In this document: one piece after another, positions 1 to 42,196 of the stretch | How the letters are laid out: each line of letters begins with the position of its first letter | Numbering within the stretch: position 1 is the first letter of the stretch | NCBI GenBank assembly: GCA_030038755.1 | Contig: JASHSK010000013.1 | Location: forward strand, 1-42,196 | DNA length: 42,196 nt | Direction of reading: 5' to 3' | From: Gammaproteobacteria bacterium | GTDB taxonomy: Bacteria; Pseudomonadota; Gammaproteobacteria; Steroidobacterales; Steroidobacteraceae | Notes under the pieces: generated by a model | Seen by the model: only the letters and a program-made list of their open reading frames with translations | The model's database searches: none | What the model was told of the DNA's origin: nothing | Program-made: the position numbers and the translations under genes

Positions 1-59
1 TGCCGCGGCCGGTGTACCATGAAAGCCGCTGGCAGGATAGCTCAGGGTGTCCCAAGCCA

Positions 60-1409
60 ATGGCTAGTGATTATGACCTCATCGTCATCGGCGGCGGCAG
101 CGGCGGGCTGGCGTGCGCGCAGCGGGCCGCGGGCTACGGAGCGCGCACCGCGCTGGTCGAGATGGGCCGGCTCGGCGGCACGTGCGTCAATCTGGGCTGC
201 GTCCCCAAGAAGGTCATGTGGAATGCGGCCCAGATCGGTCAGGCGCTGCACGACGCCGTCGACTACGGCTTCGACATCGCCATCGGCCGTCATGACTGGG
301 GGCTGCTGCAACGCCGGCGCGACGACTACGTGGCCCGCCTCAACGCGATCTACGAGCGTGGCCTCGACACCCGTGGTGTGCAGCTGCTGCGCGCTCGCGC
401 ACGCCTGCTGTCTGCACAGTCGGTACAGGTCGGGGAGCGACGGCTGACGGCCGGTGCGGTCGTGCTGGCGACCGGCGGGCAGCCGCTGATTCCGCCGCTG
501 CCGGGTGCCGCGCTCGGCATGAGCTCGGACGGCTTCTTCGCCCTGGAGGGGCGTCCCGGGCGCGTCGCGGTGGTCGGCGCCGGTTACATCGCCGCCGAGC
601 TGACCGGGATCTTTGCCGCGCTGGGCAGTCGCACGACGCTGATCCTGCGGCATGAATACATCCTGCGGCACTTCGACGCGATGCTCGGCGAAGGGCTCAC
701 GCAGATCATGCGCGATGAGGGCATCGAAGTGGTGACGGGTGCGGTGCCGCGCTCACTGCGGCGGGACGACCAGGGCGCGCTGCGCCTCGCGATCGAGGAC
801 GCTCGGGAGCTCGGTCCGTTCGATGCCCTCGTGTGGGCCGTGGGACGCGAGCCGCGCACCCAGGACATGGGGCTCGAAGCCGCAGGTGTCGAGCGCGACG
901 CCCGCGGTCATGTGCGGGTCGATGCGTTCCAGCGCACCAACATCGCACATCTGTACGCCATCGGCGATGTCACACAGAACGCCGGCCTCACACCGGTGGC
1001 GATCGCCGCGGGCCGGCGCCTGGCCGATCGCCTGTTCGGAGGGCAAAGCGAACGCCGGCTGGACTACGAGAACATCCCATCGGTGGTGTTCAGCCACCCG
1101 CCGGTGGGCACCGTGGGTCTCTCGGAGGCGCAGGCACGCGCTCGCTTCAGCGAGCGCGTGCAGGTGTTCACCACGACGTTCGTGCCGATGTATCACGCGC
1201 TCACCACGCGCAAGCCGCGCGCGCAAATGAAACTGGTCACCGTCGGCCCCGAGCAGCGCATCGTCGGCATTCACGTGCTCGGCCCCGGCGCCGATGAGAT
1301 GCTGCAGGGCTTCGCGGTCGCGCTGCGCATGGGAGCGACCAAGCGCGACTTCGACGACACCGTGGCGATACATCCCACGAGCGCCGAGGAGCTGGTCACC
1401 ATGCGCTAG
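60..1409 (+). CDS. gor: Glutathione-disulfide reductase
   Basis: Cytoplasmic FAD enzyme that reduces oxidised glutathione with NADPH. The 449-aa product has the N-terminal FAD-binding glycine motif GGGSGG (residues 11-16), the redox-active disulfide CVNLGC (C42 and C47) followed by VPKK, a second nucleotide-binding motif GAGYIAAE in the middle, and the C-terminal [12 protein letters not shown] segment that supplies the active-site His/Glu of the family. Length fits glutathione reductases (about 450 aa). The ATG at 60 is preferred over an in-frame start at 12 because homologues begin just before the [10 protein letters not shown] strand. The gene lies alone, with its 3' end facing the minus-strand lipid transport operon only 8 bp away. 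Dihydrolipoamide or mercuric reductase is less likely because the [10 protein letters not shown] context is typical of glutathione reductase. Confidence 0.95.
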
Positions 1410-1417
1410 CCGATCGG

Positions 1418-2149
1418 CTAGGGCGCGGCCGTGCCTGCCGCGGCGGCCACCGGCACGATCTCGCGGGCCAGGCGCTCGAGCGCCGCGCCGGTCGCCTGCT
1501 GGAAGGCGGCAATGACCGCTCCCATGCGATCGGCATCGGCCGCGGCGCTGCTGTTGACCGTCAGCGTCGTGACGACCTCACGGCCCACGCGTCGTCCCAG
1601 CGTACACACCAGCGACACGTGCACCGTCGGGCCGCCCGCGGCGCCGGCGCCAGCCTCAGAGCCGGCCTCAGCGGTGTAGTCGGCCTCGAAATGCGTCAGC
1701 TCCACGCTCAACAGGTAGCGCGCGGCAAACGGTCCGCCGTCGGCTTCCACCAGCGAGAAGCGTCCCTGCCGGCGCAGCGCCTCGATGGCCAGCGTCTGCA
1801 GCATCATCGGCGCCGATACGACCCAGCGCGCTCCCGTGTAGTAATCGAGCCGCTGCCCGGGACGCAGCACCGCGATACCGTCGCTGACCAGACCCGGCGC
1901 AGCCTCGGGAGATAACACCTGCAGCGTATCCGCTGCCGCGGCCGAGGCGGGTCCAGAGGCCGCGGCGGAGGTGGGTCCAGCGGCGGCGGAGCCGGCTCCC
2001 GCGGCGGCCGCGTCGGGCGCCCCCGCTGCCGCCAGCGGCGGCAGGCTCAGCAGGTACTGCTGCTGGACGGGCTGGTTGCTGTGCAGACCGATGCAGGCGC
2101 TCAGCGGCGCGGTCAGCGTCACGACCAGGCAGACGGCGGCAGTGCGCAT
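1418..2149 (-). CDS. ABC-type transport auxiliary lipoprotein (PqiC/YmbA-like)
   Basis: Predicted outer-membrane lipoprotein of 243 aa, last gene of a four-gene MlaEFD-type operon. The N-terminus is a lipoprotein signal peptide with lipobox LSAC (Cys19). An Ala/Gly/Ser-rich linker (about residues 40-75) follows, and then a domain containing a YYTGARWVVSAP segment and LRRQGRFSLVEADGG, characteristic of the ABC-type transport auxiliary lipoprotein family. Proteins of this family pair with MCE proteins such as PqiB and help lipid movement between inner and outer membranes; I infer the same here from position. It starts 18 bp after the MlaD-like gene. The linker is encoded by an imperfect GC-rich repeat and is probably length-variable. 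Confidence 0.85.
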   Translation of the reverse strand: MRTAAVCLVVTLTAPLSACIGLHSNQPVQQQYLLSLPPLAAAGAPDAAAAGAGSAAAGPTSAAASGPASAAAADTLQVLSPEAAPGLVSDGIAVLRPGQRLDYYTGARWVVSAPMMLQTLAIEALRRQGRFSLVEADGGPFAARYLLSVELTHFEADYTAEAGSEAGAGAAGGPTVHVSLVCTLGRRVGREVVTTLTVNSSAAADADRMGAVIAAFQQATGAALERLAREIVPVAAAAGTAAP

Positions 2150-2167
2150 GGGTGCTGGGTCCTTTTC

Positions 2168-3112
2168 CTATGGCGGTATCGTCACGCCCGAGCGTGACGG
2201 CTGATACACCAGTCGTGACGGGTCTTCGCGCAGGCTGCGGGTCAGATCATCGATCTGCTGGACGGCGGCGCGGCTGTCGCGCAGCAGCCCCTCGAGTTGC
2301 GGCACTCCATCGCGCACCAGGTCCGAGAGCTCCGCGCCGTTGGCGGCCATGAAGTCGTCCAGCTGCGCGCTGGCGTGCGCGAGATGGTCGCTCGCCACTC
2401 GCAGTCGCTGCGCCGTGGCCTGGACATCCGCCCCCGTGGGCCGCTCCGTGGAATGCACATCCTCGAGCAGCTGGTCGGCGTGTTGCACGGCCGTGTGCAA
2501 CTGGGCGAGCAGCTGGTCGACGCTGCGCATGCTCTGCGGCAGGCCGGCCGTCGCCTGCGCGAGCTGGCCGGTGATCTGGTCGGCCGCCGCGAGGTTGCGG
2601 TCCGAGAGCAGCCGGGAGCCTCGATCGAGCAGATCAGCGAGGCGCGCGGCCATGTCCGGCAGGCTGCTGAGCAGTACTTCCAGGTCGGAATGCTCCGAGG
2701 CGATCACGGGGTATTGCTCACTCGGCACGCCGCTGAGCAGCGCCTGCGGACTCGAGCCGGGCGTCAGGCGGCGCAGGTTCACGAACATCAGACCCGTCAA
2801 CCCCTGCAACGACAGCTGCGCCACGGTGTAGCGCGTGATCGGTGTGGTCGGATCGAGGTCCGCGAGTACCTGTACGCGGTCGGCCGAACGCGCATCGAGA
2901 CGTATGCGCTCGACCTGCCCGACGTCGACGCCGAGATAACGCACCGGGCTGCCGATCGACAGGCCGCTGACGCTGCCGTCGAAGTAGATTTCGTAGCGGC
3001 GGAAATGGCCGCGATTGTTGGCGGCCGAATACCAATAGACGAACAGCACGGCCATTCCCAGCACCAGCAGCACGAACGTGCCGACCGCCAGATAGTTCGC
3101 TTCGCGCTCCAT
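2168..3112 (-). CDS. MlaD-family MCE protein (lipid transport, periplasmic)
   Basis: A 314-aa mammalian-cell-entry (MCE) domain protein. One N-terminal membrane anchor is visible (about residues 7-28, YLAVGTFVLLVLGMAVLFVY). The MCE domain follows (about 38-115: FDGSVSGLSIGSPVRYLGVDVGQV, with LQGLTGLMFVNL), and then a long helical C-terminal region ending in DPSRLVYQPSRSG, a tail often seen in PqiB/MlaD-type proteins. It is longer than E. coli MlaD (about 183 aa), the extra length being helical. It sits 9 bp downstream of the ATPase gene and 18 bp upstream of the lipoprotein gene, so it should be the substrate-binding hexamer subunit of this transporter. Substrate (phospholipid) is inferred from family knowledge. 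Confidence 0.92.
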   Translation of the reverse strand: MEREANYLAVGTFVLLVLGMAVLFVYWYSAANNRGHFRRYEIYFDGSVSGLSIGSPVRYLGVDVGQVERIRLDARSADRVQVLADLDPTTPITRYTVAQLSLQGLTGLMFVNLRRLTPGSSPQALLSGVPSEQYPVIASEHSDLEVLLSSLPDMAARLADLLDRGSRLLSDRNLAAADQITGQLAQATAGLPQSMRSVDQLLAQLHTAVQHADQLLEDVHSTERPTGADVQATAQRLRVASDHLAHASAQLDDFMAANGAELSDLVRDGVPQLEGLLRDSRAAVQQIDDLTRSLREDPSRLVYQPSRSGVTIPP

Positions 3113-3121
3113 TAGTTCGCC

Positions 3122-3889
3122 TCACGTTGCATGCTTCAGTCCGCGCAGATGCCGCCCACGCTCGCCACAGAAATAGGCGCGGATCCACGGATGAGGGTTG
3201 CGCATGATGCCCTCGAGCGTGTCACTGATCATGCGGCCGTCGACGATGACGCCGACGCGGTTACAGGTGCGGAAGATGCTGTCCAGATCATGCGTGACCA
3301 TGACGACGGTGAGCTTCAGCTCCTGATGCAGGTAAATCAACAGCTCATCGAAGGCCGCGGCGCCGATCGGGTCCAGTCCCGATGTCGGCTCGTCCAGCAG
3401 CAGCAGTGCCGGATCCAGCGCCAGCGCCCGCGCGAGCCCGGCGCGCTTGACCATGCCACCGGACAGCTCGGCCGGATACTTGCCGGCGGTGTCGGCGCTC
3501 AGACCCACGAGCTGCACCTTCAGCAGCGCGAGCTCCTCCAGCCCGCGCGCGGGCAATCGCAGGTGCTCGAGCATCGGCAGCTGCACGTTCTCGCGCACCG
3601 TCAGCGCGCTGAACAGCGCGCCCTGCTGGAAGGTGACGCCGACGCGGCCCTTGAGCGCAAAGCGCTGTGCGGCGCTCATGCCGGAGAGCTCCTGGCCGAG
3701 GAAGCGGACGGTGCCCGCGTCCGGATTGCGCAATCCGAGGATGGTCCGCAGCAGCACCGTCTTGCCCGCTCCGGAGCCGCCGACGATGCCGAACACCTCG
3801 CCGCGGTAGACCGACATGTCCAGGTCGCGGTGCACCGTCTGGCGCCCGAAGCGATTGACCAGGCCACGCACTTCCAGCAGCGCTTCCAT
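3122..3889 (-). CDS. MlaF-family ABC transporter ATP-binding protein
   Basis: A 255-aa ATPase subunit driving the MlaE/MlaD-type lipid transporter at the inner membrane. Visible motifs are Walker A GGSGAGKT, the Q-loop in TFQQGALF, the signature LSGGMVKRAGLARAL, Walker B ALLLLDEPTSGLDPI and the switch His in VTHD. The ATG at 3889 is chosen over an upstream in-frame start at 3934 because the upstream residues are Cys-rich and non-homologous, and because it lies 4 bp after the permease stop. LSGGMVKRAGLARA is typical of the Mla/Ttg2A branch rather than generic amino-acid importers. The fourth-residue Met in place of Gln in LSGGQ is normal for the branch. Confidence 0.93.
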   Translation of the reverse strand: MEALLEVRGLVNRFGRQTVHRDLDMSVYRGEVFGIVGGSGAGKTVLLRTILGLRNPDAGTVRFLGQELSGMSAAQRFALKGRVGVTFQQGALFSALTVRENVQLPMLEHLRLPARGLEELALLKVQLVGLSADTAGKYPAELSGGMVKRAGLARALALDPALLLLDEPTSGLDPIGAAAFDELLIYLHQELKLTVVMVTHDLDSIFRTCNRVGVIVDGRMISDTLEGIMRNPHPWIRAYFCGERGRHLRGLKHAT

Positions 3890-3893
3890 CACA

Positions 3894-5069
3894 TCAGATA
3901 TTGAGCCGCAGAAACAACACCGCGAACAGCGCATCGGCGAGGATCACGGCAAAGATCGCCTGCACCACCGCCAGCGTGGTCAGCCGGCCCAGCTCGCGGG
4001 ACGAGGTATGCACGCGCATGCCGTTGTAGCAGCCGGACAGGGCGATGAGCGCGGCGAATACCGGCGCCTTGATGATGCCCACCCAGAAGGTCGTGGAGGC
4101 GATGGCGCCGCGCACGCGCCCGAGGTATTCGATCAGCGGCATCTGCAGCAGCACGTGGCACAGCAATCCGCCGCCGATGAGCCCGATCACGTCGGCCAGC
4201 ACCGTCAGCAGCGGCAGCGCCAGCATCAGTCCGAGAATGCGCGGCAGCACCAGCAGCTCGAACGGATCCAGGCCGATGGCCTGCAACGCATCCACCTCCT
4301 CGTTGAGCTGCATGAAGCCGATCTCGGCGGTGAAGGCGCTGCCGGAGCGGCCGGCGACGATGATCGCGGTCAACAGCACCCCCAGCTCGCGCAGCACTCC
4401 GATCGTCACCAGGTCGGCGACGAAGGTCACGGCGCCGAACTGCTGCAGCTCCTGCGCCCCCAGATAGGCGAGGATGACGCTCACCAGGAACGCGATCAGC
4501 GCAACGATCGGAATCGCAGTGATGCCGCTTTCGTAGATGTGGCGGGTGATCGAGGGGGCGCGCAGCCGTGCCGGGTGCGAGACCTCGTACGCCAGCCGCA
4601 GGGTCGCATGCCCGACGAACGTCACGGCCGCCACGGTATCGCGCAGCCCGCGCACCGTGCGCCGGCCAATGTCTTCCACGGCGTTGCCGGGGTCGAGCCA
4701 TTCGACGTGACGCGTCTCGTCGGGCATCTCGCCGGTGAGGCAACGGCTCACCACCGTGAGGGTCGGCGGCGCCGCATCCGTGAAGGCCGTCTCCATATCG
4801 AGCCCCTGCGCGCGCTGCATGAAATCGCGCAGCAGCCAGGCGCTGGTGAGGTCCAGGCGTGCCTCGCCCGTGGTGATCCGCACGCGGCGCAGCCCGGCGA
4901 GATCCAGCGCGGCGAGCTCCGCCTCGATCTCCGCGAAGTGCGGCGCGCGCCACTCGCCGAGCAGCTGCACGTCCAGCTGTTCGGCCGCGCGCTGCGCATT
5001 CACGTGGCGCGGACGCGCCACGGTATCGGCGGAGTCGCGATCGGCGTGCTGTCGGATCGTGGGCGTCAC
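3894..5069 (-). CDS. MlaE-family lipid ABC transporter permease with N-terminal STAS-like domain
   Basis: A 391-aa inner-membrane permease, first gene of the operon. About 115 N-terminal residues form a soluble STAS-like domain, with VRITTGEARLDLTSAWLLRDF resembling the core strand-helix of STAS folds. The MlaE permease core follows, with IPIVALIAFLVSVILAYLGAQELQQFGA and the conserved RELGVLLTAIIVAGRSGSAFTAEIG. Classical MlaE is about 260 aa and its STAS protein (MlaB) is separate, so this is a natural MlaB-MlaE style fusion, a known architecture. The start codon is a GTG at 5069; in-frame extensions upstream are not supported. It is followed after 4 bp by the ATPase gene. Confidence 0.9.
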   Translation of the reverse strand: MTPTIRQHADRDSADTVARPRHVNAQRAAEQLDVQLLGEWRAPHFAEIEAELAALDLAGLRRVRITTGEARLDLTSAWLLRDFMQRAQGLDMETAFTDAAPPTLTVVSRCLTGEMPDETRHVEWLDPGNAVEDIGRRTVRGLRDTVAAVTFVGHATLRLAYEVSHPARLRAPSITRHIYESGITAIPIVALIAFLVSVILAYLGAQELQQFGAVTFVADLVTIGVLRELGVLLTAIIVAGRSGSAFTAEIGFMQLNEEVDALQAIGLDPFELLVLPRILGLMLALPLLTVLADVIGLIGGGLLCHVLLQMPLIEYLGRVRGAIASTTFWVGIIKAPVFAALIALSGCYNGMRVHTSSRELGRLTTLAVVQAIFAVILADALFAVLFLRLNI

Positions 5070-5130
5070 GCAACGGCGCTCGTGCAGTCCCTGCGAGCGC
5101 CATGCTAACAGCCCCGCCCGCCTGCGTCAG

Positions 5131-5184
5131 CGCTCCGGGGTCGTCGATCGCTCCGGGGTCGTCGATCGCTCAGGAGTCGTCGCG
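5131..5184. repeat. Three 18-bp tandem repeats across a stop codon
   Basis: Two identical copies of CGCTCCGGGGTCGTCGAT (5131-5148, 5149-5166) are followed by a diverged third copy (5167-5184). The third copy contains the stop codon and last codons (Asp-Asp-Ser) of the minus-strand permease gene, so the repeat has spread outwards from the 3' end of that gene into the gap before the MlaE-like gene. Read in the permease frame, the two outer copies are open, so loss of the stop would extend the protein in repeat units. Confidence 0.85.
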
Positions 5185-6063
5185 ATAGCGGCGCAGACGG
5201 ATCGCGAGCGCGATCATCAGCGCGGCGACCACGAGTCCCAGCCACAGCTGCGGACTGGCGAGCAGGTCCGTGGCGCCGCCGCCGGTGGGACGCACGGCGC
5301 CGCGCGCCGCGTTGCCCGCAAGAGGGAGGCTCTCACCGACGCTGTAGGCGAACTGCAGATTGAGGTTGAAGGCGAGCCGCAGCACCTGACTGAAGCCGCG
5401 CTCGACGATGCGACCCAGATAGTTCGTGCCGAACACCATGTTTTCGCACACCGCCAGCAGTACCGGCGGCACGAAGGCCCATGCGTAAGGCGAGCGGCGC
5501 GCCCACGCCGAGGCCAGCATGAGATAGGCGGCGTAAGGGGCGTACCACAGCAGCAGCACCGTCAGGCCGTAGAGCATCACCAGCTGCATGCGCACCCACA
5601 TGAGCGTGTTCCACAGGGGGGCCACCTGGCCGTTGACGAGCACGTGATGGCGCACGGCGAGAATGACGCTGGCGAGCACGCTGGTCAGGGCGGACAGCAG
5701 GAACGTCGCATAGGGCACGACCACCAGACCTACCAGCAGCTTGGCGAGCACGGTCTCGGTGTCCGACACCGGCATCGAGCGCCAGAACAGGATGCTGCGG
5801 TCGCGCCGCTCCCCGTACAGACAGTCCAGCAGGTAGACGGCGACGACGATGCCCGCCGCCAGATAGAAGGGCACGCCCCAGCCCAGCAGCATCAGCTCGA
5901 ACGGCGCGGTGGCGGTCGCCGGGCGCGCGGGACCTTCGTAAAACTGGATACGCCCGAGCGTCGCCACGCCCACCAGCAGCAGCACCGCGATCAGCAGCGG
6001 CGCGATCCACAGCGAGCGGTGCTCCCAGATCTCCCGTCGCATTTGCATGGCAAGCACCTTCAT
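5170..6063 (-). CDS. ABC-2 type transporter permease
   Basis: A 297-aa integral membrane protein. It begins MKVLAMQMRREIWEHRSLWIAPLLIAVLL, the usual short cytoplasmic amphipathic helix leading into TM1 of ABC-2 permeases. About six hydrophobic segments are visible, including one near the C-terminus (WLGLVVAALMIALAIRL). The phrase YGERRDRSILFWRSMPVSDTETVLAKL is characteristic of ABC-2 subunits in YtrA-regulated transporters. Its ATG overlaps the stop of the ATPase gene (TGATG), so the two are translationally coupled. It is the last gene of the GntR/ATPase/permease operon. Substrate is unknown; stress or antimicrobial-peptide export is only a family-level guess. Confidence 0.88.
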   Translation of the reverse strand: MKVLAMQMRREIWEHRSLWIAPLLIAVLLLVGVATLGRIQFYEGPARPATATAPFELMLLGWGVPFYLAAGIVVAVYLLDCLYGERRDRSILFWRSMPVSDTETVLAKLLVGLVVVPYATFLLSALTSVLASVILAVRHHVLVNGQVAPLWNTLMWVRMQLVMLYGLTVLLLWYAPYAAYLMLASAWARRSPYAWAFVPPVLLAVCENMVFGTNYLGRIVERGFSQVLRLAFNLNLQFAYSVGESLPLAGNAARGAVRPTGGGATDLLASPQLWLGLVVAALMIALAIRLRRYRDDS

Positions 6064-6983
6064 CAGGCGGCCTCCCCCGTGGTCAGCCGTGACGAACCGC
6101 CCGAAGAGCCTCCCGAGGGGTCGTCGGGCGATGCGGCAGCGGTCAGTTTGGCGACGAACAGCTCTCCGATGGCTGGCGGATGCACCTCGCCGAGCCCGGC
6201 AAGCACCTCGCGCGGTTGATTCTCGAACAGCATCACCGGACGGCCGAGCACCTCGCGGCTGTACAGGGGCTTCAATGCGCTGGCGGCCTCGCGCTGGCCG
6301 GCCGCGACTTCCAGTTGCAGGAAGCGGCGCGGCAGATCCTCGACCACGGCATCGAGCAGCACGCGCCCCCGATCGATGAACAGCACATCCGTGAGCAGGT
6401 TCTCCACCTCCTCGACCTGATGAGTCGTGAGCAGGATGGTGCGTTCCTTGTCCAGGTAGTCCGTGAGCAGCGTGTCGTAGAACTGGCGGCGGTAGATCAG
6501 GTCGAGGCCCAGTGTCGGCTCATCGAGCACCAGCAGCCGCGCGTCGATCGCCAGGATCAGCGCCAGATGCAGCTGCGTGATCATTCCCTTGGAGAGCTCA
6601 CCGATGCGGGCGCGACGCGGAATGCGCGTACCCGCGAGCACCGCCTCGGCACGCGCGCGCTCGAAGCGCGGATGCACGCCCTGAACGTAGTCAATGGCGT
6701 GATCGACCCGCAGCCAGCGCGGCAGCACACCGGTGTCGGCGATGAAGCAGATCTCGTTCATCAGCGCGGAGCGATCGCGCGCGGCCTCGAGCCCGAAAAC
6801 GCGCACGCTGCCCTCGTAGGGCGTCAGTCCGAGGATGGCTTTGAGCAGCGTGGTCTTGCCCGCGCCGTTGCGCCCGATCAGGCCGAAGATGCGCCCGGCG
6901 CCGACGTTGAAACTCACGCCATCGAGCGCGAGGGAGCGCCCGTAGCGCTTGGTCAGGCCCCGCACCTCAATGATGTTCGCCAT
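6063..6983 (-). CDS. ABC transporter ATP-binding protein
   Basis: A 306-aa ATPase partner of the ABC-2 permease immediately downstream. Motifs: Walker A GRNGAGKTT, signature LSKGMITQLHLALIL, Walker B RLLVLDEPTLGLD and switch His in LLTTHQVEE. The signature LSKGM in place of LSGGQ is common in the YtrB/CcmA-like branch. The ATG at 6983 (MANIIEVRGLTKRYG) is preferred over an in-frame start at 7088 that would run through non-conserved residues. It overlaps the 3' end of the GntR gene by 17 bp, which indicates coupled translation. A C-terminal domain of about 70 residues follows the NBD. Confidence 0.92.
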   Translation of the reverse strand: MANIIEVRGLTKRYGRSLALDGVSFNVGAGRIFGLIGRNGAGKTTLLKAILGLTPYEGSVRVFGLEAARDRSALMNEICFIADTGVLPRWLRVDHAIDYVQGVHPRFERARAEAVLAGTRIPRRARIGELSKGMITQLHLALILAIDARLLVLDEPTLGLDLIYRRQFYDTLLTDYLDKERTILLTTHQVEEVENLLTDVLFIDRGRVLLDAVVEDLPRRFLQLEVAAGQREAASALKPLYSREVLGRPVMLFENQPREVLAGLGEVHPPAIGELFVAKLTAAASPDDPSGGSSGGSSRLTTGEAA

Positions 6984-7398
6984 CGTCCCCCCCTTCGGCC
7001 GGGTGCTGCGGCGGGGTGCCGGCGGCCTCGGCCCCACCGGCAGGCGCTGACCGCAGCAGCTCTTCCACGGACAGTCCCAGACGTGCAATGGTTGCGCGCA
7101 CCCTGGGCCACTCGCTGCTCAGAAATCGCCGCCGCTCCTCCACGCGCAGCGCCCGCGCCGCCCCCTCGTTGACGAACATACCGCGGCCGCGGCGCTTTTC
7201 GACCAGCTGCTCGTCGACCAGCTGCTGATAGCTCTTGAGTACCGTGAGCGGATTGATGCGAAATTCCGCCGCGACGTTGCGCACCGAGGGTAGCGGATCG
7301 CCTTCCCGCAGCAGCCCCTCGAGGATCATGGCGACCACGCGGTCGCGCAGCTGCCGGTAGATCGGCGCTCTCTCGTCCCATTGTTCTTGCGTTTCCAC
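6967..7398 (-). CDS. GntR-family transcriptional regulator, YtrA subfamily
   Basis: A 143-aa repressor-type protein. It has the N-terminal winged helix of the GntR family (about residues 12-78: PIYRQLRDRVVAMILEGLL, DPLPSVRNVAAEFRINPLTVLKSYQQL, EKRRGRGMFV). The short C-terminal extension of about 60 residues defines the YtrA subfamily, which lacks a large ligand domain. YtrA regulators typically control the ABC transporter operon they sit in, and this gene overlaps the ATPase gene by 17 bp. The perfect palindrome at 7821-7842 over the operon promoter is its most likely binding site. The C-terminal 20 residues are acidic and His-ending, encoded within the overlap. Confidence 0.93.
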   Translation of the reverse strand: METQEQWDERAPIYRQLRDRVVAMILEGLLREGDPLPSVRNVAAEFRINPLTVLKSYQQLVDEQLVEKRRGRGMFVNEGAARALRVEERRRFLSSEWPRVRATIARLGLSVEELLRSAPAGGAEAAGTPPQHPAEGGDDGEHH

Positions 7399-7535
7399 CC
7401 CTGACGCTCTTGTGCTGTCGCGGTCTACCCGCCGGCGCTGCCCACCGCTTCAGCCGCCGACTGTAGCAGAGCAGCTGGCGCCGTCGTGGCGGGCAGGCAC
7501 CGGCGCGGTGGCGCCGGTGCAGGCGTCGCGCACGC

Positions 7536-7775
7536 TCAGATCTTCATCCAATGCGTCGCGGCCACCGTCGCGCCGGAGCTGGGCGGAGTCAGCGGCGCGA
7601 CCAGCTGCGCGGCCGCGCTGGGCTGCACCGCTGCCTGAGTCACCACCGAATGACTGATGAGGCGTGCACTCAGCATGGTGATCACCAGCGCGAGGCTGGC
7701 GCAGACAGCGAGCTTGCAGGCGCCGCTGAATGCTGGACGGGTCTGGGCAATACTGTTGTAGGCAAGCGCGTTCAT
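7536..7775 (-). CDS. Small single-span membrane protein, unknown function
   Basis: A 79-aa protein not recognised from any named family. One strong hydrophobic segment is visible (about residues 19-39, CKLAVCASLALVITMLSARLI), followed by an Ala/Pro/Thr-rich tail ending HWMKI. The ATG at 7775 is chosen because AGGAGA lies 7 bp upstream; an in-frame ATG at 7820 would sit inside the promoter/operator. It is the first gene after the 22-bp palindrome and 137 bp upstream of the GntR gene, so it is probably the lead gene of the same operon. It could be a small accessory subunit of the transporter. Coding status rests on the Shine-Dalgarno sequence, the TM segment and promoter placement. Confidence 0.6.
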   Translation of the reverse strand: MNALAYNSIAQTRPAFSGACKLAVCASLALVITMLSARLISHSVVTQAAVQPSAAAQLVAPLTPPSSGATVAATHWMKI

Positions 7776-7820
7776 GGTCGTCTCCTGGTCCTGCGACGCC
7801 TCCGGCGTCTCTCTGATCAT

Positions 7821-7842
7821 GTGTTGTAGTTAACTACAACAC
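7821..7842. promoter_or_regulatory. Perfect 22-bp palindrome, probable GntR operator
   Basis: Half-site GTGTTGTAGTT followed directly by its exact reverse complement. It lies between the -35 box at 7851-7856 and the first gene of the minus-strand GntR/ABC operon, covering the expected -10 region. A perfect even palindrome overlapping a promoter next to a YtrA-type GntR gene is the classic layout of autorepression. The assignment to this regulator is inference. Confidence 0.8.
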
Positions 7843-7856
7843 TACCAACGTGTCAA
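7830..7856 (-). promoter_or_regulatory. Promoter of the small protein/GntR/ABC operon
   Basis: On the minus strand a consensus -35 TTGACA (complement of 7851-7856) is followed after 17 bp by a weak -10-like TTAACT inside the palindrome. Initiation would fall about 45-50 bp before the ATG at 7775. The -10 is poor, so the exact hexamer is uncertain; the perfect -35 and the overlap with the palindrome are the main support. Confidence 0.55.
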
Positions 7857-7876
7857 GCCAAATCACGTTGACAAGG

Positions 7877-7904
7877 TTGCCCGGGCGGATAATCCCCCTA
7901 AAAT
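7877..7904 (+). promoter_or_regulatory. Probable mdh promoter
   Basis: TTGCCC (7877-7882), a 16-bp spacer and TAAAAT (7899-7904). Initiation would be near 7911, about 20 bp before the mdh ATG, leaving room for the GGAG ribosome site at 7920-7923. An alternative pairing, TTGACA at 7868 with GATAAT at 7888, has a spacer of only 14 bp. Confidence 0.5.
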
Positions 7905-7931
7905 CAGGGCCCTTTTTCCCGGAGCTCCCCC

Positions 7932-8912
7932 ATGAAGCAGCCCCTGAATGTCGCCATCACCGGCGCGGCCGGCCAGATTGGTTATGCCCTGGCCTTCCGC
8001 GTTGCAGCAGGAGACATGCTCGGCGCCGACCAGCCGATCAACCTGCACCTGCTGGAAATCACCCCGGCGCTGCCGGCGCTGGGCGGGATGGTCATGGAGC
8101 TGGCCGACTGCGCCTTCCCGACGCTGCGCAGGACTGTCGCCACCGATGATGCCGCCGTCGCCTTTCGCGACTGCCACGTCGCGCTGCTGGTCGGGGCCCG
8201 GCCGCGCGGGCCGGGCATGGAACGCAAGGACCTGCTGCTCGCCAATGCGCAGATTTTCTCGGCACAGGGGCGCGCACTGAACGAGGTCGCGGACTCCGCG
8301 GTGCGCGTGCTCGTGGTGGGCAACCCCGCCAACACCAACGCATTGATCGCCAGCCGCAATGCGCCGCGCATCGACCCGCGACGCTTCACGGCCATGACAC
8401 GTCTGGATCACAACCGCGCGCTGTCGCAGCTCGCCGATAAGACCGGCACTCACGTGTCGGCGATCCGTCATCTGACCATCTGGGGCAACCACTCCTCCAC
8501 GCAGTACCCCGATATCTCGCACGCGCTGGTGGAGGGCCGGCCGGCGCGATCGCTGGTCGAGCAGGAATGGCTGGAGAAATCCTTCATCCCCACGGTGCAG
8601 CAACGCGGCGCCGCGGTCATCAAGGCGCGTGGCGCCTCCTCGGCCGCCTCGGCGGCCTCCGCCGCGATCGACCATGTGCGCATCTGGATGCTCGGCACCC
8701 CCGAGGGCGACTGGACCAGCATGGGCGTGCCCGCCGACGGCAGCTACGGCATCCGCGAGGGCGTGGTGTATTCCTATCCGGTGACCTGCCGGCAGGGTGA
8801 GTACCAGGTCGTCTCCGGCCTGTCGATCGACGAGTTCAGCCGCCGGCGCATGGACGCATCGGACGCGGAATTGCGCGAGGAGCGCGAGGGCGTCAAGACG
8901 CTGCTCGCCTGA
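7932..8912 (+). CDS. mdh: Malate dehydrogenase
   Basis: A 326-aa NAD-dependent malate dehydrogenase of the TCA cycle, of the cytosolic-like/LDH-superfamily branch also found in Xanthomonas, Pseudomonas-related and actinobacterial species. Visible: the NAD-binding motif [11 protein letters not shown] (residues 10-20), the substrate-binding arginine loop [34 protein letters not shown] and the catalytic His in [12 protein letters not shown]. The Ala/Ser-rich [21 protein letters not shown] is the normal helix of this branch. Length matches the family (about 328 aa). It stands alone behind its own promoter, divergent from the GntR/ABC operon, and is followed by fadE with a separate promoter. Confidence 0.96.
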
Positions 8913-8918
8913 AACGCT

Positions 8919-8924
8919 TATAGT
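8919..8924 (+). promoter_or_regulatory. -10 element upstream of fadE
   Basis: TATAGT followed by C, 33 bp before the fadE ATG and directly after the mdh stop. It belongs to a set of TANART-C elements found before several genes in this window. No convincing -35 was found. Confidence 0.45.
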
Positions 8925-8957
8925 CCCGCACCGCCAGGCAGGCGCCGGGAGACACAC

Positions 8958-11396
8958 ATGATCGGTGGCGTCGTCACCGTGCTGTTCATCGCCGCGTTGC
9001 TGTACCTCGCGCACCGGCGCGCCTCGCTGTGGTCGTTCGCCGTCAGCTTCACGGTGCTGCTGCTGATCTACAGCGCCGCCGGCAGTCCGGCCCCCGTGTG
9101 GAAGACGATCCTGTGGTTGCTGCTGATCGGCTTCTGGGGGCTGGGGGTGCGGCCGCTGCGTATTGCGCTGATCAGCGGCCGCTTCATGCGCATCTATCGG
9201 CGGCTGCTGCCGGCGATGTCGGACACCGAGCGCGAGGCGCTGGAAGCCGGCACGGTGTGGTGGGATGGGGAGCTGTTCACCGGAAGACCCGACTGGCGCC
9301 GCCTCGCCGCGGCCGCCGCCCCGGCGCTGTCGGCCGAAGAGCAGGCGTTCCTCGATGGGCCGTGCGAGACGCTCTGTTCGATGCTCGACGACTTCGACAT
9401 CACGCACCGGCGCGGCGACCTGCCGCCCGAGGTCTGGGAGTACCTGAAGACGCAGCGCTTCTTCGCGATGATCATTCCCAAACAATACGGCGGCCTGCAG
9501 TTCTCGACCTTTGCGCACTCCTGCGTGCTCACCAAGATCGCCAGCCGCAGCATCACCTGCGCCTCCACCGTCGCCGTGCCCAACTCGCTCGGACCGGGCG
9601 AGCTGCTCGTGCATTACGGCACCGAGCAGCAGAAGGATCATTACCTGCCGCGTCTCGCGCGCGGTGAGGACATCCCGTGTTTTGCCCTGACCGGCCCGCG
9701 CGTGGGATCGGACGCCGCGGCCATTCCCGACACCGGCGTGGTGTGCCGTGGTCCGTGGCAGGGTCGCGAGATCGTGGGCCTGAAGCTCAATTTCTCCAAG
9801 CGCTACATCACCCTCGCGCCGCTGGCGACGGTCGTCGGGCTGGCGTTCCGCATGCTCGATCCGCAGCACCTGCTCGGTGAGCGCACCGACATCGGCATCA
9901 CCTGCGCGCTCATCCCCCGCAACACTCCCGGCATCGAGATCGGCCGCCGCCACTTTCCGATCAACATTCCCTTTCAGAACGGTCCGGTGCGCGGCCACGA
10001 CGTGTTCGTGCCGCTGGATGTCATCATCGGCGGTGTCGCCATGGCGGGGGCCGGCTGGCGCATGCTGGTCGAGCAGCTGTCGGTCGGCCGCTGCATCTCG
10101 CTGCCCGCCAATTCCACCGGCGGGGCGCTCGCGGGCGTGTTCGCCACCGGCGCCTACGCCCGCATCCGCCGCCAGTTCAACGCGGCGATCGGCCAGTTCG
10201 AGGGGGTGCAGCAGGCGATCGCGCGCATGGTGGGCTACGCCTACATCATGGAGGCGGCGCGCAGCGTCACCACCGCCGCCATCGATCAGGGCGAGAAGCC
10301 GGCGGTGCCGGCCGCGATCCTCAAGTACCACGTGACGGAGATGGGCCGGCGCGTCGCCAACGACGCGATGGACGTGCAGGGCGGCAAGGCGATCATGCTG
10401 GGACCGCGCAACTACCTGGCGCGCGGCTACCAGTCGATTCCGATCGCCATCACCGTCGAAGGCGCCAACATCCTCACGCGCAATCTCATCATCTTCGGCC
10501 AGGGTGCGATCCGCTGCCACCCGTACGTGCGCCGGGAAATGAACGCGGCGCGCGACGAGGACCACCGCCGCGGCCTGATCGAATTCGATCGTGCGCTGTT
10601 CGAGCACATGGGCTTCGCGTTCTCCAACGCGGTGCGCTCGCTGCTCATGGCCATCACGTTCGCGCGCTTCGAGGCAGTGCCGCAGATCGGTCCCACGCGT
10701 CGCTACTACCAGCACATCGTGCGTTTCAGCGCCTCCTTCGCGCTGGTGACCGATATCGCGATGCTGACGCTGGGCGGCTACCTGAAGAAGAAGGAGACCA
10801 TCTCCGCGCGTCTGGGAGATGTACTCTCCATGCTGTACCTCGCCTCCATGGTACTGAAGCATCACGGTAACCGCGGCCGGCCCGAGGAGGAGCTGCCGGT
10901 GGTGGAGTGGGCGTGCCGGGAGCTGCTCTACCAGGCGCAGGAGCAGCTGCACAGCGTGTTGCGCAATCTACCGAGCCGCCCGACGGCCGCGCTCGCGCGA
11001 CTGCTGGTGTTCCCGCGCGGGCTGACCTACTTTGCGCCGGCCGATCGACTCGGCCGCCGTCTCGCCGAGCTGGTCATGGGCCCCACGGCGACACGCGAGG
11101 CCCTGGGCCGCTTCATCTATCGCGGCGGGGCCGGCGGCAATCCGTTGCACGCATTGCAGCAGGCACTCGAGCTGACCGCGCGGGCCGAGCCCCTGGAGAA
11201 GAAGCTGCGCGTCGAGGGGGTGCGCACCGGCCGCGTGAGCGCCCTCGATCCGCGCGAGCAGATCGAGCAGGCGCGCACGCTGGGCATCCTGTCGGAGGCG
11301 GAGGCTGAATTTCTCGCCGATTACGACCAGCGGGTACAGGACATCATTGCTGTGGATGACTTCTCCGCGACGCAGCTGGGCTTTGCCGGCAGCTGA
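8958..11396 (+). CDS. fadE: Acyl-CoA dehydrogenase, FadE type
   Basis: An 812-aa membrane-associated acyl-CoA dehydrogenase for the first oxidation step of fatty-acid beta-oxidation; E. coli FadE is 814 aa. Two to three hydrophobic segments occupy residues 1-75 (GGVVTVLFIAALLYLA, SFAVSFTVLLLIY, TILWLLLIGFWGLGV). The dehydrogenase core follows (PKQYGGLQFS, ITCASTVAVPNSLGPGELLVHYGT, CFALTGPRVGSDAAA, GGKAIMLGPRNYLARGYQSIPIAITVEGANILTRNLIIFGQGAIRCHP). The C-terminal helical domain characteristic of FadE (DUF1974) runs to residue 812. A good GGGAGA ribosome site precedes the ATG. No other beta-oxidation gene is adjacent. Confidence 0.96.
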   Translation: MIGGVVTVLFIAALLYLAHRRASLWSFAVSFTVLLLIYSAAGSPAPVWKTILWLLLIGFWGLGVRPLRIALISGRFMRIYRRLLPAMSDTEREALEAGTVWWDGELFTGRPDWRRLAAAAAPALSAEEQAFLDGPCETLCSMLDDFDITHRRGDLPPEVWEYLKTQRFFAMIIPKQYGGLQFSTFAHSCVLTKIASRSITCASTVAVPNSLGPGELLVHYGTEQQKDHYLPRLARGEDIPCFALTGPRVGSDAAAIPDTGVVCRGPWQGREIVGLKLNFSKRYITLAPLATVVGLAFRMLDPQHLLGERTDIGITCALIPRNTPGIEIGRRHFPINIPFQNGPVRGHDVFVPLDVIIGGVAMAGAGWRMLVEQLSVGRCISLPANSTGGALAGVFATGAYARIRRQFNAAIGQFEGVQQAIARMVGYAYIMEAARSVTTAAIDQGEKPAVPAAILKYHVTEMGRRVANDAMDVQGGKAIMLGPRNYLARGYQSIPIAITVEGANILTRNLIIFGQGAIRCHPYVRREMNAARDEDHRRGLIEFDRALFEHMGFAFSNAVRSLLMAITFARFEAVPQIGPTRRYYQHIVRFSASFALVTDIAMLTLGGYLKKKETISARLGDVLSMLYLASMVLKHHGNRGRPEEELPVVEWACRELLYQAQEQLHSVLRNLPSRPTAALARLLVFPRGLTYFAPADRLGRRLAELVMGPTATREALGRFIYRGGAGGNPLHALQQALELTARAEPLEKKLRVEGVRTGRVSALDPREQIEQARTLGILSEAEAEFLADYDQRVQDIIAVDDFSATQLGFAGS

Positions 11397-11683
11397 ACGC
11401 CGCCGAACGATCCGGCGGCCAGCCCCTCCAAGGCCAAGGATATGCCCCACTCCACCGCGCCGCCGGCAGTCGCTTCGCCGGGAGCAGCCGCTCCAACAGC
11501 AGCCACCGCTCCTCCGGCAGCAGCCACCGCGCCGCCGGCAGTAGCCACCGCGCCGCCGGCAGTAGCCACCGCGCCGGACGCCACGGCTGCACCGCGACAG
11601 ATAGCCGCGCGGGCGCGAACGGGATTACGATCGCACCCGGGGCGGGGAGACGCCCCGCAGGCGCGCAGCCAGCCACGGCAGTC
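11397..11683. other. Intergenic region before gspA with low-complexity ORF
   Basis: A 287-bp gap. It holds the 21-bp tandem repeats and a possible 83-codon plus-strand ORF (11442-11693, Pro/Ala/Thr-rich) whose stop overlaps the gspA start. The ORF has no recognisable domain and may be noncoding repeat. No clear promoter was found; the segment from about 11600 is non-repetitive and presumably carries the gspA initiation region. Confidence 0.4.
11497..11580. repeat. Four 21-bp tandem repeats
   Basis: Four contiguous 21-bp units (11497-11517, 11518-11538, 11539-11559, 11560-11580), all containing AGCCACCGC; the third and fourth units agree over their first 18 bp. Because 21 is a multiple of 3, the plus-strand frame reads as a heptapeptide repeat, APPAVAT. 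Minisatellite-type array, likely to vary between strains. Confidence 0.85.
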
Positions 11684-13594
11684 ATGTACCTGACGTTCTT
11701 CGGTCTCGCGGAAAAGCCCTTCGCAATCACGCCCGATCCGCGCTACCTGTATCTGAGCGCGCGGCACGCGGATGCGCTCGCGCATCTGGTGTACGGCATC
11801 AACGAAGCCGGCGGATTCATCCAGCTCACCGGCGAAGTGGGCACCGGCAAAACCACCACGATCCGCTCGCTGCTGGCGCGCGCGCCGAAGAACGCCGAGA
11901 TCGCTCTGATCCTCAATCCGCGCCTCTCGCCGGCCGAATTTCTGCGCTCGCTGTGCGAGGAGCTCGGTCTGGGCATGAGCGACAGCGCCGAGAACAACCA
12001 CAAAGAGCTGGTCGACATGCTCAACCGTTACCTGCTGCGCATGCACGCGCAGGGGCGGCGCGTGGTGCTGATCGTCGATGAGGCGCAGAACCTGTCCCCC
12101 GAGGTGCTCGAGCAGATCCGGCTGCTGACCAACCTCGAGACCGAGACTCAGAAGCTGCTGCAGATCATCCTCATCGGTCAGCCCGAGCTGCGCGCGCTGC
12201 TGGAGCGCGAAGACCTGCGCCAGCTCGCCCAGCGCATCACCGGACGCTATCACCTCGACCCGCTGTCACGTGAGGAGAGCGTTGCCTACGTGCGCCACCG
12301 CCTGCGGGTCGCGGGGGCGACCGCGGAGATCTTCACGCGCGCGGCTCTGCGCGAGGTCTACCGCGTCAGCGCCGGCATCCCGCGAGTCATCAACATCGTC
12401 TGCGATCGCGCGCTGCTCGGCGCCTACACGCAGGATCTGCACTCCGTGCCGGCGCATCTCGTGCGCCGCGCCGGTGGAGAGGTCTTCGGCCATGAGCTCA
12501 CCCCCCGCTGGATTGCAGTGGCCGCCGGCGCCTTCGCCGCCGCGCTGCTGGCGGGTAGCGCGCTGGCGCTGTGGCATTACGCACCGCGCTGGCTGTCCAG
12601 GACCCCGCGCGTCGTGGAGACTCCCCGACGCCCGGCCGCGCTGCTCGACCCCGCCAGCCGGACCGACCTGGCCAGCCGGACCGACCTCGCCAGCAGCGCC
12701 GCGGCGGGCCAGCGTAGCGACGCCGGTGGCAGCAGCGCTGAGCTCGCGTACGGTGCCGCTGGCCGCCCCGCGTCCGCCACCGGGCCCGCACCTGTCACTG
12801 GGTCCGCACCCGCCGCCGGGTCCGCGCCCCCCGCCGGGTCCCCGCCGGCGCTGGCGGATGAATCGGACGGCGCAGGCGCCCCGGCAAAGCTCGCGCAGCT
12901 GCTGACCACCTATCGCGGCAGCACCGACACCGACAGCGCCTTCACCGCGCTGCTTGGGCTCTGGAAGGCGCACTACGACCGTGACAGTACCGACGGCTGC
13001 ACTCAGGCGATTGCACAGGGGCTGCAATGCCTCATGCAGCGCGGTTCGCTCGCGCAGCTGCGCTTGCTCAACCGCCCCGCCATCCTGATGCTCAATGACG
13101 ATGCCGGCACGCCTTATCAGGTGGTGCTCCGGGGCCTGGACGGAGACGACGTGCAGCTGCAGTTCGGCGCGCATACCGCGGATGTGAGCATCGCCGACCT
13201 GTCGCGCTATTGGTTCGGCGATTTCGTATTGCTGTGGCATCCCGCCGCCAGGGATCCGGCCGGACTTCACGAGGGCATGCGCGGTCCCCCGGTGCGCCGC
13301 CTGCGCTACCAGCTCGAGCGCTGGGGCGGGCTGCCGGACAGCGTGGCCAGCGCTGCGGGCGACACCGCGAGCGGCGGTGCCGGCGGCGCGCAGGATCACG
13401 GTGACGATTACGATGCCGGCCTCATGCATCTGGTCGAGCAGTTCCAGCGCGCCAATCGGCTGACGGTCGACGGCATCGCCGGCATCGAGACTCAGGTCGT
13501 GCTCGATGCGGTGCTGGCCGCTCCCGGCTCCCCACTGCTGCAGGCCCGGGTACAGTCGCGCCGCGGTACAGCGGCGTCCACTCGAGGCACGTAA
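11684..13594 (+). CDS. gspA: GspA/ExeA-type AAA ATPase of type II secretion
   Basis: A 636-aa inner-membrane protein that, with GspB, uses ATP and peptidoglycan binding to help the type II secretion secretin assemble through the cell wall. Domains in order: AAA ATPase (about 1-265) with Walker A GEVGTGKTTT (50-59) and Walker B VVLIVDEAQ (127-135); one TM segment (about 273-295); an Ala/Pro/Thr-rich periplasmic linker (about 310-390) with a duplicated 18-bp DNA unit at 12653-12688; a peptidase-C39-like domain (GTPYQVVLRGLDGDDVQLQF to YWFGDFVLLW); and a C-terminal peptidoglycan-binding domain (LVEQFQRANRLTVDGIAGIETQVVLDAVL). The start MYLTFFGLAEKPF is the family's conserved N-terminus. The stop overlaps the gspB ATG. 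No other T2SS genes lie in the window. Confidence 0.93.
   Translation: MYLTFFGLAEKPFAITPDPRYLYLSARHADALAHLVYGINEAGGFIQLTGEVGTGKTTTIRSLLARAPKNAEIALILNPRLSPAEFLRSLCEELGLGMSDSAENNHKELVDMLNRYLLRMHAQGRRVVLIVDEAQNLSPEVLEQIRLLTNLETETQKLLQIILIGQPELRALLEREDLRQLAQRITGRYHLDPLSREESVAYVRHRLRVAGATAEIFTRAALREVYRVSAGIPRVINIVCDRALLGAYTQDLHSVPAHLVRRAGGEVFGHELTPRWIAVAAGAFAAALLAGSALALWHYAPRWLSRTPRVVETPRRPAALLDPASRTDLASRTDLASSAAAGQRSDAGGSSAELAYGAAGRPASATGPAPVTGSAPAAGSAPPAGSPPALADESDGAGAPAKLAQLLTTYRGSTDTDSAFTALLGLWKAHYDRDSTDGCTQAIAQGLQCLMQRGSLAQLRLLNRPAILMLNDDAGTPYQVVLRGLDGDDVQLQFGAHTADVSIADLSRYWFGDFVLLWHPAARDPAGLHEGMRGPPVRRLRYQLERWGGLPDSVASAAGDTASGGAGGAQDHGDDYDAGLMHLVEQFQRANRLTVDGIAGIETQVVLDAVLAAPGSPLLQARVQSRRGTAASTRGT
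12653..12688. repeat. Duplicated 18-bp unit in the gspA linker
   Basis: GCCAGCCGGACCGACCTG at 12653-12670 and the same with a final C at 12671-12688. It encodes the repeated ASRTDL hexapeptide in the periplasmic linker of GspA. Confidence 0.8.
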
Positions 13595-14382
13595 TGTCCT
13601 TCATACTCGACGCTTTGAAGAAATCCGAGGCGGAGCGCCAGCGGCAGACGGGTCCAACGCTGCTCGAGCTGCGCATCACGCACCCGCGCCGCCGCTACCC
13701 GATCTGGGCGCTGGCTCTGGGCGGCCTGCTGGCGGTCAACGCGATCGTATTGCTGTTCGTGGTGCTGCACAGGCCCGCAGCCCCGGGCAGCGTCACCGGC
13801 GCGACGGCGGCCGCGACGGCGGGGGCGCCGACAGCCGCGTCCGGCGCGGCATCCGGTGTCGCTGCGCTTCCGGCCGTACCAGTGTCCGCGTCCGCAGGCC
13901 CCACTCCCGCAACTCCCTCCGCGAGGCTGGCTGCGACCGCGCAGGCAGCGACCGCGCAGGGTGCGACCGCGCAGGCGACGCCACCGCCGGACACCACGGA
14001 AAACGGGGCGGCAAGAACTTCGGTACCGCCGCTGGCCGGCAGCGGGGACAACCCGGCCGCAGCCAGCGCCACGCCACTGCAGAATCCCGCCGACGATGCG
14101 CCCGCAGTGATGCCCGCGAAGCCGGTCACGCCGGCGGATCTCGCCGCGCTGCCGACCCGCGCCTCATTGGGTGACCAGGTACCCGTGCTGCAGCTGAACA
14201 TGCTGGTGACCTCCAACCGTCCCGCGGACCGCTACGCGCTGATCAACATGCACCGCGTGCGCGAGGGGGACGTGTTGCCGGAAGGCGCACGGGTGCTGGC
14301 GATCACGCCGGACGGCGTGGCGATGGAGTACCACGGGCAGGACTTTCTGCTGCCTCGCGCCGATGCGCCGCCGTCACAGTAG
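13594..14382 (+). CDS. gspB: GspB-type general secretion pathway protein B
   Basis: A 262-aa partner of GspA. The N-terminus MSFILDALKKSEAERQR is the signature opening of GspB/ExeB proteins. One TM segment follows (about residues 33-57, YPIWALALGGLLAVNAIVLLFVVL), then a long Ala/Pro/Thr-rich periplasmic linker (about 60-185), and then the C-terminal T2SSB domain (VLQLNMLVTSNRPADRYALINMHRVREGDVLPEGARVLAITPDGVAMEYHGQDFLLPR). The ATG shares its A with the gspA TAA stop (TAATG), so translation is coupled. The linker includes three 15-bp DNA repeats at 13933-13977. Function by family: anchors the GspA complex to secretin assembly. Confidence 0.92.
   Translation: MSFILDALKKSEAERQRQTGPTLLELRITHPRRRYPIWALALGGLLAVNAIVLLFVVLHRPAAPGSVTGATAAATAGAPTAASGAASGVAALPAVPVSASAGPTPATPSARLAATAQAATAQGATAQATPPPDTTENGAARTSVPPLAGSGDNPAAASATPLQNPADDAPAVMPAKPVTPADLAALPTRASLGDQVPVLQLNMLVTSNRPADRYALINMHRVREGDVLPEGARVLAITPDGVAMEYHGQDFLLPRADAPPSQ
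13933..13977. repeat. Three 15-bp repeats in the gspB linker
   Basis: Units starting GCGACCGCGCAGG at 13933, 13948 and 13963, encoding repeated ATAQ-containing pentapeptides in the periplasmic linker. Confidence 0.8.
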
Positions 14383-14390
14383 CTTCGCAG

Positions 14391-14411
14391 CCGCGGCGTT
14401 GGACGCTGCGG
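14391..14411. terminator. Weak hairpin between convergent genes
   Basis: CCGCGGCGT, loop TGG, ACGCTGCGG: a 9-bp stem with one mismatch, lying between the gspB stop and the 3' end of the convergent reductase gene. There is no T-run, so a classical intrinsic terminator is doubtful; it could act as a bidirectional 3'-end hairpin. Confidence 0.25.
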
Positions 14412-14444
14412 CCGCGTGAGCCTGCGTAGGGGCGGCTGCCGCCG

Positions 14445-15692
14445 CTAGGCCGACTGCCTGACCAGGCTGTGCAGATCGAAACCCGCGTCGGCAATCTGCT
14501 CGGCCGTGGGCGACAGATCATTGTCGAGCAGGCGCTTGGCCAGCATGTGATCCGGGATGCGATTGAGAGAGTCCACCGCGATCAGCCGTCCGGCGCGCAG
14601 ATAAAAGGCTGAAAACGCCGGCTTCGCCACATCCCCGCGTACGATCACCTGATCGTACCCCTGGCTCAGTCCCGCCATCTGCAGCTTCACGTCGTATTGA
14701 TCGGACCAGAACCACGGAGTGGCATAGAACGGTCGCTCGCGTCCCATGAGCGCGGCGGCCGCCGACTTGCCCTGCTCGACGGCATTCTGCACCGACTCGA
14801 GCCGTAGCAGCCGCCCGTCCGCCAGCCTGCGCGCCGTGCAATCGCCCGCCGCGACGATCATCGGATCCGCGGTGCGCGAGCACTCATCGACGATGATGCC
14901 GCGCTCGCAGGGCAGGCCCGCCTCGGCTGCCAGGCGATCATCGGGCGTGACGCCGATGCCCACGACCACGCAACCGGCCGCGAATTCGCGTCCGTCGGCC
15001 GTGCGCACCATGGCCACGTGGCCCTCCCGGGTGCCCCGCAGCTCCGTGACCTGCGCATCGAACACGAACTGCACCCCGTGCGAGCGGTGCAGCTGCTCGA
15101 AGGCCTCGGAAACGATGGGAGCGGTCACGCGTGACATCAGGCGCGGCAGCCCTTCGAGCACGGTGACCGCGGCGCCGAGCTTGCGGGCGCCGGCAGCAAC
15201 CTCCAGGCCGATGAAACCGCCGCCGATTACCACCACCGGGCGCTGCTCGCTCGCGCAGCGACGGATGGCGGCGGCGATGGCCGCCGAATCGGCGATGCCG
15301 CGCAGGCACAGCACGCCCTGCAGCGTCGCGCCCGGCACCGGCAGCACGCGTGGCAATGAGCCCGTGGCCAGCGCTACCCGGCTGTAGCTCAGCCGCTCGC
15401 CGGAGGCCAGCTCCAGCGTGGTGCTGCCGCGATCCAGGCGCTCCACGCGCGCTTCGAGCTTCAACTCGATGCGGCGGCGCGCGAGCGCCTCGGCGCCGCG
15501 AATCGCCAGCGAGACGGGATTGCCGGCGTCGAACAGCCACTTCTTCGACAGCGGCGGACGCTGATAGGGCGGATGTGGCTCCTCGCCGATCAGCAGCAGC
15601 TCCCCGCCATAGCCCTCCTGGCGCAGCGATTCGGCGATCTGCACGCCGGCCTGTCCGGCGCCCACGATGATGATTGGTGCGTGCGAACTCAT
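14445..15692 (-). CDS. FAD-dependent ferredoxin reductase (putidaredoxin/rubredoxin reductase family)
   Basis: A 415-aa flavoprotein that passes electrons from NAD(P)H to a [2Fe-2S] ferredoxin. Visible: FAD motif VGAGQAGVQIAESL near the N-terminus, the family motif PYQRPPLSKKWL, the NAD(P)H motif VVIGGGFIGLEVAAGARKLG, VVGIGVTPDDRLA, the second FAD contact VAAGDCTARRL, and a C-terminal reductase domain (YDVKLQMAGLSQGYDQVIVRG). The ATG at 15692 is chosen because it opens the conserved first beta strand; a longer in-frame ORF to 15992 runs antisense through the ferredoxin gene region and is not conserved. The ferredoxin lies 92 bp upstream on the same strand, so the two make a natural pair. The electron acceptor oxygenase is not in the window. 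Confidence 0.93.
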   Translation of the reverse strand: MSSHAPIIIVGAGQAGVQIAESLRQEGYGGELLLIGEEPHPPYQRPPLSKKWLFDAGNPVSLAIRGAEALARRRIELKLEARVERLDRGSTTLELASGERLSYSRVALATGSLPRVLPVPGATLQGVLCLRGIADSAAIAAAIRRCASEQRPVVVIGGGFIGLEVAAGARKLGAAVTVLEGLPRLMSRVTAPIVSEAFEQLHRSHGVQFVFDAQVTELRGTREGHVAMVRTADGREFAAGCVVVGIGVTPDDRLAAEAGLPCERGIIVDECSRTADPMIVAAGDCTARRLADGRLLRLESVQNAVEQGKSAAAALMGRERPFYATPWFWSDQYDVKLQMAGLSQGYDQVIVRGDVAKPAFSAFYLRAGRLIAVDSLNRIPDHMLAKRLLDNDLSPTAEQIADAGFDLHSLVRQSA

Positions 15693-15784
15693 GTCACCTG
15701 TTCGACCTGTCGGATGGACTGTCTGTCGGATGGACTGCCGTACCGGCGCAGCGGGCTCTATCGGCGCGAGCTCCCGTGCGGCTC

Positions 15785-16108
15785 CTAGCTCTGCCGCTCC
15801 GGAAACTCTACCGTGAGTCCCTCGAGCTCCGGCCGCACGATCAGCTGGCAGGACAGCCGGCTGTTGTCGCGCCGCTCCGCCGCCACGTTCTGCAGCATCA
15901 GCCGCTCGTCCTCGCCCGGTGGCGGCAGCCGCTCGAGCCACGGGTCCTGCACGTAGCAGTGGCATGTGGCGCAGGCCATATTCCCGCCGCACTGCGCCTC
16001 GATGCCCTCGAGCCCGGCTTCCATGGCCGCGCTCATGACGCTGTGGCCCGTGGCCACCTCCAGGGTCACGGCGCGGCCGTCGGGCTCAATATACGTGACT
16101 CTTGCCAT
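15785..16108 (-). CDS. [2Fe-2S] ferredoxin (adrenodoxin/putidaredoxin type)
   Basis: A 107-aa electron carrier. The cluster ligands are seen as C-x5-C-x2-C in AQCGGNMACATCHCY plus the distal Cys in RLSCQLIV, the arrangement of adrenodoxin-type ferredoxins that serve cytochrome P450s and some dioxygenases. The start MARVTYIEPDGRAVTLEVATGHSVM is typical. It is upstream of the matching reductase on the same strand; transcription is probably joint although a 92-bp gap with a duplicated TGTCGGATGGACTG motif separates them. The Isc-type Fdx role is less likely because no isc genes are nearby. Confidence 0.93.
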   Translation of the reverse strand: MARVTYIEPDGRAVTLEVATGHSVMSAAMEAGLEGIEAQCGGNMACATCHCYVQDPWLERLPPPGEDERLMLQNVAAERRDNSRLSCQLIVRPELEGLTVEFPERQS

Positions 16109-16159
16109 GGCTGTCCCGCCTGACGAGGGGCAACGACCGCGGTGGCGGGCCGGCCCGCT

Positions 16160-16615
16160 TCAGGAGGTCAATTCCTTGCGAAACAGCGTCCAGCCCTCGT
16201 TGGGGTGGGCGCCGAAGCGGCGATAGAAGTCGATGGCGCTGCGGTTCCAGTCGAGCACAGCCCACTCGAGCCGACCGCAGCCGCGCTCCCGGGCCTGCCG
16301 CTCGAGCGACTGCAGCAGTGCGTTGCCGATGCCACGCCCGCGATACGCTGGCCGCACGTACAGATCCTCCACATACAGGCTCGGGCGACAAAGGAAAGTC
16401 GAGTAATTGTAAAAGTAGAGCGCATATCCGGCGACCGCATCTTCCCACAGCGCCAGCAGCGCCGCTGCGAAGCGCGGCTCGCCGAACAGGTGACGCTGCA
16501 AATCGTCTGCCTTACCCACCATTCGGTCGCGTAACCGCTCATAGTCCGCCAGCTCACCGATCATCTGGTAAATCACCGGCACGTCGGCCGCTTCCGCGGC
16601 CCGCAAGCGCAACAT
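16160..16615 (-). CDS. GNAT-family N-acetyltransferase (diamine acetyltransferase-like)
   Basis: A 151-aa acetyltransferase of the GNAT fold. The acetyl-CoA loop is clear in LYVRPAYRGRGIGNALL, preceded by YVEDLYV on strand beta 4, and followed by LEWAVLDWNRSAIDFYRRFGA. The combination GYALYFYNYSTFLCRPSLYVEDLYVRP is the pattern of spermidine/spermine or thialysine acetyltransferases, so a polyamine-like amine is the probable substrate; that level of specificity is inference. The gene reads in the same direction as the ferredoxin, 51 bp away, but no functional link is evident. Confidence 0.88.
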   Translation of the reverse strand: MLRLRAAEAADVPVIYQMIGELADYERLRDRMVGKADDLQRHLFGEPRFAAALLALWEDAVAGYALYFYNYSTFLCRPSLYVEDLYVRPAYRGRGIGNALLQSLERQARERGCGRLEWAVLDWNRSAIDFYRRFGAHPNEGWTLFRKELTS

Positions 16616-16774
16616 CGTCTGGCTCCCGTAGGACAGGCACCCGCAAGTGCCGCCGCCCGCACGCGGCGCACGTGGTGGGTGAGATACGTCACATTATCAG
16701 CCCCACGCACCGATCAGCGTCACAGTTCCTCGGCCACCGATGACGCACGCCATTGTGCCGCCGGGCAGAGGGCT

Positions 16775-16780
16775 TACAGT
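16775..16780 (+). promoter_or_regulatory. -10 element for the signalling cassette
   Basis: TACAGT followed by C, about 60 bp before the ATG at 16842. It matches the TANART-C pattern of other promoters in the window and would place initiation near 16787, downstream of the ATG at 16740, favouring the later start. No -35 is evident. Confidence 0.35.
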
Positions 16781-16841
16781 CCACTGGCTACCGAGGAGTC
16801 GGCCTGCCCCCGGCCGTAAACGCCCTGGAATCTTGAGCCGC

Positions 16842-17609
16842 ATGGAACCGCGAGCGCCGCTGCCCAATTCTGCCGCCGCGCCCCGGGCACTCGTCCCGCC
16901 CGCGGTCGTGTTCCCGTCCCCAGGCACCGCGCCGCTTGCCACGCCCGTCCCGACGATCGTGACGCTGTGCGAAGACCAGGCGCTGTTGCAGGCTGTGACC
17001 GTCGCCGCCGCCGAGCAGGCGGCCGTGATCAACTCGCCGACCCCCGACCGGTTCATAGATCAACTTGTCGCAAATGGCGCCGAAGTAGCAGTGATCGATG
17101 GTACAACTGCGCCGATTGTGATGACATCGTTTCTGATAGGTCTGCGCCGGCAGTTCCCCCAGCTGCGAGTGCTGGTGGCCGGTACAGCGATGCTGTACGA
17201 GGAGCTGCGCGCGCAGATCGCCGACGGGACGGTATTCCGCTTCGCGCACAAGCCCACCTCGGCCAAGAGGCTGAAGCTGCTGCTGATGGCGGCGCTGGGT
17301 GCCCATCCGCCGGCCCCCCCGGCGGCGGACGGCGTCACCGCGCGCGCTGCCGTGCCGTCTGCGACGCCCGCGACTGCGACGCCCGCGACTGCGACGGCCC
17401 CCGGCGCCGACCCCGGCGCGACTGACACGGCATCCGCCACCGGGGCCGTCGGCGAGAGTGCGGACGAGACTCGCGAGGCGATCGCTGCGGCCCCGCGCAC
17501 GCGGCCGCGCTGGCTCTGGCCGCTGCTGTTGTGCCTCGTGACGTGCGCAGCAATGCTGGTGGGCTGGTATGCGAGCAGCCTCGCCAGCCGGTGGCGCCTG
17601 CTGCCATGA
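16842..17609 (+). CDS. Receiver-like domain protein with C-terminal membrane anchor
   Basis: A 255-aa protein, first of a three-gene signalling cassette; no named family recognised. Residues about 38-150 look like a CheY-type receiver: acidic pair E44-D45 after strand 1, a possible phospho-Asp D86 in VAVIDG, RVLVAGT with T115, and HKP with K137. An Ala/Pro/Thr/Asp-rich linker follows (about 155-215, with 15-bp DNA repeats at 17361-17390), and then a single TM segment near the C-terminus (LWPLLLCLVTCAAMLVGWYASSLA), so the protein would be tail-anchored with the receiver in the cytoplasm. The start at 16842 is chosen over 16740 because of the putative promoter between them. The stop overlaps the next gene's ATG by 4 bp (ATGA). 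Confidence 0.75.
   Translation: MEPRAPLPNSAAAPRALVPPAVVFPSPGTAPLATPVPTIVTLCEDQALLQAVTVAAAEQAAVINSPTPDRFIDQLVANGAEVAVIDGTTAPIVMTSFLIGLRRQFPQLRVLVAGTAMLYEELRAQIADGTVFRFAHKPTSAKRLKLLLMAALGAHPPAPPAADGVTARAAVPSATPATATPATATAPGADPGATDTASATGAVGESADETREAIAAAPRTRPRWLWPLLLCLVTCAAMLVGWYASSLASRWRLLP
17361..17390. repeat. Duplicated 15-bp unit in a linker
   Basis: GCGACGCCCGCGACT repeated exactly at 17361-17375 and 17376-17390, with a partial third copy. Encodes repeated ATPAT in the linker of the receiver-like membrane protein. Confidence 0.8.
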
Positions 17610-18952
17610 ATCCGCGCGTGCTGATCGTGGATGCAGAGCGCGAGCTGCGTGTCTGGCTGCGGCACCACGTGGAGATTCTCTGGCCAGACGGCACTACGCT
17701 GGAGATGGAGCCCAACGGACTGGAAGAGGCCTATGCGCGTCATTCGTCGGCGCGCAACCTGGATCTGATCCTGCTGGGCCTGAGCTGCGGCGATGATCCC
17801 GGCTTGCCGAGCACCGGCCTCGAGCCCCTGCGGCGGCTGCTGCGCTTCGAGGAAGTCCCGCCGATCGTGGTCATCGCCCGCGGCGGCAATGAGCTGACGG
17901 CGGCGCATGCCATGCGGCTCGGTGCGGTCGATTACCTGCCGCGCCGGCTGCTCAATGCGCAGCGCCTCGCCACCTCGCTACGCCTGGGGCTGCGCAGGCG
18001 GCAGCGCGCCCTGGCGCATGCACGCACGCCGCGCCGCGGACTGGACGCGCTGCATCTGGCGCTGCCGCAGTACTCGATCGTGCGCCGCCTGGGTGAATCG
18101 GCGCGCGCCGCCGTGTATCTGGCGCACAGCGTGGTGCTCGGCCGTTACGTGGCGCTGAAGGTGACCAAGCCCACGGTGGCGACGAGTGCCGAGGGCTCAC
18201 GCGAGTTCTCGCGCGAATACGCCGCCATCTCGGCGATCCGTCACCCTTCCGTGGTGGAGATCTACGACTACGGCTACCACGCGGGGCGCGAGTTCATCGC
18301 CATGGAGTATTTCCCGTGTGGTGATCTGAAGACGCGACTGCTGCAGCCGATCACCATCACCGAGAGCCTCGAGTATGCGCAGCGCATCTGCGCGGCGCTC
18401 GCCGTGATTCATGCGGCGGGCCTGGTGCATCGCGACCTCAAGCCGCCCAACGTCATGCTGCGCCAGGACGGCTCGATCGTGCTGATCGACTTCGGGCTCG
18501 CGCGCGGCGTTGCGGGTGAGACGCTCAACACCGCCGCCGGCGTGCTGCGCGGCTCGCCCTATTACATGAGTCCCGAGCAGGCCCAGGGCCTGCCCCCCGA
18601 TGCGCGCAGCGACCTCTACAGCCTCGGGGTGATCCTGTTCGAGATGCTCAGCGGCTACAAACCCTACTCCGGCAGCAGCGCGGTCGAGGTGATCCATCAG
18701 CATGTGCGCGGTCAGCGCCCCACGCTGCCGACGGAGTGCAGCGCGCTCGAGCCGCTGCTGGACCGGCTGATGGCGGCCGAGCTCTCCGGGCGCTTCCCCG
18801 ACGCGCTCAGCGCCCAGCAGGCACTGCAGGCGGCCGCGGCGGCGTTGCCCGGAGTCGCGCCCGCGGCCGGCAACGTCGAGCAGAGCCTGTCGGGCGACCC
18901 GGGCGCCTCCCCGGCCATCGCACCGCTCGACGCCGCAGTGGGCCTGCCATGA
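17606..18952 (+). CDS. Ser/Thr protein kinase with N-terminal pseudo-receiver domain
   Basis: A 448-aa cytoplasmic protein. Residues 1-130 have the receiver fold (VLIVDAERELR with D9; LDLILLGLS; AVDYLPRR), but the position of the phospho-acceptor Asp is Gly58 and the conserved Lys-Pro is replaced by Arg, so it should not be phosphorylated in the usual way. Residues about 157-430 form a eukaryotic-type kinase: K185 in ALKVTK, catalytic loop HRDLKPPNV (275-283, D277), DFG (295-297), SPE (322-324) and DLYSLGVILFEMLSG. The glycine loop RLGESARAAV keeps only its first glycine. No TM or PASTA domain is present. The ATG overlaps the upstream stop (ATGA), and the CheA-like gene follows after 19 bp. 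Confidence 0.88.
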   Translation: MNPRVLIVDAERELRVWLRHHVEILWPDGTTLEMEPNGLEEAYARHSSARNLDLILLGLSCGDDPGLPSTGLEPLRRLLRFEEVPPIVVIARGGNELTAAHAMRLGAVDYLPRRLLNAQRLATSLRLGLRRRQRALAHARTPRRGLDALHLALPQYSIVRRLGESARAAVYLAHSVVLGRYVALKVTKPTVATSAEGSREFSREYAAISAIRHPSVVEIYDYGYHAGREFIAMEYFPCGDLKTRLLQPITITESLEYAQRICAALAVIHAAGLVHRDLKPPNVMLRQDGSIVLIDFGLARGVAGETLNTAAGVLRGSPYYMSPEQAQGLPPDARSDLYSLGVILFEMLSGYKPYSGSSAVEVIHQHVRGQRPTLPTECSALEPLLDRLMAAELSGRFPDALSAQQALQAAAAALPGVAPAAGNVEQSLSGDPGASPAIAPLDAAVGLP

Positions 18953-18971
18953 ACGCCGCCATGGGACTGCC

Positions 18972-20045
18972 ATGAGTGACGTCATGGCCCGAATCCTGCC
19001 CCCATCGGTGCAGCTGGAGCTCGAGACACTGCGCGATCAGCGCGACCTGTACCGCTCGCTGCTGCTGGCAGAGCCGGCGGCGCTGGCGGCTTTCATGACA
19101 CTGGCGCTCGACACCGTGGAGCGCATCCGCAGCTCGCTGCGCACTCCGACGCGCGACTCGGCCGCCTTTCGCGGCAAGATCGAGCGGCTGCTCGATGAGC
19201 TCACGGCCCTCGGTGAGGCGCTCGTCGGGCTGCATCTACCGACCGTCGATGCGCGGCTCGCCAGTGCGCTCGCCGCGCTGCGCGAGGTCGAGAGCCGACT
19301 CGCCGCCACCGGCAACGACCTGCTACCGGCGATGGTGGTGCTCGAGGAGCTGTGCAGCCACCTCACGGTGGCGGCCGACAGCGCGGCCGTGCACGTGCCG
19401 CTCGCCAGCCATGAGCCGGCCGCGCTCGACCTGGAATCCAGTCAGCGGCGCGCGCAGCTCAAGCTCGCGACCGCGCTCGAGCAGATGGCCCAGCGCTTTG
19501 CGGCGGACCATGGCAAGCGCGTAGGTCTGGTGACCATGGGCCTGGAGGACATCCCCGAGGAGTGGACCGGCACGCTGTTCGATCTGCTCAGCCAGCTGAT
19601 GCGCAACGCCATCGAGCACGGGATCGAGGAGGCGAGCGCGCGCGCCTCGCGCACCAAGCCCGCGATCGGCACACTGGTGATCGAATTCATCGACTGCGGC
19701 GCGCACGGCTTCGAGCTCAATGTGCAGGACGACGGCGGCGGCCTCGATGGCGATGGCATCGCCGCTGCGGCCGTCCGACAAGGCCTGGTGCCGCCGGAAG
19801 CCGCGCGCACACTGGATCCGACGCGACTCGTGAATTTGATATTTCAGCCGGGGCTGTCCACGGCGGCACCCAACGGTGATGGCCGGCGCGGTCAGGGTAT
19901 GTGCATCGTGCGTGACCATGTGCACCGGCTCGGCGGCCGGCTGCAGCTGTCCACCAAGCGCGGCCAGTTCACGCGCTATCGCATCAGCCTGCCGCCGCTC
20001 GACGGGGCGGCCGACGCCGCGGCCGAACAGCAGACGCACGGCTGA
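18972..20045 (+). CDS. CheA-like histidine kinase ATPase with degenerate Hpt region
   Basis: A 357-aa protein whose C-terminal half (about 160-342) matches the ATPase domain of CheA: N-box LSQLMRNAIEHGIE (N212), G1 box VQDDGGGLDGDGI (253-262), IFQPGLSTA, G2 box RRGQGMCIVRDHVHRLGG and a last strand TRYRISLPPL. The N-terminal half is helical. Residues about 50-130 resemble an Hpt domain, but where an HxxKG phospho-His motif is expected the sequence is T78-A-L-G, with no His. There is no CheW-like domain and no TM. It is last in the cassette with the receiver-like and kinase genes, 19 bp after the kinase stop, and converges on a minus-strand gene with a 1-bp gap. Activity as an autokinase is doubtful. 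Confidence 0.82.
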   Translation: MSDVMARILPPSVQLELETLRDQRDLYRSLLLAEPAALAAFMTLALDTVERIRSSLRTPTRDSAAFRGKIERLLDELTALGEALVGLHLPTVDARLASALAALREVESRLAATGNDLLPAMVVLEELCSHLTVAADSAAVHVPLASHEPAALDLESSQRRAQLKLATALEQMAQRFAADHGKRVGLVTMGLEDIPEEWTGTLFDLLSQLMRNAIEHGIEEASARASRTKPAIGTLVIEFIDCGAHGFELNVQDDGGGLDGDGIAAAAVRQGLVPPEAARTLDPTRLVNLIFQPGLSTAAPNGDGRRGQGMCIVRDHVHRLGGRLQLSTKRGQFTRYRISLPPLDGAADAAAEQQTHG

Positions 20046-20046
20046 C

Positions 20047-20562
20047 TCATCGCTGCGTGCGCCGCAGCAGCCGCGCCGCGCCCGGCAGCCGCAGTACGCC
20101 CAGCAGCAGCGACCATCCCAGCCGCGCCGCGCGCGGCACGGGCGGTGTCGGCACCGCGCCGAAGAATGCGGCACCGGCATCGCGATGCCACTGCACCGAG
20201 CGCGCCCGCAGCTCGAAGCTCCCCTCGCGCGCCTCGATGCGGTAGGTCGTCGCGGCGGCGGCAGTGGCAGCGGTGCCAGCGGTAGCGGCGGTAGCGGCGG
20301 TAGCGGCGGTGCCAGCGGTAGCGGCGGCGGTTGTGGCGGCCGACCGGCCGGTCATCGGCGCGGGGGACGGCGCTATCTGCCGCACCCGCACGTCATGCAG
20401 CTGCGCCGGCAGCGGCACCAGCGGATCCACCACCCCGGCGAACAGCAGCTCGGTATCACCCTCACGCCGCGCAGCGCGCAGGCGCAGAGCCATCGGACCG
20501 GCGCTGCGCCGACACTCGACGACTCCGTCGAAAACCGCGAGCTCGGCAGGCAAAGTGCTCAA
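20047..20562 (-). CDS. Hypothetical protein with Ala/Thr-rich insert
   Basis: A 171-aa product with no recognised domain. The first 70 residues read as a folded beta-rich segment (ELAVFDGVVECRRSAGPMALRLRAARREGDTELLFAGVV). Residues about 72-105 are an Ala/Thr/Gly stretch encoded by tandem repeats, and the tail (TYRIEAREGSFELRARSVQWHRDAGAAFFGAVP, then a hydrophobic LGWSLLLGVLRLPGAARLL) looks coding. The start is a TTG at 20562, which is uncertain. It lies downstream of the methyltransferase gene on the same strand, after an 87-bp repeat-filled gap, and could be co-transcribed. Coding is supported by sensible amino-acid composition on both sides of the repeat. Confidence 0.55.
   Translation of the reverse strand: MSTLPAELAVFDGVVECRRSAGPMALRLRAARREGDTELLFAGVVDPLVPLPAQLHDVRVRQIAPSPAPMTGRSAATTAAATAGTAATAATAATAGTAATAAAATTYRIEAREGSFELRARSVQWHRDAGAAFFGAVPTPPVPRAARLGWSLLLGVLRLPGAARLLRRTQR
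20251..20340. repeat. 9-bp GC-rich tandem repeats
   Basis: Imperfect array of GGTAGCGGC / GGTGCCAGC 9-bp units, encoding the Ala/Thr insert of the minus-strand hypothetical protein. Being a multiple of 3, changes in copy number keep the frame. Confidence 0.75.
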
Positions 20563-20577
20563 CGGCTGGCGACCACG

Positions 20578-20648
20578 TTCAGGCCAACACCCGGGTTCAA
20601 GCCAACACCCGGGTTCAGGCCAGCGACCAGGTTCAAGCCAGGCCCCGG
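20578..20648. repeat. Four 18-bp tandem repeats
   Basis: Units beginning TTCARGCC at 20578, 20596, 20614 and 20632 (last 17 bp); the first two differ by one base and read TTCAGGCCAACACCCGGG. They fill the gap between the methyltransferase stop and the TTG start of the downstream gene. Confidence 0.85.
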
Positions 20649-20649
20649 T

Positions 20650-21231
20650 TCACGCCGCAGCGTCCAGGTCCCAGAGGGTCAGGGGCACATCGCGCTTGAG
20701 CCACATGCCGCAACCGACCGGCAGAAAGGCGCGCGACAGCTCGCGTCGATACCAGCGCCCGCTGCGCAGTCCCGGGATGCGATCGGTGCGATCCTGATCG
20801 CAATTGTCACGCCAATCCTCGATCGTCAGCGCCCCGAAGTACAACAGACCCCGACACAGGCGCGCCAGATTCGCAATCGCGCGACGTGCCTGTGTGGCGG
20901 ACAGGTACTGCAGCACGTCGTAGCAGATGACCAGATCGAAGCGCTCGCTGGTGCGAAAGGTCTCGATCGAACCCTGTCGCCACCCGTAGCGGCTGCACAG
21001 GTAGTCGCTGCACTCCAGTCCGACATAATGCGCGCGCCGCAGTGTGCGCAGCAGCGGTGCGCGCAGCATTCCCACGCCGCAGCCGGCGTCGAGTATCTTC
21101 CCCACGGGCAGGCCCAGGTACTGTACGCAGCTCGCGATCAGCCGCGCGCGCGCGCGCATCTCCGAGCGCGAGGTGACCGCGGTGCGCGGGTTGAAGTAGA
21201 AGCGCTGATAGTAGGCGTGATCGAAGGGCAT
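20650..21231 (-). CDS. Class I SAM-dependent methyltransferase
   Basis: A 193-aa methyltransferase of unknown substrate. The AdoMet-binding motif I is clear in GKILDAGCGVGMLRAPLLRTL, followed by YVGLECSDYLCSRYGW (motif II, acidic residue at the strand end) and FDLVICYDVLQYL (motif III/IV). The N-terminus MPFDHAYYQRFYFNPRTAVTS resembles small-molecule or lipid methyltransferases that carry a YY-RFY opening. It is divergent from rimO, separated by 177 bp. The C-terminus ends directly before the 18-bp repeats. No pathway partner is adjacent, so the substrate cannot be named. Confidence 0.85.
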   Translation of the reverse strand: MPFDHAYYQRFYFNPRTAVTSRSEMRARARLIASCVQYLGLPVGKILDAGCGVGMLRAPLLRTLRRAHYVGLECSDYLCSRYGWRQGSIETFRTSERFDLVICYDVLQYLSATQARRAIANLARLCRGLLYFGALTIEDWRDNCDQDRTDRIPGLRSGRWYRRELSRAFLPVGCGMWLKRDVPLTLWDLDAAA

Positions 21232-21408
21232 GAGTCGCTGCTCCTGGCGGTGCCGCCGATCGCCGGCCGGGAGATCGCCGGCTGGGGGTCGCGCACGCGG
21301 TCGGGTACTATACGCGGCCCTGCGTTCGTCGGGTCTTGCCTCGGCGGCGCCCTGGGGAAGCAGAGCTTGCCTGGCGCCTGATCTGCGGTAACCGCATCAT
21401 TGAGGTCG

Positions 21409-22785
21409 ATGGTCACCAAAGCCGCTGCCCGCTCCACCCGTCCGGCCGTGCGCACCACAGGCAGGCGCGCGCCGGCGGTGGGATTCGTCAGCCTGGGCTG
21501 TCCCAAGGCGCTGGTGGATTCGGAGCGGCTGATCACACAGCTGCGCTCGCGCGGCTATGACATCGTGTCCGGATACGAGCAGGCCGATCTGGTCGTGGTC
21601 AACACCTGCGGCTTCATCGACGCGGCCATCGATGAGTCTCTCGACGCGATCGGCGAGGCGCTCGCGCACAACGGGCGCGTCCTGGTCACCGGTTGCCTGG
21701 GCGCACAGCCACAGCGCATCCTGGAGCGCCACCCGAAGGTACTCGGCGTCACCGGGCCGCATGCCTACGAGCGCGTGATCGCCGCGATCGACGAGCACCT
21801 GCCGCAACCTCACGATCCGTTCGCCGATCTGGTGCCGCCGCAGGGGCTGCGGCTGACACCGCGGCACTACGCGTACCTCAAGATCTCCGAAGGCTGCAAC
21901 AACCGCTGCAGCTTCTGCATCATCCCGCAGCTGCGCGGTGGCCTGCAGAGCCGGCCGCTCGATGAGGTGCTGCGCGAGGCCGAGCAGCTGGTGCGCGCCG
22001 GCGTGCGTGAGCTGCTGGTGATCTCGCAGGACACCAGCGCCTACGGCGCCGATCTGCGCTACCGGCAGGTATCCTGGGAACAGCAGTCATACCGCACGAA
22101 ATTTCTCGATCTGGCACGCGCCCTCGGAACGTTCGGGGTGTGGGTACGGCTGCACTATGTGTATCCCTACCCGCACGTGGATGAGGTCGTGGCGCTGATG
22201 GGCGAGCCCGGCGTGCTGCCGTACCTGGACATCCCCTTCCAGCACGCGAGCCCGGCGGTGCTGCGGCGCATGCGCCGGCCCGCGCATGCGGAGGACACGC
22301 TGCGGCGGATCGCCGCCTGGCGGCGCGCGCAGCCCGGGCTCATCCTGCGCAGCAGCTTCATCGTCGGCTTTCCGGGCGAGACCGATGCACAGTTCGAGGA
22401 GCTGCTGGCGTGGCTCGATGAGGCGCAGCTCGATCGTGTCGGCTGCTTTCAATACTCGAACGTCGCAGGCGCCGCGGCGAATGACCTCGACGACCCGGTC
22501 CCCGCCGCGCTCAAGGAGGAGCGCTACCGGCGCTTCATGGAAAAGGCCGCGCAGATCAGCCGCGCGCGCCTCGCCGCCCGCGTGGGACAGACCTGCCGCG
22601 TGCTGGTGGATGCCATCGAGGATGGCGTGCCCATCGCGCGCAGCGCGGGCGAGGCGCCGCAGATCGATGGTGTCGTGCGGCTGCGCGCCGCGCGTGGCGG
22701 CGCGCGCCGGCCCGCGGCGGGACAGTTCGCCGAGGTGCGCATCACCGCGGCGGACACCTACGATCTGTGGGCAGAGCCGGTCTGA
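21409..22785 (+). CDS. rimO: Ribosomal protein S12 methylthiotransferase RimO
   Basis: A 458-aa radical-SAM enzyme that adds a methylthio group to the conserved Asp of ribosomal protein S12. Domains: N-terminal UPF0004 domain ([18 protein letters not shown] with cluster Cys31, VVNTCGFID), radical SAM core with CNNRCSFC (C163, C167, C170) in [20 protein letters not shown], and a C-terminal TRAM domain. The [12 protein letters not shown] opening and RGGLQSRP distinguish it from MiaB. The ATG at 21409 is preferred to a TTG at 21400; an AGG lies just upstream. Transcribed from its own region, divergent from the methyltransferase gene. Confidence 0.96.
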
Positions 22786-22923
22786 GCGACTGCGACCGCG
22801 GCGCCTGGTACCGCCTCGCCCGCTGCCCATATCGGCCGGCACCGCGTAGCCTGCACCGCGTCGCGGAGTTGCGACCACGGTCACGGGGTCGCGGACCCTG
22901 CGGATGAATCCCTCCTGCGCCGC

Positions 22924-22929
22924 TATAAT
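22924..22929 (+). promoter_or_regulatory. Perfect -10 box just before the IorA-like start
   Basis: TATAAT followed by C, ending 7 bp before the ATG at 22937. Initiation would be expected at about 22936-22937, which would give a leaderless or nearly leaderless mRNA for the (2Fe-2S) subunit. No -35 and no Shine-Dalgarno sequence is visible between the box and the ATG. Confidence 0.5.
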
Positions 22930-22936
22930 CGAGCGG

Positions 22937-23398
22937 ATGCGGACATTCATGGTCAATGATCGCGCCGTCACGGTGGACGTGCCGGACCAGATGCCGTTGC
23001 TGTGGGTGCTGCGCGACGAGATCGGGCTGACGGGCACCAAGTACGGCTGCGGGCGCTCGCTGTGCGGTGCCTGCACGGTGACGGTCGACGGCCAGCCGGT
23101 GCGCTCCTGCGCGACGCCCGTGTCGGCTGTCGACGGCAAGGCGGTCGTGACCATCGAAGGGATCGGGGACGACAAGGTCGGCCTGGCGGTACAGGAGGCC
23201 TGGCAGCGCCTCGATGTCGTGCAGTGCGGATACTGTCAACCGGGTCAGATCGTCTCGGCCGTGGCGCTGCTGCGGGCCAATCCGCGGCCGAGCGATGCCG
23301 ACATCGATGTCGCCATGAACGGCTGCATCTGCCGTTGTGGCACGTACATGCGCATTCGCGCCGCCATCCACGAAGCGGCCAGGGCGCTGGCGGCTTGA
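22937..23398 (+). CDS. (2Fe-2S)-binding subunit of a molybdenum hydroxylase (IorA-like)
   Basis: A 153-aa small subunit carrying two [2Fe-2S] clusters. The plant-type cluster is in [13 protein letters not shown] (C38, C43, C46), and the second, xanthine-oxidase-type cluster is in [10 protein letters not shown] and CICRCGTY. Isoquinoline 1-oxidoreductase and aldehyde dehydrogenases with a two-subunit layout have this size. The ATG at 22937 ([15 protein letters not shown]) is used; an in-frame ATG at 22904 lies upstream of the promoter-like TATAAT. The stop overlaps the TTG start of the large subunit (TTGA). Electrons from substrate oxidation pass through this subunit, likely to a cytochrome. 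Confidence 0.93.
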
Positions 23399-25707
23399 AG
23401 CGCTCCGGGCAGAGCCGCGGGGCCGTCCGCCACGCGGGCCGACGGCATTTCCTGCGGAATGCCGGGGCGCTCACGCTGGGCTTCTATCTGGCGCCCTCCG
23501 CACTGCTGAAGCCGCGCGCCGCCGTGGCGCAGTCCGAGGATGCGGCGCCCGGGTCCACGGTCTTCGCGCCCAACGCCTTCGTGCGCATCCGCGCCGACGG
23601 CAGCGTGACGGTGATCGCGAAATATCTGGAGATGGGCCAGGGCGTGTTTACCGGTCTTGCGACCCTGCTCGCCGAAGAGCTGGATGCGGACTGGAACGAC
23701 GTGCTGGTCGAGGCCGCGCCGGCGGACGTGACACGCTACCTCAACAGCGCGCTCAACATGCAGGGCACCGGCGACAGCACCTCGATGGCGAGCGCCTATC
23801 AGCAGATGCGCCAGGCGGGAGCCACGGCGCGCGCCATGCTGGTGGCGGCAGCCGCGCGGCAGTGGAACGTGCCCGCCGACGGCATCACGGTAGCCAACGG
23901 CGTCGTATCGCACATGGCCTCGGGACAGCGCGCCGGCATCGGTGCCTTCGCCGGCGTGGCGGCCACGCTCCCGGTGCCGGCAGCGGTGCCGCTGAAGGAT
24001 CCGTCGCGATTCAAGCTGATCGGCAATCCGTTCGTGCGTCGCAAGGACTCGCGCGCCAAGGCGCGCGGCTCGGCGCTGTTCACGCACGACCTCAAGCTCC
24101 CGGATATGCTGATCGCGATCGCGGCACACCCGACGCGCTTCGGAGCCACGGTGCGCGGCTTCGATGCCACGGCCGCGAAGGCGATCGACGGGGTCGTCGA
24201 CGTGGTGCAGTTCGCCGGCGGCGAGCATTACTTCGGCGGCGTTGCCGTTCTGGCGACCAATACCTGGATCGCACAGCAGGGTCGCGACGCGCTGCGCATC
24301 CAGTGGGATGAGTCGCACGCATCCCACGCCGACAGCGAACAAATACTGGCGCGCTACCGCATGCTGGCGCAATCGCCGGGCGGCAGCTCGGACCGGCAAT
24401 CACAGCCGGCGGACCCACCACAGACCGTGCAGCCACCCGTGAGCGTCGCGCGCAGCAGCGGCGATGCCGGCGTGCTGCAGTCGGCACAGCTGCAGCAGGT
24501 GGAGGCGCTCTACGAGCTGCCGTACCTGGCGCATGCGGCGATGGAGCCGATGGACTGCCTGGTACAGCTGACGGACGGCGGCGTAAGCATCTGGAACGGC
24601 GAGCAGCTGCAGACGGCCGATCAGGCGGCGATCGGCAAGCTCCTGGGCATCGCCCCCGAGCAGGTGCACATCACGCAGCTGTACGCAGGCGGCAGCTTCG
24701 GGCGGCGCGCCAATCCGCACGCCGACTATCTGCTGGAGGCGGTGTCGATCGCGCAGGCCGCCGCCGCCGCGGGCCATCGCGTGCCGATCAAGCTGTCGTG
24801 GACACGCGAGGACGACATGCGTGCGGGCTATTACCGCCCGGCGTTCGTGCACGCGATCCGCGCCGGACTGGACAGCAGCGGCGCGCTCGTCGCCTGGCAG
24901 CAGCGCTCGGTCGGGCAGTCGGTGCTCGCGGGCTCACCGTTCGACTCACAGATCAGGGACGGCGTGGACCCGAGCTCGATCGAGGGCTCGGCAGAGCCAT
25001 ACGAGATCGCCAATGTTCGGATCGAGCTGGTCACGCCTGCGGACGTCGGCGTGCCCGTGCAGTGGTGGCGCGCGGCGGGCCACTCGCACACCGCCTTCGC
25101 CACCGAATGCATGATCGATGAGCTCGCCACCGCCGCGGGCGCCGATCCCTATCAGTTCCGGCGCGGGCTGCTGGCCGCGCATCCGCGCGCGCTCGCTTCG
25201 CTGGATCTGGCGGCCGCGCGCGCCGGCTGGGGCACTGCGCTGGCCGCCAGCGGCCCACAGGATCGTCGTGGCCGGGGCATCGCGCTGCATGAGTCATTCG
25301 GCACCTGTGTGGCACAGGTCGCGGAGATTACCGTCGCCCCCGACGGACAGCTGCGCGTCGACCGTGTCGTCTGTGCCGTGGACTGTGGAACGCCGATCAA
25401 TCCAAACGTCATCACCGCGCAGATGCAGGGCGCCATCGCCTTCGGGCTCGCCGCGGCGCTTCACCAGGCGGTGACACTGGTCGACGGCGTCGTGCAGCAG
25501 GGCAACTTCGACACCTATGCGCCGCTGCGCATCGCGCAGATGCCGGCGGTCGAGGTCTTCATCGTCGCCTCGCACGCGCCGCCCACCGGCGTGGGCGATC
25601 CGGGCGCCCCGCCGATCGCGCCGGCGCTCGTCAATGCCATCTTCAACGCGACCGGGCAGCGCATCCGCCGGCTGCCGATCGGCGAGCGGCTCACGCCGGT
25701 CAGCTAG
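23395..25707 (+). CDS. Molybdopterin-binding large subunit, IorB-like, Tat-exported
   Basis: A 770-aa catalytic subunit of an isoquinoline 1-oxidoreductase/aldehyde oxidase-like enzyme. The N-terminus carries a twin-arginine signal, [24 protein letters not shown], so the enzyme is exported folded with its partner. Core motifs seen: [31 protein letters not shown]-like [88 protein letters not shown] and the C-terminal [19 protein letters not shown] with the family's active-site Glu region. I place the start at TTG 23395, overlapping the previous stop; a much longer ORF in this frame overlaps the small-subunit gene and is spurious. Its stop shares CTAG with the convergent mtnK. Confidence 0.92.
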
Positions 25708-26981
25708 CGCACGGCGACGCCCGGGACCGCGGCGATCACGTCGGCGACGGCGCGAAACTGCAGCGGCCGCGTCAGCAGCAGCCGCGCCATCGCCAGCGCT
25801 CCGGTCTCGCACTGCGCGCGCAGGTTCGCATCCGCAATCGACTCGAAGTCCAGCACATGTGCGAAGCCGAGGATGCGCCGGATCATCTTGCAGGCCGCAA
25901 AGCCGAGCATGTCGGCGAACAGTGTGTCCATGAAGGCCTCGCGCGCCGCGCCCAGCGCCGCGGCACCTTCCGGGCCGCCGAACATCCGCCGGGGAAAGGC
26001 ATCTCCCTCCGCATGCTCCGCCCACAGGGCGAGAAAGCGCCCGCGAAAGCTCTCCCAGAAAGCGCCCGCCTGCTCGAGGATCCACTGGCGATAGGCCACG
26101 CGGTCGTCGGCGGCCGTGGCGTGTCCGGGCTGCGAATACCAGCTCAGCAGCAGATTGCCGAAGAAGGCACCGAGGTCGAAGCCGATCGGGCCGTAGAAGG
26201 CGAACTCCGGATCGATGACGCGGCTGTCGGTCTCGCTGACCATCACCGAGCCGGAGTGCAGATCCCCGTGCACCAGCGCCTGGGTATCGTTCAGAAACTT
26301 CTGACCGAAGCGCGCCGCGGCGACCTTCAGCTGCGTGTCGGCGCGCAGCTGCGCGACCAGCGCATCCAGCGGCGGTGATGTATGGCGATTGCGCGCGCTC
26401 TCGCAGTACGGATCGGCAAAGATCAGGTCCACCGTGATGCGCACCAGGGCCTTGTTGCCCGCGAACAGCGCCATCGTCTCCATATTGCGCTCGAAGGCGC
26501 GCGCCAGGTCGGAGGTAAAAAAGCAAGCGCGGGCAACGTACTCCCCGAGATGCCGCGCGAGCTGCGGATAGCGGCGGCCGGCGATCAGTCCGTGCCGCAG
26601 GATGATGTGCGGCGCGAGCCGCTCCATCACCGTGCAGTAGAGCTCGGGGTCGTAGTGATAGATCGCGGGAATGAGGCCGCCGACGTGCGGGGCGACCGCG
26701 AGGTAGTAGGCGTTCTCGTAGAAGGCGCGGTCCGGCGGCATCGGCCAGGACGGCCCGGCGGCACGCACGTACGGCAGCGCCTGCTTGACGCACACTGCGC
26801 CGTCCGCCCCCTCGACGATGAACACCAGGTTGAGGTTGCCGTCGCCGACTTCGCGGATGCGCCAGGTCGCCGGACGCCCGCCGAGCAGCTCGCGTACCTT
26901 CGCCTGCGCGGCGAGAAAGGGGCGCAGGCTCTCGACATCGAGCGGGCGATAGGTGGACGCGGGGACGGCAGCGCGAGACAT
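25704..26981 (-). CDS. mtnK: S-methyl-5-thioribose kinase
   Basis: A 425-aa kinase that phosphorylates 5-methylthioribose using ATP, in methionine salvage from methylthioadenosine. Visible: REVGDGNLNLVFIVEG near the N-terminus (ATP loop), catalytic loop ALVHGDLHSGSVMV, and the metal site VIDPEFAFYGPIGFDLGAFFGNLLLSWYSQPGH, which is highly characteristic of MtnK. Start ATG 26981 is chosen since homologues begin shortly before the YRPLDVESL segment; upstream in-frame sequence overlaps mtnA. It follows mtnA on the minus strand with only 5 bp between, and its stop overlaps that of the convergent IorB-like gene. Confidence 0.95.
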   Translation of the reverse strand: MSRAAVPASTYRPLDVESLRPFLAAQAKVRELLGGRPATWRIREVGDGNLNLVFIVEGADGAVCVKQALPYVRAAGPSWPMPPDRAFYENAYYLAVAPHVGGLIPAIYHYDPELYCTVMERLAPHIILRHGLIAGRRYPQLARHLGEYVARACFFTSDLARAFERNMETMALFAGNKALVRITVDLIFADPYCESARNRHTSPPLDALVAQLRADTQLKVAAARFGQKFLNDTQALVHGDLHSGSVMVSETDSRVIDPEFAFYGPIGFDLGAFFGNLLLSWYSQPGHATAADDRVAYRQWILEQAGAFWESFRGRFLALWAEHAEGDAFPRRMFGGPEGAAALGAAREAFMDTLFADMLGFAACKMIRRILGFAHVLDFESIADANLRAQCETGALAMARLLLTRPLQFRAVADVIAAVPGVAVR

Positions 26982-26986
26982 GGACT

Positions 26987-28147
26987 TCAGCCGCTGCGTT
27001 CCGGGTACAACCCACGCAACCCCGCGGCGCTGGCCGCGCACACGCCGCGCTCGGTGATCAGCGAGCTGACGAGCCTCGCCGGGGTGACGTCGAACGCCAC
27101 ATTGAGCGCCGGGCTGCCTTCGGGCACCACGCGCACCGTCTCGAGCGTACCGGCGGCGCCGCGGCCGGTGACATGCGTCAGCTCCTCCGCGGCGCGCTGC
27201 TCGATGGGAATGTCATCGCCGCGATCGAGCGACCAATCGATGGTGCTCGAGGGCAGTGCGGCATAGAACGGCACGCCGTTGTCGCGCGCGGCGAGGGCCT
27301 TCAGGTAGGTTCCGATCTTGTTGCACACGTCCCCCGACGCGGTGGTGCGGTCGCTGCCGACGATCACCAGGTCCACGCGTCCCTGCTGCATGAGATGGCC
27401 GCCGACGTTGTCGGCGATCACCGTGTGTGGCACGCCGTGCGCCCCGAGCTCGAAGGCGGTGAGCGAGGCGCCCTGGTTGCGCGGTCGCGTCTCATCCACC
27501 CACACGTGCACGGGGATACCTGCATCGTGCGCGAGATACACCGGCGCAAGCGCCGTGCCCCAATCCACGCAGGCGAGCCAGCCGGCGTTACAGTGCGTCA
27601 GGATATTCACCGGCCGGGCCGCTCCGCCTGCGCCTCCACGCGCGCCCGCGCGCGCGCTGCCGTGTTCCGCCCCGCGTGCCGCGGCGCGAATGAGGCCGAG
27701 CCCGTGCTTGCCGATGGCGCGGCACTGCGTGATGTCCGCCTCGCACAGCAGCGCCGCGGTGCGAAATGCCACCGCGACGCGCTCGTCACGCGGCACTCGC
27801 TCGAGCGCCGCACGCATGCGCTCGAGCGCCCAGGCGAGATTGCGGGCGGTCGGCCGGGTCGCGCGCAGCAGCCGGGCGGCATGCTCGAGCTGCCCATCCG
27901 AGGCGTCCGCGCGCATGGCTAGCGCCACTCCATAGGCGGCCGTCACACCGATCAGCGGCGCCCCGCGCACCACCATGGTTGCGATCGCGTGCGCGGCATC
28001 CTCGAGCGTGTGCAGGTCGACGGTGCCGAACTCATGCGGCAGTCGCGATTGATCGATGACACGCACGGCGCCCACGGCGTCCGCGGTCCCCGCGGTGCCC
28101 TCGTCGATGGGCCAGATCGTGCGGTAATGGCGGTCCGCGACCCTCAC
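26987..28147 (-). CDS. mtnA: S-methyl-5-thioribose-1-phosphate isomerase
   Basis: A 386-aa isomerase converting methylthioribose-1-phosphate to methylthioribulose-1-phosphate; it belongs to the eIF2B-related family. Motifs: [11 protein letters not shown] and [11 protein letters not shown] at the N-terminus, [19 protein letters not shown], the catalytic Cys in [20 protein letters not shown], and the catalytic Asp in [21 protein letters not shown]. The start is GTG at 28147, overlapping the stop of the GFA-family gene (GTGA); the ORF extends further upstream but only antisense-like residues are found there. A Gly/Ala/Arg-rich stretch just before NILTHCN is an unusual short insertion. Followed by mtnK. 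Confidence 0.95.
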
Positions 28148-28701
28148 CGCGGCGGCGCGTCCCGTGCCGGTGACGCCTGCTGTGCCTGGGCGAGCTCTGC
28201 CCGGTAGGCCTCGATACGCGGCCTGTAGACCTGCCGGCGGGCCAGGCTCGCCGGCGGCCAGTACTGCGCGGCATCGTAGTATTCGGGCACCGCGGGCACT
28301 GCGGGTGGCAGCTGCACCCACGGCTGCTTCGAGGCGGTGAAAATATGGATGTCGGGCGCCAGATGATCGGGCGCATCCAGCGTACCCACGCGGACGAATC
28401 TGATCACCGGCCCGCCACCGCCGTAATTGCTCCAGATCGCAATGCGACAGCGCGGGCAGCGCGCGATCCGCTGGCCGCGGCCGCTGCTGGACGGCGTATC
28501 GACGATCTCCGGCTCGGCCCCCAGGTGCACGACCCGCTCGGCCTCGATCAATGCATTCAGTGCGAAGGAGGCGCCGCTCTCGCGCTGGCACCAGCGGCAG
28601 TGACAGCAATGCACGAACAGCGGCGCCGTCATCATCCGATAGCGCAGCGTCCGGCAGTCGCAGCCGCCCTCGAGGGGAAACATCGTCTCGTCGCGCAACA
28701 T
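28144..28701 (-). CDS. GFA-family (glutathione-dependent formaldehyde-activating-like) zinc protein
   Basis: A 185-aa protein of the GFA/CENP-V fold. The zinc ligands are [32 protein letters not shown] and [12 protein letters not shown]. The family name comes from one formaldehyde-glutathione enzyme; most members are of unknown function, so only the fold is claimed. The extra C-terminal tail (after [24 protein letters not shown]) is typical of longer members. A start at 28683 ([10 protein letters not shown]) is equally possible: a minus-strand TAGAAT at 28711-28716 would put initiation close to the ATG at 28701. The stop overlaps the GTG of mtnA, so it leads the gfa-mtnA-mtnK operon. Confidence 0.88.
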
Positions 28702-28710
28702 GCCAGAACC

Positions 28711-28716
28711 ATTCTA
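28711..28716 (-). promoter_or_regulatory. -10 element for the GFA/mtnA/mtnK operon
   Basis: TAGAAT on the minus strand, 10 bp before the ATG at 28701. If used, transcription starts within a few bases of that ATG, giving either a leaderless message or a 20-base leader to the ATG at 28683. It is divergent from the plus-strand TAGAAT at 28758. Confidence 0.4.
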
Positions 28717-28757
28717 CGCCGCCGCGCGGCGCGCGGAGTCGCCGCGGACCCAGGTGC

Positions 28758-28763
28758 TAGAAT
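28758..28763 (+). promoter_or_regulatory. -10 element for the amidohydrolase gene
   Basis: TAGAAT followed by C, 27 bp before the ATG at 28791, with a strong AAGGAGGGGG ribosome site between. No clear -35. Confidence 0.5.
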
Positions 28764-28790
28764 CGGCCGCGCATTGCAAGGAGGGGGTCC

Positions 28791-29786
28791 ATGCAAGGCA
28801 AGATCTGTCTCGAGGAGCATCTCTCCACCGCCGAATACGATCAGATCTGGAACTCCGGGGGCGAAGAGGCGCGCAACGGCGCGGAATACATGGCGGAGGT
28901 GCGACGCCGGCTGCCCGACGCGGCGCTGCGGCTCGCCGACATGGATCGCTTCGGTATCGAGACGATGATCCTCTCGCTGACCTCGCCCGGCGTGCAGGGC
29001 ATTACCGATACGCGCCGCGCCATCGCGTTCGCCCGCCACACCAACGAGCTGATCACGGACAAGTTCGTCCGACCCTATCGGGGGCGCTTCTACGCCTTCG
29101 CCAACGTCGCTCTGCAGGAGCCGCGCGCCGCGGCCGACGAGCTGGAGCGCGCGGTGCGCGATCTGGGCATGAAGGGCGCCCTGGTCAACGGCTTCTCCAA
29201 CATCGGCGATGCGGACACGGCGCAGTACCTGGACGAGCCGGCCGTGTGGGAGTTCTGGGAGCGCGTCGCGCAGCTCGACGTTCCGGTGTACCTGCACCCG
29301 CGCGAGCCGCTGCCGGGTCAGCGGCGCATCTACGAGGGTTATCCCGCGCTGGTCGGGTCGGCGTGGGGCTTCGGGCACGAGACCGGCACGCATGCCGTGC
29401 GGCTGATGCTCAGCGGTCTGTTCGACCGCTATCCCAACCTGCGCATCATCCTCGGGCACATGGGCGAGGGGCTGCCCTTCCTGCTGCCGCGCCTGCAGTC
29501 GCGGCTCTACATGCAGCGGCGCGGCATCGGCCTGGGCAATGCGAAGAAGACGGTCGGCGAATACTTCACGCGCAATTTCTATGTGACCACGAGCGGTCAT
29601 TTCCACACCCAGGCGTTGCTCAACGCGATCGCCGAGCTCGGTGTCGAGCACGTTATGTTCTCCACCGATTATCCCTACGAGCACGCCGAGACCGGCGCCC
29701 GCTGGTTCGACGAGGCGCTGATCAGCGACAACGACCGGCTGCGCATCGGCCGCGAGAACGCACGGCAGATGTTTCACCTGACCTAG
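28791..29786 (+). CDS. Amidohydrolase-2 family protein (gamma-resorcylate decarboxylase-like)
   Basis: A 331-aa TIM-barrel metal enzyme of the amidohydrolase_2/ACMSD group. The N-terminal GKICLEEHLS supplies the first metal ligands in the E-x-H form used by gamma-resorcylate and 2,3-dihydroxybenzoate decarboxylases. Other ligands are visible as VYLHPREPLPG (His), ILGHMGEGLPFLLPRL (His and Glu) and MFSTDYPYE (Asp). Length fits the decarboxylases (about 325-345 aa). Non-oxidative decarboxylation of a hydroxybenzoate is therefore the likeliest chemistry, but the actual substrate is unknown and no aromatic catabolic genes adjoin. It has its own promoter and a very strong ribosome site. Confidence 0.88.
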   Translation: MQGKICLEEHLSTAEYDQIWNSGGEEARNGAEYMAEVRRRLPDAALRLADMDRFGIETMILSLTSPGVQGITDTRRAIAFARHTNELITDKFVRPYRGRFYAFANVALQEPRAAADELERAVRDLGMKGALVNGFSNIGDADTAQYLDEPAVWEFWERVAQLDVPVYLHPREPLPGQRRIYEGYPALVGSAWGFGHETGTHAVRLMLSGLFDRYPNLRIILGHMGEGLPFLLPRLQSRLYMQRRGIGLGNAKKTVGEYFTRNFYVTTSGHFHTQALLNAIAELGVEHVMFSTDYPYEHAETGARWFDEALISDNDRLRIGRENARQMFHLT

Positions 29787-29870
29787 CCTCAGTCCGACAG
29801 GCTGTTAGCACCATCGGCGGGGAAGTTCGTCGCAGGCAGCGTACTGGCCGTTCCGGTAAGCTGCTCCGCC

Positions 29871-31304
29871 ATGCAAGCCCCGCGGCCCATCCCGATGGCC
29901 ACGCCGACCGCCCCGCGGTTCGCGCTACCGCCCGTGGCACGGGCGGTGCTGGCGTTGCTCGGCCTGTGCGGGTCGTGCGGGGTGTGGGGTCTGTGCGTGA
30001 TGGCGGCGTTGCCGGATGGCGCCCAGGCGGCGCCACTGTCCGGTCTGGCCGCGGCGGCCCGCTCGATCCTCGGCGCCGACCAGGGCGTCTATGTCGAGAG
30101 CGCCGATGGCACGGTCCTGCTCGCGCAGATGGCCAGCCGGGCGGTGCATCCGGCCTCGGTGTCGAAGATACCGACGACGCTCGCGCTGCTGCGCAAGTTC
30201 GGCCCCGACTACCGGTTCGGCACCACGTTCGCCGCGCGCGGCCGCATCCTCGACGGCACGCTCGAAGGGGATCTGCTGGTGAGCGCCGACGGCGACCCCT
30301 CGCTGGTCGATGAGGACGCGGCGATGATCACCGAGCGACTCAATGAGCTGGGCATCCGCCGCATCGCCGGTACTCTGCGGCCGCAGGGCACGTGGACGTT
30401 CGACTGGCAAAGCGACGCGGACGGCACACGGCTGGCGCACGCCCTGGCGGGCATGATCTCTCCGGCCGCCTGGAGCGCGGTGCAGACCCTCCAGGGTGGG
30501 GTGCAGACGACGCCCTCTGTGCAGACCACATCGACCACCGCGGGGCCCCCACAGATCGAGTTCCTGCCGCCCGCGACCGTGCCCGTCTCCACCGAGCCCG
30601 CCACGGCCGTGCCCGTTACGGCTGCGCCCACGGCGACCACGTCCGCGACAACCGCAACCACCACAACCGCATCCGCCACAACCGCGTCCACCGCCGCCGA
30701 CGGCGTGTTGCTGGTGTTCCGCTCCGAACCGCTGCTGCCGATGCTCAAGGCACTGGATGACTACTCCAACAACATCATGGCATCGCTGGCGGATGAGGCT
30801 GGGGGTGCGCCCGCGGTACAGGCTTTGGCCCGCAGCGTGGTGCCGGCGGGGATGCGATCCGAAATCATTCTCGGCGACGGTGCGGGGGAGAACCCCCGCA
30901 ATCGGCTCAGTCCTCGCGCCGCGGTCAGGCTGCTGCGCGTCCTGGAAACGCAGCTCGCCACGACGGGTCACACGCTCTGTGACGTCCTGCCGGTCACCGG
31001 CGTCGACCCGGGAACGCTGCACGATCGCCTGAACGGGCCGGCGGAAATCGGTCGCGTCGTCGGCAAGACCGGCACGTACGGCAGCTACGGGGCCAGCGCG
31101 CTGGTTGGCGCCATCTCCACCACCGACCGCGGCACTGTGTACTTCGCCATTCTCGATCACGGCGTGCCCGTGGCCGCAGCCAGACGCCGCCAGGACCGCT
31201 TCGTCCGTGTGTTGCTGGCGCATCTGCACAGCCGCCCCTGGAACTATCAGCGCGACGCCCGGCCGGCGATCGCGCGCGCATTGCTGTCGCCGCCGCCGCG
31301 CTAG
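29871..31304 (+). CDS. dacB: D-alanyl-D-alanine carboxypeptidase/endopeptidase, PBP4 (DacB) family
   Basis: A 477-aa periplasmic penicillin-binding protein that trims or cleaves peptidoglycan cross-links. A hydrophobic N-terminal segment (about 20-50) acts as signal peptide or anchor. Active-site motifs: S96-x-x-K99 in HPASVSKIPTT, SxN in DDYSNNIMASL, and KTG in GRVVGKTGTYGSYGASALVGAI. LSPRAAVRLLRVLE matches the region of DGSGLS..NRLSP in E. coli PBP4, here as GDGAGENPRNRLSP. Between the first and second motifs is a Thr/Ala/Pro-rich stretch of about 45 residues, taking the place of part of the accessory domain; this is unusual. An alternative start lies at 29895. Confidence 0.88.
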   Translation: MQAPRPIPMATPTAPRFALPPVARAVLALLGLCGSCGVWGLCVMAALPDGAQAAPLSGLAAAARSILGADQGVYVESADGTVLLAQMASRAVHPASVSKIPTTLALLRKFGPDYRFGTTFAARGRILDGTLEGDLLVSADGDPSLVDEDAAMITERLNELGIRRIAGTLRPQGTWTFDWQSDADGTRLAHALAGMISPAAWSAVQTLQGGVQTTPSVQTTSTTAGPPQIEFLPPATVPVSTEPATAVPVTAAPTATTSATTATTTTASATTASTAADGVLLVFRSEPLLPMLKALDDYSNNIMASLADEAGGAPAVQALARSVVPAGMRSEIILGDGAGENPRNRLSPRAAVRLLRVLETQLATTGHTLCDVLPVTGVDPGTLHDRLNGPAEIGRVVGKTGTYGSYGASALVGAISTTDRGTVYFAILDHGVPVAAARRRQDRFVRVLLAHLHSRPWNYQRDARPAIARALLSPPPR

Positions 31305-31311
31305 GCACTGT

Positions 31312-31401
31312 AACGCCAGGCTCCGCAACGGCAGGCTCCGCGACGCCAGGCTCCGCAACGCCAGGCTCCGCAACGGCAGGCGCCGCAACGGCAGGCGCCG
31401 C
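31312..31401. repeat. Six 15-bp tandem repeats
   Basis: Six units of AACGCCAGGCTCCGC or close variants (31312, 31327, 31342, 31357, 31372, 31387), starting 7 bp after the carboxypeptidase stop and ending 23 bp before the -10 element of the next gene. Variants alternate between GCCAGG and GGCAGG and between CTCC and CGCC. Confidence 0.9.
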
Positions 31402-31424
31402 CGCAGTAGACACGGCGATTCGGC

Positions 31425-31430
31425 TATAGT
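31425..31430 (+). promoter_or_regulatory. -10 element for the secreted hypothetical gene
   Basis: TATAGT followed by C, 26 bp before the ATG at 31457, with a GGGGGAG ribosome site between. The expected -35 would fall immediately after the last 15-bp repeat unit (about 31402-31407), so the repeat array abuts the promoter. Confidence 0.5.
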
Positions 31431-31456
31431 CGGCCCGCTCGACACGGGGGAGTCCC

Positions 31457-32557
31457 ATGAGGATTCGCAGCAGCATTCCGGGCGCACGGCCTGCGGCCGT
31501 GATCACTGCACTGGGCGTGGGATTGTTCGTTGCCGCCGGCGCTGCCGGGCAGGCCACCGCGGCCACCGTAGTGACCGCATCCGCCGCGCACACAGCCGCT
31601 CATACGACCAGCGCCGTATCCTCCGCCTGCAGTCGCGCCTGCCTGGAGGGCATCGCCGAGCGATACCTCACGGCTATGCTCTCCCATGATCCTTCCCGAG
31701 CGCCGCTCGCGCACGGTGCGCGCTACACGGAGAACGGTGTGACACTGTCGCTGCCCGATGGACTGTGGCGCACCGTGGGAAGCGTGGGAACCTATCGGCT
31801 GTTCGTGACGGACCCGGAACAGGGCGAGGTCGGCTTCTTCGTCAAGGCCACGGAAAACGGCGCGCCGGTACTGGTCGCGACGCGCCTCGAGGTCGTCGGC
31901 GGACGTATCACCGAGATCGAAAGCATTGCCTCGCGGCTCGCCGCCACGGCCGGTCCCGGCGGACAGCCGCGCGTCGATCAGCTCGGCGACCATCCCCGAG
32001 CGCAGTTCCTCGCGACGCTGCCGGCGAACGAACGCCATACGCGCTCGCAGCTGATCGCCATCGTCAACGCCTATTACACCGGCATCGAGAACAACAGCGG
32101 CGACCAGCCGCCGCCGTTCGCCGACGATTGCCTGAGGCTCGAGAACGGCACGCAGACCACCGGCTTAGCAGTGCGTCCCGGTGCCCAGCCGGGCCCGGCC
32201 AACTACAGCTGCAGGCAGGCTTTTGCCCTCGGCTACTACCACGAGGACACGCGCATCCGCAGCCGTCGGGTGATGGCCATCGACGTGCAGCGCGGTCTGG
32301 TCTATGCGGCCGTGGGGATGGATCACGATGCCACCGTCCGTTCCTATCACCTCAAGAACGGCCGACCGGTGAGCGTACGCAATACCGCGCCCTGGACCTG
32401 GATGGCGCATGAGATCTTCCAGATCAACGGCCGGGGTCAGATCAGCCAGGTCGAGGCCATATTGCTCAGCGTTCCGTATGGCATGCGTCTCGGCTGGAGC
32501 ACCGGCGTGCACATGCCAAGCCCGCAGGCCACGCGCGATGGCTTCAGGGAGTATTGA
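31457..32557 (+). CDS. Secreted protein of unknown function, NTF2/SnoaL-like
   Basis: A 366-aa protein with a signal peptide (about 1-36, PAAVITALGVGLFVAAGAAGQATA). No named family is recognised with confidence. Two related alpha-beta segments are visible: IAERYLTAMLSHDPSRAPLAHGARYTENG and, near residue 195, LIAIVNAYYTGIENNSGDQPPPFADDCLRLENGTQT; each looks like the helix-plus-cone opening of an NTF2/SnoaL-like fold, so the protein may be a tandem of two such domains. Cys pairs (SSACSRACLEG; DDCLRL with YSCRQAF) could form disulfides. It has its own promoter. Its 3' end overlaps the convergent AraC-type gene by 14 bp. Confidence 0.8.
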   Translation: MRIRSSIPGARPAAVITALGVGLFVAAGAAGQATAATVVTASAAHTAAHTTSAVSSACSRACLEGIAERYLTAMLSHDPSRAPLAHGARYTENGVTLSLPDGLWRTVGSVGTYRLFVTDPEQGEVGFFVKATENGAPVLVATRLEVVGGRITEIESIASRLAATAGPGGQPRVDQLGDHPRAQFLATLPANERHTRSQLIAIVNAYYTGIENNSGDQPPPFADDCLRLENGTQTTGLAVRPGAQPGPANYSCRQAFALGYYHEDTRIRSRRVMAIDVQRGLVYAAVGMDHDATVRSYHLKNGRPVSVRNTAPWTWMAHEIFQINGRGQISQVEAILLSVPYGMRLGWSTGVHMPSPQATRDGFREY

Positions 32558-33539
32558 GGGCGCCTGTATGGAGGGCGCCGGGCTGGGTCGCACGGGCCCG
32601 CCGCCAGGCTGCGGGCGGGGTGCCGAACTCACGCCGGAAGGCGCGGCTGAACGCGGTGTCGGTCCCGTATCCGACCGCCTCCGCGATGCGGCTCATCGGG
32701 GTGTTGCTACGGCTCAGGAGGTTGCTCGCGACCAGCATGCGCCAGCGCGTCAGATACTGGATCGGGGAGCTGCCCACCAGGCCCTGGAAGCGCTCGGCCA
32801 GGACTGACCGGGACGTTCCCGCGACGCGTGCCAGCTCGTCGAGCGTCCAGCCGTGCGAGGGATTCTTATGTATGGCCGCGAGGGCCGCGCCAACGATGCG
32901 ATCGCGCACTCCCGCCAGCCAGCCGGTGCGACCTTCCGCCGCCTCGTGCATATACAGGCGCAGCACCTCGATGAACAGGACTTCCGCGAGCTTGGCGAGC
33001 ACGCCTGCGCCGCCCGGCCGGGGTGAGCGTGCCTCGGCCAGCGCGTAGCGCACCGAAGCCTCCAGCCAGGCCCCGACGTCCGAGTCGCGCACGTTGACAC
33101 GCACCAGCGGCGGCAGCCCTGCGAGCAGCAGGCGCGCCACCCGCAGGTCGCACGCCATGTAGCCGCATACCAGCCGCGTGATCTCACCGCTGCCGCCGTA
33201 GGCGAGCTGGCGCGGGCGGCGCGAGAGCACCGCTTCCAGGGAGGCGCCGCTCGCGGGCAGCAAACCGGGTTGCGACGTCATGCGATGCGCATGCCCCTCG
33301 GGAAATATCACGGCGTCGCCCGCAACCAATCGCACCGGCGACGCATCGCCCATCTCCACGAAGCACTCGCCCTGCGTGATCAGATGAAAGATCACCACGC
33401 GCTCGGCACCTGGCTCGAGCAGCGGCGCCGCCGAGTCCGCTCGAGGGGACTGATAGCACCATGGGGCGGAAAACCGGGCATTGATGAAAATCGCGCCGAT
33501 CAGCTGCACCACGCGCAGGGTCTCCGAGAGCGCATCCAT
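32544..33539 (-). CDS. AraC-family transcriptional regulator with cupin sensor domain
   Basis: A 331-aa regulator. The N-terminal half is a cupin of the AraC_binding_6 type (FHLITQGECFVEMGDASPVRLVAGDAVIFPEGHAHRM), common in regulators of oxidoreductase or detoxification genes. The C-terminal AraC DNA-binding domain has both helix-turn-helix motifs (WTLDELARVAGTSRSVLAERFQGLVGSSPIQYL and MSRIAEAVGYGTDTAFSRAFRREFGTPPAAWR). The ATG at 33539 is used; a TTG at 33548 is the only upstream alternative. It is preceded 11 bp away by the OsmC-like gene on the same strand, so both are likely one transcript. Confidence 0.93.
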   Translation of the reverse strand: MDALSETLRVVQLIGAIFINARFSAPWCYQSPRADSAAPLLEPGAERVVIFHLITQGECFVEMGDASPVRLVAGDAVIFPEGHAHRMTSQPGLLPASGASLEAVLSRRPRQLAYGGSGEITRLVCGYMACDLRVARLLLAGLPPLVRVNVRDSDVGAWLEASVRYALAEARSPRPGGAGVLAKLAEVLFIEVLRLYMHEAAEGRTGWLAGVRDRIVGAALAAIHKNPSHGWTLDELARVAGTSRSVLAERFQGLVGSSPIQYLTRWRMLVASNLLSRSNTPMSRIAEAVGYGTDTAFSRAFRREFGTPPAAWRRARATQPGALHTGALNTP

Positions 33540-33550
33540 TCGCGGCAACC

Positions 33551-34156
33551 CTAGAGAACCTGCACCGACACCTGCGGCGGCACCTGCAGCGCGCGAGACA
33601 CCGGCGAGAGCCGATCACTCTCCGCCACCAGCTCGCGCAGCTGCTCAGCAGACGCCTCCGCGGCGCCGATGCGCACCTGCAGCCGGCATTCCCGCGCCGC
33701 GGGGTTCACGGCCTGTCCCGAGGCCACATCCGCGAGTCCAAGTATTCCGCGCAGATCGGAGCGGCTGCTGGCTTCCAGCTCCAGTGACTGCAGGGCAATG
33801 CCCCCGGCCGCGGCCCCGAGGACGATCCGGGTGCCCACACACGTGGCAAGCGCCGCGCGCAGCAGCCAGCCGGGCGAGACGCCCAGTGCGCGGCCGCCCA
33901 GTGCTTCGGGCATGTCGGTATGCAGCCCAGCGGCCTGTCTTGCGCTGCTGGATTCGAGGGCAAAGCACGTGCCGCCGGTCCAGCGCGCCACCGCGGGCGC
34001 GTCCTCGACCACGCCGGCGCCCGGTCGATGCTCCAGGAGCGACTCGAGCCGCCGCCACGCCGCCGCGATCCGCTCGCGCGTGGCAGCCGCGTTCTCGTCC
34101 CCTGGGCCGGCCTCCGCCTCCGCCCCGGCCCGGCCCCTGTCCTGAGCTGCCGTCAT
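33551..34156 (-). CDS. OsmC-family protein
   Basis: A 201-aa OsmC/Ohr-fold protein. After a charged, helical N-terminal extension of about 55 residues comes the fold: WTGGTCFALE, then GGRALGVSPGWLLRAALATCVGTRIVLGA, with the peroxidatic-type Cys in ATCVGT, then LELEASSRSDLRGILGL. The second redox Cys of Ohr/OsmC (usually in a CPV context) is replaced: the sequence is SDRLSPVSRAL. With only one Cys a thiol peroxidase cycle is uncertain. The start at 34156 has GGAG 5 bp upstream; a GTG at 34162 would be too close to it. Cotranscribed with the AraC-type regulator downstream. Confidence 0.85.
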   Translation of the reverse strand: MTAAQDRGRAGAEAEAGPGDENAAATRERIAAAWRRLESLLEHRPGAGVVEDAPAVARWTGGTCFALESSSARQAAGLHTDMPEALGGRALGVSPGWLLRAALATCVGTRIVLGAAAGGIALQSLELEASSRSDLRGILGLADVASGQAVNPAARECRLQVRIGAAEASAEQLRELVAESDRLSPVSRALQVPPQVSVQVL

Positions 34157-34359
34157 CGGCACTCCTTGCCGTGAGGCTGTCCGATCGGGGGCGATTGGGC
34201 AACATTTCGGGACGCACAGTCAATGGACCGTCTGTCCGACCCGGGCATCAGGACGCATGGAAAGAATCGGGCGACGCGCGGGCAGGACGTGCGAGCGGCT
34301 ACCGAAGACAGTGCGGGACGTCAACGGGCCGGGAAAGCCTTTTGCTGGGGGATGCCACC
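34157..34359. other. Divergent intergenic region, no clear element
   Basis: 203 bp between the OsmC-like gene (minus) and the MddA-like gene (plus). It must contain the promoters of both, but I found no convincing -35/-10 pair or palindrome. Confidence 0.4.
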
Positions 34360-35154
34360 ATGGGATTCATCGCGGGCGCGTATGGCGCGGTGTGCTATGT
34401 CGTGTTTCTCGGGTCATTTTTGTACGCCATCGGCTTCGTCGGCGACTGGATCGTACCGAAGACGATCGATTCGACCGCGGCAACCACGTCGCCCATCGCA
34501 CTGTCCAGCGCGCTGCTGATCGATGTGACGCTGCTGGGCGCCTTTGCCATCCAGCACAGCGTCATGGCGCGGCCCGGCTTCAAGGCTATCTGGACACGCA
34601 TCGTGCCGCGCGCGCTGGAGCGCAGTACCTATGTGCTGCTCTCCAGCCTGCTGCTGGCGCTGATCTGCTGGCAGTGGCGACCACTGCCGGCAGTCGTGTG
34701 GAACGTCGCGGCGCGCACGCCATACCTGCTGCTGGCGGCTCTCGCAGCGTCAGGGTGGCTGATCGTGCTGTTGTCGACATTCATGATCAACCACTTCGAT
34801 CTGTTCGGGCTGCGTCAGGTGTACCTGCGTATGCGCGGGCGCGACTACAGCCCACCGAACTTCGTGCAGCGTGCCCTCTACCGGGTCGTGCGCCATCCGA
34901 TCATGCTCGGATTCATCATCGCCTTCTGGGCGACCCCACATATGTCGATTGGACACCTGCTGTTCGCTCTCGCCACGACCGGCTACATCCTGATCGGCAT
35001 CCAGTTCGAGGAGCGCGACCTGCTGAGCTCCCACGGGCCGGAATATGCCGCTTATCGCGCGCGCGTGCCCATGCTGCTGCCGATCGGCCGTCTCCACCGA
35101 GGCAGACTTCGTGGACGCAACGCGGGACTGACGGATTCCGAACTCGGGGGCTGA
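34360..35154 (+). CDS. mddA: Methanethiol S-methyltransferase, MddA-like
   Basis: A 264-aa integral membrane protein of the isoprenylcysteine-methyltransferase-like/NnrU group. It has five to six hydrophobic segments (for example AVCYVVFLGSFLYAIGFVGDWI, LLLAALAASGWLIVLLSTFMI) and the conserved block INHFDLFGLRQVYLRMRGRDYSPPNFVQRALYRVVRHPIMLGFIIAFWATP, which I recognise from MddA, the enzyme that methylates methanethiol to dimethyl sulfide with AdoMet. The C-terminal EERDLLSSHGPEYAAYRARVPMLLP is also family-typical. The start is the ATG at 34360 behind GGGGGA; a much longer in-frame ORF upstream is antisense to the OsmC gene and rejected. Substrate assignment is by family resemblance. Confidence 0.85.
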   Translation: MGFIAGAYGAVCYVVFLGSFLYAIGFVGDWIVPKTIDSTAATTSPIALSSALLIDVTLLGAFAIQHSVMARPGFKAIWTRIVPRALERSTYVLLSSLLLALICWQWRPLPAVVWNVAARTPYLLLAALAASGWLIVLLSTFMINHFDLFGLRQVYLRMRGRDYSPPNFVQRALYRVVRHPIMLGFIIAFWATPHMSIGHLLFALATTGYILIGIQFEERDLLSSHGPEYAAYRARVPMLLPIGRLHRGRLRGRNAGLTDSELGG

Positions 35155-35170
35155 GCGCGGAAAGCCGAAC

Positions 35171-35569
35171 TCACCGCCCGCGTTTGAGCGCGGTGACCTC
35201 GATCTCGATGCGCATGCGCGCATCGAGCAGCCGCGCGCAGATCATCGTGGCGGCCGGACGGATCGAGCCGAAGTACTTGCGCAGAATCGGCCAGCATTTC
35301 TCGAAGTCCTGTCCGTTCGGGACGACGTAGCGCACTCGCACAACGTCCTCCAGACAGGAGCCCGCCTCGCGCAGAGCAGCCGCGATGTTCTGCAGACATT
35401 GCTCCGCCTGCTGCTCGACATCCTCGGCAATGGTCATGCTCGCGTAGTCGAATCCGGTGGTCCCGGACACGAACACCCAGTCGCCCTGCGCTACCGCCCG
35501 CGAATAGCCGATCTGCTGCTCGAACGATGAGCCGGAATCAATCAGCGTGCGCTCGGACATGCGGCTCAT
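35171..35569 (-). CDS. Rid-family protein lacking the catalytic arginine
   Basis: A 132-aa YjgF/YER057c/UK114-fold protein. The fold is clear from AQGDWVFVSGTTGFDYASMTIAEDVEQQAEQCLQNIAAALREAG and the C-terminal RMRIEIEVTALKRG. In RidA the enamine/imine deaminase arginine lies in PARS, 14 residues before IEIE; here the same place reads PAAT, so the arginine is Ala. Rid subfamilies without this arginine lack the RidA deaminase activity and have other or unknown roles. The ATG at 35569 overlaps the stop of the DUF2459 gene (ATGA), suggesting coupling; an ATG at 35560 is an alternative. Confidence 0.9.
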   Translation of the reverse strand: MSRMSERTLIDSGSSFEQQIGYSRAVAQGDWVFVSGTTGFDYASMTIAEDVEQQAEQCLQNIAAALREAGSCLEDVVRVRYVVPNGQDFEKCWPILRKYFGSIRPAATMICARLLDARMRIEIEVTALKRGR

Positions 35570-36294
35570 GATAGCAACGGGCACATCGGCAGGTGCCGTA
35601 TGCGCCGCCCCACCTGTCCGGCGAATAACACGCCTGCCGCACTGACGTGCAAGCCTGCGTATTGCAGAGCAGCCAGCGTCCAGGTGTTGCAGGTATGAAA
35701 GGCGTCGTAGTGAGCACTCGAAGCGTAGAAGCGGCTCTCGGGCAGCAGCCCAGCTCCGAGCTCCACCGGCCACTGGACCGGCACTTCAGACGGCCCGCTG
35801 GCCGGCCCGTTGGCCGGTCTGCCTGATTGCCACTGCAGCGAATCGTGCACGTAAGCCGCGAGCCGCCAGAGCTCGCCGCGATCGGCACATACCCACTCGA
35901 GTCGACCGTCCGCGGGCGTCGCATCCGCAGCGCCGGCGAGCCCCTGCACCAGCAGCACGCTGCGCGAGGGCAGCAGCGCCGCGAGTGCATCGCCGGAGTT
36001 CGGATGCGCCGCAGTGTAGAAGCGGCGATTGCCCCATCCGATGCTCAGGTAGCGCGCGGTCGGATCGTAGCGAAGCAGCGCGCGTAGCGGGCCGAGCTCA
36101 GTGGAGGGCAGAACCAGTCCCGTATGCCAGCGCGCGATGAGCACACCGACCGCTTGCACCTGCGGGCCCCGCTGGCTCGCCATAAAACCCGGCGGCGGCG
36201 CACCGCCCGGCCTGCCCGGCAGTTCCGCGCAGCCCGACAGTGCCAGCAGCGCCAGCGAGTACACGAGTCCACCAGCCGAATGCGATCTCGGCAT
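35566..36294 (-). CDS. DUF2459 family lipoprotein
   Basis: A 242-aa protein with a lipoprotein signal peptide (LALLALSGC, Cys22). It matches the DUF2459/TIGR02117 family, named for occurrence near urease genes, function unknown. Seen: HTGLVLPSTELGPL, YLSIGWGNRRFYTA and the conserved HYDAFHTCNTWTLAALQYAGL, where His, Cys and Asn-Thr-Trp form a papain-like pattern of possible catalytic residues. It lies 19 bp downstream of glmS and overlaps the Rid gene by 4 bp, so it is part of that operon. No urease gene is present here. Confidence 0.85.
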   Translation of the reverse strand: MPRSHSAGGLVYSLALLALSGCAELPGRPGGAPPPGFMASQRGPQVQAVGVLIARWHTGLVLPSTELGPLRALLRYDPTARYLSIGWGNRRFYTAAHPNSGDALAALLPSRSVLLVQGLAGAADATPADGRLEWVCADRGELWRLAAYVHDSLQWQSGRPANGPASGPSEVPVQWPVELGAGLLPESRFYASSAHYDAFHTCNTWTLAALQYAGLHVSAAGVLFAGQVGRRIRHLPMCPLLS

Positions 36295-36313
36295 AGAAGG
36301 TTGGCGCTGCGCG

Positions 36314-38131
36314 CTACTCCACCGTGACCGACTTGGCCAGATTGCGCGGCTGATCGACTTCGGTCCCGCGCGTGCAGGCGACGCGATAGGCGAGCAGCTG
36401 GAGAGGTATATTCAGCAGCACCGCATCCAGCTCCGGCTCGCTCGCCGGCACCTGCAGCGCGCCCCGCACGCCGGCAGGCAGCGGTCCCGGTTGCGTGACG
36501 ACGTAGATCGGACCGCGCCGGGCGCGGATCTCCTCGATCGTGGAGAGATTCTTCTCGAACAGCGCATCGCGCGGCAGCACCATCATGGTCGGCGTGTGCG
36601 CATCGATGAGCGCGAGTGGACCATGCTTGAGCTCCGAGGCCGGGTACGCCTCGGCATGCAGGTAGCTCACCTCCTTGAGCTTCAGCGCCCCCTCCATGGC
36701 CACGGCGTGACCGGCGGCGCGGCCGACGAAGAACATGCTCTGGCAGTTCGCGACCTCGCGAGCCACGGCATCGACGGGCGCCTCCGCGGCGAGCACTTCC
36801 GCGACCTGCTCCGGCAGCGCTTCCAGCGCGGCGATGAGTCGCGCGCCGTTCGCGCTGGAGAGGTCGCGCAGCCTGCCGAGATGGATCGCCAGCAGCGCAA
36901 AGGCGACCGCCGTGCAGGTGAAGGTCTTGGTCGCGACCACCGCGATTTCCGGACCCGCGTGCAGATAGATGCCGCGGCCGCAGGCACGCGCGATGGCGCT
37001 GCCGACCACGTTGACGATGCCGAGCACGCGGCCGCCCTTGCGCGTGACCTCCTGCACGGCCGCGAGCGTATCGAAGGTCTCGCCCGACTGGCTGACGGCG
37101 ATGTACAGCGTGTCCGCCTCGATGACGGGATTGCGGTAGCGGAACTCGGAGGCCGGCTCGGCGTGCGCCGGCACGCGCGCCAGCTGCTCGATCAGCTGCG
37201 CACCGACACACCCGGCCAGGTACGCCGAGCCGCACCCGAGGATCTTGATGCGCCGGATCTCCAGCAGTTCGCGCGCGGCGATCTCCAGCCCCCCGAGGTG
37301 CGTGGTGGCAAAGCGGCGCTCGAGCCGCCCGCCGAGGGTGCGTCGGATCGCTTCGGGCTGCTCGAGCATCTCCTTGTGCATGTAGTGCGCGAACTCGCCC
37401 TTGCCGAGCGCCTGGCCGTCCCACTCGAGCGCCAGCGGCACCTTCACCGTCGCGCCGCCCTCGAGCGTCGCGGTCTCGTATCGATCCGCGTGCAGCACGG
37501 CGATCTCCCCGTCGTCCAGATGCACGACGCTGCGCGTATGGCCGACCAGCGCCGCGGAGTCGGAAGCGACGAACATCTCGTGCTCGCCGATGCCCAGGAT
37601 CACCGGGCTGCCGTGTCGCGCGACCACGAGCGCTTCAGGACGGTGCGCATCGAGCACGGCCAGCCCGTAGGCGCCCTGCACCAGCTGCAGCGCCGCGCGC
37701 ACCGCATCCTGCAGCCGCTCTCCGTCCATCATCGCGATCAGATGCGCGAGCACCTCCGAATCGGTATCGGAGCGAAACTGCACGCCCTTGGCCGACAGCT
37801 GCGCGCGCAGCGCCGCCGCATTCTCGATGATGCCGTTGTGAACGATGGCGTAGCGGTTGCTGCTGTCCGTGTGCGGATGCGCGTTGCGCTCGCTCGGCTC
37901 CCCGTGCGTTGCCCAGCGCGTATGCGCGATCCCGGGGCTGCCCTTGAGCGACTTCGGCAGCAGCCGCTCCAGCTCGCGCACCTTGCCCTGGCTCTTGTAC
38001 AGGCGCAGCTCCCCGCCACGAGCCACCGCCACGCCGGCGGAGTCGTACCCTCGGTACTCGAGCCGGTGCAGCCCCTCCATCAGGATCGGCGTGGCATCCT
38101 GGCGTCCGATGTAGCCCACGATTCCGCACAT
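36314..38131 (-). CDS. glmS: Glutamine-fructose-6-phosphate aminotransferase (isomerizing)
   Basis: A 605-aa enzyme making glucosamine-6-phosphate from fructose-6-phosphate and glutamine, the first step to UDP-GlcNAc for peptidoglycan and LPS. The N-terminal glutaminase domain begins MCGIVGYIG with the nucleophile Cys2 (after Met removal), with RLEYRGYDSAGVAV, RWATHGEPSERNAHPH and HNGIIENAA. Two SIS domains follow (GCGSAYLAGCVGAQLIEQL; AVSQSGETFDTLAAVQEV; FFVGRAAGHAVAMEGALKLKEVSYLHAEAYPASELKHGPLALI). It ends PRNLAKSVTVE, the conserved C-terminus that forms the ammonia channel. Length is canonical. Preceded by the small gene at 38173-38448 and followed by DUF2459. No glmS ribozyme is expected in this group and none was seen. 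Confidence 0.97.
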   Translation of the reverse strand: MCGIVGYIGRQDATPILMEGLHRLEYRGYDSAGVAVARGGELRLYKSQGKVRELERLLPKSLKGSPGIAHTRWATHGEPSERNAHPHTDSSNRYAIVHNGIIENAAALRAQLSAKGVQFRSDTDSEVLAHLIAMMDGERLQDAVRAALQLVQGAYGLAVLDAHRPEALVVARHGSPVILGIGEHEMFVASDSAALVGHTRSVVHLDDGEIAVLHADRYETATLEGGATVKVPLALEWDGQALGKGEFAHYMHKEMLEQPEAIRRTLGGRLERRFATTHLGGLEIAARELLEIRRIKILGCGSAYLAGCVGAQLIEQLARVPAHAEPASEFRYRNPVIEADTLYIAVSQSGETFDTLAAVQEVTRKGGRVLGIVNVVGSAIARACGRGIYLHAGPEIAVVATKTFTCTAVAFALLAIHLGRLRDLSSANGARLIAALEALPEQVAEVLAAEAPVDAVAREVANCQSMFFVGRAAGHAVAMEGALKLKEVSYLHAEAYPASELKHGPLALIDAHTPTMMVLPRDALFEKNLSTIEEIRARRGPIYVVTQPGPLPAGVRGALQVPASEPELDAVLLNIPLQLLAYRVACTRGTEVDQPRNLAKSVTVE

Positions 38132-38172
38132 ACCGCCTCCCTTGTCTGCCGCGGCCGCTCAGCCGCAGCCCT

Positions 38173-38448
38173 TCAGCCGTAGATCATTCGCCGGATCTGC
38201 CGCTCACTGTACGTCGGTGCCCGAAAGCGCCATCCCGACAGCTCCCGCGAAAGGCGCTCAAAGATCGCCGCGTTCGGCAGGCCCTCGCCCTGCAGCGCGC
38301 GGTGGCGCCGCCGCACGAAATCCTCGGGCGTGTCCTGCAGAAAACCGAGCACTTCGTGAACCAGCCGGTGGGCCTCGGTCGCGGACAGGCGGCTGCTGCG
38401 TACAAGATAGCCAACGAGCTCCTGTAGCTCTCCCGGGTCCAGCATCAC
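38173..38448 (-). CDS. Conserved small protein, unknown function
   Basis: A 91-aa soluble, helical protein. The pattern FLQDTPEDFVRRRHRALQGEGLPNAAIFERLSRELSGWRFRAPTYSERQIRRMIYG resembles a conserved hypothetical family of Gammaproteobacteria (a terminal RQIRR-I-YG is typical as I recall it), with no known role. It lies 41 bp upstream of glmS on the same strand and downstream of the 24-bp inverted repeat, so it is probably the first gene of the glmS operon. The start may be either of two adjacent ATGs (MM). Coding status is strong because composition and helical charge pattern are those of a folded protein. Confidence 0.8.
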   Translation of the reverse strand: MMLDPGELQELVGYLVRSSRLSATEAHRLVHEVLGFLQDTPEDFVRRRHRALQGEGLPNAAIFERLSRELSGWRFRAPTYSERQIRRMIYG

Positions 38449-38736
38449 TGAAGTGTGCCCTTTCCTGGCGAAATTTCCGTTGATTTTGCCCGATTTCGGG
38501 CAAAATTACCGCGATCGGGGCGGCGGCGGTGCGGGGAACGGCCATTCGCCGGCCCTCACCCCGGATAGACCGGACGTCAGTGCCGTGTCTTCGGGTGACG
38601 CTTCGGGTGACAGCCACGGGGCCACCGGCATGGGGGCGCCGGCGGTACCGACTGGTCAACGCTCACGTGGGCGCGAACCGCTCCAATCCAGGGGGATCGC
38701 GCAGCCACGGCGCGGGATACGCCGTGCAGTCAGCTG
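38449..38736. other. Upstream region of the glmS operon
   Basis: 288 bp between the small glmS-operon gene and the 3' end of the next minus-strand gene. It holds the 24-bp inverted repeat near 38483-38506, a short AT-richer tract around it, and a direct repeat of CTTCGGGTGAC near 38590. A plus-strand ORF across it has no recognisable domain and is not called. Confidence 0.5.
38483..38506. promoter_or_regulatory. 24-bp inverted repeat, probable operator of the glmS operon
   Basis: ATTTTGCCCGA, 2-bp centre TT, then the exact reverse complement of the arm. It begins 35 bp upstream of the first gene of the minus-strand glmS operon, in a locally AT-rich patch, and is not followed by a T-run on either strand. 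An operator is more likely than a terminator. The cognate regulator is not in the window. Confidence 0.65.
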
Positions 38737-39150
38737 CTATTTCGAACCGCCCGAGTCGCCGGAACCGGACTTGCTGTCCTTGGGCTTCGGCTGGTTCTTG
38801 GCCTTATAGGCCGCCACCGATGCGTTGAACTTCTGAATCGTGCTGTTCAGCTGATCCACCGCGGCATTGTTCTTCTGCGTCTCGTCCTTGTCGATTTTGT
38901 CTGCCGCGACCGTCGAGATTCCCGGCCCCCCCGCCGCGATCGCCGCGTCATGTTCCTTCTGGATGCAGGTCAGATAGGTGTGGGTCGCGTCGTTCAGGGC
39001 GACGACATCCTTCTGGGCATCGAGGATCTGTTGGGCCGTGGCCGTAGTGCCGTCCGGAATGCTGGTCACGGGCGGCGGCATCGTGCAGGCCGCGTACACC
39101 GGCGAGACGCTCAGGGCCGCCAGCGCGGCGGCCGCGTAACTTATTTTCAT
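38737..39150 (-). CDS. Small secreted helical protein, unknown
   Basis: A 137-aa protein with a Sec signal peptide (MKISYAAAALAALSVSPVYA, cleavage before ACTMPPP). The mature part is rich in Ala, Asp, Gln and Lys and predicted helical (TAQQILDAQKDVVALNDATHTYLTCIQKEHDAAI; NNAAVDQLNSTIQKFNASVAAYKAKNQ), with two Cys that could pair, and ends in a Gly/Ser/Lys-rich tail. No family name can be assigned; the helical part resembles short periplasmic adaptor-like proteins. A very strong AAGGAAGGGGG ribosome site precedes the ATG. It may be co-transcribed with the epimerase-like gene 73 bp upstream. Confidence 0.75.
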   Translation of the reverse strand: MKISYAAAALAALSVSPVYAACTMPPPVTSIPDGTTATAQQILDAQKDVVALNDATHTYLTCIQKEHDAAIAAGGPGISTVAADKIDKDETQKNNAAVDQLNSTIQKFNASVAAYKAKNQPKPKDSKSGSGDSGGSK

Positions 39151-39223
39151 GTAGAAATACCCCCTTCCTTAGCCGTCTCGCTATGGTAATTCGCACGAAC
39201 CGCAACTGCCAGTCGCCGCCCGC

Positions 39224-39946
39224 TCAGCACCGAAAGTCGGCGCTCCACTGCAGCTCGAGCGCCGCCCTGCGGCTGTCGACCGTGCCGTCGATCTGCGCGA
39301 TGTTGTAGATCCCCGGCCGCCCGTGCGTCATGGCGCGGCGGGCAGCGTCAGCCGCCGCCTCCACATGCAGTGGGCCACCCTGCGGTGGATGATCGACGCC
39401 GGTCCCGGGGCCGTAGAGGCGACCGAACCGCAGCACGATGCCCTGGAGCGGTGCTTCGAGCACCTGCCTCTCCAGGCTCGCCACCCCGCGCGCTGCAATT
39501 CCCGCGCGTCCCGGAGCAGCCACGTTCAGCGGCGAGTCTTCCACGTACGGTAGCGGCTGCGGTGCATACGCGAAGGCGATACTCTGAGCGATGAAACGCC
39601 GGGTGCGCGCGTCGAGCGCGGCGGCCAGCAGGTGGCGCGTGCCGACCTCGCGGATGCGCGCGTTGCGCACCGTGGCCTCGGTCATTTGCGCGGGGTCGAG
39701 GCCGTCGGGAAGGTCACTGAGCTGGTGGACGATGACCTCGGGCCGAGCCTTGAGAATGGCGGCGCGCAGCGCCGCGGCGTCAAACACATCCACGAGCACC
39801 GGCAGCACCCCCAGGGCGCCGAGCGACGCAACCTTGCCGGGCGAACGCGTCATCCCCGAGACCTCCCACCCGTCCTGCACCAGCAGCCGGCACAGTGGCA
39901 GGCCTATGACACCGCTCGCCCCGGCGACGAACACACGATTGGCCAT
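39224..39946 (-). CDS. NAD-dependent epimerase/dehydratase family protein
   Basis: A 240-aa extended short-chain dehydrogenase-like protein. The nucleotide motif is FVAGASGVIGLPLCRLLVQDGWEVSGMTRSPGK (GxxGxxG near residue 9). VIHQLSDL and RRFIAQSIAFAYAP mark the central strands, but the catalytic YxxxK pair of classical epimerases is not seen, so it may be an atypical NmrA/SDR-a member that only binds the cofactor. The ATG at 39946 is chosen over 40000 because it opens the first beta strand. It is divergent from the cupin gene (103-bp gap). Confidence 0.85.
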   Translation of the reverse strand: MANRVFVAGASGVIGLPLCRLLVQDGWEVSGMTRSPGKVASLGALGVLPVLVDVFDAAALRAAILKARPEVIVHQLSDLPDGLDPAQMTEATVRNARIREVGTRHLLAAALDARTRRFIAQSIAFAYAPQPLPYVEDSPLNVAAPGRAGIAARGVASLERQVLEAPLQGIVLRFGRLYGPGTGVDHPPQGGPLHVEAAADAARRAMTHGRPGIYNIAQIDGTVDSRRAALELQWSADFRC

Positions 39947-40049
39947 GATCCGGAAGGTCTTGCAGTCGCCCGAGGCGCGGCTGCGCCTGCGAAGTGTCAT
40001 GATCGGCGGCGCATCCTAGCACCCCGCTCGCGGGGAGGAGGATCGGATC

Positions 40050-40526
40050 ATGGGCGCGATTGATTCCCGGGTCGTGAATCTCGATGAGCTGCGGCTGGAG
40101 CACTTCTCGCAAGGCCCCGCCTTCGAAGCCGACGAGGTGCGCATCGGCCCGCTGCTGGGCGCGCGCGATCTGGGCTATTCCTACGACGTCGTGCCGCCCG
40201 GCAAGCGCTCCTGTCCGTTTCACTCGCACCGGGGCGAAGAAGAGATGTTCTTCATCGTCCGCGGACGCGGCACACTGCGCTACGGCACCGAGACCCGCGC
40301 CATCCGCGCCGGAGACGTGATCTGCTGTCCCACCGGCGGCCCCGAATCCGCGCATCAGATCATCAACGACTCGGACCAGGAGCTGGCCTACCTGTCGGTG
40401 AGTACCGTCCGCTCCCCGGAGGTCTGCGAGTATCCGGATTCCGGCAAGATCGGCGCGTACGGCGGCGGGCTGCGTCACATGACGCGTGCCGCGGACGGCG
40501 TGGACTACTGGAGCGGGGAGAAATGA
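40050..40526 (+). CDS. Cupin domain protein
   Basis: A 158-aa single-domain cupin. Motif 1 is seen as SCPFHSHRGEEEMFFIVRGRG (two His and Glu as metal ligands) and motif 2 as GDVICCPTGGPESAHQIIN (last His). The family includes enzymes and sugar-binding proteins; no specific activity can be given. Similar proteins are annotated as cupins acting on sugars or hydrolysis products. It has a strong GGGGAGGAGG ribosome site and is divergent from the epimerase-like gene; co-regulation of the two is possible but unproven. Confidence 0.85.
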   Translation: MGAIDSRVVNLDELRLEHFSQGPAFEADEVRIGPLLGARDLGYSYDVVPPGKRSCPFHSHRGEEEMFFIVRGRGTLRYGTETRAIRAGDVICCPTGGPESAHQIINDSDQELAYLSVSTVRSPEVCEYPDSGKIGAYGGGLRHMTRAADGVDYWSGEK

Positions 40527-40634
40527 CGCGGGGAAATGATTACGCCACACCGCGGTTCGCAGCAGAGCCACAGCCGGCGGTGCTGCCGTCGTCGCCCGGG
40601 AATACACGCGACGTCCCCCTCGCCGTAGCCTGGT

Positions 40635-41327
40635 CTACCGCGTCGACCTTCCGGTGGTCCTGAGATCGGAATCCCCCGCCAGATACAACGGTCGGTCGCT
40701 GTATACACCCCGCACGTCCTGGAACCGCAGAGCAAGTAGCGGCAGCGTGCCCGCCTGATCGGCGGTGATCATTACGACGTGTCGGAGCGTCTGCAGCTCG
40801 CAGTTGGTATAGAGCTGCGTGTAGATGATGTCCCCATGCCCGTCGCAGTTGGCCATTTCCTGGAAGTTGTACTGGCAGAAGCGGTTGATCGGCTTGGATG
40901 GCTGTGCGCGAACGGCTATCCGGAACAGCGTCCGCGGCGCGTCGGCATCACTCGGAATCTTAGAGACACCTGGATCATCGAGCATCATGGCGAGAAGGGG
41001 TCCTCGTACCACGTAGGTCTCGCTGCGATTATCCCAGTTGACCGATTCCTCCACTTTCCGCCCGCCGAGCAGCGTGGAGTAGGCCACGAAGTGCACCGCC
41101 CTGCACAGCTCCGTGGCATTCGCGTCGACGGCCGTCGGTGGCGCGTCCGGTGAAGGATCTGCGGCGGCGGCTGCCACCGCGGCAGCGGTGGTCGCTACGG
41201 CGGCGAATGGGGCTGGTTGGACAGGCGTCGCGGCCTGCGCCTTGGCGGCATCGAGTGCGCCGCACGCCAGATCCAACGAGACGCCCACCGACACGATCGA
41301 TATGACGAGGGACCTGCAGTTTCCCAT
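40635..41327 (-). CDS. Secreted protein of unknown function
   Basis: A 230-aa protein with an N-terminal signal peptide (about 1-32, LVISIVSVGVSLDLACGALDAAKAQA) and an Ala-rich segment to about residue 60. The mature domain carries five Cys (ELCRAVHF, NRFCQYNFQEMANCDGHGD, YTNCELQ), consistent with disulfides, and ends in LLALRFQDVRGVYSDRPLYLAGD. No family recognised. It is divergent from the BlaI-type regulator across 225 bp, so it may share the operator region. Local base composition is less GC-rich than in the rest of the window, hinting at a different history. Confidence 0.7.
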   Translation of the reverse strand: MGNCRSLVISIVSVGVSLDLACGALDAAKAQAATPVQPAPFAAVATTAAAVAAAAADPSPDAPPTAVDANATELCRAVHFVAYSTLLGGRKVEESVNWDNRSETYVVRGPLLAMMLDDPGVSKIPSDADAPRTLFRIAVRAQPSKPINRFCQYNFQEMANCDGHGDIIYTQLYTNCELQTLRHVVMITADQAGTLPLLALRFQDVRGVYSDRPLYLAGDSDLRTTGRSTR

Positions 41328-41482
41328 GCCATTACTCCGATCTCGCGATCGCTGAGCCCGGTGTTGACTCGACGCTGTTGATTAGACTCCGGACAGGGTC
41401 TCTGACTGTGCACTCGACATTAAGTTGGGTGATATTTCTGTTTCACACCGCGCCAGTGTCAGGTGCACGCACGCTCCCGTCC

Positions 41483-41510
41483 TTGCCTTCAGCGCGACAG
41501 CGTGTTATAC
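41483..41510 (+). promoter_or_regulatory. Probable promoter of the BlaI-type regulator
   Basis: TTGCCT (41483-41488), a 16-bp spacer and TTATAC (41505-41510). Initiation would be near 41517, inside the palindromic region. Confidence 0.5.
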
Positions 41511-41513
41511 CAC

Positions 41514-41537
41514 GTAACATGTTACCATTGGTAACAT
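41514..41537. promoter_or_regulatory. Overlapping palindromes, probable BlaI-type operator
   Basis: Two nested symmetries: GTAACATGTTAC (41514-41525, perfect) and ATGTTACCATTGGTAACAT (41519-41537, 9-bp arms about a central T). They lie just downstream of the proposed -10 and 15 bp before the ATG of the BlaI-type gene. GTAAC/GTTAC half-sites recur three times. Autorepression by this regulator is the natural reading. Confidence 0.7.
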
Positions 41538-41552
41538 TTAAGGTGTCAGCAC

Positions 41553-41930
41553 ATGAGATCCCCACTGCCTCCTCTCGGCGACCTTGAGCATGAGCTACTG
41601 ACCCTGCTATGGACGCACGGCGCCATGACCGCGGTCGGTGTTCGCAGGAAGCTGCAGCGTGATCTGAAGGATCCGACCATCCGCACCGTTCTGCGACGGC
41701 TCGAAGAGAAGGGCTACGTCACTCATCAGGTTGAACGGGGCACCTTCATTTATACGGCGAAAGAGTCGCAGGAACGCGCCGCGGCCAGGGTGGTAAAGGG
41801 CATTGTCGACAAGTTCTGCGGCGGATCCCTGGAGCGGCTGTTGCTGGGGTTGGTCGAGGCGTCGGTGATTCAGCCCAAACAGCTCGATGCGCTCGTGGGC
41901 AGGGTCACACGCAGCCTGAAGGCCCGTTAA
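41553..41930 (+). CDS. BlaI/MecI/CopY-family transcriptional repressor
   Basis: A 125-aa winged-helix repressor. The family pattern is clear: LGDLEHELLTLLWTHGAMTAVGVRRKL, then the recognition helix region DPTIRTVLRRLEEKGYVTHQVERGTFIYTAKESQERAAARVV, then a helical dimerisation tail (FCGGSLERLLLGLVEASVIQPKQLDALV). Members usually sit next to a BlaR/MecR sensor protease; here the next gene, 30 bp on, is an ABC ATPase, so the target is likely an efflux or lipoprotein-release transporter. The GTAAC-type palindromes upstream are the probable operator. Confidence 0.93.
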   Translation: MRSPLPPLGDLEHELLTLLWTHGAMTAVGVRRKLQRDLKDPTIRTVLRRLEEKGYVTHQVERGTFIYTAKESQERAAARVVKGIVDKFCGGSLERLLLGLVEASVIQPKQLDALVGRVTRSLKAR

Positions 41931-41960
41931 CGGCCGCACTCAAGCATAGAGGATCAGGAG

Positions 41961-42196
41961 ATGTTGAAGCTGGAGCACGTCACCAAGATCTATCGGACGA
42001 CGGACGTCGAGACTCTGGCACTCGATGATGTGTGTCTGGCGGTAAATCAGGGCGAATTTCTCGCGGTCATGGGGCCTTCGGGTTGCGGCAAGTCGACGCT
42101 GCTCAATGTTCTGGGCCTGGTCGATAGCCCGTCCTCCGGCGCCTATTGGTTCCTGGGCGATGACGTCGCGCGCTGCTCGGAGGAGGAGCTGACCAT
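41961..42196 (+). CDS. ABC transporter ATP-binding protein, MacB/LolD type (cut by window end)
   Basis: The first 78 residues of an ATPase: MLKLEHVTKIYRTTDVETLALDDVCLAVNQGEFLAVMGPSGCGKSTLLNVLGLVDSPSSGAYWFLGDDV. Walker A is GPSGCGKST. The opening KIYRTTDVETLALDDV and NVLGLVDSPSSG are the usual form of MacB/LolD/YknY-type ATPases that work with FtsX-like permeases. It starts 30 bp after the BlaI-type gene, with GAGGATCAGGAG in front, so the two are an operon. The gene continues past the window; Q-loop, signature and Walker B are not visible. Confidence 0.9.
   Translation, partial: MLKLEHVTKIYRTTDVETLALDDVCLAVNQGEFLAVMGPSGCGKSTLLNVLGLVDSPSSGAYWFLGDDVARCSEEELT

Follow-up and report, generated by a model that had tools for sequence, protein, structure and literature searches.

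A Ser/Thr kinase with a pseudo-receiver next to a histidine-less CheA-like protein in Steroidobacteraceae: a possible phosphotransfer-free descendant of a two-component operon

Genes at the locus

The window analyzed here, a stretch of 42,196 nucleotides from a member of Steroidobacteraceae, contains three genes on the plus strand, P1 (16842..17609, 255 aa), P2 (17606..18952, 448 aa), and P3 (18972..20045, 357 aa). P1 and P2 overlap by 4 bp, and P2 and P3 are separated by a 19-bp gap, as in the preliminary description of the locus. Upstream, an ExeA/GspA-like ATPase with a peptidoglycan-binding domain (11684-13594) and T2SSB/GspB (13594-14382), both on the plus strand, were assigned by Pfam and synteny, as was a methyltransferase gene downstream (20650-21231, minus strand). 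It is followed by a gene (21400-22785, plus strand) that was placed by synteny and that we take, from its sequence, to be RimO-like. Consistent with the earlier statement that neither CheW nor a methyl-accepting protein is encoded nearby, no CheW, CheY, or methyl-accepting protein was found in the subset of window ORFs scanned with Pfam (for the CheY profile, ORFs of at least 80 aa within 11001-26000).

P1 matched no Pfam family. In the AlphaFold2 model, residues 38-153 (16953..17300, plus strand) form five strand/helix units (block pLDDT 76-94), for which receivers were the top Foldseek matches (2jk1, E=4.2e-7), and residues 225-252 (17514..17597, plus strand) form a C-terminal helix that is a putative membrane anchor according to the model and its hydrophobicity. 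Both D86 and K137, to which the preliminary description drew attention, are present. However, of 62 P1-family copies, 61 have T or S as the first residue of the receiver acidic pair and the window has C; the second residue is variable, and K occupies position 137 in only 25 of the 63 copies with letters. D86 is thus no proof that P1 can be phosphorylated. Long relatives of P1 have the same receiver-like domain followed by a long part ending in TonB_C (PF03544, found in 5/5 of those scanned). The window copy ends after the hydrophobic helix and has no TonB_C part, and in the nearest relative, G009, the P1 receiver is also lost. The dN/dS of the window P1 receiver was 0.30 against G008 and 0.54 against G004, and 0.147 between G008 and G004. 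The earlier view of P1 as a tail-anchored receiver-like protein is therefore upheld for the fold and the helix but not for its origin: judged by its sequence, P1 is a truncated remnant of a TonB_C protein, not a purpose-built tail-anchored receiver.

P2 joins a probable pseudo-receiver to a Hanks-type Ser/Thr kinase. The kinase domain, at about residues 155-412 (18068..18841, plus strand), scored 141 bits with Pfam Pkinase (cut-off 31.7), and Pfam and the alignment show a complete catalytic set of VAIK Lys, HRD Asp, Asn, and DFG (K185, H275-R276-D277, N282, and D295-F-G). Residues 5-121 matched Response_reg (PF00072) with 22.5 bits, under the cut-off of 30.2 (E=1.4e-4); no PASTA or other sensor domain was found with Pfam. 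At the phospho-Asp position the alignment places Gly58 (codon 17777..17779, plus strand), and at the Lys position of Lys-Pro R113, as had been noted. P2 matches were obtained in 138 of 217 genomes of the family (E<=1e-70). Among the 64 copies that have P1, P3, or both as linked genes, none has Asp at residue 58; K185, H275, D277, N282, and D295-F-G occur in every linked copy with letters, and R276 in 60 of 63. Asp in P2 homologues was considered as a mark of two-component neighbors but was not supported: 3 of 31 Asp-bearing rows adjoin a receiver or histidine kinase gene (two profiles used).

P3 consists of a helical bundle and a CheA-P4-type ATPase domain. The latter, at about residues 157-342 (19440..19997, plus strand), was delimited by Pfam (HATPase_c, 38.9 bits; cut-off 26.4), the model, and fold comparison. 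In the VIA fold list, which took in residues 154-345 only, leaving the helical bundle outside the comparison, it matched CheA P4 with Z 23.1 (rmsd 1.7, 171 residues; the family score agrees), and BCKDK structures stood lower. The CheW-like P5 domain is absent, since Pfam detected HATPase_c alone and the protein stops 15 residues past it. One modeled helix, residues 157-179, lies ahead of P4, and no Pfam dimerization domain matched there. Residues 11-138 form a predicted five-helix bundle, in which the alignment places Thr78 (codon 19203..19205, plus strand) at the Hpt phospho-His position.

The preliminary description called this N-terminus Hpt-like. It has no Pfam match, and a profile built only from 30 N-termini lacking the His matched no CheA P1 structure. 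However, a profile of the His-less N-termini (41; 37 after filtering) compared with that of 47 His-bearing Hpt regions gave a probability of 99.9 (E=2.7e-34, 117 columns), whereas three column-shuffled controls gave 0.2-0.5; both sets came from a single joint alignment and were aligned anew by hhalign. Pfam Hpt scored 30.8 and 32.0 bits in the His-bearing homologues of loci L104 and L237 (cut-off 24.6). By this homology, the N-terminus of P3 is Hpt-derived, and an ATPase domain kept without a phospho-His is, as far as sequence can tell, a pseudo-histidine-kinase architecture.

Related operons with and without the phosphoacceptor histidine

We surveyed 127 loci of Steroidobacteraceae, sampled from the hit lists of part of the genomes; the survey table excludes seven loci that duplicate larger regions. 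A parent operon, the parts of which were confirmed by Pfam, encodes a receiver-like/TonB_C protein, a histidine kinase with Hpt and CheA-P4 domains, CheY, and CheX, and in some cases also a Ser/Thr kinase with a pseudo-receiver. The kinase occurs with CheY in 51 of the 127 loci; in all 51, CheX is present and CheY keeps its D and K. The receiver-like/TonB_C gene has matches in 45 of these loci, in 42 with the TonB_C end. HxxKG is kept in 47/47 CheY-locus kinases with a readable Hpt, a count that leaves out the four without the Hpt region (L110, L113, L115, and L117). Pfam matched no PAS domain in the parent-type loci L104, L185, and L237, and TPR in L237 was below the cut-off. PAS, membrane, and TPR features of the parent proteins are mostly tentative readings of their sequences.

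P2 and P3 are adjacent without CheY, an arrangement referred to here as the block, in 42 loci from five genera. P3 lacks the His in 41 of them, and in the 42nd a bare His is present without the K-G part; the phospho-Asp of P2 is found in 0/42. The absence of CheY can be scored in the 36 block loci that have at least 500 bp after P3 (about 1 kb or more in 34) but not in the six with less (L153, L160, L161, L165, L179, and L286). CheX was found in none of the 42, its absence being not scorable in these six or in L278 and L279. Exceptions to the match between His and CheY are L107 (His and CheX, no CheY) and L162 (His and P2, no CheY). Thus, no homologue keeping Asp and His was found among the CheY-less block loci, and the earlier proposal of a dismantled relay agrees with the survey (Asp 0/42, motif-bearing His 0/42), the Ser/Thr kinase being the only complete catalyst. 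The P2-P3 pair is conserved, and P1 accompanies it in 9 of the 42 block loci, the window included. None of the three outcomes named in the preliminary description as contrary to it was observed.

Of the 64 linked Asp-less P2 copies, nine adjoin a His-bearing kinase with CheY, with F, V, or I at residue 58. Coupling between the histidine kinase and P2 therefore need not use the P2 Asp, and these loci suggest that the Asp was lost before the His.

Selection and phylogeny

The dN/dS between the window and G009 was 0.147 for P2, 0.146 for P3, and 0.178 for the Hpt-like part of P3; against G010, G008, and G004, values of 0.30-0.40 were obtained for P2 and P3, and of 0.40-0.45 for the P2 receiver. 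Together with the retained catalytic residues of P2 and DDG motif of P3, the values of about 0.15 against G009 indicate that the system is maintained.

On the P3 tree, computed without L153 and L179 (both cut by contig ends), the loss of His is one change (SH-aLRT 92, not starred), or two if the bare His of L162 is counted. The locus counts, 42 versus 47, are therefore not independent. That His and CheY were lost together repeatedly and independently was considered and rejected on account of this single change; the independent-pairs test had two pairs only. On the P2 tree, the 41 P2 copies with a His-less P3 need five changes, four of them forced by starred branches, which means that P3 joined or left the neighborhood of P2 on several occasions.

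A possible contact switch and its alternatives

One possible explanation, which we favor at slightly less than an even chance, is that the cassette is a phosphotransfer-free descendant of the parent operon in which P3 gates P2 through contact with the pseudo-receiver. Homology, gene order, residue states, and selection are the observed part of this explanation. CheY and CheX would have been lost from the ancestral operon; the histidine kinase would have become P3 by losing a long N-terminal part and the phosphoacceptor His, at whose position Thr78 now stands; and P1 would have lost its TonB_C part. Purifying selection has kept the ATPase-bearing pseudo-histidine-kinase P3 beside the catalytically intact P2 with its pseudo-receiver. 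As for docking, ATP dependence, direction of control, and output, we infer, in keeping with the binding switches suggested in the preliminary description, that P3, in a conformation set by nucleotide or ligand, may dock on the P2 pseudo-receiver as CheA-type domains do on receivers, and that this may switch the Ser/Thr kinase, with target phosphorylation by P2 as the output. The fuller proposition, that a complete His-Asp operon was converted so that a Hanks-type kinase is gated directly, through a pseudo-receiver, by a His-less CheA-like protein in its ATP-bound state, with the intermediate surviving in nine sampled loci, is more doubtful; the intermediate would be the state in which His and CheY are kept and the Asp-less receiver kinase is already present.

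Alternatively, P3 may keep P4 as a fold only, as a scaffold or passenger, and P2 may be constitutively active or answer to P1 or some other signal. P1 and P2 occur with no P3 found in 13 loci (L174 and L176 hold less than 450 bp after P2), and the P2 tree, on which P3 comes or goes several times, also fits. Furthermore, the G2 GxG pattern is absent from 7 of the 40 readable block copies of P3, so that some copies may no longer bind ATP. However, the DDG motif is intact in 40/40, P2 and P3 adjoin each other in 42 loci of five genera, and P3 equals P2 in its low dN/dS relative to G009; we regard this alternative as rather unlikely.

An improbable alternative is a split histidine kinase, in which the P4 domain of P3 phosphorylates the Hpt of a paralogous His-bearing kinase in trans, as in CheA3/CheA4. 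The P4 motifs of P3 are mostly intact, and the window genome has pieces of a His-bearing kinase, parts of either one gene or two: one contig (L298) has HAIKGEA and no ATPase end, and on another (L297) CheY comes after the ATPase end. However, no second His-bearing copy was found in genus g21 among the best 9 candidates per genome of eight P2+P3 genomes. At E<=1e-36 and within these candidates, there was no match in G034, G233, G236, and G238 (G233 and G238 are 84-85% complete) and one each in G234, G235, G237, and G239, the first three being the block copy.

The preliminary description suggested looking for phosphorylation of Thr78 or of linker Ser/Thr residues, and Thr78 or another Ser/Thr of P3 might be a substrate of P2 or of P3. 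Ser is the acceptor for GHKL-type kinases such as BCKDK, BCKDK structures appear in the P3 fold list (Z about 14), and position 78 is T or S in 7 of the 42 block homologues. However, the residue there is mostly another one (D 18, R 6, Thr 4, Ser 3, A 3, V 3, Q 2, and E, G, and H 1 each). Thr78 was therefore rejected as a conserved phosphosite, which such variability makes unlikely; with Z 23.1 for CheA P4 against 14.0 for BCKDK, this alternative as a whole seems quite improbable.

It is very improbable that P1, P2, and P3 are relics of an operon heading for loss: P1 is truncated in the window and receiver-less in G009, was not found in seven further P2+P3 loci of the same genus (one, L091, starts 41 bases before P2 and is not scorable), and has the receiver dN/dS of 0.30 and 0.54 given above, but in the comparison with G009 the P2 and P3 values are about 0.15, and both reading frames are open in those same-genus copies that no contig end interrupts.

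Relation to known systems

The contact-switch explanation was compared with known systems. As in the CheA/CheY/CheX system, the ATPase domain of P3 is that of CheA P4, and parent kinases with a Pfam Hpt (two tested) precede CheY and CheX; the block differs in having no CheW domain, phospho-His, CheY, or CheX, and in the Ser/Thr kinase adjoining P3. Unlike a canonical two-component or phosphorelay system, the cassette has no phospho-His in P3 and no phospho-Asp in P2. With PknB/StkP Hanks-type kinases, P2 shares a kinase domain with catalytic residues, but it has an N-terminal pseudo-receiver, and no PASTA or other sensor domain was found in it. DivL regulates the histidine kinase CckA without phosphotransfer of its own. 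P3 would likewise be a histidine-kinase relative acting on another kinase without its own phosphotransfer, but its neighbor is a Ser/Thr kinase and its control is inferred. DivL is named as a pseudo-histidine kinase in PMC9430884.

In the split kinases of Rhodobacter sphaeroides, CheA4 phosphorylates CheA3 in trans; the pair is described in PMC6829392. P3 resembles them in having a kinase domain without its own phospho-His, but CheA4 has a His-domain partner in trans, and none was found among the g21 candidates listed (best 9 per genome). Pseudo-receivers make up 2.0% of receivers, and site-less Hpt domains 0.9% of Hpt domains, according to the accessible part of PMC12632262. P2 without the phospho-Asp and P3 without the phospho-His resemble bacterial pseudo-receivers and pseudo-histidine kinases. 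Here, however, a single operon has a pseudo form of both partners, and no such pair is named in that part of the review; furthermore, the pseudo-receiver of P2 is fused to a Hanks-type kinase, and the His-bearing parent operon survives in relatives. A literature search over titles and abstract openings, with few subscription journals, found no account of such a gene set.

Our results suggest that, in one bacterial family, a contact switch evolved from a phosphate relay, and they point to one way in which two-component signaling may have given rise to Ser/Thr signaling. A candidate pseudo-receiver regulator, its would-be enzyme, and versions with and without the phospho-His are found in one set of related operons, which makes control through a pseudo-receiver testable. 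The fuller proposition, if true, would reveal a means of controlling a receiver domain that has no aspartate.

Cassette genes and predicted structures

Reading of the frames confirmed the gene positions of the preliminary description, P1 at 16842-17609, P2 at 17606-18952 and P3 at 18972-20045 (all plus strand; 4-bp overlap, 19-bp gap), together with the residues it named (G58 and R113 in P2, T78 in P3, D86 and K137 in P1). In Pfam searches, P2 is a Hanks-type kinase whose N-terminal receiver scores weakly, P3 has an ATPase domain of the histidine-kinase type, and P1 gave no match. The AlphaFold2 model of P1 (mean pLDDT 72, domain 76-94 per ten residues, 8 sequences in the alignment) places a receiver fold in residues 38-153 and a helix at the C-terminus (225-252), and a Foldseek search with it returned receivers as top matches. 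The model of P3 (mean pLDDT 80, 5 sequences) shows a five-helix bundle followed by the ATPase domain, which matched CheA P4 in structure comparison (Z 23.1). We read the bundle as Hpt because of its homologues: 47 His-bearing Hpt regions matched 41 His-less N-termini in profile-profile comparison with a probability of 99.9 over 117 columns (0.2-0.5 in three column-shuffled controls), and two His-bearing P3 homologues passed the Pfam Hpt cut-off. A search with a profile built only from His-less N-termini (30 of them) matched none of the CheA P1 structures. Elsewhere in the window, Mla/MCE-type transport genes (ABC_trans_aux, MlaD and ABC_tran in Pfam) lie at 1418-3934 on the minus strand.

Parent operon and the CheY-less block

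Elsewhere in the family, many regions resembling P3 belong to frames roughly 700-850 aa long, in which HxxKG and the ATPase come at the C-terminus. By eye, the part ahead of the Hpt in these long kinases looks membrane-bound, and it contained no Pfam domain in the three kinases scanned (L104, L185 and L237). A long His-kinase followed by CheY was found in 51 of the 127 tabulated loci (L237, 1212-7685, and 50 further loci), spread over 17 genera of the sample; CheY has its D and K, and CheX is present, in all 51. The receiver-like/TonB_C gene accompanies 45 of them, with its TonB_C end in 42; the remaining six have little sequence past the kinase or no part of this gene. A receiver fold within a TonB_C protein is unusual. 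In nine of the 51, the TonB_C gene and the Hpt + CheA-P4 histidine kinase are separated by a P2-type Ser/Thr kinase. We found no name for this operon. The window's own genome has fragments of a parent-type kinase, and a CheY, on two other contigs. At L107 (778-1224), the sole such case in the sample, CheX follows a His-bearing kinase and CheY was not found.

P2 and P3 occur together without CheY at 42 loci of the 127, one of them being the window's (17 in genus g7, 11 in g1, eight in g21, four in g10 and two in g3), and CheX was found in none of these. His is absent from P3 in 41; the other, L162, has His and misses the K-G part. This P3 homologue (7919-9040; His at position 78 in VHGLRERA) is the only P2-linked, CheY-less one with a His there. 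Of 21 scanned loci of g1, g10 and g21, 18 have an ExeA or GspB gene upstream (exceptions L091, L151 and L156), as against none of six scanned from g3 and g7; a methyltransferase lies downstream in 8/11 g1, 5/8 g21 and 0/2 g10 loci, several contigs ending earlier. P3 frames, measured stop to stop with L153 left out, fall from 539-742 aa in g10 to 493-686 in g21 and 367-449 in g1.

P1 stands upstream in nine of the 42 block loci. The eight copies other than the window's keep the TonB_C end; the window's ends after its hydrophobic helix, and dN/dS comparison indicated faster P1 evolution in its line. In the nearest relative, G009, P1 (L148, 3975-4367) has the N-terminus and hydrophobic tail and has lost the receiver domain. 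Asp at residue 86 is conserved throughout the P1 family (62 of 62 copies with letters), in contrast to the acidic pair of the receiver.

Selection and order of events

P2 and P3 are both under purifying selection, with dN/dS of 0.147 and 0.146 between the window and G009 (0.178 for the Hpt-like part) and 0.30-0.40 against G010, G008 and G004. The catalytic residues of P2 are present in all linked copies with letters, except R276 (60/63); among 40 readable block copies of P3, the DDG motif is intact in all and the GxG pattern occurs in 33.

Asp is found at P2 residue 58 in none of the 64 copies linked to P1 or P3, nine of them beside a kinase retaining His and CheY, and in 13 sampled P2 linked to neither. 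In the unrooted P3 tree (88 rows), one change separates His-bearing from His-less rows (support 92); the unrooted P2 tree (84 rows) takes two changes for Asp and five for having a His-less P3. These results suggest that Asp was lost first, that His was then lost once together with CheY and CheX, and that P3 was later dropped from some P2 loci.

Possible function

Pseudo-receivers and pseudo-histidine kinases are already known kinds, as PMC12632262 describes. Our literature search, covering titles and the starts of abstracts, returned no linked pair of this sort that includes a Ser/Thr kinase and derives from a surviving TonB_C-HK-CheY-CheX parent.

Since P2 has no Asp and P3 no His, phosphate cannot pass from His to Asp between these positions. 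With that route closed, and with P2 and P3 together in 42 loci and both under purifying selection, a putative contact is the simplest link between the two proteins. Receivers are bound by CheA-type domains in known systems, and the pseudo-receiver of P2 would thus be a natural candidate dock for P3. As P2 is the only complete catalyst of the cassette, output would likely pass through its kinase.
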